Positions 1 through 64,000 of a stretch of DNA of 64,000 nt are shown piece by piece. Source of the stretch: Plazaster borealis (taxonomy: Eukaryota > Echinodermata > Asteroidea > Forcipulatida > Labidiasteridae); the NCBI GenBank assembly GCA_021014325.1, contig JAJGQC010000657.1, positions 21,630 to 85,629 on the forward strand, read 5' to 3'. Position numbers and translations under genes: made by a program. Positions within the stretch are counted from its first letter, which is position 1. Each line of letters starts with the position of its first letter. The notes beneath the pieces were generated by a model. It did no database searches. It saw only the letters and a list, made by a program, of their open reading frames with translations, and was not told the origin of the DNA.

Positions 1-261
1 AAATGTTAAACTTATGGTTTGTAGTCTTAATAGTCTTTACTTTTATTACTCGTTAAACACATCTTGTATTATGTAATGGGTTGTTTTTCTACAAATAAAC
101 TTTTTGGGTCAAACACCAACAAACATTTCTTCATTATTTTTTCCTCCCCAGGCTCATGCTAAGGTCATAGAGCGCATCTCATTATTTTTTATATTTTTTT
201 TACCTATCTATCCTAAGGTTTATATGATAACGTCCAAGCAAATTTTTTCAAGCGGCCATGT

Positions 262-332
262 GGCCCAGTGGGCTAGCTCACAGCTCCCGAATTCTGGAGC
301 TGTGAGCTTGGGGTTCAAATCCAGGTGGGCCC
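262..332 (+). repeat. tRNA-like sequence (pseudo-tRNA or SINE head)
   Basis: The stretch has an A-box-like tggcccagtggg, a 7-bp hairpin (cagctcc / ggagctg) where the anticodon arm would be, and a B-box-like ggttcaaatcc. The ends ggccca and tgggcc can pair as a 6-bp acceptor stem. The T-stem pairs poorly, so a working tRNA is unlikely. The A-box is the same as in the tRNA-like satellite at 4.3-8.7 kb, which suggests related tRNA-derived repeats. Confidence 0.45.
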
Positions 333-880
333 CTTTTTACCAGTAAAAGGAACTTTTAAAATTTCTTGTAACAATGGGTAGGGCTTGAACCTGGTACCTT
401 GTAGCCACTCTCTCTTACCGCTTTCTTAAAAATGTATCGGTTTTGACCTGATGAATATTAGAATGGCCTGACTTAGAAAAATTGGAGCTTGGATTGGGGA
501 GTAAAATTGCTAAGGGCCGAGGGGTTACCTGGGTTCTGAGACTCACCGGGCAAGGGGCTGGGGGGGGGGGGTTGCTGGGCTGTCAAGTCAGCCAATGGGC
601 TGGGCTGGGCTGGTTTGACTGAACTTCCTGGTGTGATGGTAGGGGTAGCTTGGCATGGGATGATATGGCTGGGTGGAGGACTTGGGCTATGGGCTGATGG
701 GTTCGGGTAGGGATATGGACTAGTCATCATGCTTGGGTTTGGCTGGCTGGAGATGGGCATGATCAAGCTGGGTAGAGGACTGGACATTGGCAAACGTTAA
801 TTGGTATATTTTAACCACCATTTATTAAACTTTAAATGCAAAAACAACACCTATATATGTTAATATTTTATTCATTGATT

Positions 881-1061
881 ACTGTTCCTTTAAATCAATT
901 CCACCCTACAGTTACACCACATCAACCTATGCTGTACCCACACAACAAGACTTGTTGTCTTCCCATGAACATGTATGTTCATTTTGAACTGTTCCTTTAA
1001 ATAAATTCGACCCTGCAGTAAAATCAAATGAACCTACATAACAATACTTGTTTCTACCCAG
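881..1061. repeat. Two-copy direct repeat, offset about 107 bp
   Basis: Both copies begin actgttcctttaaat (881 and 988) and stay alignable with substitutions and small indels for about 75-80 bases (for example accctacagt versus accctgcagt). It looks like an old local duplication. Confidence 0.6.
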
Positions 1062-2075
1062 CATCCCCCATCCCCGAACCAGGCCCATTTCTATACCCAT
1101 CCCATTCATGCCCCATCCCCAGCTATCCTAAGCCGTTCCCGCAGCATGATGATTTATACTGCTAGTCCATCTCCCTCAAATTAAACTCCCATCCCTGGCG
1201 CCAGTCATCTACCCAGCTAGCTCATACCCACGTCCAACCAGCCACACCCCAGCAAAATTAATCCATCTACCCTCAAATCGAACTCACAGTCCCAGTTTGA
1301 TTATAATTATGTTCAACCAGCCACACCCCCAAAAATTACTACCAGTCCGACTATCGCATTTCTGTTCATTACCGCAAGATCTTGCGGGAGCCAGTTGCGT
1401 ACCCCTGTAGTCTTCGACAGGCACAGGTGATTGGAACCAGCCAAAGCAAAAAACAGGTACCCGATTACCGCCTTACACCAGATAAACATATAGTAGGGGT
1501 CGGGGTACTCGACGGCTTGATGCCGTGACGCGATATTCAAAATGGCCACCAGCCATGCTTGATCTGTGTAAACACCGTGGATGTATTACGATCATTTGAT
1601 GTTATTTTCTGTCTCTAGAGGTAAGCTTTATCGTGTAGCTTATTTAAGTTCAAGATGAAGAATAGGAATAGGCCTCGTGTGAACCCGTGTAAACACTAAG
1701 ATTGTCATAAAACGGTACTTTTGTGGCTTTCTATTTCCACCTTCATGCACGTAAACAACGGCACTTGGAAGTATACAACGGCCGGATGTAGGTCATTGCA
1801 TTGTGCCAGTCAATGACAACTTGCCGTCAATCAAATGAAACAATGTACTTTTCTGTTTAGAGTATCTGGTGTCTGTGTTACGTAATCTTTTACCGCTTGT
1901 AGTTTACATAATGTTGTATTTACCTCAATGCGTGGATGGTTGTATCTGAGATCAATGTGTGGGCCTAGGCCTACATGTTTCTAAAATGAAATAAGGGAAT
2001 TACAGTCATGTAACGTCAGCTGTTGTAAACTGCTTACCAAACAAAATGAAATGTCATCAAAAAAATTGATAATGG

Positions 2076-2120
2076 TCTGACGTTTCGACCTTTGCAGAGT
2101 CTTCCTCAAAGGCTGACGTT
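2076..2120 (+). repeat. Dispersed repeat fragment (gacgtttcgacctttgcaga motif)
   Basis: The motif tctgacgtttcgacctttgc followed by agagtcttcctcaaagg recurs in variant form near 31482-31506 (cctgatgtttcgaccctggc). Similar strings are common in dispersed repeats of marine invertebrates; that is from memory, not a search. Confidence 0.4.
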
Positions 2121-2702
2121 CTAAAACGGGTTAAGGTTTTGCACCTACATTCATTAGCTCTGAGCATAACCAAATTGTTTGTGTTTTTAAGACACCTTAA
2201 TGAAAGGGGTTGGGTGGATATCGATTTGAAAATAAAATTTGCTGATTTTAAGTTGTGATTTCTGTGAAACGATTACCGAATAAAGAGAACGACGATATAC
2301 TGTGTAATTTTGTTTCTGGTTGATAATGATATTCAATGTTGTGTGTATTCGAACCTTGCCCAATTCACTGTATAAAAATACAATCAATAAATGAAAGCAA
2401 GAGTAGTTCCTCATAATCATAGGAACTTCGGTAACAGTAGACATTTTAATCGTTCATCTTTGGTTTGAAATGGTATAACAAAATAATGAGCTCTTCGTTA
2501 ACTAATAATGATTACAAACTTAGACAATAGACGTATTCAATGAATTCTTGTACCAAAATTTATAGCTTTAAAGCTGAATCCTTGGCTGAATTTATGTTCA
2601 CACGCGGCCATAAATGATGCAATTAACACCCCAGGGAAAAACACCCCAAACAACTCTATCCGATTCCCCTTTCGTATCGTAGTCCCCCAAAAAATTAATA
2701 GA

Positions 2703-2731
2703 TAAAAATAAATAAATAAATAAATAAATAC
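2703..2731. repeat. (TAAA)n microsatellite
   Basis: A run of taaa/aaat units with about seven repeats. Confidence 0.8.
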
Positions 2732-3099
2732 AAGATTCAATTGACCGAACACCTATATAAAACTTAGTTCAATCATCCATTCCATACCCAAACCCGTTCT
2801 CTTTCCAATCCATTATTCAAACCCTAAAACGAAACCACTCAACCGGACACTCAAAATCTAGCGAGAACACCGGTGAAATGTTTACTGCTAGCCCTTGCAA
2901 ATTTCCTCTGACCACGGCATGAACGAGCCTCTAAACCCATTTATATTATAACAGCTCTAGGCCTATTCCTTAATTCCACAACGAGAACCACCGAATCAGA
3001 CACTCAAATATTATCCAATAAAAACACATGTGAAATTACGGCATGGCCCTTCGCTACAATTCATGTCCTTGGTCACTGACTCTATACCCACAGCGTGTG

Positions 3100-4000
3100 C
3101 CTTCAACTCAATATTTTTTAAGTCAGAACAGTCTCTCATGTGCCTATGTTTCCCAAGTAAACTAATGGTCCATACCTACAGCGTGTGCCTTCCACTCGAA
3201 TTATTTTGCAAGTCCGAACCAAAGATTCCCCTGTATACCTATACCTATTCCTACGTAAACTCTAACGGTATAGCGTGTGCCTTCCACTCGCAAATTATTT
3301 ACCAAGTATAAAGCAAGGATTTCCCTATGCCATAGTATCCTGCGTACCCTGTTGACTAATTAACTGATGGTCTATACCTAAAGCGTTTGCCTTCCACTCG
3401 CCAATTATTTACTAAGTATAAAGCAAGGATTTCCCTATGCCATAGTACCCTGCGTACCCTGTTGACTAATTAACTGATGGTCTATACCTAAAGCGTGTGC
3501 CTTCCACTCGCCAATTATTTACTAAGTATAAAGCAAGGATTTCCCTATGCCATAGTACCCTGCGTACCCTGTTGACTAATTAACTGATGGTCTATACCTA
3601 AAGCGTGTGCCTTCCACTCGCCAATTATTTACTAAGTATAAAGCAAGGATTTCCCTATACCATAGTACCCTGCGTACCCTGTTGACTAATTAACTGATGG
3701 TCTATACCTAAAGCGTGTGCCTTCCACTCGCCAATTATTTACTAAGTATAAAGCAAGGATTTCCCTATGCCATAGTACCCTGCGTACCCTGTTGACTAAT
3801 TAACTGATGGTCTATACCTAAAGCGTTTGCCTTCCACTCGCCAATTATTTACTAAGTATAAAGCAAGGATTTCCCTATGCCATAGTACTCTGCGTACCTG
3901 TTGACTAATTAAACTGATGGTCTATACCTAAAGCGTGTGCCTTCCACTCGCAAATTATTTACTAAGTATAAAGCACTGATTTTCCCATGCCATAGTATCC
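3100..4000 (+). repeat. Satellite A: 110-bp tandem repeat
   Basis: The string tctatacctaaagcg starts at 3371, 3481, 3591, 3701, 3811 and 3921, an exact 110-bp period with very few differences between copies. Degenerate copies of the segment agcgtgtgccttccactcg precede it near 3180 and 3270. Within a unit, gcaaggatttccctatgcca is constant and is followed by tagtaccctgcg. The same core reappears inside the composite repeat at 5.9-8.5 kb. No coding function is apparent. Confidence 0.92.
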
Positions 4001-4059
4001 TGTGTAAAGTATGAACCGAAGGTTCATCAAGTCTAAAATGCTTATTTTCCTGGGGGGAC

Positions 4060-4225
4060 CCAAGTGGGTGTCGTAGGTAGGTGTCGGACTCCGGAGGCAG
4101 CGGTCCCCGGTTCGAGCCCCGGTCCGAAGCCCGGTCCAAGGCCGCGCGGTGAGTGGGGCCGCCCGGTCGAGGCCGCGCGGTGAGTGGGGCCGCCAGGTCG
4201 CCACTCACCGCGCAGTGGCACGCAC
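4060..4225 (+). repeat. GC-rich tRNA-like segment with inverted repeat
   Basis: This is an abrupt GC-rich island in AT-rich DNA. It contains gtcggactccggaggcagcg followed by a B-box-like ccggttcgagccccgg, as in a degraded tRNA. Two direct copies of gaggccgcgcggtgagtggg-type sequence (near 4138 and 4169) are followed by the inverted copy ccactcaccgcgc (4201-4213), so a strong hairpin is possible. It sits exactly between satellite A and satellite B. Confidence 0.5.
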
Positions 4226-4309
4226 CGCCCCTACGAGCTTCTAAAGAAACTTAAAACTTAAAACGAACCTATGCACTTTTTAATCAAACTTTTTCGATTT
4301 ATTAAAAAG

Positions 4310-5835
4310 ATTTTTAAAACCCGAACTGTTTTTACGTAGCGGGAATCGATCCCAGGACCTTTCGGTCAGAGTCCTGAGCCCTTCCACTGGGCCACTGCTC
4401 CTCTTCCTTAATATGCGTTCGAGTTTAATTTTAAACCTTAGAATGAATAACTTTAAATCAAAACGTACTAAAAGAACACCCATGATTCGAACCCAGTACC
4501 TATGGGTTCAGAGTCCAGAGCCCTTCCACTGGGCCACTGCTCCTCTTCCTTAATATGCGTTCGAGTTTAATTTTAAACCTTAGAATGAATAACTTTAAAT
4601 CAAAACGTACTAAAAGAACACCCATGAATCGAACCCAGTACCTATGGGTTCAGAATCCGGAGCCCTTCCACTGGGCCACTGCTCCTCTTCCTTAATATGC
4701 GTTCGAGTTTAATTTTAAACCTTAGAATGAATAACTTTAAATCAAAACGTACTAAAAGAACACCCATGATTCGAACCCAGTACCTATGGGTTCAGAGTCC
4801 GGAGCCCTTCCACTGGGCCACTGCTCCTCTTCCTTAATATGCGTTCGAGTTTAATTTTAAACCTTAGAATGAATAACTTTAAATCAAAACGTACTAAAAG
4901 AACACCCATGAATCGAACCCAGTACCTATGGGTTCAGAATCCGGAGCCCTTCCACTGGGCCATTGCTCCTCTTACTTAATTTGCGTTCGAGTTTAATCTT
5001 AAACCTTAGAATGAACAACTTTAAATCAAAACGTACTAAAAGAACACCCATGATTCGAACCCAGTACCTATGGGTTCAGAGTCCGGAGCCCTTCCACTGG
5101 GCCACTGCTCCTCTTACTTAATTTGCGTTCGAGTTTAATTTTAAACCTTAGAATGAATAACTTTAAATCAAAACGTACTAAAGAACACCCATGAATCGAA
5201 CCCAGTACCTGTGGGTTCAGAGTCCGGAGCCCTCCCGCTGGGCCACTGCTCCTCTTACTTAATTCGCGTTCGAGTTTAATCTTAAACCTTAGAATGTACA
5301 ACTTTAAATCAAAACGTACTAAAAGATCACCAGGGATTCGAACCCAGTACCTATGGGTTCAGAGTCCGGAGCCCTCCCGCTGGGCCACTGCTCCTCTTAC
5401 ATAAATTGCGTTCGAGTTTAATTTTAAACCTCAGCATGAACAACTTCAAATTAAAACGTACTAAAAGATCACCAGGGATTTGAACCCAGTACCTATGGGT
5501 TAAGGGTCCGGAGCCCTTCCACTGGGCCACTGCTCCTCTTACATAAATTGCGTTCGAGTTTAATTTTAAACCTCAGCATGAACAACTTCAAATTAAAACG
5601 TACTAAAAGATCACCAGGGATTCGAACCCAGTACCTATGGGTTAAGGGTCCGGAGCCCTTCCACTGGGCCACTGCTCCGCTTACATAAATTGCGTTCGAG
5701 TTTAATTTTAAACCTCAACATGAACAACTTCAAATTAAAACGTACTAAAAGAAAACCAGGGAATCGAACCCAGTACCTATGGGTTCAGAGTCCGGAGCCC
5801 TTCCGCCGGGCTACTGATCCTCCTACAAAAATTGC
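4310..5835 (-). repeat. Satellite B: 142-bp tRNA-like tandem repeat, 11 units
   Basis: The marker gaacccagtacct or its variants occurs at about 4347, 4489, 4631, 4773, 4915, 5057, 5198, 5340, 5482, 5624 and 5766: ten intervals of 141-142 bp. Read on the minus strand, each unit has the A-box match tggcccagtgg, a segment ggactctgaaccc resembling a tRNA-Gln (CTG) anticodon loop, and the B-box match gggttcgaatc. The acceptor ends do not pair, so these are tRNA-derived modules and not tRNAs. The translations repeat only because the DNA does. Confidence 0.9.
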
Positions 5836-8720
5836 GTTCGAGTTTAATTTAAAACCCTACAACATCGAATCAACAACGGCCAAAAAGTATACTACTGGTA
5901 AATAGCGTTTGCCTTCCAGTCGCAAATTATTGATTAAGTGTAAAGCAAGGATTTCCCTGTGCCATAGTACCCTGCGTAAACCAATGGCCCTAAGCGTACA
6001 AAAAGAACACACGGGATTCGAACCCAGTACCTTTGCGTTCAGAGTCCGGAGCCCTTCCACTGGGCCACTGATCCTCCTATAACAAATTGCGTTCGAGTTT
6101 AATTTAAAACCCTGCATCATCAAATCAACAACGGCAAAAAGTAAACAACTGGTAAATAGCGTTTGCCTTCCAGTCGCAAATTATTTATTAAGTGTAAAGC
6201 AAGGATTTCCCTGTGCCATAGTACCCTGCGTAAACCAATGGCCTTAAGCGTACAAAAAGAACACACAGGATTCGAACCCAGTACCTTCGCGTTCGGAGTC
6301 CGGAGCCCTTCCACTGGACCACTGTTCCTCCTACTCAAATTGCGTTCGAGTTTAATTTAAAACCCAGAACAAATCAACAACAGCCAAAAAGTAAACTATT
6401 GGTATAGCATATGCCTTCCTTGTAAAGCAAGGATTTCCCTATGCCATAGTACCCTGCGTAAACCAATGGCCTCAAGTCTACAAAAAGAAACACGCGGGAT
6501 TCGAACCAAGTACCTTTGCGTTAAGAGTCCGGAGCCCTTCCACTGGGCCACTGTTCCTCTTACTTAAATTGCGTTTGATTTTAGTTTAAAACCTAAAACA
6601 TCAAAACATCTGCGTAAACCAATGGCCTTAAGCGTACAAAAAGAACACACGGGATTCGAACCCAGTACATTTGCGTTCAGAGTCCGGAGCCCTTCCACTG
6701 GGCCACTGATCCTCCTATAACAAATTGCGTTCGAGTTTAATTTAAAACCCTGCATCATCAAATCAACAACGGCCAAAAAGTAAACAACTGGTAAATAGCG
6801 TTTGCCTTCCAGTCGCAAATTATTGATTAAGTGTAAAGCAAGGATTTCCCTGTGCCATAGTACCCTGCGTAAACCAATGGCCTTAAGCGTACAAAAGAAC
6901 ACACGGGATTCGAACCCAGTACCTTTGCGTTCAGAGTCCGGAGCCCTTCCACTGGGCCACTGATCCTCCTATAACAAATTGCGTTCGAGTTTAATTTAAA
7001 ACCCTGCATCATCAAATCAACAACGGCCAAAAAGTAAACAACTGGTAAATAGCGTTTGCCTTCCAGTCGCAAATTATTTATTAAGTGTAAAGCAAGGATT
7101 TCCCTGTGCCATAGTACCCTGCGTAAACCAATGGCCTTAAGCGTACAAAAGAACACACAGGATTCAGAACCCAGTACCTTCGCGTTCGGAGTCGGAGCCC
7201 TTCCACTGGACCACTGTTCCTCCTACTCAAATTGCGTTCGAGTTTAATTTAAAACCCAGAACAAATCAACAACAGCCAAAAGTAAACTATTGGTATGGCA
7301 TATGCCTTCCTTGTAAAGCAAGGATTTCCCTATGCCATAGTACCCTGCGTAAACCAATGGCCTCAAGTCTACAAAAAGAAACACGCGGGATTCGAACCAA
7401 GTACCTTTGCGTTAAGAGTCGGAGCCCTTCCACTGGGCCACTGTTCCTCTTACTTAAATTGAGTTTGATTTTATTTTAAAAACTAAAACATCAAAACTTC
7501 TGCGTAAACCAATGGCCTTAAGAGTACAAAATGAACACACGGGATTCGAACCCAGTACATTTGCGTTCAGAGTCCGGAGCCCTTCCACTGGGCCACTGAT
7601 CCTCCTATAACAAATTGCGTTCGAGTTTAATTTAAAACCCTGCATCATCAAATCAACAACGGCCAAAAAGTAAACAACTGGTAAATAGCGTTTGCCTTCC
7701 AGTCGCAAATTATTGATTAAGTGTAAAGCAAGGATTTCCCTGTGCCATAGTACCCTGCGTAAACCAATGGCCTTAAGCGTACAAAAAGAACACATGGGAT
7801 TCGAACCCAGTACCTTTGCGTTCGGAGTCGGAGCCCTTCCACTGGACCACTGTTCCTCCTACTCAAATTGCGTTCGAGTTTAATTTAAAACCCAGAACAA
7901 ATCAACAACGGCCAAAAAGTAAACTATTGGTAAAGCATATGCCCTCCTTGTAAAGCAAGGATTTCCCTGTGCCATAGTACCCTGCGTAAACCAATGGCCT
8001 TAAGCGTACAAAAAGAACACACGGGATTCGAACCCAGTACCTTTGCGTTCAGAGTCCGGAACCCTTCCACTGGGCCACTGGTCCTGCTATAAAAAATGCG
8101 TTCGAGTTTAATTTAAAACCCTACATCACCAAATCAACAACGGACAAAAAGTAAACAACTGGTAAATAGCGTTTGCCTTCCTTGTAAAGCAAGGATTTCC
8201 CTATGCCATAGTACCCTGCGTAAACCAAAGGCCTCAAGTCTACAAAAAAAAACACGCGGGATTCGAACCAAGTACCTTTGCGTTAAGAGTCCGGAGCCCT
8301 TCCACTGGGCCACTGTTCCTCTTACTTAAATTGCGTTTGATTTTAGTTTAAAACCTAAAACATCAAATCAACACCGGCCAAAAAGTAAAGTAATGGTAAA
8401 TAGCGACGAGCGTGTGCCTTCCACTCGCAAATTAATTACAAGTGCAATACAAGGATTTCCCCATGCCATAGTACCCTGCGTAAACCAATGGGACCGTCTT
8501 AACTTACAAAAATAACACACAGGATTCGAACCCAGTACCTTTGCGTTCAGAGTCCGGAGCCCTTCCACTGGGCCACACTGCTCCTGTTACTCAAATTTCG
8601 TTCGAGTTTATTTTAAAACCCTACAACATCAAATCAACAACGGACAAAAAGTACGGTAAACTAATAGCGTGTGTGCCATTCGAACCCGGTACCATGGGGT
8701 TCGGAGTCCCGATCCTTGTC
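5836..8720 (-). repeat. Composite satellite: A core and tRNA-like B module interleaved
   Basis: Each full unit (about 254 bp) joins the B module (gattcgaacccagtacc ... tgggccactg) to the A core (agcgtttgccttccagtcg ... ccctgcgta). B-module positions are about 6020, 6274, 6503, 6658, 6912, 7167, 7394, 7548, 7803, 8030, 8265, 8528 and 8682. The spacings 254, 254, 229, 155 then 254, 255, 227, 154 show a four-unit higher-order repeat of about 890 bp, followed by partial copies. Short spacings come from units lacking part of the A core. Confidence 0.88.
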
Positions 8721-8734
8721 CGCAATGCTACTGG

Positions 8735-10828
8735 TCCTCTGCCTTATTTGCATTTTAATGTAATATGGAATCTAAGAATGAATTAACACCGTTAATGTAG
8801 AGAAGTATAAACATATACGATGAAAGGATTGGGACTGGGTACGACCATGGTACGACGAAGTTATTTCGACGGTGTTATGGAGGATAAATAAAATTCACGG
8901 GACTGAAACGAGGAATAGCCAAATTTTTAGAAGTGTTTAACTGAGGAAATAACAATGATCGAAAAAGGTGGGACAATTATGGGGGGGGGGGCATATTCAC
9001 ACCGAGTGCGTAATGTGGCCAACAAAACCATTAAATATTGTATGTTATAGATCTACATTATTTTTTTTAGTCTAAGTAATTGAACTCTAAATATACATGG
9101 CACGGATTCTTTTTCTTGTTTTCTTTCTTTTTTAATATTCGAGTTTATTAACTTCATATAATTTTATAATAATACTGCCATCAAAATCAAGATGAAGATT
9201 GCAAACAATAACACACTAAAGTTTTAAAAGCAAAAAATTAATACACCTGTAAAAAAGATATTAAAAGAATTCAAACGTCAATAGTGTGTATGTGTAAACA
9301 AAATAAATGTTGACACAAGGTAATATGAAGCTGTCATACGGTACTAGTCACTGTGCCAGACTTGAGCCAATGTTGAAGTCATTTGTAAACATTGATGTAA
9401 CACAGGCTATACACGTACGTCTGCAAGTGAATAATTCGATACAATAATAGAAATCCCTGGATAACAGCAAACGGTACTGAATAACAGAGAATCATAGGGA
9501 GCGATAACACGCTCTCGCCCATTGTGTTGTGAAAAGTAGGCTACACACACAAGCATACCAGCCAAACGTAATGTGTAAAATTGAACATACGTACAGCTGC
9601 TAGAAACATATACAGATCGCAAACATTGCTATTTTCAGTGCTCTTGCCTCTAAGGGGTCTGAGAGACTTATTATGGAACCAGAATAAACGAGTATACATT
9701 AGTCTTGCCTGAACAGCTCGCTGAAGATTAAAACCACGACAAAAATGCTCTAATTATCGTCCACGGAGACAGCCAGATTCAAGCGTGCTTGGAGACCATT
9801 TGAATACACGTGTATGCGGTACCCTGAATAAAGCATTGATTGATTGATAAGAGACCAACTGGGGTACCCGACTATTCGTTCTCTTGTGGCACGGTTTGAA
9901 AACTCTGCCCTCACAGAATGATCCAACGGGGAAATTGAAAATTTTAATTTGTTCCGCCATTCCAACCCAAAACAGTGTAAAAACTACTGTTGAAGTCCAA
10001 ACAGTCCATTTCTCACTTTTTGTATAAATATATTCAAGCGAAAGTGTGACACACTATTTAAAAAAATAAATTAAAAAGTTGTGTATTAAAACAATTAAAA
10101 AGACGTAAATTAGTGACAAGATAACTCCAAATGTTTGATCATCTTAGATTATCTTAGATGGTTTACAAAATGATGTTGTTGCTTTATAATGTAATGGTCA
10201 AGCTCACACATTAAACATGCATACACGAGGCTTCATACGTGTGTGTAAGGTCAAGCACACACATTAAAGTCAATACAAATATGCAAGGATTCTTTGATCT
10301 ATTTTTCATCCAAAATTGATGTCATAAATGGCAAAAAAATCCAGGATTTTTCCCATACCATTTAACCTATGATATCTCTCATATTTATTTTAAACAATAA
10401 CTGTTTCAGAAAAACAAAATTATACAGGTTTTCAAGGCCAATTTCAACGAAAACTCACTCAAGAGATATGTAGTGGTCTCAAGATTTGCTAATTAAATAT
10501 TCATGTTAAAAGATCCGAAAACAAAAGGCAAGACGACAATGGCGTTCATCAAACCTTGAAATCCATTGTCAACTCTTTAATTCTCAACGTCAGAAGGTCC
10601 AGTCTCATTGTGGTTCCCCTGCCGGCAGTTCACACCAAACCCCCACACCCCTACCCTCCCACACCAAACCCCATAACCCTAAGTCCATAACCCTAATAAT
10701 ACAAGTTCAGAAGAAATTAATTTGAAAATATGAAACTGTTGAGAAAGTTCTTTAATATGAATGATCAACTTATTAAAAGCCTGGAAATTACCTTAAACAT
10801 TTATTTTAGTCATAATTCAAAATACCGC
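8735..10828. other. No gene recognised
   Basis: AT-rich sequence with no recognisable exon, RNA or element. It holds a poly-G run near 8979 and, near 10630-10700, a C-rich stretch with a few ccctaa-like words too short to call telomeric. Confidence 0.4.
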
Positions 10829-10831
10829 CAA

Positions 10832-11245
10832 ACCCCCTCCATGAGAAATTGCCGTTTTGACCCAGGATATGGGCCAATTCCTATACGGTTATTTTGTACA
10901 CAACCAATGGAGCAGGGTGAACCCGCGATATGGCTATATTCCTGTACACATTGGTTTGTGCATAGTGTATTGGCCGTGGTGGACCCGTGATATGGTTATA
11001 TTCCTGTACCCAATGTTAGCGCGCAGTGTATGGGGATGCAGACCGCAACGTTTCGGTGCTGTGGACCCGGGATATGGCCATATTCCTGTACCCATTGCTT
11101 TGCACAGTGTATGGGTACTCCGCGTCTAAGAATATGCTCATATAGCGGGTTCAACTCGCTCCATAGGCCGTGTACAAAATAACCACATAGGAAATTACCC
11201 ATATCCCGGGACAAACGGCAATTATTTTATGGAGGGGATGTTGTT
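10832..11245. mobile_element. Fold-back element with inner tandem units
   Basis: The left arm starts ccccctccatgagaaattgc and the right arm ends gcaattattttatggagggg. Both arms then share gccgtttt/gaccc-ggatatgg, ttattttgtacac and ctatggagc on opposite strands over roughly 110 bp. Between the arms lie tandem pieces of a roughly 70-85-bp unit (cgtgatatggttatattcct, then gtaccca). This architecture suits a non-autonomous fold-back or MITE-type element. No target duplication was clear. Confidence 0.6.
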
Positions 11246-11613
11246 TGTTTGGTTGGGCAATATTTTGGAAATACGATTAAAATAGATGTTTTTTGAAATG
11301 AAAAGCGAAAAGTCGTTTTTAGGCTTTTAGGTTCCTAACACTTTTGTTACCAAATTATAAAATTATAAAATGTTATTAACAACAAGGTGTTCGGGATGAC
11401 GTTCAAATCTTGAATGTAACACAAATCCAGAGCTTTATTAAAAATACATGTAAGCTAATCTTGACCAAGCATTTATTGCTGTGTATAGATGTAGATGTGG
11501 TAAAACTGTACCTTTAAGGTGACATCATGTTACAATTTATGTCATTATAATAGGACCTTTAACTTTGGGGAACACCCCAGCCGGAACATGCAGGGTTGAG
11601 CTTATAACTGCAT

Positions 11614-11801
11614 GGCCCAATTGTATAAAGCTTGTGAGCACAAAAACTTGCTAAGCACAGAAAACTCTTGCTTATGAAAAATAGGCTACCAGCCAAAATA
11701 CCACACAGTTACGATGTGACTGAAACCCCACTCATTTCTTGCTTAGCACAGAAATTTGCTTAGTAGAAGTTTCTGCAAAACAGCTTTATGAAATTGGGCC
11801 C
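11614..11801. mobile_element. MITE-like dispersed repeat, full-length copy
   Basis: The ends are inverted: ggcccaattgtataaagct on the left and agctttatgaaattgggcc on the right. The interior is rich in gcttagca/tgctaagc words and ccagccaaa. From memory, repeats of this type are abundant in echinoderm genomes. Other copies are at 12245, 12812, 21362, 32238 and 37724. Confidence 0.65.
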
Positions 11802-12244
11802 TGTTCCTAAAGATCTTGTGAAAGTGCACCCGTAGGTGACATAATAAATGTGACACTTGATGACGTCATCATAATGTGACTTCAAATTGTAGATGTAACA
11901 AATCCCGGCTTGATTACTGATTAGGATCTGACTCGTTTGGAATAGTTATTATGAATAGGCCTAATGGGTGACCACCAATGAAATAACTTGACAACGCAAT
12001 AAATTGATGATAAACTAAACAATGTTTTATTAGAAGCTCTGCTCCTCTCAGTATCTCTCTCAAACTCACTTCTTAATCTTACATTTCTTTATTTTATTCC
12101 AATCTTTGTTAATCATTATTTTCTAAATCGAAATAGAAAACTTAAAGTTAAAAAGAAACCAACCGCGCACGTGCTTTGCAAATAGCTTGCGCAAGCGGTT
12201 GATTAATTAACATGTCACTACACTAAAAATGGAAACCTTTTACA

Positions 12245-12419
12245 GGGTCCAATGTCAAAAAGTAGCTAAGCACAAAACATTTCTGTTGAGCAGAATTAGG
12301 TTGCCAGCCTAAATCCCATCTCACATACACAATCTGCGACTGGTATTCCCCTTATTTTTGCTCAGCATAAATCTGTTAAGCAATATTTTCTGCTTAAGCA
12401 GCTCTATGAAATTGGGCCC
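12245..12419. mobile_element. MITE-like dispersed repeat, second copy
   Basis: It begins gggtccaatgtcaaaaagt and ends cagctctatgaaattgggcc, with the same interior words (ctaagcacaaaa, ttgccagcc) as the copy at 11614, at lower similarity. Confidence 0.55.
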
Positions 12420-12811
12420 AGGTCTTATTTTGAATCTAAATACAAGATTAAGACATGGTGCAGCATCAGTACAGTGCTGTCTTCATTACTTAATTAAATA
12501 AATAAAATAAAAAACCTAATTGAAAAAGCTTTCACAGAATTAATTGTTCATCAATAGTTGAGTATGTTTAAATTCAAAATAAAGGGAATATTGTTGTTGT
12601 CTTTTGTTTTTAACAAAAGCACTTGCGTGGGATATTATTTTAATTAAAACAAATAAGCTATTGAGGCTAAACAATAGACACAAACTGTTACCAGAGTCAT
12701 GTGACTCATGTATACAATGTAAACAAACTAAGCAAGCAACGCGCAGTGTGCATTGAAAAACATGGCTGCTTCCGATTGCCTCTGCCATAAGGTGGGAATC
12801 AGCCTAGCCAA

Positions 12812-12965
12812 CGACCCAATTTCATTTAAGCCTGTAAGCATAAAAACTTGCTAAGCACAGACAAATCTTGCTCAATAGAAACTGGTTACCAGCCAAAATT
12901 CCATAAAGTCTACCTCGTTGCAACTGGTGACCGCTCGTTTTTGCTTAGCAAAGAAATTTCTGCTT
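12812..12965. mobile_element. MITE-like dispersed repeat, truncated copy
   Basis: It starts gacccaatttcatttaagcc and shares acttgctaagcacaga and ccagccaaaattcc with the copy at 11614. The expected right inverted end is absent and the 104-bp satellite begins shortly after, so the copy abuts or was cut by the array. Confidence 0.5.
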
Positions 12966-13041
12966 TCGACCCTATTGATCGAGTGGGTTTTTCCGTGAAC
13001 AAGGTTGCCTCGAGCAAGGAGTTTGGGTTTAAAAACTACAT

Positions 13042-16000
13042 GTACACAAGGTGTTAAACTTGTACATATGTAATTTTGAGTGATTCCAGACAATTTCATT
13101 TTTGGGCCAATTTTTATAAATGGGCCTTTTTGAGCAAGGATTTTCAGTTTAGAAAACTGCAAGGGGTTAAACTTGTGTTTTGGAGCGATTTCAGACAGTT
13201 TTATTTTCAGCCCAATTTTTATAAATGGGCCTTTTTGAGCCAGGATTTTCAGTTAAAAAAACTGCAAGGGGTTAAACTTGTTTTTGGAGCGATTTCAGAA
13301 CATTTTATTTTCAGCCCAATTTTTAAAAATGGGCCTTTTGAGCCAGGATTTTCAGTTTAAAAAACTGCAAGGGTTAAACTTGTATTTTGGAGCGATTTCA
13401 GAACATTTTATTTTCAGCCCAATTTTTAAAAATGGGTCTTTTGAGCGAGGATTTTCACTTTACAAAACTGCAAGGGGTTAAACTTGTATTTTGGAGCGAT
13501 TTCAGAACATTTTATTTTCAGCCCAATTTTTAAAAATGGGCCTTTTTGAGCCAGGATTTTCAGTTAAAAAAACTGCAAGGGGTTAAACTTGTATTTTGGA
13601 GCGATTTCAGAACATTTTATTTTCAGCCCAATTTTTAAAAATGGGCCTTTTTGAGCCAGGATTTTCAGTTAAAAATACTGCAAGGGGTTAAACTTGTATT
13701 TTGGAGCGATTTCAGAACATTTTATTTTCAGCCCAATTTTTAAAAATGGGCCTTTTTGAGCCAGGATTTTCAGTTTAAAAAACTGCAAGGGGTTAAACTT
13801 GTTTTTTGGAGCGATTTCAGAACATTTGATTTTCAGCCCAATTTTTAAAAATGGGCCTTTTTGAGCCAGGATTTTCAGTTAAAAAAACTGCAAGGGGTTA
13901 AACTTGTTTTTTGGAGCGATGTCACAACATGTTATAATAAGCCCAATTTTTAAAATGGGGCCTTTTTGAGCCAGGACTTTCAGTTAAAAAAACTGCAAGG
14001 GGTTAAACTTGTTTTTTGGAGCGATTTCAGAACATTTTATTTTCAGCCCAATTTTTAAAAATGGGCCTTTTTGAGCCAGGACTTTCAGTTTAAAAAACTG
14101 CAAGGGGTTAAACTTGTATTTTGGAGCGATTTCAGAACATTTTATTTTCAGCCCAATTTTTAAAAATGGGCCTTTTTGAGCGAGGATTTTTACTTTAAAA
14201 AACTGCAAGGGGTTAAACTTGTATTTTGGAGCGATTTCAGAACATTTTATTTTCAGCCCAATTTTTAAAAATGGGCCTTTTTGAGCCAGGATTTTCAGTT
14301 AAAAAAACTGCAAGGGGTTAAACTTGTATTTTGGAGCGATTTCAGAACATTTTATTTTCAGCCCAATTTTAAAAATGGGCCTTTTTGAGCCAGGTTTTTT
14401 CAGTTTTAAAAACTGCAAGGGGTTAAACTTGTTTTTTGGAGCGATTTCAGAACATTTTATTTTCAGGCCAATTTTTAAAAATGGGCCTTTTGAGCCAGGA
14501 TTTTCAGTTTAAAAAACTGCAAGGGGTTAAACTTATTTTTTGGAGCGATTTCAGAACATTTTATTTTCAGCCCAATTTTTAAAAATGGGCCTTTTTGAGC
14601 CAGGATTTTCAGTTAAAAAAACTGCAAGGGGTTAAACTTGTTTTTTGGAGCGATTTCAGAACATTTTATTTTCAGCCCAATTTTTAAAATGGGCCTTTTT
14701 GAGCCAGGATTTTTGGTTTAAAAAACTGCAAGGGGTTAAACTTGTTTTTTGGAGCGATTTCAGAACATTTTATTTTCAGCCCAATTTTTAAAAATGGGCC
14801 TTTTTGAGCCAGGATTTTCAGTTTAAAAAACTGCAAGGGGTTAAACTTGTTTTTTGGAGCGATTTCAGAACATTTTATTTTCAGCCCAATTTTTAAAAAT
14901 GGGCCTTTTTGAGCCAGGATTTTTGGTTAAAAAAACTGCAAGGTGTTAAACTTGTTTTTTGGAGCGATTTCAGAACATTTTATTTTCAGCCCAATTTTTA
15001 AAAATGGGCCTTTTTGAGCCAGGATTTTTGGTTAAAAACTGCAAGGGGTTAAACTTGTTTTTGGAGCGATTTCAGAACATTTTATTTTCAGCCCAATTTT
15101 TAAAAATGGGCCTTTTTGAGCCAGGATTTTTGGTTTAGAAAACTGCAAGGTGTTAAACTTGTTTTTTGGAGCGATTTCAGAACATTTTATTTTCAGCCCA
15201 ATTTTTAAAAATGGGCCTTTTTGAGCCAGGATTTTTGGTTAAAAAACTGCAAGGTGTTAAACTTGTTTATTGGAGCGATTTCAGAACATTTTATTTTCAG
15301 CCCAATTTTTAAAAATGGGCCTTTTTGAGCCAGGATTTTTGGTTAAAAAAACTGCAAGGGGTTAAACTTGTTTTTTGGAGCGATTTCAGAACATTTTATT
15401 TTCAGCCCAATTATTAAAAATGGGCCTTTTTGAGCCAGGATTTTCAGTTAAAAAAACTGCAAGGGATTAAACTTGTTTTTGGAGCGATTTCAGAACATTT
15501 TATTTTCAGCCCAATTTTTAATAATGGGCCTTTTGAGCCAGGATTTTTGGTTAAAAACTGCAAGGGGTTAAACTTGTTTTTTGGAGCGATTTCAGAACAT
15601 TTGATTTTCAGCCCAATTTTTAAAAATGGGCCTTTTTGAGCCAGGATTTTTAGTTAAAAAAACTGCAAGGGGTTAAACTTGTATTTTGGAGCGATTTCAG
15701 AACATTTTATTTTCAGCCCAATTTTAAAAATGGGCCTTTTTGAGCCAGGTATTTTAAGTTTAAAAAACTGCAAGGGGTTAAACTTGTTTTTGGAGCGATT
15801 TCAGAACATTTGATTTTCAGCCCAATTTTTAAAAATGGGCCTTTTGAGCCAGGATTTTCAGTTTAAAAACTGCAAGGGGTTAAACTTATTTTTGGAGCGA
15901 TTTCAGAACATTTTATTTTCAGCCCAATTTTTAAAAATGGGCCTTTTTGAGCCAGGATTTTCAGTTAAAAAAACTGCAAGGGGTTAAACTTGTTTTTTGG

Positions 16001-18390
16001 AGCGATTTCAGAACATTTTATTTTCAGCCCAATTTTTAAAATGGGCCTTTTTGAGCCAGGATTTTTGGTTTAAAAAACTGCAAGGGGTTAAACTTGTTTT
16101 TTGGAGCGATTTCAGAACATTTTATTTTCAGCCCAATTTTTAAAAATGGGCCTTTTTGAGCCAGGATTTTCAGTTTAAAAAACTGCAAGGGGTTAAACTT
16201 GTTTTTGGAGCGATTTCAGAACATTTTATTTTCAGCCCAATTTTTAAAAATGGGCCTTTTGAGCCAGGATTTTTGGTTAAAAAAACTGCAAGGTGTTAAA
16301 CTTGTTTTTGGAGCGATTTCAGAACATTTTATTTTCAGCCCAATTTTTAAAAATGGGCCTTTTGAGCCAGGATTTTTGGTTAAAAAAACTGCAAGGGTTA
16401 AACTTGTTTTTGGAGCGATTTCAGAACATTTTATTTTCAGCCCAATTTTTAAAAATGGGCCTTTTGAGCCAGATTTTTGGTTTAGAAAACTGCAAGGTGT
16501 TAAACTTGTTTTTGGAGCGATTTCAGAACATTTTATTTTCAGCCCAATTTTTAAAAATGGGCCTTTTGAGCCAGGATTTTTGGTTAAAAAAACTGCAAGG
16601 TGTTAAACTTGTTTTTTGGAGCGATTTCAGAACATTTTATTTTCAGCCCAATTTTTAAAAATGGGCCTTTTTGAGCCAGGATTTTTAGTTAAAAAAACTG
16701 CAAGGGGTTAAACTTGTATTTTGGAGCGATTTCAGAACATTTTATTTTCAGCCCAATTTTAAAAATGGGCCTTTTTGAGCCAGGTTTTTTCAGTTTAAAA
16801 AACTGCAAGGGGTTAAACTTGTTTTTTGGAGCGATTTCAGAACATTTTATTTTCAGCCCAATTTTTAAAAATGGGCCTTTTTGAGCCAGGATTTTCAGTT
16901 TAAAAAACTGCAAGGGGTTAAACTTATTTTTTGGAGCGATTTCAGAACATTTTATTTTCAGCCCAATTTTTAAAAATGGGCCTTTTTGAGCCAGGATTTT
17001 CAGTTAAAAAAACTGCAAGGGGTTAAACTTGTTTTTTGGAGCGATTTCAGAACATTTTATTTTCAGCCCAATTTTTAAAATGGGCCTTTTTGAGCCAGGA
17101 TTTTTGGTTTAAAAAACTGCAAGGGGTTAAACTTGTTTTTTGGAGCGATTTCAGAACATTTTATTTTCAGCCCAATTTTTAAAAATGGGCCTTTTGAGCC
17201 AGGATTTTCAGTTTAAAAACTGCAAGGGGTTAAACTTGTTTTTGGAGCGATTTCAGAACATTTTATTTTCAGCCCAATTTTTAAAAATGGGCCTTTTTGA
17301 GCCAGGATTTTTGGTTAAAAACTGCAAGGTGTTAAACTTGTTTTTGGAGCGATTTCAGAACATTTTATTTTCAGCCCAATTTTTAAAAATGGGCCTATGG
17401 GATCCAGGATTTTTGGTTATAAAATGTGCAAGGGGTTAAACTTGTTTTTTGAGCGATTTCAGAACATTTTATTTTCAGCCCAATTTTTAAAAATGGGCCT
17501 TTTTGAGCCAGAATTTTTGGTTTAGAAAACTGCAAGGTGTTAAACTTGTTTTTTGGAGCGATTTCAGAACATTTTATTTTCAGCCCAATTTTTAAAAATG
17601 GGCCTTTTGAGCCAGGATTTTTGGTTAAAAAAACTGCAAGGTGTTAAACTTGTTTTTGGAGCGATTTCAGAACATTTTATTTTCAGCCCAATTTTTAAAA
17701 ATGGGCCTTTTGAGCCAGGATTTTTGGTTAAAAACTGCAAGGGGTTAAACTTGTTTTTGGAGCGATTTCAGAACATTTTATTTTCAGCCCAATTATTAAA
17801 AATGGGCCTTTTTGAGCCAGGATTTTCAGTTAAAAAAACTGCAAGGGATTAAACTTGTTTTTTGGAGCGATTTCAGAACATTTTATTTTCAGCCCAATTT
17901 TTAATAATGGGCCTATGGGAGCCCGGAGTGTAGGATAAAAAACAGCAAGGGGTTAAACTTGTTTTTTGGAGCGATTTCAGAACATTTGATTTTCAGCCCA
18001 ATTTTTAAAAATGGGCCTTTTTGAGCCAGGATTTTTAGTTAAAAAAACTGCAAGGGGTTAAACTTGTATTTTGGAGCGATTTCAGAACATTTTATTTTCA
18101 GCCCAATTTTAAAAATGGGCCTTTTTGAGCCAGGTTTTTTCAGTTTAAAAAACTGCAAGGGGTTAAACTTGTTTTTTGGATCGATTTCAGAACATTTGAT
18201 TTTCAGCCCAATTTTTAAAAATGGGCCTTTTTGAGCCAGGATTTTCAGTTTAAAAAACTGCAAGAGGTTAAACTTGTTTTTTGGAGCGATTTCAGAACAT
18301 TTTATTTTCAGGCCAATTTTTAAAAATGGGCCTTTTTGAGCCGGGATTTTTGGTTAAAAAAACTGCAAGGGGTTAAACTTGTACTTTTGA
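13042..18390 (+). repeat. Satellite C: ~104-bp tandem repeat, about 51 units
   Basis: Each unit carries ggagcgatttcagaacattt, then tattttcagcccaattttt, aaaaatgggcctttttgag, ccaggattttcag, and actgcaaggggttaaacttg. The part gcccaatttttaaaaatgggc is a near-perfect palindrome. Unit length varies by a few bases because of A/T-run indels. Rare variants recur at fixed distances: aacttatttt at 14528 and 16919, aagggattaaac at 15461 and 17841, and aacatttgatt at 15599 and 17978. This shows a block duplication of about 2.38 kb. Edge units (13.05 kb, 17.4 kb, 17.9 kb) are the most diverged. No gene is present; readings on either strand are by-products. Confidence 0.93.
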
Positions 18391-18394
18391 CTTA

Positions 18395-19784
18395 TTCAGG
18401 ACCATTTTCTTTAACTATTTTTTTTGGTTACACAACTCAACTTAAAAAGAAAACTATTTTAAATGTATTTTCTCATTTTATTTTCCATTTGTTTACAATA
18501 TTAAGGGGGTGCTTGAAATACAGTGTGACAAAATCTTGAGATCCTGTTTAATTTGAAAAATATGAGCATGTTTTCAAAATACTCGTAAATATTAAACAAT
18601 ATAAATATGTCCAAGTCCAATACCTAGCTAGTTATGTTTAATTTAAGTAGCCACACTGTTTTGTTTTAATAAGTTGACCTGAACATTTTGCATCTTTATT
18701 GTTTTTGTAAAGAATTAAGACGCCAGTGGCATAACCAGAGGGGTGGGGGAAGGGGGACGTATCCCCACTCAGAACCCTGAATACGACCCCCCCCCCTCCC
18801 ATGATATTAAAAAAATGCACATATGAATGGTTAGATACATAAAATGCCCCCCCCCCCCCGACAAGAAAATGTCTGGTTCAGCCACTGCAAGACACAAAGC
18901 ACATTGATAGATAAGCAGGTACCAACGTCATACATGCTATCAGCATGATTCTATGATTACCAGCAGAAACGGAAAGCTGAAGAAAAGCCAGATCATCTTT
19001 TTAAAAAGAGTCATCAATTTAACAAACTTCCGTAAGACAATAACATTCTCAATTGGAGCCTATTTATTAGGAGTTACAATAATTATATATGCTGCATATT
19101 GTTCAGAAACTTTACAATGACACAAGAATGACTCGCAAAGTAATAAAAAGAGATTCCAATGAAAAGGATGTAGGGCTCGGTTCAATATTTTGTGAATATT
19201 GTTTTCTGTGAATAAAATGTGAACTAAATAAATGTGTCCCAACCTCAAACAAGGGTTAACAATATTAATTAACAAATTCCAAACTTTCCAACACTGGCGA
19301 CAACACATGTGTTTTCACTGCAATTGTGCGATCAGAGCAAATTGGCTCCACTAAAACAATCCAACACAGGTCAAACTTTTATGCTTGTGTAAACTTCTTC
19401 TCTTTCTGGGCGATGAATTTATAGATTTGAAAGATCCTTTTAAATTTGTCTGAAGAAAGATTAGGTGAAAGAAAGATTATAACTGTTTACTGTTGTTATA
19501 CAAAACAATATCCATGATGATGAAATGGTTACACATATGTTCCGACACCCCTAGTGTATTTTCCTATTCCTAACCCCAACCCTAACCCCTAACCTTAAAC
19601 CCCAGCCTGTAAACCAAGAAGGGTACATTGGAAAGCCATTGCATAGAGGTTGAACACAGAGACTCCTTCACTACTTTGAATTACGCTCCAAACACCAACA
19701 TTACTGCATAACTTATACAACCTTTGTAGTCGGAGATTAAGACTTAAGATAGCAAACTCTTGAACAAGGCCTATAGCCCTGTCA
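18395..19784. other. No gene recognised
   Basis: AT-rich sequence holding poly-C runs near 18788 and 18847. Near 19565-19605 there is a C-rich stretch with ccctaacccc-like words. It lies beyond the stop codon of the midasin-like last exon and may include a 3' untranslated region for that minus-strand locus. Confidence 0.4.
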
Positions 19785-19972
19785 CTATTGAATGTCCCCA
19801 GCTGTGACCAGCTCAAACCACTGTCTCAAGGCATCACTGAGTGTCTCTGGCATGGAGTTGATATCTTTAAGGATGATGTAGAAGGGGAACGGGAAGTGTT
19901 CCATGTAGGTGCTGATTTGAGGAAGCTCCCAGCTCCACCAAAGATAGGAACCTTGATGTCAAGAATGGAATC
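19785..19972 (-). CDS. MDN1: MDN1-like last coding exon (frameshifted)
   Basis: After an acceptor (ggacag at 19973-19978 on the minus strand) the exon reads DSILDIKVPIFGGAG, then in the next frame ELPQISTYMEHFPFPFY, IILKDINSMPETLSDALRQW and FELVTAGDIQ, with stop at 19785-19787. Both parts align by eye with the end of animal midasin, so the reading frame should be continuous. The run of three C at about 19928-19930 (plus strand) is one base too short to keep frame. Phase 0 start matches the preceding exon. The shift may be a homopolymer sequencing error or a real lesion. Confidence 0.85.
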
Positions 19973-21548
19973 CTGTCCGACACAAAACATTGCATACAAT
20001 CAGTTTGAATCTTCTAATAAATGGCTTGAGTTAACTTCTCTATCAAAGTCAAACCAATGTCACACGTTCTGTGGAATTAGCCCTTCACATTAAAAACGTT
20101 AATTACATTCACGCATGCATACAGACACTATTGATTGGCAAACACCATACAGATGTGCACTAAGCAGACGCACAACTGCGCCACCATCAGCCCCATACAA
20201 AAAGACTCGATATTCCATCATGTTGCCAACCAACAGTGTTAGTACGTACGCGTGATGTAATTTACATATTTCATGGGAAGAGTCTATTGAGACTTAACTA
20301 AACCGATTTAAAATGAGGCTCGACTTTAAAGTTGTCTTTAGGGACTAATTTATCATTGACTCCTTCAGAAAGAGAGTCAGAATAAACTACTTTGTAATGA
20401 TTGAGGTATAAAGTCTGCCCATTGTGCACTCCTTGCTCTATGACTTTAGAAACAACACGTGGCATTCTCCAATGCTATCTTGCACAAGCATGGTGGACTA
20501 TAGCCAGACTTATGGTTGCCCAATCCCTGTAAATACATCAGTTTAATGGGTTGCTTCATTCATTTGAAGAGTGTATTGCAAGCAACCTTACAAAGACTTC
20601 AGAACAAAAATTACTCAGTGATTCTTTGCTCCATTATTTGGAAGCTTTTAAGGAGTAAATTGTACATGATTTTTAGATCAAGTGACTGTCTTCAGACTTA
20701 GCGATAAAGTTTCCATCAAAAATTCAGTGACTTTAGTTCTTAGACCTCATTAAGGACTTGAGATTTGACTTGGTTTTAAAGATTTTGAAAACAATTCTGG
20801 ATCAGGGGCCAATTCCATAAAGCATGTAAGCAGACATTTTCTGACTATGGAGCTGCCCTAAACACCTTTGTATTTAATAATCACTGCTTACCATAAGCAA
20901 AGTTAATAATCACTGCTTACCATAAGCAAAGTAAAAGGCACGCTAACTTGCCAGCAATTCTTATAAGCACTGATATGAGGAGTAATGCAAGAATGCAAAT
21001 TCTTTACCAATGCACACAAGTGTGTTAACACCTGCAATCAGGGACCTCCTATTGTCCCTCTATAGTTTGGACTCTAACTTTTTGGCAACAGCTCCCATTG
21101 GTTTTGTAGACTTTCCAACTGGGTACCTTCATCCAACCAGGGAACCCATTGTCCACTTTTGTTATAGGTCCCTGGTTTAAATGTGTATACCCACCCAGCC
21201 ACACATTCTTGATGGTTAATGAAACACACATTTGCTAAAAACAAATTTTTCTGCTCTTATCATTATTCATAATAAACACCTTATCTTCTTATAAGCAGAG
21301 GAGTAATGCAATAATGCAAACCCTTTACCAACGTACTCACACACGGCCAGATCTTCTTGGTCGCTTATGAAAATTGACCCTGGACTGTTCAGCACAAAAA
21401 CTTACCTTCCTTAGTAGATTTAGGTTACCGACCAAAGTACAGTGTAATTCATTGTTATAGGACTGGTGGGCCGCTGTCTTTTGCTTAAAGGTAATTCGTT
21501 AAGCAACATTTTGTGCTTAACAGCTTTATGACATTGGACCCTGCTAAC
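19973..21548 (-). other. Intron between the last two MDN1-like exons
   Basis: The intron runs from donor gttagc (21543-21548) to acceptor ggacag (19973-19978). It contains a diverged dispersed repeat around 20811-20975 (tandem words aataatcactgcttaccata) and a MITE-like copy at 21362-21541. Nothing else was recognised. Confidence 0.6.
21362..21541. mobile_element. MITE-like dispersed repeat in intron
   Basis: It ends cagctttatgacattggacc with interior acaaaaacttacc, ttaggttaccgacca and cttaacag words. It is the same family as the copy at 11614 and lies immediately beside the splice donor of the next exon. Confidence 0.5.
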
Positions 21549-21761
21549 CTTATTTTCAGGATTATCTAATGCCAAAAACACAAGGAAGACGTTGGCATCC
21601 CGGGCCTCCCTGACCGCAGCTTTCACTTTCTCCATGCCTTCCAGGAATAAACCTCTCCCATCTGAGACGACTAAGAGCAGTTGAGATGTCTCCATTGAGC
21701 TACCTGTAGTTTGCAGACGGGAACGGGCAGACATCATGCTGGCTGTGGCATAGTTTAACAA
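21549..21761 (-). CDS. MDN1: MDN1-like exon: VWA domain core
   Basis: 71 codons, phase 0 at both ends, with acceptor cccatcttag and donor gttagc. It encodes LLNYATASMMSARSRLQ, then QLLLVVSDGRGLFLEGMEKV and ANVFLVFLALDNPENK. The SDGRG and DNP words are characteristic of midasin's C-terminal von Willebrand A fold. It joins cleanly in phase to the DSILDIK exon downstream. No lesion is seen. Confidence 0.9.
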
Positions 21762-22346
21762 CTAAGATGGGAAAGGAAAACAACACCACCAGAAGATGTT
21801 AACATTGTAAAGCCTAGAACTTGAGTCTTGAAGGAGCAGGAATGTCAAATAAAACAGTAACATGGAAACAATCAGCTGCCTTCAACCCAGCAGTCAAATA
21901 ATGGTTACTAGGTACTGCTATAAAGAAAACTGAAGGGAGACTTAGGGGGATTCAACATGGAGGACGTTTTGTCAAGTTTGAAGGCTTTTTAGACAATAAT
22001 AGATTACAACAACAAACAATACTCAGACTATGATATGTAATGTGAATGATTACAGTGAGTCATCTGTTCTGTAAACATCACTTCAATAATAAAGACTTAG
22101 TTCTTAAAACGACTACTAACGATTTGATATTGTTTTGCGCCTGTTCACATTGAATGAAAAGGTTAGAGTTCTAGCAATACTTAAACCAGCTCAGTTTGCT
22201 TCTTGAGGAATATTACAGAAGGCCTTGTCTAAATTGGTGACTTTGTCTGTAGCTGTTGCTAGATCACTGTCAATGCCTTCTTCAATGTTGTATCCCAGCC
22301 GTTGGTCTACGTCATACTCAAATTTGCTCAATGTGGACATAGACAT

Positions 22347-22662
22347 ACTAAAAGAGCAAGGAAATGTCAAATTAAATTTTGTGATGTACTCATTGTCCAA
22401 TAGAGTCGTCATGTGAGTGGGGGAAAATTACAAGTCTGTAACCTCACTTTAAAATGGTGTAAATTGCCATTGCATTCAAAACCCTTCCAAAATCCAAAAT
22501 ATCCGATGACATTATTCTGGGAAAAATCTTTACGATCTACACCATTTTTACATGAGGTTAGAGACTTGTAGCTTTTTCCCCACTCACATGAGTACTCTAT
22601 CTCTATTGGGAAATGAGTACATCACAAAATTGAACTTGACATTTCCCTTCCTCTTTAAAACC
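22347..22662. mobile_element. Fold-back (inverted repeat) element in intron
   Basis: The left arm (aatgtcaaattaaattttgt, gatgtactcattgtccaata, gag...catgtgagtggggg) is repeated inverted on the right (catgagtactctat, ctctattgggaaatgagtac, atcacaaaattgaacttgac). Arms are about 115-120 bp and imperfect, separated by about 70 bp containing aaaatccaaaatatccgatg. The same structure is in the second duplication copy at 28818-29137, so it predates the duplication. Confidence 0.7.
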
Positions 22663-22772
22663 CATCAGCTATTGCAGGCATTATTCATCCCATTACAGAA
22701 TATCATATTGCAAGGAGAAAGTGATCTGCCTGCATAGTTCACAGTTCCCTCCCAAGTGGATATTGGGCTTAC

Positions 22773-22887
22773 CTGTCCAATCTTGGTCTTAGTCTGAGAG
22801 AAAGTAAATTGTCGGAGTATCTTGGCTCCTGATTGATCAGTGAACTGCTCATGGAATGGATGGAGAAGCTGGACAGACTCACCAAAA
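22773..22887 (-). CDS. MDN1: MDN1-like exon (copy 1): SFGESV segment
   Basis: 115 bp, acceptor atttgtag and donor gtaagc. It encodes FGESVQLLHPFHEQFTDQSG and AKILRQFTFSQTKTKIGQ. It begins with the third base of a serine codon and ends in phase 0, fitting the LLNYAT exon downstream. The duplicate at 29248-29362 differs by F to C in HEQ(F/C)TDQ. If both copies were spliced in, the domain would contain the segment twice. Confidence 0.88.
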
Positions 22888-23068
22888 CTACAAATCAAAA
22901 GTCAAAGTTAATCATTAAAATCCATCCAGTCCCAAATTCTTCTATATCCAATTACCAAAGTGAAGGATTCAGAAGGACTGTGGTCAGTGGACCCAAATAA
23001 CAAGTGCTTATCCATGGGTCAGGTAATCCAATCTTATCTAAATTACATGGAGTGACAAAAAGAGAAGA

Positions 23069-23250
23069 GGTGTAACATTTTTAAAGACTCTCTTCATCAC
23101 CACAAATAAAGAACTAGGGTAGTGGGTCTGGGTTTCCCCTTGGTCTAGAGGATCAAGCCCCCTGAACCTCCTGGGTGTTACATTTCTTAAGACTCAACAT
23201 CACCACAAATAAAGAACTAGGGTAGTGGGTCTGGGTTTCCCCTTGGTAGC
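23069..23250. repeat. Two-copy tandem repeat of about 95-105 bp
   Basis: The string ccacaaataaagaactaggg, then tagtgggtctgggtttcccc and ttggt, appears twice. The first copy is followed by ctagaggatcaagccccctg and the second by agcaagcaag. The same pair is present in the duplicated block at 29548-29730. Confidence 0.7.
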
Positions 23251-23356
23251 AAGCAAGTTTACCATTTCAAAGACAATTGTGAGAACATATTAGGAACAAA
23301 TCCCGAGCCAAGGAAAAATCCTGAGTGAGTCCAAAGGCATAAAGCAATTTCCCTAC

Positions 23357-23391
23357 CTGCAAACTGCAAGCTCTCCTGCCTCAAATGCAAG
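23357..23391 (-). pseudogene. MDN1: MDN1-like exon (copy 1) with 13-codon deletion
   Basis: The 35-bp exon between acceptor cttcacacag and donor gtaggg reads LAFEAGELAVC plus two bases. The duplicate at 29832-29905 reads LAFESLAVISNALTWLEAGE and LAVC with the same splice sites, so copy 1 lacks 39 bp in frame. Animal midasin has the longer form, so copy 1 is the derived one. The lost residues form the helix before the strand leading to CSFGES, so this copy should not fold normally. Confidence 0.85.
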
Positions 23392-23965
23392 CTGTGTGAA
23401 GAAATCAAGACAATTTGTTGGCAAAAATTCAATACAAACAAATGCATAGGTGAATAGTTAAGCCTTATTGATAACACATGGGTGTGTGTGAATTCCTCAC
23501 ATGGTTGTTGTGCACTCATCATTAAACTGTGTGAAGTTTTAATAGCCACACCATATTCATTAATCTTCTAGACTTGTGCACAAAACCCTTCCTCTGTTTA
23601 AAGCCAGTCACAGTTTTCAAATGTTTTTTGTGTGTATTTTTTTAAAAGTTAGCTGGTACCCGTGTATAGATATACATTGACACCAAAGTAATACCAATCA
23701 ATCAGAATGTTACAAGAATTGACCATATTTTTGACCGCATGAGGGCGCTTACATCAGGGAATGTCTTGCAGCACAATTACAGTTTCATCTTATTTTAATT
23801 GCCTGTATGTAGTTTTCTTGCATCAATAGTGAAATACATAAACATAAAAATAACAAAAAATGAAAAAAAACGTTTTTTTTTCTAGTTTTTCATCACATGA
23901 AATTGGTCCACATACGCCCTCTCGCGGTCAAAAATACGTCGAATTGAATTGTTTGTATTTGATGT

Positions 23966-25216
23966 TGTTGTGACGAGATTGGGTGGACCGACACAAGTCT
24001 AATCTGCCCTTTCTTCGAGAAGGTTCTTGAACCTTTAGTGCGGAAGTAGGTCGGAGGTGATGGCAGTGTGAGTGGCAGGTCACTGTGACCAATGTGGGTT
24101 GAGCGAGCTACCGAGAGCAAGCTGCCGGCGTGGATGCAGGCGGGCATTGTCCAATCAGGTGGTGATCAGGTGATGCCTGGGTGTGTCCAAGTCGAGTGCC
24201 GCGGCGTGGCTTGTCCGGGCGTGCCCGGGCTGGCCTGGCAGTGTGATTTTGGTTAGCGAACAAGAAAGTGTTGTCTCAGATTCCGAGTAAGTAAGACGTG
24301 TTATTTAGGGCTCTGCGAAAGACGTGAAGCTTTGGTGGTGCGGGAATACTCAGCGAGCACTCCGGTGAGTGTTGGGTTGCTGTTGTGTCCGCCGGAAACA
24401 CACTGTTGTCTCCGACCCGCTTTCATATCTTTCTACGGCCCTGTTAACTGTGTAACTTGCTGAGTGCAGCGTTCCGGTGAGCGATCCAGTAGTAGTCGTG
24501 CCGGTAGGGGTTCATTTGTTGCATAAATTGTTGCTTTACGATTGTGTTGCAGTGATTGAGTAGCCTTTCAGAGTAGTTGTGATGAAGTGACAGCTAGTAG
24601 TTGAGTTCACATAGAACTTGAATGGCACAGTGGGTTGATCATAGAGATTAGCTGACTAGACAGTTGACCATAGAGGTTGACTCCGGGCCGTTCATTACTG
24701 GTTGAGTAATCCAACTGTAAGGAAGCTCAGATAGAGACACTGTGAAACAGTCGGCGTGCTAGCGTGTGCATTTTGGTTGCCAAATTTGCTGTTAGACTGG
24801 ATTGGTTCCGCGAGGGGTGCACTCACGTAAGACAAGGTTTGTCTAAAGGTTTGTAAAAGGTTAGAGGAAGGAAAGGTATTTTCCGTGAAAGAGAGTTGCC
24901 AGAGAAGGCATTAAAGAGAATTGCCCTTGAGGTAATGAGAGAAGAATTGACACATAGAACTGTGCCTGCGTCCGTTATTTGTGTGTCATTCCCCCAGTAA
25001 TTTATCCTGCCCTGCCCCAGAGTGCCAAGACAATCAGTAACCAATCGGCGGTAGATCTCCTCCAAACGAGCTCACATCCCTGGGCCTGAGATTGCTCGAA
25101 GTATTTCCAAGGTCCGAGGTACCATTTGGGTTTGGGGTTTGCGAGACTTTCGCCACAGATGGTGAACCTCTCTCTGACTTCCGAATCTAGATGAGACTCG
25201 CGGGAAACCCGCCACA
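23966..25216 (+). repeat. 5' LTR of a Ty3/gypsy element
   Basis: The left boundary is set by comparison with the empty duplicate: the copies diverge right after gatgtt, where tgttgtgacgagattgggt begins. The right boundary is inferred from the primer-binding site at 25219, preceded by gcccgccaca-like sequence. TGTG...CACA ends are consistent with an LTR of about 1.25 kb. GC content rises sharply over the neighbours. No 3' LTR was found, so the boundaries rest on one copy. Confidence 0.7.
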
Positions 25217-25218
25217 AA

Positions 25219-25236
25219 TGGTGTCAGAAGTGGGAT
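25219..25236 (+). promoter_or_regulatory. Primer-binding site, tRNA-Leu type
   Basis: tggtgtcagaagtgggat is the complement of the 3' end of a tRNA-Leu acceptor and T-arm including CCA (ending ...cccacttctgaca-cca). It lies 2-3 bases after the proposed LTR end, the usual place for minus-strand priming in LTR retroelements. Confidence 0.8.
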
Positions 25237-25410
25237 GATTGGTGCTGATTAGGTAGGTTGGCACTGAAGAGTTCAGAGCAGGGTAAAAAGAGTTAGAAAC
25301 TTCTGTGGTTGATAGTGCAACCGGAGAGAGAAAAATTTCTGTGGTTGAGAGCGCAACCAAAGATTAGAACTCTTTTCTGCGGGTTGAGAGTGCAACCCAA
25401 GAGAGCAGAA

Positions 25411-26093
25411 ATGAGTGGAGATACCACAAAGAGTGTTGAGAGTGAACTGCAGAGGCTAAGATAAAAGGCCCAATTTCTGCCGTGGGACAGAGAACTCATG
25501 GCTAAGAAGTTAGAGGCAGCCATGAAGGAGAGTAATGAGAAATCTCCCCAAAGAAATGATGGAGACAGTGTAAGAGCGGAAGAGCCAGTATGGGCCGATT
25601 CGGAAATCGAGTTCCGTTTGCCTTTCGAAAGTTCAGGTTATTTCTCCAAGGGGAGCCAAGTTCCTTGGTGTCCGTACGGTCACCCGAGCTTGACCCCAAG
25701 GTTGAGAAAAGAGTGAAGTTTGGGGAAAGTACTCCAATTAAGAGTGGTAGTGCCGGGATTTCCCATTCAGATAATCTGAAAGAGTACAGTGCAGTAGAAG
25801 AGCTCCAGTCTTTTCTGTCGAGCAAGAGTTGCACTGAAGAGAGTAGTGACAGATTTGGGACAGAGACAGTCTCTCCTAAAAGAGTGCACAGCGAACTGTT
25901 GAGCTTTGCCACTAGTGTCCACCCCACTAGTGCCAACGATTCCGCAAAGTGTACACAGAGTTCAGCAGGGCCATGTCCGCTAAAAAAGGAACCGAGAATA
26001 ATTGTAGAGAACGAGAAAGAAGGGAAGGATTTGGTGCAGTCTTATCGACGCCCAAATATTACTCCCGATCGATACAGTGGAAGAGTGCTGTGA
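25411..26093 (+). pseudogene. Ty3/gypsy gag, N-terminal part (broken)
   Basis: A start codon at 25411 opens a short frame (MSGDTTKSVESELQRLR) that meets taa. The same frame continues from a later ATG with MAKKLEAAMKESNEKS to about 25716. A shifted frame then carries the likely continuation (PKVEKRVKFGEST, then LKEYSAVEELQSFLSS) to a stop at 26091-26093. The region is charged and Ser/Glu-rich with no conserved fold, as usual upstream of the capsid domain. At least one stop and one frameshift interrupt it. Confidence 0.55.
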
Positions 26094-26563
26094 AAAGAGT
26101 ATTTCCGGCACTTTGAGTCGTGTCGAAAAGTGAACCAGTGGAGCAAAGAGCAAGCCGTTATTTACTTATCGGCGAGTTTGCAAGGAAATGCCCTAAGATT
26201 GTTGGGGGATGTTCCTACTGGTCAGACACAGACATATAGTGGACTAGTGAAGTTACTAGACAGGCGATTTGGTTCAGGTCGCCAGAGTGAAAATTATTTG
26301 GTCGAGCTGAGGCATCGCCGGCAAGGACCAAAAGAGACGTTGCAAGAGTTGGGTCAAGCCATACAACAGTTGATGGTCAAAGCGTATCCTGACACACAGG
26401 AAGAGTCACGCGATCATTTGGCAAAGAATCATTTCCTAGATGCGGTCGAAAGTCGGTCTGTTCGGGAGGGCATAAACAGGGCCCGACCCAAGAACTTGGA
26501 TGAGGCCATTCGAGCTGCAATGGAAACAGAGAACTTTGAAATCTGGACGGAAAGCCAGTAAAG
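26094..26563 (+). pseudogene. Ty3/gypsy gag, capsid domain
   Basis: About 145 residues from near NQWSKEQAVIYLSASLQGNA, through LVKLLDRRFGSG and ENYLVELRHRRQGPKETLQE, to [15 protein letters not shown] and a stop. The pattern W...Q....L...LQG.AL....L, followed by F.....F.L..R.Q.P.E.L...., is the retrotransposon gag capsid signature. It lacks its own good start and is separated by stops from the parts either side, so gag is no longer one frame. Confidence 0.75.
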
Positions 26564-26926
26564 TTGGCTAGAGTGTTGGATACAGGAATGGAACAGAGGT
26601 TTCATGAAATTGAGAAAGAAATGAAGAGTGTTCTTGGGTTGTTAGCAGGGCTAACAAAACAAGTACAGAACAAGAGCGCCTCAGTGGAGAGACCTACTGC
26701 GGACAGACCTAGAACAGAGAGTAAGCAAAGTGTTTGGAGATGCTTTAATTGCGATGAGCAAGGGCACTTTGCGAGAGAGTGTAAGAAACCAAAGAGGGGT
26801 AACCCAAAGCGTGAGGGCTGGAAGTGCTTCAACTGTGGGAAGCAAGGCCATATCGCTAAAGATTGTCGGGAACCCAAAAGAGAGAATAGAAAACAGGGAA
26901 ACGACAGAGAAGCAGCCGCTTGAAGG
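26564..26926 (+). pseudogene. Ty3/gypsy gag, nucleocapsid with two zinc knuckles
   Basis: The frame contains a short coiled segment ([18 protein letters not shown]) and two CCHC knuckles, [14 protein letters not shown] and [14 protein letters not shown], both with all metal ligands (C-x2-C-x4-H-x4-C). Basic tails follow each. The knuckles bind the element's RNA during packaging. The frame ends at tga (26921-26923) just before the protease frame. Confidence 0.85.
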
Positions 26927-26947
26927 GCCCGCGGGCAGGCTGGAGAT

Positions 26948-27480
26948 GTGAGGGGACCGAAGAGATGCCATAAAGGTAACGAAGCAGTCATGGAAGAAAA
27001 GCAGCCCAAGTCTGAGGTGGGAAAGGTTTATACCTTACCCAATCCACACCTTAGTTCCCGCTATGGCTTATTCGTAGATGGCATGATAAGGAAAACGAAG
27101 TGTCATTTTTTGATTGACACTGGTGCAACTGATACGCTTATCAGTAGCAAAGTGTATTACGAGATACCTAGAGAACAGAGACCAGTCTTAGAGAAAGACA
27201 ATGTGAGAGTTAGGCAGGTGGATGGAAGTCCTCTGTCAGTACTGGGAGTCGCATGGGTTGATGTTCATGTTGGGCGAACAACACACCCAGTGAGAGCGAT
27301 TTTCACGGAGATGAAGTATTCAGGAATACTTGGGATGGATTTCATCTTGCCCACAGGGGGTAATTTGGATTTCCAGACCAAAGAGTGGAGAATAAATGGT
27401 GAGCGAATGAAGTGCACAGGCAGTGCTGGAGAGCCATTTGTGAACCCAGAAGGACAAAGGCAGTGTTGGATCGAAGTAAT
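26948..27480 (+). pseudogene. Ty3/gypsy aspartic protease
   Basis: The protein shows the catalytic motif FLIDTGATDTLIS and the flap-to-C-terminal motif SGILGMDFILPTGG, as in retropepsins. The active-site D-T-G is intact. The frame runs on without a reverse transcriptase; around 27430-27490 it passes directly into a sequence resembling the end of RNase H, so pol is internally deleted while the frame stays open. Confidence 0.85.
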
Positions 27481-28642
27481 GTCAGAGTGCGACGTAGAGA
27501 GTCAGCACAGAGCTGGAAAGAAAAATGGCAACACTGACGGGTTGTCAAGTCGACCCTCCAAGCAGTGTGGCCGGGAAGAAGTGGTAGAAAGAGGAAAGTT
27601 AGATGGCCCGTCTGAGAAGATGTCAGAGATGGAAGATAAACCAGAGGGGAAGCTGTTGGTCAGGGGCATAGCGGCCCAACCAAGCATCCCAGTGAAGGCT
27701 CTCAGGAAAGCCCAAGTGGAGGATGAGACCATAAGTTGGGTCTTAAGTGCCAAAGAGGAGGGCAAGGACCGTCCGGAGTGGAGGGAGATTTCCCACTTGA
27801 CGGCGGCTCATGAGACATATTGGTCTTATTGGGACCAGTTATGTGTAAGAGATGTAAGAGTATGAGGAAAGAGATACTCAGAGAAGTGCATGGTGGACTG
27901 CTAAGTGGTCACTTGGGCATAAGGAAAACCTTGGCGAAGATGAAATATAGATATTTCTGGCCGGGTATGTCCACAGACGTACGCTCCTTCATAAGGAGTT
28001 GTGACATGTGTGCCAGAAGAAAGTCCCCTGCAAGGAAAGGGATTGCTCCCTTGAAACAGTGTCGTGTTGTAAGAGTTCCCATGGAGAGAGTGGCAATAGA
28101 TTTGCTTGGGCCACTGCCCAAGACAGAGAATGGGAACCAGTGGATCCTAGTGATAGGAGATTACTGTACAAAATGGATGGAAGCGTTTCCATTGCCAGAT
28201 GCGACAGCCAGTACAGTAGCACGCAAATTGGTGCAAGAGTTTGTATGTCGGTGCAGTGCCACAAGAGCTGCACTCCGACCAAGGCACTAATTTTGAGTCA
28301 GAGGTGTTTAAAGAGATGTGCCAGATACTAGGTGTAACAAAGATGAGAACAACCACCTATAATCCGAAGAGTGACGGAATGGTAGAGCGATTTAACAAGA
28401 CACTAGTGAACATGGTGGCAGCTCTCATTAGCCCGCATGGGAAGCAGAAGGATTGGGACAAGTTCCTCCCTTATGCAACCTTTGCATACAGATGCACCCA
28501 CAGGACTCCACAGGAGTCACCCAACATGATGATGTTGGGGAGAGAGGTTAGTATACCGGTGGACTTGGCAACAGGTTGCCCTGAGACCGAGGTTGAAACT
28601 AACACTGACTTCGCAGAAGAGCTGCGGAGTAATATGTTCTAG
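27481..28642 (+). pseudogene. Ty3/gypsy RNase H tail and integrase (broken, 3' truncated)
   Basis: HRAGKKNGNTDGLSSRP matches the usual end of RNase H just before integrase. Next comes the HHCC zinc-binding domain (EVHGGLLSGHLGIRKTLAKM ... SCDMCARRK). A frame change near 27825-27860 and another near 28245 split it. The core keeps the catalytic D (VAIDLLGPLP), D (HSDQGTNFES) and E (DGMVERFNKT). The sequence stops abruptly at 28642, inside or just after the core, where the second copy of the host duplication begins. The rest of pol and the 3' LTR are missing. Confidence 0.82.
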
Positions 28643-29247
28643 CAATACTTAAACCAGCTCAGTTTGCTTCTTGAGGAATATTACAGAAGGCCTTGTCTAA
28701 ATTGATGACTTTGTCTGTAGCTGTTGCTAGATCACTTTCAATGCCTTCTTCAATGTTGTATCCCAGCTGTTGGCCTACGCCATACTCAAATTTGCTCAAT
28801 GTGGACATAGACATACTAAAAGAGCAAGGGAAATGTCAAATTAAATTTTGTGATGTACTCATTGTCCAATAGAGTCGTCATGTGAGTGGGGGAAAAATTA
28901 CAAGTCTGTAACCTCACTTTAAAATGGTGTAAATTGCCATTGCATTCAAAACCCTTCCAAAATCCAAAATATCCGATGACATTATTCTGGGAAAAATGTA
29001 TCTTTACGATCTACACCATTTTTACATGAGGTTAGAGACTTGTAGCTTTTTCCCCACTCACATGAGGACTCTATCTCTATTGGGAAATGAGTACATCACA
29101 AAATTGAACTTGACATTTCCCTTCCTCTTTAAAACCCATCAGCTATTACAGGCATTATTCATCCCATTACAGAATATAATAATGCAAGGAGAGAGTAATC
29201 TGTCTGCATAGTTCACAGTTTCCCTCCCAAGTGGATATTGGGCTTAC

Positions 29248-29362
29248 CTGTCCAATCTTGGTCTTAGTCTGAGAGAAAGTAAATTGTCGGAGTATCTTGG
29301 CTCCTGATTGATCAGTGCACTGCTCATGGAATGGATGGAGAAGCTGGACAGACTCACCAAAA
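29248..29362 (-). CDS. MDN1: MDN1-like exon (copy 2): SFGESV segment
   Basis: It has the same splice sites and length (115 bp) as 22773-22887. It encodes FGESVQLLHPFHEQCTDQSG and AKILRQFTFSQTKTKIGQ. The C at HEQCTDQ replaces F in the other copy and in animal midasin as I recall it. Phase is 2-to-0, compatible with the 74-bp exon upstream. Confidence 0.87.
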
Positions 29363-29831
29363 CTACAAATCAAAAGTCAAAGTTAATCATTAAAATCCAT
29401 CCAGTCCCAAATCCTTCTATATCCAATTACCAAAGTGAAGGATTCAGAAGGACTGTGGTCAGTAGACCCAAATAACAAGTGCTTATCCATGGGTCAGGTA
29501 ATCCAATCTTATCTAAATTACATGGAGTGACAAAAAGAGAAGAGGTGTAACATTTTTAAAGACTCTCTTCATCACCACAAATAAAGAACTAGGGTAGTGG
29601 GTCTGGGTTTCCCCTTGGTCTAGAGGATCAAGCCCCCTGAACCTCCTGGGTGTTACATTTCTAAAGACTCAACATCACCACAAATAAAGAACTGGGGTAG
29701 TGGGTCTGGGTTTCCCCTTGGTAGCAAGCAAGTTTACCATTTCAAAGACAATTGTGAGAACATATTAGGAACAAATCCCGAGCCAAGGAAAAATCCTGAG
29801 TGAGTCCAAAGGCATAAAGCAATTTCCCTAC

Positions 29832-29905
29832 CTGCAAACTGCAAGCTCTCCTGCCTCTAACCATGTTAATGCATTGCTGATTACTGCTAAAGACTCAAAT
29901 GCAAG
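29832..29905 (-). CDS. MDN1: MDN1-like exon (copy 2): LAFESLAV segment, intact
   Basis: 74 bp between acceptor cttcacacag and donor gtaggg. It encodes LAFESLAVISNALTWLEAGE and LAVC plus two bases of serine, closely matching animal midasin between the metal-site loop and CSFGES. Phase 0 start, phase 2 end. It is too short to appear as a long open frame. The deletion-bearing twin is at 23357-23391. Confidence 0.88.
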
Positions 29906-30469
29906 CTGTGTGAAGAAATCAAGACAATTTGTTAGCAAAAATTCAATACAAACAAATGCATAGGTGAATAGTTAAGCCTTATTGATGACACATGGGTGTG
30001 TGTGAATTCCTCACATGGTTGTTGTGCACTCATCATTAAACTGTGTGAAGTTTTAATAGCCATATTCATTAATCTTCTAGACTTGTGCACAAAACCCTTC
30101 CCTCAGTCACAGTTTTCAAATGTTTTTTGTGTGTATTTTTTTAAAAGTTAGCTGGTACCCGTGTATAGATATACATTGACACCAAAGTAATACCAATCAA
30201 TCAGAATGTTACAAGAATTGACCATATTTTTGATATATGAGGGCGCTTACATCAGGGAATGTCTTGCAGCACAATTACAGTTTCATCTTATTTTAATTGC
30301 CTGTATGTAGTTTTCTTGCATCGATAGTGAAATACAAAAACATAAAAATAACAAAAAATGAAAAAACCCTGTTTGTTTACTAGTTTTTCATCATGTGAAA
30401 TTGGTCCACATACGCCCTCTCGCGGTCAAAAATACGGCGAATTGAATGGTTTGTATTTGATGTTATCAA

Positions 30470-30806
30470 CAAACCCTGAACTAGGTATGGATGGAATCTG
30501 TTTCTGTATCTGCAGAAACTACAATTAGCATAAGCAGAACGGCATATAGGGTTAGATGCCAGAAATACTGGGTGAACCCCTTCTCTTAGCAATAAGTTCA
30601 CTGGGCTCTTTTTAGTGCATTGATATAGTTTTAAGTACAACACACAGGACCTATGGCTTTACGCCCCAATCAAAGGATGAAGCTATAATGGTTAAGTGTA
30701 TTGCTGAAGGACACAAGTGTCACCGGGACTCGAACCCACGCTCTGCTGATCAGAACACCACAGCTCGAGTCTGGTGCACTTGACCACTCAGCCACAACAC
30801 GCCACC
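30470..30806 (-). mobile_element. tRNA-Ser/Leu-like SINE
   Basis: Read on the minus strand it starts ggtggcgtgttgtggctgag and has an A-box (tggctgagtgg), a class-II-type variable arm, and the B-box gggttcgagtccc. The tail follows: acacttgtgtccttcagcaa, then cctgtgtgttgta and aagagaagggg. The same tail is in the SINE at 56839-57113. The 3' end near 30470 is approximate. Confidence 0.75.
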
Positions 30807-31029
30807 CACATGTTTGAACTAATCCATAATGGGAGGGGAATGTCACATTAAGGTCCTGGATGTTTGATTTGATGTAACACCACACATCCATTCTACATGA
30901 TCCACTAATGCTACTTCCATTTTGAGTGCCATATTGCTGGGCTATATATCCTTTGCCCAAGGTCCGAACATCACAATAACTGTTTATAGCAATTATACTT
31001 CTGAAAAACTCAACTTTTTGACTTAATTT

Positions 31030-31153
31030 GATCTGGTACTGTCTCTTACTTGGTTTGGTTCGTTGCAACCAAATCTTATCTTTGCAGAACACACTTGCAA
31101 TGTGCGGGATCACTTTACGCAATTTGATGCGTTTACCAGTTCGGAAGTCACCC
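31030..31153 (-). CDS. MDN1: MDN1-like exon: GKR...KPSKRQYQI segment
   Basis: After acceptor ccttaccaag the exon supplies the last base of an arginine codon, then GDFRTGKRIKLRKVIPHIAS, VFCKDKIWLQRTKPSKRQYQ and I. This is the highly conserved midasin stretch immediately before the VWA metal-site loop. No GT donor follows ATC at 31030-31032; the text runs into aaattaagtcaaaaagttg. The internal ccaagtaagag looks like a strong donor by chance or could now be used. The next exon (family motif DDSSSM) was not found down to 29.9 kb. Confidence 0.88.
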
Positions 31154-32047
31154 CTTGGTAAGGAAAAAAAATAAGAAAACTATTAATGTTTGCCTGTAAC
31201 ATGATCAGTTATAAAGGACTGTGAGTGCTTCAACGTTCTGTGGGAAAAAATTCACAATTTCTAGAGTGAGAATAAAACCTGTCATCCTCTCCTATGACGA
31301 GCGGGGTACAATTACAAAAACTGCTTACTGCACAATTTGTGCTTACAGTCGTCATTCTCTGCTTACAAGGTTGGTGCAAAGTGAAGCAAAGAATGCTTAA
31401 CTAGAATTGTCAAGTACTCTTATGCGCTTAAGCACAAATTCCTTTATAACCTGTAAAATGTACGCACAAAATAGTTAATGGCCTGATGTTTCGACCCTGG
31501 CAGAGTCAGGTCACTAACTACTTTTTGTATTGATACCACAGGTCCTTTTGGTTGGTAAGCAGTTTGCAACAGCTAATTCTATTTTCTCTGTAAAATATAC
31601 GTAAGCTTGGGATTTTCTGAAACAGTAAGCATAGATTCTTTGCTTATGGTTAAGCAACACCATGAAACTGGACCAGCTGTTTTGGTTTTGACAAACAGAT
31701 CAAAAAGCTTGCCTGATGAGGTGCAAGTCATGTTTTTTTTTCATGCAAAATATTGAGGACTCATCAATGGGCAAAGCTGGAACTAAAAACACTTTATTTA
31801 GACACAAATAATGACACCTGTTTTTCTGGCATTCATTTCAATATCACCAAATGGAGGCTGGAAGGACGAACAGTCTGGCCTCTTTTTGTCAAAGAATCAT
31901 TAGAACTATCATTGGCATTGTGGGTACAGGGAACCCGCCAAACTTTGGCAAGTGACGTCGACTATCTCTCTCATAACATATCATACTTGTTAATTATCTT
32001 CAATGGAAACGGTGAATGTCATTTGAAAACTAGCAACTAGAATCTAC

Positions 32048-32163
32048 CTTAGTTTGGAGGCTCTTGTAGGTTCCAAGACCAGTCTGAGCTGTTCACAGAG
32101 ATCCCTGGCTAGGCCTGATGTCAATGACTCGTACCGATGCCATGTCTCCTGCGCTTCTCTCTC
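32048..32163 (-). CDS. MDN1: MDN1-like exon (copy b): LCEQLRLVLEP segment
   Basis: 116 bp, acceptor gaccggaag, donor gtagat. It encodes EREAQETWHRYESLTSGLAR and DLCEQLRLVLEPTRASKL plus two bases, matching the midasin linker W..Y..LT....LCEQLRLVLEPT..(A/S)KL. It joins in phase to GDFRTGKR at 31153. The twin at 37536-37651 encodes the same peptide. Confidence 0.88.
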
Positions 32164-32237
32164 CTTCCGGTCAAATAACAAATAATGGTTTGTCAATAGG
32201 GTGACTTGTAATACACAATCAGGCAAGTATCACCACG

Positions 32238-32376
32238 GCCCAATTGCATTCATCTACTTACATGAACCACTGGCAAGTTAGCATGTCTTTTACACGCTAC
32301 TTTATGAAACATAAATTCTGCTAAGCACCGCTCTGTAAGCAGAAAATATCTGCTTCTGCTTACATGTTTTATGAAA
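32238..32376. mobile_element. MITE-like dispersed repeat, diverged copy
   Basis: It begins ggcccaattgcattcatcta and ends tgttttatgaaattgctc, with ctaagcaccgctctgtaagc inside. It is the same broad family as at 11614 and is present in the duplicate block at 37724-37863. Confidence 0.45.
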
Positions 32377-33507
32377 TTGCTCATAGGCAAGCTCAGTCAT
32401 CTAGTGGGTATATATCTGCTTTTGAAAACAGAAGGTCCTGGATTTATAATATCACAATAATAATAATAATTTGGGAGGCTAATCATCCTTACCTGCAGCT
32501 GAAAAGCTGAGCTGCAAAGGATGTGGCTACAAGGCATTCAAGCTGCAGGCACGCAAGGGTGCATTTGGAAGCCAGCCACATTGACCCATATCTAAGCCAG
32601 ATATCAAAAGTGTTTGATTTTTCCTGAGGAAAAAGATGGAGGGCCCGGAGAAAAACCCTCGCGGCATAGAAAAAAACCAAAACTTGGAACTAGGATGCTT
32701 TTTGTTAGAAAACCAATTTGTCAATCACGCCCAAATGTGTGCGTCTATCATAATAGGTTTAATGACAACACAACCGTCAGTTGGACAAAATTGTTAATTT
32801 TGTACAAGTAACCGGAAACGGAGGAGAAGTCTTATTCTCAGGTTTTCTTCGCTATTTTGTTGAATTGATTTTACTTTCATATTGTTAATCACTTAGTATT
32901 ACATTCCCAACAACATATAAATAATTTTCATAGCCATAAACTGCGTAAATAATTGACAAAACAAAGTCCCGCCCACGTAAAACTCCATATGGTCGGGACA
33001 ACAATGGTCCCGGAAGTTCAAATATGAGCGAATGTCTGTTGAGTCCATGTTAACTAAGGTGAGAGGAATTGGCATTTCGATCTATTAGAGTTCAAATCCA
33101 AACATTTGCAGAATAACAATTCCAACTGGCTATCGTTTGGCATAGGGCATGTCTTTAGTGCATCGGAGAGCTGTGCGCCTTTCAGCGACTAAAACCATGT
33201 CTGTCATAGAAATACAGTCCAACGGAAATCCAACAAACGTTTGACATGTGGTAAAGTCTTACAACTGTTTTCTGATGTTAACAGACTCTCTATGTCTCCA
33301 GCTCCATGTTACAGACACAGGCCAATGACACTCATTCATTGTGAAAAGTTTGTCGATGGAAATTCAAAGTTGAACAAAATCTGTCTAGGAATCCTTAACA
33401 AAAAATAGCACTGTAGCTATGAAGATCTACTCAGTTTTTAATGTGGAATGAAAAGCTCCAATCCTATGTGTATTATAAGAGAGACTGAAAACACTATCCA
33501 CACATGA

Positions 33508-33592
33508 GGCACTGGTCTGAGGTGTGATTCAAACCAGGATCCATGGATGTGATTGATAGGACAAGTCACAACTAGACTAGCCTGATTCCCAA
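33508..33592 (-). repeat. Degraded tRNA-like repeat
   Basis: On the minus strand, ggctagtctagttgtgac resembles an A-box region and cctggtttgaatcac a B-box. Spacing is roughly that of a tRNA but the stems do not form well. Confidence 0.35.
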
Positions 33593-33615
33593 CTTCTTAT
33601 TGTTTATAGACTCAC

Positions 33616-33687
33616 TCTCTCTGTCTGTTTCTACCATGTGTGGAGTACAGTCCTTGCTTTGCAGTTCCTCTATCTTTTCCTCCAGCT
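33616..33687 (-). CDS. Candidate coiled-coil exon (unassigned)
   Basis: Between a possible acceptor (ggttcaacag) and a strong donor (gtgagt), 72 bp read LEEKIEELQSKDCTPHMVET and DRE with phase 1 at both ends. The polypyrimidine tract is weak. An alternative longer exon to about 33746 would put FASQRWNEECDKVLG upstream in a frame off by one base. It lies between two copies of the MDN1-like LCEQLRLVLEP exon, on the same strand. I do not recognise it as midasin; it may be part of another gene or spurious. Confidence 0.35.
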
Positions 33688-34280
33688 CTGTTGAACCCCA
33701 AGCACCTTATCACACTCCTCATTCCAACGCTGGCTAGCAAAGACTGACAGTGGAAAGAGTCTTCTTTCAGCAGAATGGTAGCAAAGAGGTCATAGATGAG
33801 CATCCTATGATTGGATTAAAAGGTGCTACATTAATTATCAGGCACTGCATATATGGGTCTCATAATTCAAAACATAGCTCTGCTTATCCTGTTGAAAAGC
33901 AAATAATGAGCACTTTGATACGCGCCTAAGGGTGTGATAAGGCACAATATAAGAACCCATTATTTTTATTATTACTTTGATTTTGAACTTTTCTGAAATT
34001 CTGCAAAGATCATGCACAACTGGACAAGTGTTTTTTATTATTATTATAAATTTGGAATGTAATTTCCACATACCCAAAAGCAATTATAAATTTATTGAAA
34101 TTGTGGATTATTTTGACAAATATATCTATAAATAAGCACTGTAAAAGAGTCTAGTATCATGCACTGAGTGCCTGGCTTAGACAAATCTGAACAATCCATA
34201 TTTGTCAAAACTTGCTGGGATACCAATGTGGTCATGTACACACCACTGTCAAGCATCAAACTGTCACAAACATCATTAAT

Positions 34281-34398
34281 CAATAAGAGGTAACTAAAAT
34301 AAATAGTAAACTTGCGGGTACAACCATGTGTAAAAACTCTTTTGTGGGAGTGTTGGCTCTTGAGTTTTTACTATTTATTTTAGTTACCTCTTATTGTC
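34281..34398. repeat. Perfect hairpin, arms of about 26-28 bp
   Basis: caataagaggtaactaaaat at the left and attttagttacctcttattg at the right are exact inverted copies, extended inward by aaatagtaaa/tttactattt. The loop is about 60 bp. It may be a small fold-back element. Confidence 0.7.
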
Positions 34399-34435
34399 CA
34401 CACCATGCAAAGCTTCAAACAACACTTATCATTAA

Positions 34436-35534
34436 GGCGCGCGGTCCAAATAGAAACGGTTCGGCAACCGTCGAACGATTGCCCCAAACGGTTCATTTTT
34501 TGAGCTTCAACCGTTTGGGAATCTGAAAGCAACCGTTTCACACCTTGTGCCACCCGTCTTAAGAAGCACGGTCGGACAAAAGAACTGATACTTGACTGTG
34601 GTCTTAGCTAACAAAGGAGCGTCAGCTGGTCTGGACGTCAATGGCTGGCTGCCGATAATCTGTTACTAATCCGTTACTAATCCGTTACTAATCCTCCACG
34701 GCCGTGGATGTCCAGAACAATCTTTGATGTTTAGTGCAATGCCATGATTGTAGCTTTTATTTTTCAAGTGAGTGTCGTTTTTAAAATCTCAGAAAATTCT
34801 CCTCGGTGATCAAACTCAATATTTATTAATATTAAGCCAACGTTTGTTTTCGTTATTGGTTTCAACATACTGCTCATGGAAATAGACTGTATTTTCAGAA
34901 TAGCGCACTATGCATGTCCTTTCTCTATAGCACTATGCACGACGGACATATAATTTTCCAGCCCGAATCTTTACCTCTTTGGTTTCCAACAGCAGCCGCT
35001 TTTTGATTTTCTTCTACGGGCAGCTTGCACAAGAGTTTCACTACCGCCAAGTAGATAGATACCAAGTTTGTACCCCGCCTAAAACATTGCTGTAAATACG
35101 TGCAATTGATCCCAATGTGTCTTCAATGATCGTGATGATGATGGCATTGGTGGTGGCGCTAGGGTTCATTGCATCAATAAGTCATGATCTCAGGCCATAC
35201 TTGGTCGTTTTATATGATTTAAAGTATAAGGTTTAAAAAAAATTTGCAAGCACTTTGGAAATAACCAAACGGAAAACAGTCGTAAAAGGTTTGTGTGTTT
35301 TAATTTTGAAATTCATAATATCAGTCAGAGCTCCTTCAACAGGAGCTATAATCCCCAAACAATGGACAGTAATCCAAATATAGCCCCTTTTGTTCTGACT
35401 CCAGAGGGCCGGGCAAGCTTACCACATTGATAATTTTCCAAACCGTTTGGGAAATGCTGTTGAACCGTTTCTCTCTTGAACCGTTTGGCAACCGTTCGAC
35501 GGTTGCCGAACCGTTTCTATTTGGACCGCGCGCC
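34436..35534. mobile_element. Non-autonomous DNA transposon, PIF/Harbinger-like
   Basis: The ends are perfect inverted repeats of 42 bp (ggcgcgcggtccaaatagaa at the left), followed by a weaker inverted stretch built from repeated aaccgtt(t/c)ggcaaccgt words. It is flanked by TAA on both sides (34433-34435, 35535-35537), a 3-bp target duplication typical of PIF/Harbinger elements. The 1.1-kb interior has no coding region I can recognise, so it would be mobilised by a transposase elsewhere. The superfamily call rests on the target site and is tentative. Confidence 0.75.
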
Positions 35535-35587
35535 TAACCAAAGCTACCTGTGATGCATAAAAAACAACTACTGGATGCAGTGTATGG

Positions 35588-36668
35588 AATAGTGCCACCC
35601 AGTAATGGTGCCCCATAATAGTCACTCAAATTGTCTACAGCCACAGGCATTAAAGATCAGCTTCAAAACCCTTGTTACACACAGCAATATTTACATGCAA
35701 CTTGGAGGCAACCAACAGCACAGGGTGCAAAAGAAACCCTTCAGTATCACAACAGCTAATTTTGTCTTAAAACCTCTAAACACAAAATGTAGAAATGTGG
35801 AAGTGGATGCATGTAAATTACCTCATGTGTCATGGTCCCTTAGCTTCAAATGACTCCGTCTCTGGAATACCTTAGTTTCCTTAGGATGCACAAATCTCAG
35901 TCTCACTCGATGTTTTTACATCTGAAGCTGTTACTGCTTCTTCACTGTCAAATGATCAGCTGACTGCAGCATGATTGTCACAGCCTCACTCTTAGAAACT
36001 AAATAATAAGAGCAATATGAGAATTATTATAGACTGTGTAAGTCTCATGCATATTCCAACATTGCGAAGATTTCTCTTGTTCTTTCCTTTGTCCCTGTAC
36101 TTAACTTCCTCCAAAGGTTGACTTTGTACACACAATTCCTGGTGGAACATCCCTCTCATTAGAATTCCCCTGTGGAGACCTTTTGTTGTTGGTCTCCATA
36201 AGGTTGCCAATATTCAAACACTGGGACTTGTTCCAAAGTGTGATTTTGTTTCCTTCACACATGTGAGAACCAAAGGATCCTCAAACTGTTCAAATACATG
36301 CCAAACTTGTACAGTCTAGTATTAATTCTTTACACACTATGTATTTCTGTATCATCATTGCTTTACTCCAATAGATGGATAATTGTTGCTGATTTTTAGC
36401 AAACCTTTTTAATGAAAATGCAGAAATGATAAAACAACAAAAAGGATGTATAGATTGTCATTGTGTGTTTGTTCAAACCAATCCTTTAGTTTATATTATG
36501 CTTCATAAAACCTAAAAATGATGAGAATCAACAAAGCTTGAGGGACTAGAGAACACCCAGACTTTATGTTCTATAACCCTTGTTCATTGTAACCAAAGCA
36601 AAACATTGTTTCAACAATTCAAATTTACTGAGAATGCACAAGTATTCTAGAGTGTTAATAAAATTGTA
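35588..36668. repeat. Second tandem duplication, unit 1, right block
   Basis: It matches 39716-40862 in direct orientation: agtgccacccagtaatggtg, ccacaggcattaaagatcag, ctgtggagaccttttgttgt and ctagagtgttaat are shared. The right end (about 36668) is fused to aaaagcttgcctgatgagg, the start of unit 2, as expected of a head-to-tail duplication. Confidence 0.85.
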
Positions 36669-37535
36669 CCTGCACAAAAGCTTGCCTGATGAGGCGCAAG
36701 TCATGTTCTTTTTTTTTCATGCAAAATATTGAGGACTCATCAATCACCAAAACTGGAACTAAAAATACTTAATTTAGACACAACCGATGACTTCCATGGG
36801 TGATCTGTTTTCCTTATATTCATTTCAATGTAATCAAATGGAGGCTGGTAGGACAAACAGTCTGGCCACTTCTTGTAAAATAATCATTAGAACTATCATT
36901 GGCATTGTGGGTACAGGGAACCCGCCAAACTTGGGCAAGTCACGTCAACTATCTCTCTCATAACTTATTCACTAATTCAACCCTCAACCATGAATAAATT
37001 ATTTTCTATCACGCCATCCCGCTCCCCCCCCCAACCTGCAATAAAAAACATGTTAATGCAATGACCATGGCTAACATCGGCGACGAGCCACGGGTGGGAC
37101 AGGACCAGCATGTAGAAGCAGGAGGTCTTTATCTCAGTAGATATAACACTATTTGAACATACCTGAGTTTGATTTATCAACCTTTCTTCTGCTTTTTTAC
37201 TTACTTTTGCCACGTAGGCTTATTTTCAATCTTTTTTGATTGGTTCTTTGGCAAGGTCCTGCCTGATGCATACCGGGAACTATCTGGAAATTGTTCAATA
37301 AAGATTTAACTACAATTTAACATAAGTAAATAAATGATACGTCCGTCGAAGCTGCGCTGAAAACGATCAATGAAAGGCACACCCCTAGCTGTGTGCACTC
37401 AACCTGTTACTCTTGCATAATATGCAAATGCTGTCACGCTTCTTGGCTACCAGTAGAAAATGTAAATATCATACTTGTCAACTATTTTCAATGGAAACGG
37501 TGAATGTCATTTGAAAACTAGCCACTAGAATCTAC

Positions 37536-37651
37536 CTTAGTTTGGAGGCTCTTGTAGGTTCCAAGACCAGTCTGAGCTGTTCACAGAGATCCCTGGCTAG
37601 GCCTGATGTCAATGACTCGTACCGATGCCATGTCTCCTGCGCTTCTCTCTC
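37536..37651 (-). CDS. MDN1: MDN1-like exon (copy a): LCEQLRLVLEP segment
   Basis: It has the same length, splice sites and encoded peptide as 32048-32163. Here the exon upstream in phase 0 (38679-38824) is present, so this copy has the natural upstream neighbour while copy b has the natural downstream neighbour. The ancestral order is split across the duplication. Confidence 0.87.
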
Positions 37652-38142
37652 CTTCCGGTCAAATAACAAATAATGGTTTGTCAATAGGGTGACTTGTAAT
37701 ACACAATCAAGCAAGTATCACCACGGCCCAATTGCATTTATCTACTTACATGAACCACTGGCAAGTTAGCATGTCTTTTACACGCTACTTTATGAAACAT
37801 AAATTCTGCTAAGCACCGTTCTGTAAGCAGAAAATATCTGCTTACATGTTTTATGAAATTGCTCAAAAGGAAACTCAGCCATCTAGTGTGTAGATATCTG
37901 CTTTTGAAAGCAGAAGGTCCTGGATTTATAATATCACAATTTGGGAGGCTAATCATCCTTACCTGCAGCTGAAAAGCTGAGCTGCAAAGGATGTGGCTAC
38001 AAGGCATTCAAGCTGCAGGCACGCAAGGATGCATTTGGAAGCCAGCCACATTGACCCATATCTAAGCCAGATATCAAAAGTGTTTGATTTTTCCTGAGGG
38101 AAGAAAACTGGAGGGCCCGGAGAAAAACCCTTGTGGCATAGA

Positions 38143-38252
38143 AAAAACCAATGCCCAACTCTACTCAGTAATGACCTTAGCCGGGAATCAAACCAGGGTC
38201 ACATTGGCGAGAGGCAAGCGCTTTACGCACTAGCCACCCATGCCACCCAATT
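38143..38252 (-). mobile_element. tRNA-derived SINE fragment
   Basis: On the minus strand, gggtggctagtgcgtaaagc is followed by gcttgcctctcgccaatgtg and the B-box-like ctggtttgattccc, the layout of a tRNA head with anticodon stem and T-arm. It is found only in unit 2 of the duplication. Confidence 0.5.
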
Positions 38253-38678
38253 TGAAATTGGTCACAGGCAAGCTGGGTCATCTAGCGGGGTTAGAAATCT
38301 GCTCTTGAAAGCAGAATGTCCTACGACAACGGCTTTGGCTCGATCAGCGCATCACTTGAAGCATAAGCTGTCCTTAGCAACAGCAGTAGCTGTAGTTGTA
38401 GCCAATTATTCAGACTAGTTTATAGCCCCATGTTTGGAAAAATCACAGCACAAACTTCACACGATGTGCAGCCTGATGCATGGTTCTATTTTTTTTTGGT
38501 GCAAGAAATGTGTATTGTTTTGACATAAAAAAACGAAGACTAGAATTCACAGCACGATCGAGAAATAAGGGGAGCCACAAAAAAAACAAAAAAAAGAAAT
38601 GGGGAAATAAAAAACGCAAATACCTGTGTAAACGTGGACATTTCACATGCCTGAAATCAATGGCTATACTTAATTTAC

Positions 38679-38824
38679 CTCCTCGGCTGTTCCCTGTTTC
38701 TGACTGAGCATGCTCAGTTGCTGTTCCATCTCTAGGCGTAATGCTTCCAGCTCCTCAATGTTCATAAATGACTGTGGCATTGCATCATGGGATAGCAGGT
38801 CAAAGGTTGTGTGAATAGTGAACC
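38679..38824 (-). CDS. MDN1: Probable MDN1-like exon: linker before the VWA region
   Basis: 146 bp between acceptor agatgcag and donor gtaaat. It encodes FTIHTTFDLLSHDAMPQSFM, NIEELEALRLEMEQQLSMLS and QKQGTAEE. The end is phase 0, matching the EREAQETWHRY exon. The TIHT..DLL start and EEL...L...LE.QL pattern fit the midasin linker as I recall it, less strongly than the downstream exons. It is the most upstream midasin-like exon seen. Confidence 0.6.
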
Positions 38825-39427
38825 CTGCATCTTACTGATGTCACTCACATCTGTTATAAAATATCAAAGTTGTATTCTGACATTATATACAGATGTTGGG
38901 TGAATGTTCTTTCAAAACGTTACCTGATGGTTGTGGTTTTGTCACGTTACTTGACAACATCAATACAACGTTATGACTATGTATCTTCACAACGTCTTAA
39001 TAAAAGTCGCGTTAACTTTTTTTGGCAATGTTGCTTGAATGTTGTAGTTTTGTCAGGTTACTTGGGAACGTTATGACAACCTAAATATCACATATACAAA
39101 TTAGTAAATTAGGCTAAGAAGTTGTAAAATACCTACAAAATATTTCAAGAAATTTGCCAAATGTATGAACTAGGTATAATTTCTTCATTTATTTGTCTAA
39201 ACTATCAGATAATTTAGTGATAATTTAAATATAGTAACTCAACATGTAATTGTACTTAAAATATTATTAAAATGGAAAAAATTATCCATGATACAACCAT
39301 GACTGCCAAAGTCACAACGTTATTATAAAATGTCAAAAGCATAGCGTCCTCTAGTCGTTGACAAAACTCCAAACTTTTCAAATAACGTCTTAGCGACGTC
39401 AGTGGACGTTATTTTGTTTGCTAGGCA
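38825..39427. other. No gene recognised
   Basis: AT-rich sequence with short repeated words (caacgttatgac, acaacgtc) near 38950-39070. No exon recognised. Confidence 0.4.
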
Positions 39428-39775
39428 TGTTGAGATGAAATAGTGCCACCTAGTAATGGTGCCCCATAATAGTCACTCAGACTTGTCTATAGGTAATTTA
39501 AAAACCAAATTAGGTACTCATGTTGAGGTGGAATAGTGCCACCCAGTAATGGTGCCCCATAATAGTCACCCAGACCTGTCTATAGGCGTTGCAAAGACCA
39601 AATTAGGTACTCATGTTGAGGTGGAATAGTGCCACCAAGTAATGGTGCCCCATAATAGTCACTTAGACTTGTCTATAGGCGTTTTAAAAACCAAATTAGG
39701 TACTCATGTTGAGGTGGAATAGTGCCACCCAGTAATGGTGCCCCATAATAGTCACTCAGACATGTCTACATGCCA
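39428..39775 (+). repeat. Four-copy tandem repeat of about 93 bp
   Basis: Each unit has atagtgccacc(c/t)agtaatgg, tgccccataatagtcac and, between units, aaattaggtactcatgttga. Copies start near 39438, 39531, 39625 and 39718. The matching place in unit 1 (35588) has a single copy, so amplification followed the duplication. Confidence 0.85.
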
Positions 39776-41031
39776 CAGGCATTAAAGATCAGCTTAAAAA
39801 CCCTCGTCGCACAGAGCAACATTTAAAGGTAACTTGGAGGCAACCAAAAATATAGTGTGTAAAAGAAACCCTTCAGTATCACAGCAGATAATTTTGTCTC
39901 ATAGTCTTTAAAAACAAAATGTCAGACAGAAATGTGAATGTACTGCCTGGAAGTGGATGCATGTAAATTACCTCAGGTGACATGGTCCCCTAGCTTCAAA
40001 TGACTCCGTCTCTAGAATACATGTACCTTAGTTTCCTTAGGATGCACAAATCTCAGTCTCACTCCATGTTTTACATCTGGAAGCTGTTTACTGCTTCTCC
40101 ACCGTCCAATGATCAGCTGAGTGCAGCATGATTGTCATAGCAACACTCTTAGCAACTAAACAATAAGAACAATATGGGAATTATTACAGACTGTGTAAGT
40201 CTCATGCATATTCCAACATTGTGAAGATTTGTTTTGTTCTTTCCTTTGTCCCTGTACTTAACTTCCTCCAAAGGTCAACTTTGTACACAAAATTCCTGGT
40301 GGAACATCCCTCTGATTAGAATTCTCCTGTGGAGACCTTTTGTTGTTGGTCTCCATAAGGTTGCCAATATTCAAACAGTGGGACTTGTTCCAAAGTGTGA
40401 TTTTGTTTCCTTCACACATGAGAGAACCAAAGGATCCTCAAACTGTTCAAATACATGCCAGACTTGTACAGTCTGTCAATTCTTTACACACCATGTATTT
40501 CTGAATCAACATTGCTCCAACACTCCAACAGATGGATAGGCCTAATTGTTGCTGATATTTAACAAACCTTTTTCCAATGAAAATGCAGAAATGATAAAAC
40601 AACACAACCTGTTTGCCTGAAAGGATGGATAGATTGTCATTGTGTATTTTTTCAAACCAATCCTTTATTTTATATTATGTTTCATAAAACCTTAAATATT
40701 GCATGAATCAACAACGCTTGAAGGACTAGAGGACCCCCAGACTTTATGTTCTAAAACCCTTGTTCATTGTAACCAAAGCAAAAGATTATTGTCTCAACAA
40801 TTCAAATTTACTGAGAATGCACAAAACTCCTAGAGTGTTAATCAAAGTGTACTTGCGCATACTTTATGTTATAATGAGCACACCAAACTTGGACTTTGTC
40901 CCATTATTTATATGCTTAAAGAATATTTGTAAGCAATACTCTCAGCAGCAGAATGTTACTTGACAGTGGATTTGTCTAAACTCCTATCTCTTGACTCTAA
41001 GACACACCACATGGTTCCTCTCATCTCATAC

Positions 41032-41139
41032 CTGATTTCTTTGGTCTAGTTCATGCTCCAACAGTGACATCATCTGCTTCAGCTTTAGACTCACACACTC
41101 CTCATCCTCAAGACACTGAACTAGACTTGAGTTCTCCTT
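41032..41139 (-). CDS. Candidate coiled-coil exon (unassigned)
   Basis: Between acceptor ttgtttacag and donor gtatga, 108 bp (36 codons, phase 0 at both ends) read KENSSLVQCLEDEECVSLKL and KQMMSLLEHELDQRNQ. Both splice sites are good and heptad-like leucines suggest a coiled coil. I do not recognise the protein. The phase does not fit directly onto the MDN1-like exon at 38824, so it may belong to a different minus-strand gene. Confidence 0.5.
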
Positions 41140-41780
41140 CTGTAAACAACAAAGATGAGAAAGAGGAAGATGATGTGAAAGTGAAATCCAGTAGAATTCA
41201 AACCAATGATGATCCTTACACCATGTTCAGAATCTCATTCATGAGAACCATCTTCTGTTTGAGGTGCATTTTTCTCCCCACAGGACTCTGAAAGCAGTGA
41301 GTATACAGGGCTCATTACACATCAATGAGAGGGTAAAACTAAAATAAGATTATTCATTATTCCAGCCTCGCTATCATGGGCAGCGCTGTATCAATACTTC
41401 TTGTCACTAAACCCTGGAAGGCATGAGCTGAAAAAACAATGCTGATTGGCTTACAAAAATGACTGCTCTGCGCGCTCAATTGTTACAAAACTTTTGAAAG
41501 CTTGTGTAGCATGTAGGACGCTTAGCATGCACGTGTCTAAATACAAGCATTTTGACACAACCACTTCAAAAGAATCACGTTTTTACATGGTCACCCTGAA
41601 CTACATACAGTTAGACATGCCACAAGATCAAAGAACAATGAGAGGGGACCAGTTGCTCTTCGACTTGATACCTATTTTGATCGCCAGCTCTACGAACGTT
41701 TCTAACACAAAAAGGATCAACCACAGAACAAATTATAATAGATGTTAAATTTGCATCGGGGATAAAGTATATAATTTTTT

Positions 41781-42058
41781 TTTACCCATACACGATGTGT
41801 GTTACATGTAGCACTGTATACTCAGTACTTTTCGAGTCCTGTGAAATATCACAGGCTTATTACTCGGGTGGGATTCGAACCCACGACTTGCAATTCTAGA
41901 GCAGTGTCTTACCAACTAGACCACCGAGATTGCCCGGTAGCTAGAGGCAGTCTCTAGCATCCCACCCGAGTAATAAGCCTGTGATATTTTTTCACAGGAC
42001 TCGGGAAAGTACTGAGTATACAGTGCTACATGTAACACACATCGGTGTATGGGTAAAA
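41781..42058. mobile_element. Fold-back element with tRNA-like core
   Basis: The left arm (ttacccatacacgatgtgtg, ttacatgtagcactgtatac, tcagtac...gagtcctgtga, ggcttattactcgggtggga) is repeated inverted at 41970-42055. Arms are about 90 bp with few mismatches. Between and overlapping the inner end lies, on the minus strand, a tRNA-like stretch with A-box-like cggtggtctagttggtaaga and B-box gggttcgaatccc. Related tRNA-like copies without the arms are at 49995-50335. Confidence 0.75.
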
Positions 42059-42641
42059 ACCAAAATTTATACACAGAACAAATTAAAATGTCCAACATAT
42101 TAAAATATTTCAAAGTCATACTTTCAGGGGTTGAGCAAGGTAAGATCCTACACCACTGGGAATGAGGTTGTTTGTTATCCTTTAGAATGATGCACATATC
42201 CAATGCTTATTACAGCTGACTGTGTTGTCTGTCTGTAGTGGGTAGAAGCTCTCGGTTCTATCTTCATCTTGAGGGTGAAGCTTCAAACCCTAATTTTGTA
42301 GGAATTAAAACACCTCCACTTCATAACATTACATTTACCCATACTAATATAATGGACGTAACTTGCATGTAACTTGTTGTTACTCAATATTTTAAACAAG
42401 ATTGTTTTTCTAAGTTTTCCTTTGTGTTGTTTGGTTATGTGTCTCCATGTCAAATCTGTTGTAAGTCACTATTTCCAATGGTATTTTTACTTGTTATATA
42501 AAGACAAGAAAAATAACCATGTGACAGGTGTTTATTAAAACTCTAGTCACTTTCATTTTCAAATGTATGATTGGATTTGTTTTCACTTCAGAAGAGATTT
42601 GAACTTCTTTCTGATCCATCAAGTAACTTCAATAATTCCCA

Positions 42642-42795
42642 TAGACCCCTTGCATAGGCCGCCATCGCTGAGGTCAACCAATGGAAACGTGCAAGAGTGT
42701 ACGCGCCACGCACAACTCTCAGCCAGTGGTAAGTCTTCCTTTGACCTCAGTGAGGGCACTGTTTGAGCTTGTGATGTCATATGCAAGGGGTCTAT
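42642..42795. mobile_element. MITE of about 150 bp
   Basis: Perfect inverted ends tagaccccttgcata (42643-42657) and tatgcaaggggtcta (42780-42794), with the inner pair gaggtcaa / tttgacctc. No coding capacity. Confidence 0.75.
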
Positions 42796-42799
42796 ACAT

Positions 42800-43258
42800 T
42801 TGTTCATTGGAAAATACCTCTAAGCTCAGAGCAGTTTTTACAAGACAAGCAAAGTGAATGAGGGAGAGACATAGTGAAATAAATCTTCACTTAACAGAAA
42901 TAATAATAGAGTATGAATCATCTCCTGATTTATTGACATCGTCTAAAGTTGGGAATATATGTTGCTTTAGAGACAGGGTAGCATTAATCAAAACAAGTCT
43001 AAATGAGCAATAATCCACTGTAATGTCAATCTTGATTATATACAGATCAAACTTACTCCAAAACTACAACTAATGTTAGTCTAGTCAGTCTGTGCAAAAA
43101 AATGGTTTGACACGGACAAAATTGCAACAGAAATGATTTCTGTTGAGTCTCTTGAAACCCTCCCACACAACATATCAAAAAGGTAGAAAAAGGAAGTTGG
43201 GGAAAAATTGCTAATATGCATAAAATCAAACGGCCTCTTCGCCTCTATTTTCAATAGC
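42800..43258. other. No gene recognised
   Basis: AT-rich sequence without recognisable exon or element between the MITE and the THAP-bearing element. Confidence 0.35.
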
Positions 43259-43314
43259 TTAAAGGCACCTGGAAATAGTTTTTTTATTTTTTTTTACAGC
43301 AGAGTATATGTATA

Positions 43315-43693
43315 TTAAAGGCATCGTACACGTTTGGTAAATACTCAAAATATATATTAGCATGAAAACTGACTTGGTAACAAGTAACAGAGAGCTGTTG
43401 ATAGTATAAAACATTGTGAGAAACGACTCCCTCTGAAGTAACGTAGTTTTTGAGAAAGAGGTAATTTCTCACTAAAATAATAAAGGACTTCTAGCTAGAA
43501 GCCTTTTATTCCTATCTGAAACCACACAAATTTGTACAACAAGGCTGTTTTTTCTTTCATCATTTTCTTGCAACTTCGATGACCAATTGAGCCCAAATTT
43601 TCACAGGCTTGTTATATTATGCATTTGTTGGGATACACCAAGTGAGAACACTGTTGTGGTTTGACAATTACCAAACGTGTACGATGCCTTTAA
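43315..43693. mobile_element. MITE with 22-bp inverted ends and TTAA sites
   Basis: aggcatcgtacacgtttggt (43319 on) is repeated inverted at 43670-43689, and both ends are flanked by TTAA, giving 379 bp. Interior words such as gagaaacgactccctctgaa, taacgtagtttttgagaaag and caattgagcccaaattttca recall a very abundant echinoderm repeat. It sits wholly inside the larger inverted-repeat element. Confidence 0.88.
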
Positions 43694-43787
43694 CAATAAA
43701 ACAATTTTTTGAGTAATTGTTTGTCATGATTTATATGTTAAAAAAATTGATAAAGTTGTTTGAGAGTGACTCCGCCCATCCCTTTTT

Positions 43788-44428
43788 GTGACGTCAATCG
43801 AGGCAGACTTCGCCGCGATCAAACATCGACCCCCCTCGAACTTGCCTGCATTTACGTGCAAGTAGTGAGCTTGTACGTTTCGTTTTGTTATCCCCAAAAA
43901 AGGATATTTTGTGCATTTTTCCGGCAATGCCGACCAGGTGTATTGCTGCTGGATGCAGCAAAACGACTAAAGATGGGGTCAGTCAGCATTTGTTTCCTGC
44001 AGATCCCAAATATAGGCAGTTATGGGCATCGAAAGTCAGGCTAACGAGGGCAAAGTTGTCCGGTCCGACATCGTTTTCAGCGCTGCAGCGAACATGTTTC
44101 TGGTGTTCGGATCGACTTGAGCTGTATGCCGCGCCGCGGCAGGCCGATCCGATTTGTCATCACGGGGCCGCTAAACTACCTCGCATTATCCGTGTTTTCG
44201 TTATGACCGTGCTCGTATCTTCCGTTTTTTAAGACAAAGAAACGCGCATGGGACAGTTCGGGACCGGTGAAAAACCTAGTATAAACGTCGAATGTACACT
44301 GTCCTAGGATTGCATTGGGTGACGTCCGAATACGAAAACGCATCATACTGATCAGGTACCCAGACGTAATGTACAGGGCCAGACTACACATTTTCTCTTC
44401 AAATATCCCGCGCCTCGATTGACGTCAC
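43788..44428. repeat. 17-bp perfect inverted pair containing CRE sites
   Basis: gtgacgtcaatcgaggc at 43788-43804 is exactly inverted at 44412-44428. Each holds tgacgtca, the palindromic CREB/ATF site. The pair brackets the THAP sequence and a CpG-rich stretch, so they could be sub-terminal transposase sites or promoter elements. Confidence 0.7.
43927..44130 (+). pseudogene. THAP domain (frameshifted)
   Basis: The sequence opens MPTRCIAAGCSKTTKDGVSQ, then HLFPADPKYRQLWASKVRL and SGPTSFSAL. This fits the start of a C2CH THAP finger: MPxxCxAxGC, the FP, and the conserved W. The last metal pair appears as CSEH in the +1 frame directly after FSAL, so the domain is broken by a small indel near 44083. 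Nothing downstream is recognisable as a transposase or co-factor region. A splice event at ttttcag just before is an alternative reading. Confidence 0.65.
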
Positions 44429-44592
44429 GAACAGCGCCATGTAAACGGGGGCCTATTTTTAAATTTGTAATTAAAATAAAAACACAATTTTTTAACCTTG
44501 GTTAATTGTTTATTCACATTCCACTCATAAAAATGTATACATTAACGACAAAAGCTTTATTTTGACAAAATACCACTGCCAGGTGCCTTTAT

Positions 44593-46456
44593 ATGTATGC
44601 ACACCAGATATTACTAGAAATGAAATCATTATGCACAGCAGATATTACTAGAAATGATATCAATATCACATACATGTAATATTGCATGGATATGATGACT
44701 GCATATCTTCCAAAAACATTTGAGCAAGAAAAATTACAAGATGGCTGCCAAAAAAAATTATCACTAGTTATCACGATAAGAACCAGATTTGGATGACCTC
44801 TGTCAGATTTTAAATGTGATGATAACAAGTAATAAAATAAACAATTCATATTCTTCTGGATGTTACATGACATTTTCCTACATAGCTTACAACCTTTTTA
44901 AAGGAAATTTTCACAGGTTAGTTTTATTGTATAACAATCAAACAGTTCCAACAACGAAATGTATACCTTCCCTTTCATTTTCCCTTATCCTTTTTTTTTC
45001 CGCAGCTAAAAATCAGGACCACAGAGGTACAACTTTTTTTCCAATGTTATGAAAGCTAAGCACAGACAATATTACAAAATGTATATAGAGGTTCCCTTAT
45101 ACACCCAACCACATGTCTGTGACACCCCCCCTCCTCTCCTAGATATAAAACATTGTTATAGGCCTACACTTGCATTTACCAATGAATTTTACATCTAACT
45201 GACTTCTTTACATGCCCACCTGATGTCAGGCATTATTTGAGCCTTGATATATTTCTGTGATTAAATAGTTTGTACTTAATTCGTCTTAATTAGTGAAACA
45301 TAATAAACAAATAAACAGTTTACTTTTTCCTGTTACCAACAATAATAAACAATTCTTAGGATCAAATCTTCAGTTAAAAACATATATCGCGTGAACATCT
45401 TTGACGACTATATTTTTTGATGAAATCAAATCTTCAGTTAAAATTATATTTATACAAAATTCTTCAATATAATAATACCTATAGAAAGTTGTTGTATCAC
45501 TTTTCAATTTTTGTATAATACAAATAATTTGTTCAAATTAACATTTAAAGGGTGTGTACAACATTGGTAAGGTTGAAAATATAAATGCACACAGATTTGC
45601 ACATAACTTGCATGGTTTAAAGATGGTCATGGTGGAAAACTTTTCTTGAAATAGTTTTGCTTGAAATGCTATAGTTTTTAGGAAATGAGTAAAACCATTA
45701 GTCTTTATCACTAGTGATAAATTGTGATGTTTGAAAACAGTGAAAACATATAATGGGGTTTTTGGTCGAGTCTTACTCTCGGATTTTCCTTGTTATTTTG
45801 TTCCATTGGTTTTACTTTCATACTGTTTATCACTTAGTATTACATTCGCAACATCATATATAATTTTCATGGCCTTTATAAACGATACAATGCACAGTTT
45901 TTTACGCACGAATCGAACCCCCCCCCCCCCCCGCTAGTCTTAATAACAAAGCAAACATGGCAAATATACAATAGTCAGCTATTTATGAGTAATGATTTCA
46001 AAAGCAACCTCAACTTGCATGCAATGTTAAACTTCAAAGGTTGCATTTCTTATCAAATGGAAAAGGTTGTAATACAAGTGAACAACCCCTAACTTTGCAT
46101 GCTACCATTTACTGCATACACTATTTCCTGCCCACTGGAATGTTTTTACAAAATCACTTAAAATAGACAAGCCTGTACTCAAAATCATTTTTCTGTGTCA
46201 AGACATTATTTTATTGCAAAATGCAAAATATGTCACATGTACAGTATATTTGCAACCAGGTATTACAAACAGAATTGATTAACTCAATGTCTTAATTAAT
46301 GGACAATTTAAACTGATTGCTTATTTTAACTGTTTGAGTGAAAACATTTATATCAGTTGGCAAAATTTTGTGATTTAATTTGATTGACTTATTTTGGTGG
46401 TCAGTTCAATCCATGAGACAGTATTTGACCAGTATCATCATTATTATTAAATAGCA
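44593..46456. other. No gene recognised; downstream of the TRIM gene
   Basis: AT-rich. A segment near 45757-45870 (ttactttcatactgtttatc, acttagtattacattcgcaa) matches 32858-32930, a dispersed repeat of unknown type. A poly-C run lies near 45919-45932. The part just below 46457 is probably the TRIM 3' untranslated region, with a minus-strand aataaa about 245 bases past the stop. Confidence 0.4.
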
Positions 46457-47070
46457 TTACACCTTGTTATAAATCCTCACTGAGTTGTAGTCTGCCACTG
46501 CCAGCTTCTGACCATCTGATGTCAATGAGATTCCACCTGGGTCGTACAGACCCTGAGCAATACAGCTTAGAAATCTACCCTGAGGGTCATAAAGATGTAT
46601 ATGACCAAAATTAAGGCCATTTCTTACTGCAATGTAGATAGCTGAGCTGTCACAGCATACACCTCTGCAGCTTCCAACTTGCTGACCATTAATGAGTGGT
46701 TTGATGGTGATTAGTGTAGCACCATTGTCATCAACAATGGTCACTTGGTGCTCCCAACCACTGACTAGAATTCTCTCCTTGCTGTCAATGGCCAAGTAGT
46801 GAGGTTGTGTCTTAACTGAAACAGTGTCTATGAGTGAACCATCACTGGATCTGTGTTTAGTAATGACAGACCTCTTCACATCCCCCACAATGATTGTATC
46901 CTTCATGACTGCTACACTGTAGAGGTCTACTGCTGTCTTGCCCACTTCACTATGAGGCACTGTGTAGAATTCAAATATCTGTTTGCCATTCCTATTGTAC
47001 ATCTTGACAGTAGAGCTCATTCTATCTACAACCAATAACTGATTCTGGAATGCAGCAACAGCCCAAGGGT
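46457..47070 (-). CDS. TRIM-NHL protein, coding exon 2 (beta-propeller)
   Basis: After acceptor tttgttttccag the exon completes a codon and encodes PWAVAAFQNQLLVVDRMSST to the stop at 46457-46459 (about 204 residues). Repeated blade-like patterns are visible: QLLVVDR.SSTVKMY, TIIVGDVKRSVI, ILVSGWEHQVTIVDDNG, IYIAVRNGLNFGHIHLYDPQ and LAVADYNSVRIYN. This is the NHL-type propeller of TRIM2/3/71-like proteins, used to bind RNA or protein targets. The phase (1+2) matches exon 1 exactly. No lesion is seen. Confidence 0.9.
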
Positions 47071-47842
47071 CTGGAAAACAAATGAACAAATGGATAGGAC
47101 TCAATACAATGATCATTCATTTGCAAATTACTTACAACCTATTAAATTAGATTTTGGCAAAAAACACAAAAGATGTTATTATTCAATTACATTTGTTCCC
47201 ATGTTGTAAAAGCCCTTTTTACTTTGCTAATAATTCACACAGCACCTACATGTACATGTACCTATGACATACAGTAAAACAATAACAACAATCTGTTAAT
47301 ACTAGCAAGGTGACTACTAATCAATAGAAACTGGTAATGAATCCATTCTTTTTAACTCATTTTAAGATTTGACCTAAATTACATTAATTATTGATATTCA
47401 TTCATTTAGTATTATAAACTTCTTTTGTTGGTAGTGTTGATTAGAGGAAAGTCCAAATTCATAATGACAGCAGATAGAGTGGATTCAGTGATCATGCAGT
47501 GGATGAATGCAGCCCTACATGTAGTCTACAAGGTACAGTGGAATGGGAATAATCAATCAATTTCATGACATACACTTTGATTACATGTAAACCTTGTATT
47601 GATCACAATATGGTCTAATGTGTGAACATCATTTTAAGGATTGACTGGAGTTGATAACTTCAAACAATGTTTGATAACAATTTATCATATTTTAGTGTAG
47701 CATTGAATAGGAATAGCTACTTATTTTCATGTACTCTTTGACCGTCACCCTGATAACCAGTCAAGAGTACTTTTTACACTGTTTGAACTGAGATTTACAA
47801 CAACATTACATCTCTAAATAAGTGACTTTTTAAGGAACTTAC
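47071..47842 (-). other. Intron of the TRIM gene
   Basis: Canonical donor gtaagt at its 5' end and ttgttttccag at its 3' end. It is AT-rich and no element was recognised inside. Confidence 0.85.
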
Positions 47843-49115
47843 ATTGTGATAATTGGATAGTTTTCTTCTGCTGTCCCTTAGTGTCACAGATTACCACTCT
47901 TCTGTTACTACAGTCTGCCACTGCCATCTCATCCCCAGGTAGAGAGGCATCAATATCCCTAGCCCTAATGAATCCTCCATCATACTCCAAACAAAGCTCC
48001 CACCTTGGTTCCTTCATAGTCAGATTACCCAGGGAGATGTCAGAAACCCCTGGAGTGAATCTCAGATGGGAAAGGGTAGAATCCATCTTGGGTTGATTTT
48101 GATCTCTGAGTAATTTCAAGTCCTTACTGATAGTAGGATAGAGTGCAAGGAAGTCAGGAGCTGATGAATTGTTGCTTACATCTTTGGCAGTCTGCAGTGA
48201 ATGCTGTATTTGCTGTGAGTTTACACTCACTGTTTGCTCATATTCCTCCAATTTCTTGTTACGATCTTTGTGGATGGTTTTTATTTCATCCATGATGCGA
48301 CTCTCTTGAGCTGCTACCTTAGCCCTAATCTGACAAGATCTATTTTTCACTTGTGCCATAGTTGTCTCAACTGCAATGTCTAGGTTGTCTTTCATTGTTG
48401 AGACAGTTGCTTGAGATTGTTCAAGATTCTTTAGTATTCCTTCAAGGGGAGTAATGAGTTCAGCCAATGACTGTTTATATGTGGATGAGGCTTGGTTGCA
48501 GTCAATATACTCATGTTGTGGTTTACAGTGATCGATGACAGTACAAGCTTGGCAAATCATCACATCACATGTTGTACAATAGAACCACATCACTTCACCT
48601 TCATGAGTTTGGCATTCTGGATGACGTTTTGGGTTTGTCCTTTTCATTGCAATCTTACCATCACTAATGTCTTTCAAAGTAGCAACTGTGTGGCTTGATA
48701 GTACAGGGAATTTCCGGTGCACTTTGTAGCAGTTTGCACAAATGATCGTGGGGCAGTCAAAGCAGAAATATGTTGCCTCAATTTCTTCTTCGCATAGTTT
48801 ACAAATCAATTTGCTGTTTTCAGATGAGCTGACCTGCTCCAGTTGAAGTGCAAGACCAGTTAAAATGAAGTTAGTCTTGAGATCTTGAACACCCGTCTCA
48901 GGAAGTTGTGTCTCTTTTCGACACAAAGGACAAATAAGCGTCTTAGCATCTTTGTAGCTGGTAGTGTGGTATTCAAGTAAACAGTGTTCACAAAAGCTAT
49001 GAAGACAGTCCAGTACTTTGGGTTCTGTGTAATCCTCTTTGCAAATACTGCACTTCAGATAATCCTTTCTGATTTTCTCTAAAGCTGAAACCTGCGCTGG
49101 TTCAGAAGATGCCAT
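47843..49115 (-). CDS. TRIM protein, coding exon 1 (RING, B-boxes, coiled coil)
   Basis: Starting MASSEPAQ, the protein has a complete C3HC4 RING (C22, C25, C37, H39, C42, C45, C62, C65), B-box 1 (from C105, with CFDC and CANC) and B-box 2 (C168, H171, C183, C188, C191, H196, H201). A coiled coil spans about 205-330, and the first propeller strand begins at about 385. TRIM proteins are RING E3 ubiquitin ligases; the coiled coil dimerises them and the propeller picks the target. The start was chosen because it follows an acceptor (tatttccag) by six bases and gives the usual short lead before the RING. With exon 2 the product is 628 aa with no stops. Many animals have expanded TRIM families, so a specific orthologue is not claimed. 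Confidence 0.93.
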
Positions 49116-49502
49116 TTTGATCTGGAAATAAAAATCAAAGAGCAAAAATATTATATTACAAAAGAATTAGCATGGAGTTCACACAAAACATATGTTGCCT
49201 TTTTCCATCAAATTGATACCTGCACTGTACATTATGTGGGAATGAAATGCCAGCCTACACTGTAATAAAATATTACAAAATTTGAATAAATATGTCATCA
49301 CGAGATGATCATTTCAGTAACAAATAGGAAAAAAGTATTTTGTTTACCGTATAAACATCATTTTAAATAAGTCAACATGTGGTGCAAGTACATCTCATGT
49401 ATGTGTACTTGACATAATATAAATAATAAATCGATGAAATAAATATCTTCATCTTTAAAAACTAAGCAATAATTTTTGTGTTTGGACTTGGAGGATCCAG
49501 TT

Positions 49503-49716
49503 TAAGGGGGCTGTGTCGTCATGATCAAAGCAGGCCTGTGGCTGTACATGGAATTATGAAATCTCAGCCAGTTACTACATACGCCTCCCTCTGTACCATT
49601 ATTATGGAGAGGGCGCATGTACTGTAGTAACTGGGTGAAAGTTTATAATTTTATGTACAGCCACAGGCCTGGTTTGATCATGGAGGAAGTTGATCATGTC
49701 ACCAGAGCCCTTTTAA
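49503..49716. mobile_element. Fold-back MITE with TTAA ends
   Basis: The ends ttaagggggct and agcccttttaa are inverted. Inner arms gatcaaagcaggcctgtgg and ccacaggcctggtttgatc, then ctgtacat / atgtacag and ccagttactaca / gtagtaactgg, form a long hairpin around a short loop near 49600-49610. Confidence 0.75.
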
Positions 49717-49994
49717 ATGTAGGATGATCAGCAGTTTATGAAGAGAACATCCATGATTCAATCCTATAGACATGTAGTTATACAAACTGTACATCGTGAA
49801 ATACACATCATATACAGAGGTATGTTTGTTTCCTAATGGTACATTCATTAATTAGGAGTCACATTGAAAAGGTGAAATACACTGTTTTTAAAAGAGTGCA
49901 ATTATTACAAAACATACTTAAAAGGTAGGCCTACGTATACATGTAACACTATTGTACGTATCATTGGAAAATAGACTGTGCAAGTCTGGCAGGT

Positions 49995-50335
49995 ATTTGA
50001 ACTTACAGGACCAAGTTGCTCCCAACCCAACTGGTAAGACATCTGCTCTAGCAATGCAAAGGTCGTGGGTTCGAATCCCATCCGAGTGATTTGCCTACGC
50101 CTATTAAATCGTTGCAGTAACCGCTACTAAAACATAGGATTCGAACTGCCTCTAACCACCGGGCTAGCTCGGTGGTCTAGTTGTAAGACATCTGCTATAG
50201 CAATGCAAAGGTTGTGGGTTCTAATCCCACCCAAGTGATTTGCCTATTAAATCGTTGCAGTACCCGCTGCTAAAACATAGGATTGGAACTGCTTCTAGCC
50301 ACCAGGCTAATACGGTGGTCTAGTGGTCTATCAAA
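49995..50335 (+). repeat. Tandem tRNA-like units (two and a half copies)
   Basis: aagacatctgctctagcaat with the B-box gggttcgaatccc, then aagacatctgctatagcaat with gggttctaatccc, then a partial third (acggtggtctagtggtc). The spacing is about 150 bp, with attaaatcgttgcagta shared between units. It is the same tRNA-like family as the core of the fold-back element at 41.9 kb. Acceptor stems are poor, so these are not tRNA genes. Confidence 0.65.
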
Positions 50336-50727
50336 TACTGGTGATTGTTTGATTCTTTGTTTTGATACCATCTATTGTTTTAACTTTAATTTCATAACAT
50401 TGAAGCTGTTGAATTCAAGTCTCAGAAAATGTTACCATCAAATATCAAGAACATTGTACTAAATAATCAGCCTCAATACCTCCATTGAATCGGAAGATAA
50501 TACACCAAGGTTCTAATCTGAGTACATTATTTGAGAAACCATACAAGCATGTCAATTGTACAACACTTTTACATGTAAACCAAACATGAATCATTATCAT
50601 CTAAGCTACACAATCACAATTTATGAAACTGCACAAATTCAGTAGTATAATATTGTATGCACAATCTTAGGCTTATCTCAAGCTGGAGTATTGAGCAAAG
50701 TGGAATCAGTTTGTGATCTCTACTCAC

Positions 50728-51000
50728 CTCAGCACTGTGTACTGTTGACAAAGATGTAAAAGATACGTCTGCAATCCTGTCAGGATGTTCCTTGTTTTAC
50801 AGCAGTCTTATTTCCTGGTGGAATGCAGGATTCTGCCTTAACAAATACAGTCACAGAAACACCTATGTAGCAAGGTTGTACATGTACTGTGAAGAGTGTC
50901 CCCAGTTGCTGGATCAATACATGTACATGTACATAGTGAATGTACAATGTACTACTGTACTGTGTGTTGACAATGAACTTGAGTGCCAAAGGTCATGGAG
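50728..51000 (-). other. Possible 5' untranslated exon of the TRIM gene
   Basis: A strong donor (gctgag followed by gtgagt, minus strand) ends a stretch upstream of the TRIM coding exon. The upstream limit is a guess. Another donor-like site (atcaag/gtaaat) at about 51885-51892 could mark an alternative first exon. There is no direct evidence of transcription. Confidence 0.3.
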
Positions 51001-51505
51001 CTAGCGATGTTGAACGTCTGTTTGTTTTGTCTGGGTTGTTATCAATGAACGCGGCTGCGTAAATAACTCCATGAGTGCAGTTTGTGATGAACACAATAAC
51101 AAGTACACAGTGAAGAAAAGGTCCGAGCTATCAGCTGATGGGAAATAGAACACTGGTGCAATTTGGGAGGGGGGGGTTTTCATTTTGTCACATCACTTTT
51201 TTCACCCCCAAACCATTTCCGTGGAATGATTACATTTAAAACTTACAATGTGTGTACATCAAGGGTGAGGATGATTGCCTTTTATTGCATGGGCTTTATA
51301 GTTTCAAAAGTGAAGCAGAAAAGATCGGTAAAACTGTTTACAATTTACAACTTGTAAGTCAAGCTTTTATTTATTTAAACTATCTCTAATGGATGAAATT
51401 CATGAAAAACAGCACAATAACAGTTATTTTTAAACACAATTGCCACAATACACATTGTAGCTGCTGTGTGAGGTGTCTGGAAGTCAAGATTCTCTTGAAA
51501 ACTCA

Positions 51506-51532
51506 TACTTGTACTTGTACTTGTACTTGTAC
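51506..51532. repeat. (TTGTAC)n microsatellite
   Basis: About four and a half units of acttgt/cttgta. Confidence 0.8.
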
Positions 51533-52639
51533 ACTCTATTGGTGAACATTGAACTCGATTGAACTTCATTGGACAGTGTATGGTGTATATCATTTGCATT
51601 CTTTACTTTGGTTTTAAAAAATGCCATCCAAAAATAAAAGATGTTTAGTGAGATGAGTATTCAAAGGCTGAAAAAATGTACTTTGGGTCAAAATAATTAG
51701 TTGTAAGTTGGACCTCAATTAAACTGTGTAGAAGACTTTTGTATCTGCAGACAAAATCAGAGCTCCAGGAAAAATATTGAGATATTGTTATCTTTTCCTA
51801 TCAGGAACAAATTGAAGACTGGGCTCATAGTGACATATGATGTGACGTTAAAAGATGAAGAAAGTGGATTTACCTTGATGGTGTAATGTCAGTCTGCAGA
51901 TTGCTGGAACTTCAAACTTGATCTTTGTTTTTGTCTGTAAAATATAAGAATTCTTCCTAGTTTTAGTGACCATCATGGTGTGTACAGAGATTAGACGAGT
52001 GAGACTTGTTGTACTTGATTTCATATCACCTGAACATCTTCTGAAAGAAATGTCATTCTAGAACTCTATATTTTACAGAAGACGTACTGAAGGTCCTAAC
52101 AAAACAGGATTCCAGAAACATCAAACTAAAAGTGGTGTATATTTCATGGCAACAGTATTGTGTTACAATAACCATGTTTTATATCAACATATTAGGACAA
52201 TCGCTTCACATGAATCAGACTCAAACATCTTTCTCTACTTTAAGATAAAATGTTTTGTTCTGAACCACATATTCTTTGGGAAATACTTGCCAATTGTCAG
52301 CTTTACATTAAACAAGATAATTACTACACCTGCAACTATGTCTTCAAAATCATTTTGACAATGAATCAATAATCGTATTTAAAAAAAATTCTCAACAAAA
52401 TGTTGAACAAAATCTGAAAGTGCTGCTTGCTTTTGAAATTACCTTCACTAATAATAGTAAACAATTCCACAAAGTTTCATAAACATTTAAGGTCTACTTT
52501 TCATTAAACACATCAATCAACCAAGCCATGAGCAATTCATCTTATTTGTTGGTCACATTCTTGAGAAAGAAAGAGAAAGGGTATATTATTTTGAAGGGGG
52601 TTCATGCACATTCAACTGAGTTTGTTTATTGTGATTTGG

Positions 52640-53640
52640 CAAACCTAAGAACTGATCACAGTTTGCCCAATGCCAAGTAAGACAAATACTGTAGACTGTG
52701 CACGTCTTGCGAGTATTCAAACTTCTATAACCAAGTTTGTCCCAACCAGTCTATTTCATAATATTTGCACAAGGTCTTTAGAGGGATTACATTCCTTCCT
52801 ACGTGATGGCATGCGGATCACACAATTCATTCAAAGGTTGTATTGTTATTCAAATAAGTCCAAGGGGAGATACCCCTATATAAGCCCTGAACCCAAGACA
52901 TGAGGCATCTTTTCTTTGTGTGTGAGCAGCATTGCGGATAACGATGGACTCGATTGATTTAGAGCTCCCTCCTGTCAGACATTGAGTCTGAGTTTTAGTG
53001 CGGCCAGGCCGCTGGTGAACAGTCAGATGACACGCCAAATGTAAGCTTAGAAGCGAAGCTTTAGGCAAATTCATCGGGAATTCATAAACTATCCCTCTCC
53101 ATCGCCAGTATGCAAAACATGCTGACAAACATGGTAAAAAACCAACAGTCGGCTGCAATTCCAGTCGACAACACGTTTGATGTTGATGATTTCGTTGGGC
53201 AACAGGGTAACTGTTAAGACCCAAACCAAAGTTTCGAGCTGACCAGTAACGTGGCAGCCAGTTCTCCTGATTTTGATATTCTGTCTTGCAAAGACATTTA
53301 TGAGACTTCTGAAGCCAAAGGAACAGAAATTTTCTCAAATTAGGCCGACAGGGCAACCAAAGCGGTAACACTACCGATTAAAAAGGAGATATATACAAAG
53401 ATCGCAGAAAAATATGCGACACCGGCTAATGCGACGGCAATCTGCCCCCAGAGTGGACGCAGATTTGTGGGGTACTATTCCTGCATCGGCCCGCTCCAAA
53501 GACGTGGGCACTCAGCAAATTCAGAATTGATGCATCAATGATCCCGTGAGAGTAGGACGTGTTTTCGGGGAGCTCCACTCGCTTCACTGAGCACAGCAAA
53601 CCTTGCATAATATATAAAATTATACGCAATGGACCCAAAG
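52640..53640 (+). pseudogene. DIRS-type retroelement, 5' region and gag relic
   Basis: A TATA box (tatataa, 52877-52883) lies about 60 bases before an ATG at 52944 (MDSIDLELPPVRH then stop). Further on, frames interrupted by stops read VTLPIKKEIYTKIAEKYATP and later VDADLWGTIPASARSKDVGT. The latter resembles the gag (ORF1) of DIRS-like elements. At least four stops or shifts are present. The DIRS pol parts resume at 58.45 kb beyond a LINE, which supports one split element. The gag identification is moderate because gag proteins diverge fast. Confidence 0.5.
52877..52883 (+). promoter_or_regulatory. TATA box of the DIRS relic
   Basis: tatataa in a tacccctatataagccct context, about 60 bases ahead of the first ATG of the gag relic. 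It is a plausible internal promoter of the retroelement. Confidence 0.4.
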
Positions 53641-54184
53641 CGACCAGGAGGCCACCCGTCCGGTACGGCCTCTCGCCCCTTGGCCTCGGGTCATGAAGTC
53701 CCGCACCCCAAACTCCCCATTAGAAGAACAGGCGGCCTGAGCGAAGATTTCAAATCGTTCGTAAGAGCTACTCTCAAACAACTTCTTGCATAACGAGTAT
53801 TTGGGTTTTGGGTTTTTTACTTGGGTTTATTTTTGGGGGGTTTTGGGGGGGGATTTATTTTTCCAAGTGTTTTCTTGCCTCTCTCTCCAGTATGGGAAGT
53901 TGGTTGGGGGGATTTTGTTCATTGCAGCAAAAACAAACAAAAACGGAGGCTTGTAATTCTGTATATAGTTATGCCAACTCCTTAATTTCTTGTACAAGAG
54001 GTACATGATCCCATGGCTTAAAGTGTCCCTTTGTTATCACGACATTCCTTCCCTTTTCTTTTACCTGACTGCTTTATATTCAATAGGAGAAGAGTTCCCT
54101 TTTCTTATAAAAATTCTCAGCTTTTGTTTGGACCACTAAAGTGCGCCAATCAGGTTCATCTTTTGCATATTAATATGAGTTGTA

Positions 54185-54745
54185 ATGTCAAGCTCGCAAT
54201 GTTCTAAAGGCACCCCGCCTCCAAATGTGTCCATTGTCTCCATGAACTGTCGCGGTTTGGCAGATCACAAAAAAAGGAGGGACGTCTTATATTTGTTAAG
54301 GACAAAGCGTTATTCCATTTACTGTTTGCAAGACTTCCATTGTACAGACTCCATGGAGAGGAGGATTAGAACTGAATCGGGATTTGACTGTTATTTTAGC
54401 TCTTTTAAAAGTAACTCGAGAGGTGTGGCAATTCTTTTAAACAGTACGTTTGAGTTTAAAGTTCTATCATGTAAAACTGACCCAAATGGTAATTTTGGGG
54501 CGCTCAGTTTAGATATTTATGGTTATAACATTACTTTAATTAATTTATATGGTCCTAATAAAGATGATCGTAATTTCTATGAAACTAATAACAATATCAT
54601 TACTGATTACGATAACCCCCACACAATTATATGTGGAGATTGAAATTTGGTATTGAATGACAAAATAGATTGTTGTAATTATGTTAACATTAACAACCCA
54701 TCGGCTAGACAGAGAGTGTTGGATTTGTGCAACCACTTAAATCTC
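54185..54745 (+). pseudogene. LINE (L1/Tx1-like) ORF2, endonuclease domain
   Basis: It starts MSSSQCSKGTPPPNVSIVSM, then NCRGL, the first AP-endonuclease motif. LQDFHCTD stands where LQE.H is usual, and SRGVAILLNSTFEF and INLYGPNKDDRNF follow. The next motif should be GD(W/F)N, but at 54641-54643 a tga interrupts it (CGD-stop-NLVLND). The frame then continues as RQRVLDLCNHLNLIDP to another stop. The endonuclease, which nicks target DNA to prime reverse transcription, is therefore dead. Confidence 0.85.
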
Positions 54746-55520
54746 ATTGATCCCTGACGCATTCAAAGAATGAGTCAATGAAATACACTTGGAGGCAAAA
54801 CTCTCCATTAAAACAGTCCAGGCTAGATTTCTTTCTAATTTCTTTGGAGATGAACACTAAACTAGTTTCTTGAGATATTAAACTGGGCTATTGCACGAAC
54901 CATTCAATGGTTGATTTACAACTGGATTTCAATCAAGTAGATAGAGGTGTAGGTTATTGGAAATTTAATAATTCTCTTCTTATGGGCGCAACTTATGTTA
55001 ACCAGTTTAAAACCAATATTAGAGAAATTGTTGATATGTATGCCGCCTCGCCCTATCAACACTCAAAGCTGAGTTACATTTATTTATTTTATTATCAATT
55101 ACCAATTATTTTTTGAAATGTTATTAATAGAGGTTAGAACTAAGACTATTTCAACCTTGAAAAAGAGATTAGAGTTCTGTCTGAGAAGGTTGACGAGGGA
55201 GATGTAACATCAAACGATACGTTCAAATCTAAGCAGGCTGACCTCGAGAACCTTCGTAAGAAAAAAATGGATGGTGTTTTGATAGGGTCAAGAACCAGGT
55301 GGATGGAACACGGGGAAAAGCCCTCCAGGTATTTCCTTAATATGGAGAAACGTAATTGTGTGAATAGGTCATTACAGAGAATAATACTGAGCTGAAGAGC
55401 TCTTGTAGTATCCTCAACGAAGCAAGGCTTTTTTACACCAAACTGTACTCTTCCTCTGACTCGCTGGGAAGGGTCAACCTGCAACCATTTTTCAATCAGT
55501 CTGATTCTCCAGTTCTTTCC
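54746..55520 (+). pseudogene. LINE ORF2, linker before reverse transcriptase
   Basis: Fragments in shifting frames read KYTWRQNSPLKQSRLDFFLI-type sequence, LQLDFNQVDRGVGYWKFNNS and GSRTRWMEHGEKPSRYFLNM. The last is the conserved (E)GEK.(S/T).YFL(N).EK stretch between endonuclease and reverse transcriptase. Several stops (for example near 54878 and 55115) are present. Confidence 0.7.
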
Positions 55521-56700
55521 GACTTGACTCGGGATAGTATTGAGGGTCCTCTGTCGTATCATGAGGTTTTGGATGCCCTGAAAAGGAGTAACAACGGGAA
55601 GTCTCCGGGGTCTTATGGTTTCAGCTTTGAATTTTTAAAATTCTTTTTCTCAGATTTGTCTTGGTTTTTATTGCGGTCTCTGAACTTTGGTTACGAAACA
55701 GGAACGTTTTCAGTAACCCAGCAATATGGGATAATCACCCTGCTACCAAAAGGGGATAAACCCCGTCAATTTTTGAAGAATTGGAGACCCATTTCTTTAT
55801 TAAATATTACGTATAAACTGGCCTCTTCTTGTATATAGCAGAGAGAATTAAAACTTGCCTCCCTTCTATTATACATTGTACATGAACAACAAAAAGGTTT
55901 TTGCAAGGTTGCTATATAGGGGAAAATATTCGTTTAATGTACAATTTGCTTAACTACACAGATAACAACAAAATTCCTGGTATGTTTTTGTTAATTGATT
56001 TTGACAAAGCCTTTGATTCGGTCTCCCACGACTTCATTCTTCAGATTCTTGAGCTGTTCAATTTTGGTCCTTCAATACAGAAATGGTTTCAAGTGCTTTA
56101 CAACGGTGCAAAAGCCTCTGTAATGGTAAATGGTTTTTGTCAGAATATTTTCAAATTGAGCGCGGTTGCCGGCAAGGTGACGGCTTAAGCCCTTATTTGT
56201 TCCTTTTGTGCGCCAAAATTCTGGGGAAAATGGTTCGTCACTCGTCAGGAAAATTTCTGAAGGAAGTTACGGTCAAGGGTTCAGAATACAGGCTTTCTCA
56301 ATATGCAGACGACCATGTGGTTTTTCTAGACGGTTCAAAAAAATCTCTTAGCAGAGCCTTTAAGCTATTAGAGGATTTTGCTCGTACGTTGGGCCTTAAA
56401 GTTAACATTGGTAAAACTAACGCAGTGTGGATTGGTGGCAACAAGGGCCCACAAAAAGGTGTTTGTTCAGATGTTAATGTTAACTGGGTTGATCCCCAAG
56501 AAAGTTTTAGAGCTCTCGGCATTGATTTTTTTTACTAATCTGGACAGTATGGTTGATATCAATTATAACAGGGTTTTAATTTCCATCGACAGTTTAATTG
56601 GGCAATGGTCTAAACGTAACCTTACAGTGTTGGGTAGACTTCTCGTTTTGTCTAAGCTTACCTTTTTAATCCTATCAGTCCCCAATCCTTAAAAATTATT
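55521..56700 (+). pseudogene. LINE ORF2, reverse transcriptase domain
   Basis: Motifs in order: LPKGDKPRQFLKNWRPISLL (motif 1-2 region), LLIDFDKAFDSVSHDF (motif A with catalytic Asp), GCRQGDGLSPYLFLL (motif B), QYADDHVVFLDGS (motif C, YADD intact) and GLKVNIGKTNAVWIGG. Frames change near 55838, 56160 and 56530. The layout and wording fit the L1/Tx1 group. The catalytic residues survive but the frame does not. Confidence 0.88.
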
Positions 56701-56838
56701 TATAAGAATCTAGATTCTATGTTGCATAAGTTTATTTGGAAAGGGGTTGACACAGTTACTAGGAATCAAATGATTCAAGACTACAGCCAAGGTGGGGTTA
56801 AAATGGCGAATAAGAACACCGAACTTAAGCTCTGGTGT

Positions 56839-57113
56839 TTCTGATCAGCAGAGTGTGGGCTCGAATCCCAGTCAAGACACTTGTGTCCTTAAGCAAGACA
56901 CTTAACCACATGCTTCGTCCTTCAGATGGGACGTTAAGCCGTAGGTTCCGTGTGTTGTGTAATGCACGTAAAAGAACCCAGTGCACTTATCGTAAAGAGA
57001 AGGGGTAGGAAAAATACCTTGTAGGAAAAATACTGAGCGCTTTGAGACCCCCATCGGGAGTGTAAAGCGCTACATAAGACCTGCGTATTATTATTATTAT
57101 TATTATTATTTTA
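56839..57113 (+). mobile_element. SINE inserted in the LINE, with (ATT)n tail
   Basis: It begins inside the tRNA-like head (tggtgtttctgatcagcaga, B-box gggctcgaatccc). The tail acacttgtgtccttaagcaa, taagccgtaggttccgtgtg and aagagaaggggta follows, ending gtaaagcgctacataagacc and (att)n. The head's first part is missing (5' truncated). The SINE is the same family as the one at 30470-30806. LINE coding resumes right after the tail. Confidence 0.85.
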
Positions 57114-58260
57114 GTGCTCTCAAGTGTACATGGATTCGCAGGCTGCTTAAAACAGAGACATCTGGTTGGACTTCCCTGTTTTTTAAAATATCCAATCTCT
57201 AGAATACACTTTTCTTCAAAGGCAGCCATCCAAGTATCGCTCGAATATTACAGAGGGCTGTTCACCCTAACCGTTTTTGGGTAGATGTTCTTAGTGCCTG
57301 GGGTTCTTATATAAAATGCCACCAACCGGTTAATCAGAATGACTCCTTACCTAGTGTTCTATGGTACAACCACAGAATTAGAGTAAATCAAAACTGTGTT
57401 CATTACAAACATTGGATTAATAAGGGTTTTTTTATGTGTGTGATTTTCTAGATGAAAGGGTTGACTTTTTTACCATGGTTGATTTTATGGCTAAATCTAG
57501 TGTTGAGACTAATTTTCTTGAATATGGAGGGATTAGTAAGGCCATAAAAAAATCCTTTGGGACAGTGTTGATGGGTACTGGCAGGGCAAGTATCTGCTTC
57601 CCTTTCATTCCATTCAATTTTAGGCTACTCTTGAAGGACAAAAAGGCTCCAACCGCATTAACAACTGTCTTACATTTGCTAAAAAAGTAGTCTATAATTT
57701 AACCGCAAAGTGGGAAACAAAATTGAGTGTTAAACTTATTACTAATTCTAGGTGGATGGTACTTTGTAATATCCCGTTTAGCGTTACAATTGGCACTAGA
57801 TTACGATGGTTTCAATATAGATTAGTCCACAGAATACTTGGCGTTGATTCATTCTAAGCGAAAATCTGTAAAAAGGACAATGATCTTTGTACATTCTGTC
57901 AATTAGAGAGTGAGACGCTTGTTCATTTATTTTGTAGATGTAAGTTTTCAACTATGTTTTGGACCCAACTGGAGGATTGGTTACGGAACACTCTTAAATC
58001 TAGACATAAGTTTAGACAATGAGGCTATTCTTTTGGTATAACTAAGAAATGGTGGAGTGCTCTTAATCTGATCCTTCTTCTGTGTCGTTTCCACATTTAT
58101 AAGATGGAAAAATGAATAACAACAGGCCATCCCTTGCATTATTGAAAATGGACTTAAAACGCTATTATACTTTGGAAAAGTACATCTCTATTACAACTGA
58201 TTCTAGTGTGAAATTCCACACAAAATGGAACTCCTTTGAATTATTGTGTCAAGGTTAACT
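57114..58260 (+). pseudogene. LINE ORF2, C-terminal region
   Basis: Just before the SINE the LINE reads LHKFIWKG and GGVKMANKNTELK. After it come SALKCTWIRRLLKTETSGWT, HPSIARILQRAVHPNRFW, then CTFCQLESETLVHLFCRC, the cysteine/histidine motif near the end of L1-type ORF2. Multiple stops and frame changes. The end near 58260 is set by the last recognisable coding (NSFELLCQG then stop). Confidence 0.75.
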
Positions 58261-58445
58261 CTGTATTTGTTGAAGTGTTATGTCGGTCAACCTTATATTT
58301 TGTTTTATTGCCATTGCTTTTCAGTATTTTTGTATTAAAGTGAGGAGTTGTTTAACGTCTTTTAAAATAAAAAATTCCTCTGGGAAAAACCCCAAAAACT
58401 TTGATGCTTTTCCAAGAGGAAAATTACACTTTCGAAAACTTGAAT

Positions 58446-59330
58446 CATTCAAATCAAATACCCTCAAAAAAGAAAAAAGGCAATTATGATGCAAATATTG
58501 CAGTAAACCAAACTATAACCGAAGAGATCTATTACATGGTGGTTGGATTTTCCATGCGATGAGGTAAAATCGTTAATTAAAATACCACCTATTAATATTG
58601 TTATCTGTACAGATGCCAGTAATACAGGCTGGGGTGCAGTCTCAAACGGACAACTCTTACACACAGGGTAAGTGGTCCCAAACCCAACAACAGTTGCATA
58701 TCAATATGTTAGAGTTAATGGCATCTCAAAATGCATTGCTAACTCTCTGTGAAACTCTAAATAATGTTCATGTTCTGATCCAATCTTACAACAGCACAAC
58801 CGTTTCCTACATTTCGAAAATGGGAGGAACTGTTGGTCCCTTAAATGACCTCACATCAAAAGTCTTCCTTTGGTGTACAGTGTATATTAAGAAATATTAC
58901 TATATCCGCAACCCACGTCGCAGGAGTAGATAATACCATTGCAGATTACCTTTCTTGTAAGAAATTGAATAAAGAATTGAGTCTCAACTCACACATATGC
59001 TTGGATGTTGTCAACAAAACACAAATATATCCAGATGTTGATCTGTTTGCATCTTATAATAATAATAAGATAGTTTGCTATGTGTCATGGAAATCAGACT
59101 CTAACGCATTGGCCATCGACGCTTTCTCAATGCAATGGTATGGTATAACACCTTACATTTTTCCACTTTTCTGTCTGCTCTGTAGAATTTTGGACAAAAT
59201 ATCACGAGATCAAACTCCTCTTTGCCTTCTCATGGAAGGCCCAACCGTGGTTTCCACAGTTGCTACAGATGGTGATTGCAAACCCAATCAAACTACATGT
59301 ACCAGAGTTTTGCCTAATGCATCAACCACA
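58446..59330 (+). pseudogene. DIRS-like retroelement, RT end and RNase H
   Basis: The frame opens mid-domain with WWLDFP-type sequence, then ICTDASNTGWGAVSNGQ, HINMLELMASQNALLTLC, and LIQSYNSTTVSYISKMGG. After a frame change near 58870 it continues ATHVAGVDNTIADYLSCKK and PDVDLFASYNNNKIVCYVSW. This is the RNase H region of DIRS-type elements. The expected Asp in QSDNST is Tyr here, and a stop lies in the TG(K)WS segment. The reverse transcriptase core is missing upstream, where the LINE lies. Confidence 0.82.
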
Positions 59331-60090
59331 ACTGCCCGTTCCAAACCTGCACCTGGTCGCTTGGGTCATCTCAGGGAACGCTGGAAAACAAAAGGCCTTT
59401 CGGCAGAAGCTTCCAACCTCATCGCAAATTCATGGCGGTCAAGTACAAAATTGCAATATTTATCAGCTTGGAAATGCTGGACTAGTTGGTGTAGTGGACA
59501 ACAAGTTAATCCATTATCTCCCACTGTAGCAGACTTGGTAAATGCTCTATGCTCATTCAAACGGAAAATCATACTCCACGTTAAACACATACAGATCAGC
59601 TCTGTCTTCAGCCCTAGCTAGATTTGAGGGACATGCAGCTGGACAACACCCTTTAATAGTACGCTTAATGAAGGGAGTATTTAATACAACACCCCTGAAA
59701 CTGAGATATTCAAAAACATGGAAAGTTTCAATTGTGTTAGATTATTTAAAAAGGTTGCCAATTAACAGTGAACTTTCAGTATAAGTTTTAAGTCAGAAAC
59801 TTTTAACTCTAACAGCACTTGTATCGGCTCAAAGAACACAATTGCTGGCTAGTATAGATACAGTACTAGTCACTTGAATATTTCAGATAATTCCTGTGTT
59901 ATTTCTGTTTTTGAAATATTGAAAACGAACTGCCCAAAAAGAGGCTTGGGACAAACCAATACCAAAATTTGACGAGAACCCAAAGTTAAGTGTTCTCCGC
60001 ACATTGAAAGATTACTTAGATCGACAAACATACAACAACAGTTTCAGTTTCCAAAATGATGAAGGAACATATCTTGTCTTTTTGAATTGA
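59331..60090 (+). pseudogene. DIRS-like tyrosine recombinase (truncated)
   Basis: It reads GHLRERWKTKGLSAEASNLI, ANSWRSSTKLQYLSAWKCWT and VADLVNALCS. A frameshift near 59560 follows, then TLNTYRSALSSALARFEGHA, VRLMKGVFNTTPLKLRYSKT and LTALVSAQRTQLLASID, where R is the first catalytic arginine. A degraded DENPKLSVLRTLKDYLDRQT follows. The later H-x-x-R and Tyr boxes were not found. In DIRS elements this recombinase replaces integrase for inserting circular DNA. Confidence 0.82.
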
Positions 60091-60094
60091 AGAG

Positions 60095-62045
60095 GGCGCT
60101 AGTTTGTTTCCTTCCACTAAGGGTGCATCCCACTATTTAGAGAGAAAACAGACCAACGGCCTCATGAATATTTTGTAGGCCTTAAAAATATTGTTAGGCC
60201 TACTAGACTGATTTGAGAGCTAAAATAAAAGGGGTACGGTGTAAAACATTTGCCCAATTAACACCTGGGGGTTGTTGACTTCCAACTTCAGGCATTTTGG
60301 ATGAACCAGGCCCTGAAAAAATGGTCGTATTTGCTGAGAGGTGCAGGACATTTTTTTCAAGAATGATGCTCGGACGTTTGGAAATTTACACAGGTGTAGG
60401 GGTGTTTATATTTGAAGGGGTAACTGGACGGGCCTTGGGACACCCCATGTCAAATTAAGCAGAGGGTAAAAGTTTAGGAGTCAATGGGTAATTGTCCCTA
60501 TCAAAAATCTATCAGATTGTAAGTATTCTTAAAGTATTTTTGCATATTGACTCAGGGCTCGAATTTGGGGTAAAAACGCACAAGACTGTAGGGGTTGTAC
60601 ATGTATGTAGCTCAAAATATTGACTAGACCAGAATTTTGTACACAAGACTAGAATTGAAATGAGAAGAAAAAATGCCTACACAGTTTAATTTGTTTTGAA
60701 TTTGAAAAAAGCACTAAGAGAAGATTTATCTCATTTGTATTATGGGTAAGTAGGCATATTCTTCAATAATCAACAGAATTATATATACATTGTAAGAATG
60801 AAAGTCAACATTTAAACACAACACAAGACTGCCGGACTTGTTCGGTCGTGAGTTTACCGGCCCGATGCTAAAATCACTGGCCTCGAGCCTGCGGTCCAGT
60901 GTAACATTCGAGCCCTGTGACTATTGAGCATAATTTTGCACTGTTAGCCCACAGGTTGGACCCCTCCTCTCTCCATTGATAAAATGCGATGGAGTCCAAG
61001 ATATAAAAGTCCTGTATAACAAAATATTTTCACAACTGATGGAGGAAGCTGAAGCTTTCTTCACATCCGTATGTCCCGGTGAGTTCCAAGAATGCTGGAT
61101 ACAGAATTGTGAATTTTATCCTTGGATGACATTGATATTAAAATGGAAATTCTTTATTGTAACTTACAGTACTGACCCCGTACGTGTACATGAAAACTTG
61201 CACGAACGTGGCCCACGATATTCATAGCAAGTCCGTCACATTCAGTATAGGGTCATTCGATCCATTTATCTCACGAACATGCAGTCGTATGTACAAAAGG
61301 CAAAATACTAGGTGTACTGAAATTAAAATCTGACCATGATGGAGGAAAGAATCCCACATATTTTTCTCACACAAGTAGACTGGATATAAAGTATTATTGA
61401 GAAAAATTGTAAATCTGTCAGTAATGTCCCATACTGTCAAATAACTATTTGAAAAAGGCGTTTTATTTTGCCTTTTTTACAAGCAGACCCATATTCAGAC
61501 TCCTGACAAATACCCATCAAAGGTGTGATTGGTCTATCCTTATATCAGACCACGCATGCACCTAGTTTATAACCAAATGTAATATAAAAGCAATCAAACA
61601 TTTCAAATGGGGAAAACTGGGGTAAAAACACCCGATTTTAAAGTTTTTACAAAATATCTCAGCATTGCTTGGAGATACTAGGAAATAAATGTATTTATTA
61701 ATGCAATAGGCCTACATACAAGACATACATGTATGCATCTCCTCTATTGTGTGGAAATATAAACTCATTGTAATTATACTGATAAGGGGATATTTTTCAC
61801 CCTTTTGCGGAGGAAGTTTGGCCGGCGTTTTTACCCAGGTGTGGGGGTAGAAACGCCTGCCCACATTTTTTATTTGTAAAGTTGGCTTTACCAGATATTT
61901 TCCCATAGTATTTAAAATTTATAAATTTATAATTTATAAAAATACTCAGGGAATACATCAAATACAAACAAATTTTCAAACACAGCTGGTTAACTACAAA
62001 CTCAATCAATTAAAACCCTAACAGACTACGCCCTTGGGTAGACAT
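60095..62045. other. No gene recognised
   Basis: AT-rich sequence. A stretch ending in a good donor (gtcccg/gtgagttcc) at about 61079 reads YNKIFSQLMEEAEAFFTSVC but has no clear acceptor, so it is not called. Nothing else was recognised. Confidence 0.4.
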
Positions 62046-62047
62046 AC

Positions 62048-62455
62048 TGCCCAAATCCTTCGATATCCTTCAGATTAAAGTTGTCATAAACCTAAAGTGC
62101 CCAAATCCTTCGATATCCTTCAACTTATTGTAAGTAAACATATTAGCCCAAATCCTTCAAAATCCTTTTGAGACAGAAGTTAGGGAGTCATTTTTGTGAT
62201 TTACTTTAGGTGCTCGGCTTAAAGCCCAAAACCTTCAGAATCCTATTTTGGCTAAGGTGCATAATACCTAAATCCTTCAAAATCCTCCTATGTGAAAACA
62301 GGCCGATAGCCCAAGTCCTGCGAAATCCTACCCTAACAAAAACTCATTTTAGCCCAAACCCTTCGAAATCCTCCTGTGTTGCAGATCCCTAATAGCCCAA
62401 ATCCTTCGAAATCCTGCACTTTGGCAATGAGGATATTGTAGGACTTGGGTTTTTT
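62048..62455 (+). repeat. Spaced short direct repeats (eight, plus one inverted)
   Basis: Variants of gcccaaatccttcgaaatcc occur at about 62049, 62099, 62146, 62223, 62265, 62309, 62352 and 62394. They are separated by 20-55 bases of mostly unlike sequence; the last three intervals are 42-44 bp. An inverted relative (ggatattgtaggacttgggt) lies at 62431. This is probably a decayed tandem repeat with conserved cores. Confidence 0.8.
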
Positions 62456-62736
62456 AGGGAACAGGTATTCTTATGTAGAGGGAAGTTGAACATTAGCGGA
62501 CATAACTCGCACACAACAAGTTTGTACGCTTATGGCTGACCAACATTGCAAAGTGTAAACTAAGAACACCCAGAGCTCCAGCAAGGGTCTACTGGTCCAA
62601 GGACACTACCCCAGAAGCTCCTGATCAATGAAATGTTTTAAAGACTCAAGATAGACCAAACACAAACATACAATCCCTGTAGATGTTATTGTACCTATGG
62701 GTCTACCTAGTTTAAATCAGATAAAGTAAACAAATA

Positions 62737-62768
62737 AAAAAAATTAATAAATAAATAAATAAATAGAT
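62737..62768. repeat. (AAAT)n microsatellite
   Basis: Tandem aaat/taaa units. Confidence 0.8.
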
Positions 62769-63043
62769 AAGACCCCTTAAACAATTTAGCTGTGACCCGT
62801 TTTTCGTCCCTTACAGTATTGTATTGGCGAGCAAATATTGAAATTAATTTTTGAAATTTAATCATTTTTAAAATTATAGTGCTACATGTATTTACTCTTC
62901 TTAATATCAATAATCAAATAACAAATATTGAACAAATTTGACGTTTTTTCCTTCAAAAAGCTTTAAACCCAGGACGTCAGAGCAGTGCAACAGATTCTGG
63001 CTCCCTACCAAGGATGTCCGTCGAACAACGACAGCCAGACAAC

Positions 63044-63376
63044 TCAACGGGTCAGACAACTGGATGGGTCAGACAACTGGATGGGTCAGACAACTGGATG
63101 GGTCAGACAACTGGACGGGTCAGACAACTGGATGGGTCAGACAACTGGATGGGTCAGACAACTGGATTGGTCAGACAACTGGATGGATCAGACAACTCGA
63201 CGGGTCAGACAACTGGATGGGTCAGACAACTGGATGGGTCAGACAACTCGACGGGTCAGACAACTGGATGGGTCAGACAACTGGATGGGTCAGACAACTC
63301 GATGGGTCAGACAACTGGATGGGTCAGACAACTGGATGGGTCAGACAACTGGATGGGTCAGACAACTCGATGGGTT
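63044..63376 (+). repeat. 17-bp minisatellite, about 19-20 copies
   Basis: The unit gggtcagacaactggat, with variants (ctcgac, ctcgat, ctggac, ctggatt), is repeated head to tail with hardly any length change. Because 17 is not a multiple of three and the unit lacks stops in any forward frame, all three frames are open and encode the same 17-residue repeat (for example MGQTTGWVRQLDGSDNW) in different registers. A single further gatcagacaactcgatgg lies at 63409. Translation is not supported by any start or splice context. Confidence 0.93.
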
Positions 63377-63735
63377 GTATGTTCAACCGTAAGACAAGTT
63401 GACTTTTGATCAGACAACTCGATGGATGGAGTCAATCTTCATGGTACAAGATTCGTATGACACCGGCATGCAGCTGATGACTCACAGAGCCGTTTGGCAC
63501 GGGGGACGAGCGTACTGTAACTGGGCACTGGCATCCCACAGGGTTGGGGGACAAATGCACCTGCGTCTGGTTGGGGGGATGGGGGGCACATGCATTATCC
63601 GGCCCAAGAGAAGGCCAATGGAATACTTGTCTGAAGTTCACGCAAAAATTGTAGAAACAATTTGTGTAAACATTGTCACGTGTTGTCAATGACACTAAAA
63701 AAAAGAGATCAGTCATTCACTCGTCGACTTGTCTT
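63375..63735. other. No gene recognised
   Basis: Sequence between the minisatellite and its inverted relics. It has a G-rich stretch near 63565-63590. Open frames on both strands here have no recognisable domain. Confidence 0.35.
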
Positions 63736-63835
63736 GGCACTCTGTCCGGTTGTCTTGTCTCACTGACGACTTGTTAAGCTGTCGAGTTGTCTGACAGGTC
63801 GAGTTGTCCGAAGGCTGAGTTGTCTGTCTCCCCTA
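63736..63835 (-). repeat. Inverted relics of the 17-bp minisatellite
   Basis: gtcgagttgtctgacaggtc, gagttgtccgaaggctgag and ttgtctgtctcc are, on the minus strand, degenerate copies of (g)tcagacaactcgac units. They face the main array at a distance of about 360 bp. Confidence 0.6.
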
Positions 63836-64000
63836 CCAACAACAAGGGCTGTTTGCACGCACTGAGACTGAGAGTGTACATGTCACACATGTATGTACAG
63901 AGTAGCCCTGCTCTGGGTATTTAAAGCTTCTCTACAATGCAAACAAAATTTTAACTAATATTTGTTCATATTTTTACCTGATTTGAGAAGCTAAAATTCC

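Follow-up and report, generated by a model that had tools for sequence, protein, structure and literature searches.

The window, that is, the entire 64,000-nucleotide stretch analyzed here (positions 21630-85629 of contig C557, in an assembly of 560.6 Mb and 717 contigs), contains a satellite locus in which an array of repeat A, an array of repeat B and an array of units combining B with A adjoin one another, as a sequence-only reading had already described. Tandem Repeats Finder detected A with a period of 110 at 3272-4006 (6.7 copies, 96% matches), B with a period of 142 at 4346-5856 (10.7 copies, 94% matches), and overlapping rows of periods 254, 155 and 234 at 5741-8653; in BLAST searches of the whole window (E up to 0.01), matches to A and B were confined to 3180-8783. 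The locus is built as follows (L020 is another copy of it; C21 is a long contig):

3092-3271, plus strand: two edge monomers of A that have diverged and measure 88 and 92 bp, an older, shorter form (spacing 88, 92, then 110)
3272-4006, plus strand: A array, with six ~110-bp units followed by one truncated at position 75 (Tandem Repeats Finder, BLAST)
4016-4342, no strand assigned: MID, ~330 bp between A and B, joined to the first B unit (present in 20 other copies and three C21 loci)
4343-5760, minus strand: B array, comprising 10 units (141-142 bp) that all carry a degenerate minus-strand tRNA-like head (Tandem Repeats Finder, BLAST, Rfam)
5761-8676, minus strand: composite array of 13 units of the B+A type, 154-263 bp, basic form 254 bp (B-anchor spacings, clustering)
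6015-6906, no strand assigned: four-unit block a-b-c-a, copy 1 (99.1-100% match to units 1-4 of L020)
6907-7797, no strand assigned: four-unit block, copy 2, the source of an 890-bp period (96.1-100% match to L020 units 1-4)
8677-8787, minus strand: right edge, a strongly diverged B-like unit with no A after it (the "end" cell in 21 complete copies)

In the window, the spacings between B anchors in the composite array run 254, 254, 229, 155, then 254, 254, 228, 154, and then 255, 227, 235, 263, 154. The first series of the sequence-only reading, 254/254/229/155, is reproduced exactly; the second was slightly off, because the values 255 and 227 come from the stretch that follows. Each composite is a B unit with an A module in its linker; this module is incomplete in the 229-bp and 155-bp units and mostly missing from the shortest composites. 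MID consists of a G+C-rich part with a short inverted repeat, recognized by eye, followed by an AT-rich part; a repeat search with a minimum length of 40 found no inverted pair in it. The first B unit differs from the others in the 3' half of the tRNA-like part, and MID resembles an elongated terminal unit of that array. Elsewhere in the window, a TRIM-type protein, 79% identical to proteins of Asterias amurensis, is encoded at 47817-49166 on the minus strand, which makes an asteriid-like sea star the probable source.

The tRNA-like head of B lies on the minus strand at the start of the unit, and the earlier characterization of B as a tRNA-like monomer was borne out by 15 Rfam tRNA matches in positions 4000-8800 (E ≤ 10, scores 16.8-31.9). 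As in satellites derived from SINEs, this tRNA-derived head bears pol III boxes: an exact A-box, an exact B-box and a T run, scored with pol III motifs, occur together in 114 of the 189 B cells and 148 of the 230 cells filed as composite. One of these 230, the first cell of C21a, is a 157-bp B unit that carries a small internal duplication and was misfiled by length; it was counted as a composite in the clustering, the box and diversity counts and the shuffle test, and as a first B in the consensus comparison. Such co-occurrence of the boxes, along with the single tRNA-Gln that ARAGORN predicts in the window array and another in that of the locus copy L016, could be taken to mean that the B units are functional tRNA genes, clustered into a tRNA array. 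This interpretation is hardly credible because the alignments contain several non-pairs in the acceptor and anticodon stems instead of an intact cloverleaf, just 2 of the 24 B heads in the window score above the Rfam gathering score of 29, and ARAGORN found a tRNA in one of nine other loci scanned; we rejected it on the first two of these grounds. The pol III-like boxes are probably relics. Among 143 B-only cells, diversity was 0.046 in the tRNA-like part vs 0.098 in the linker, and among 128 composites, it was 0.065 in the tRNA-like part, 0.088 in the linker and 0.072 in A; constraint on the tRNA-like part is not claimed, given that the lower diversity may reflect alignment effects. No function need be assumed for the satellite, and we infer that it has none.

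For the genome-wide survey, exact patterns were used as marks, so that mutated copies were missed. The composite A-to-B junction mark was found at 205 sites in 560 Mb (none for the reversed control), the mark of A110, the 110-bp form of A, at 104 sites (control, none), and the B linker mark at 683 sites (control, none). The first 100 composite sites, in order of contig number, reach as far as C515; among contigs C1-C22, composite marks are present on five (C2, C3, C8, C21 and C22). Among the 100 of the 104 A110 sites that were listed, four of these contigs (C8, C10, the tail of C21, and C22) are represented, together with short contigs, and none of the sites is on C1, C2, C130 or C650. The first 100 of the 683 B sites, running to C21:26.26 Mb, are on C1, C2, C8, C10 and C21. 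Of the three marks, A110 has the narrowest distribution. The idea that A and B might always occur together does not apply to this genome: B marks unaccompanied by A110 or composite marks were found at C21:16.19-16.23 Mb, C2:16.15 Mb, C1:5.28 Mb and on C130. At C2:12.26 and C2:16.67, B and composite marks are present and the A110 mark is absent; C10 carries A110-MID-B without a composite mark, B being followed by another tandem repeat; C22:2.38 Mb holds two A110 units without a composite mark; and single composite marks are located at C3:8.94 and C22:3.58 Mb. The other loci of the family have the complete order. As in a composite satellite, B exists apart from the fused unit, and A exists as the A110 array beside the composite and as the units at C22:2.38.

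The 1.5-kb right flank of the locus has at least 53 matches in the genome (40 of 103 candidates scored), of which 23, including that of the window and one cut by a contig end, are on short contigs at 93-100% identity; others are on C21, C22, C8 and C256, the long ones at 81-96%. Twenty of the 22 other copies of the locus were fetched (all except C254 and C625:1), and all 20 have the order UP-A-MID-B-composite-DN, where UP and DN are the flanks; the piece of copy L028 begins inside UP. The A-MID-B-composite order recurs in three C21 loci, of which parts were read; the composites seen there measure 247-258 bp. Divergence from the window is 0.1-1.0% in UP (1501-3000) and 0.2-2.0% in DN (8760-10250). 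On C515, C601 and C607, the copies have the same orientation and a spacing of 153-187 kb, which suggests that a large segment is repeated; a TRIM probe gave only 17 matches in the genome, which indicates that the copies of this segment are not uniform. The 21 complete copies contain from 6 to 21 composite units each. When the units were clustered at a cut of 5%, type e occupied the first position in 19 of these 21 copies, type d the last but one in 20, and type f the last in all.

Where did the composite arise? Given that the A, B and composite arrays adjoin, and that C2:16.67 suggests an ancestral state for the B-only letters, the composite might be a recent product of the A110 and B142 arrays, formed at this very place; in the sequence-only reading, this birth could be read in a single stretch. 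We find this decidedly improbable. The same arrangement is common to the window and all 20 other copies fetched, and recurs in the three C21 loci, so that the window must have inherited it ready-made, and the two C2 loci have B and composite units without A110 marks. Furthermore, A110 fails at the ends of the A module: the match of the left end to the 3' end of the 88-bp A was equaled in none of 5000 shuffles and that of the right end in 13 of 5000, whereas for the 3' end of A110, 2833 and 918 of 5000 shuffles, respectively, were as good. The adjacent 110-bp array, in which the unit is longer than the short form by about 16-20 bp, was therefore rejected as the parent of the A module. Because both ends match the 88-bp edge form, A was probably tandem and in its short form when captured by B. 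At C2:16.67, 15 of 15 bases in the left flank of A agree with the 88-bp edge A in both units; at C2:12.26, the agreement extends over 15 bases in the first unit and 13 in the second, and the third shows no match. We do not claim that B was captured as more than one period because its tail match was equaled in 356 of 5000 shuffles.

At C2:16.67 Mb, five B units precede two composites, after which a further unit begins. The two composites share the junctions and, at 10 diagnostic sites, carry the B-only letters at 8 and 7, and the later-composite letters at 2 and 3, respectively, which implies that the fusion is older than these loci; in the A part, the count is 3 to 2, with 1 neither. By eye, the TATGGG site at C2:12.26 has the B-only letters in the first composite and the derived ones in the second and third. 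When the right-edge unit was used as the outgroup, B-only letters were favored 5 to 2 (2 neither) in the safely aligned columns, and a wider count, which includes doubtful alignment, gave 12 to 3 (3 neither). The linker motif AGAATGAA is shared by the main B-only consensus and the right-edge unit, and is absent from the composite consensus. Judging from these few sites, B-like units are a plausible parent of the B part of the composite; of the two parental arrays originally proposed, B stands as a plausible source and A110 falls.

The opposite polarity, with the composite ancestral and the A110 and B142 arrays derived from it by deletion, would be in keeping with the 229-bp and 155-bp units, in which deletion has evidently occurred, and with the derived-type composites at C2:12.26. 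Nevertheless, we consider it unlikely in view of the distribution of AGAATGAA, the intermediate state of the C2:16.67 composites, the excess of B marks over composite marks (683 vs 205), and the B marks without a composite mark at C1:5.28, C2:16.15, C10 and C21:16.2 Mb.

The window array also displays a longer period. Between the blocks at 5761-6652 and 6653-7542, which align over 887 bases with 21 mismatches and 8 one-base gaps, identity is 97.6%, whereas each of the first four units is 89-94% identical to its next neighbor (gaps excluded); in this respect, the blocks being more alike than neighboring units, the array resembles a higher-order repeat. Mean unit identity in the window is 0.925 at lag 4, compared to 0.85-0.90 at lags 1-3 and 5-8, and this best lag was reached in 1 of 1000 shuffles of the unit order; thus, the 890-bp signal is present, and the spacing is not merely irregular. 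The shuffle test was applied to 22 arrays, with shuffle counts uncorrected for the 22 tests. A four-unit period appeared in two of them, the window and L016 (lag 4, 2 of 1000), which is the sister of the window in both flank trees; for L030, the best lag was 5 (2 of 1000), for L018, 30 of 1000 shuffles reached the best lag, and for the other 18 arrays, 63 to 1000 of 1000 did. The ~890-bp block has two full copies, the third stretch being irregular, rather than many repeats across the array. Clustering gave the unit string e-a-b-c-a-a-b-k-a-b-g-d-f for the window (7% cut) and e-a-b-c-a-b-c-g-d-f for L020, and the window units match L020 units 0,1,2,3,4,1,2,3,4,5,7,8,9 at 96.1-100% identity. This order points to one four-unit exchange, with one later unit missing, in which the block 6015-6906 gave rise to a second copy at 6907-7797. 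Of the four duplicated units, one shares only 96.1% identity with its partner; so low a value for a recent duplication would require an assembly error or gene conversion. Overall, the higher-order unit suggested by the sequence-only reading has a real period, which is a single local four-unit tandem duplication and no general higher-order repeat.

In alpha-satellite higher-order repeats, a block of several diverged monomers is duplicated at high identity. The sea star block, also of diverged units, was duplicated in the same manner; unlike alpha-satellite, it has only two copies, in 2 of 22 arrays, and no link to a centromere. A true centromeric or pericentromeric higher-order repeat, to which the nested periodicity in the window and the B marks spanning 13 kb inside the 28.8-Mb contig C21 (16.19-16.21 Mb) might seem to point, is very improbable. 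Instead of large arrays on most chromosomes, there are a few hundred exact marks in 560 Mb (205 composite, 104 A110 and 683 B), with the composite on five and A110 on four of C1-C22, the window composite array measures 3 kb, and the four-unit period is limited to two of the 22 arrays tested. The centromeric interpretation was rejected on the distribution and size of the arrays, and the earlier suggestion that the higher-order pattern hints at a centromere thus gains no support.

From the junctions and order that the loci have in common, the block duplication and the differences in array length, we conclude that this is probably a low-copy, locus-bound composite satellite, in which B captured a short A and the arrays were later reshaped by turnover. 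In the proposed scenario, a tandem array of the decayed tRNA-like element B would have taken A into its AT-rich linker, the captured piece being slightly more than one unit of the old ~88-bp form, and the fused ~254-bp unit would then have spread along the B array by unequal exchange. The fused unit appears to be common to the loci (it was read on C2 and C21, with exact marks on C8, C22 and short contigs), so that the fusion would have preceded their separation, unless it occurred more than once. A110 seems to be limited to this locus family, C10 and C22:2.38 Mb (100 of 104 marks). The whole locus was apparently copied within a much larger segment, of which ~10 kb is seen directly and the larger extent is suggested by the spacing of the copies. 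Since then, the composite arrays, now of 6-21 units between nearly fixed edges, would have drifted through gain and loss of unit blocks, the four-unit duplication behind the 890-bp period of the window being one such event.

Several features of this locus have counterparts in known systems. In squamate reptiles, SINE-derived satellites (sSats) are described as tandem units from a tRNA-related element, with a longer terminal unit at one end and array lengths that vary between locus copies (PMC10702118). Similarly, B of the sea star consists of tandem tRNA-related units with array length varying among copies and, perhaps, MID with the first B is the longer terminal unit in the copies read; unlike in the sSats described there, a second repeat, A, is fused into the unit. 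The 40 scored of the 146 MID candidates all lie in the locus family or at C10, with no dispersed MID copy among them, so that MID as a dispersed SINE is not supported in this set, and, for want of a dispersed source SINE among these candidates, membership among the sSats is not proved. The satellite nevertheless works like a SINE-derived satellite turned composite monomer. Composite satDNA monomers with short stretches resembling several transposable elements are also known; the sea star monomer likewise comes from more than one repeat source, and, unlike in the monomers described there, both of its source repeats persist in the genome in tandem (PMC12628747). In the part of the literature covered, we found no description of this satellite from sea stars.

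The origin and change of satellites have mostly been inferred from large homogenized arrays. The present locus offers replicates of turnover, in that at least 21 copies have a short array between flanks that are not satellite and are 0.1-2% divergent from those of the window, while a locus on another contig retains an earlier-looking stage of the fused unit. On balance, we favor the view that one genome holds a graded series of composite-satellite birth, from B alone, through B with an early, B-like composite (C2), to late composites beside A110, along with at least 21 near-identical replicate arrays in which unit gain and loss can be counted. In this series, the late composites beside A110 would be those on C21, C22 and C8 and in the large amplified segment. 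If so, it would become possible to measure directly, against flanking substitutions, how fast and in what steps unequal exchange changes a satellite. The locus is a useful test bed rather than a new kind of system.

The locus seems to lie within a large repeated segment of the genome, judging from the window (positions 1-64000, on contig C557) and from contigs C515, C601, C607 and C625 of the same assembly. Among the flank matches listed, that is, matches to the 1.5-kb right flank of the locus, copies on C515, C601 and C607 share one orientation and are spaced 153-187 kb apart, and the spacing on C625 is about 231 kb. In the last ~3 Mb of contig C21, the listed flank copies are diverged and occur in both orientations.

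Matches to the 142-bp tRNA-like B unit span far longer stretches elsewhere in the genome than in the window, namely, C650:162557-220421, C130:737-24249 and C21:16193478-16206846, where the extent is the span of the matches listed. On contig C10 (piece L043, C10:11881100-11882000), a B array is followed directly by an unrelated tandem repeat of ~60 bp, not by composites.

Beyond the locus, the window contains the following features:

13074-18382, 105-bp satellite, 51 copies with 94% matches
46460-49166, minus strand, TRIM-like protein pieces with RING, B-box and NHL matches
50034-50324, second tRNA-like element, a two-copy tandem with a period of 143 bp
63036-63375, 17-bp minisatellite, 20 copies, with all three plus-strand frames open

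The period of the second tRNA-like tandem is nearly equal to that of B, but the sequence is different. The TRIM-like pieces are 79% identical to their relatives in Asterias amurensis. Positions 26540-28642 and 54179-56538 hold the remains of two further elements: in one, the matches are to zinc-knuckle, protease and integrase, in the other to endonuclease and reverse transcriptase.
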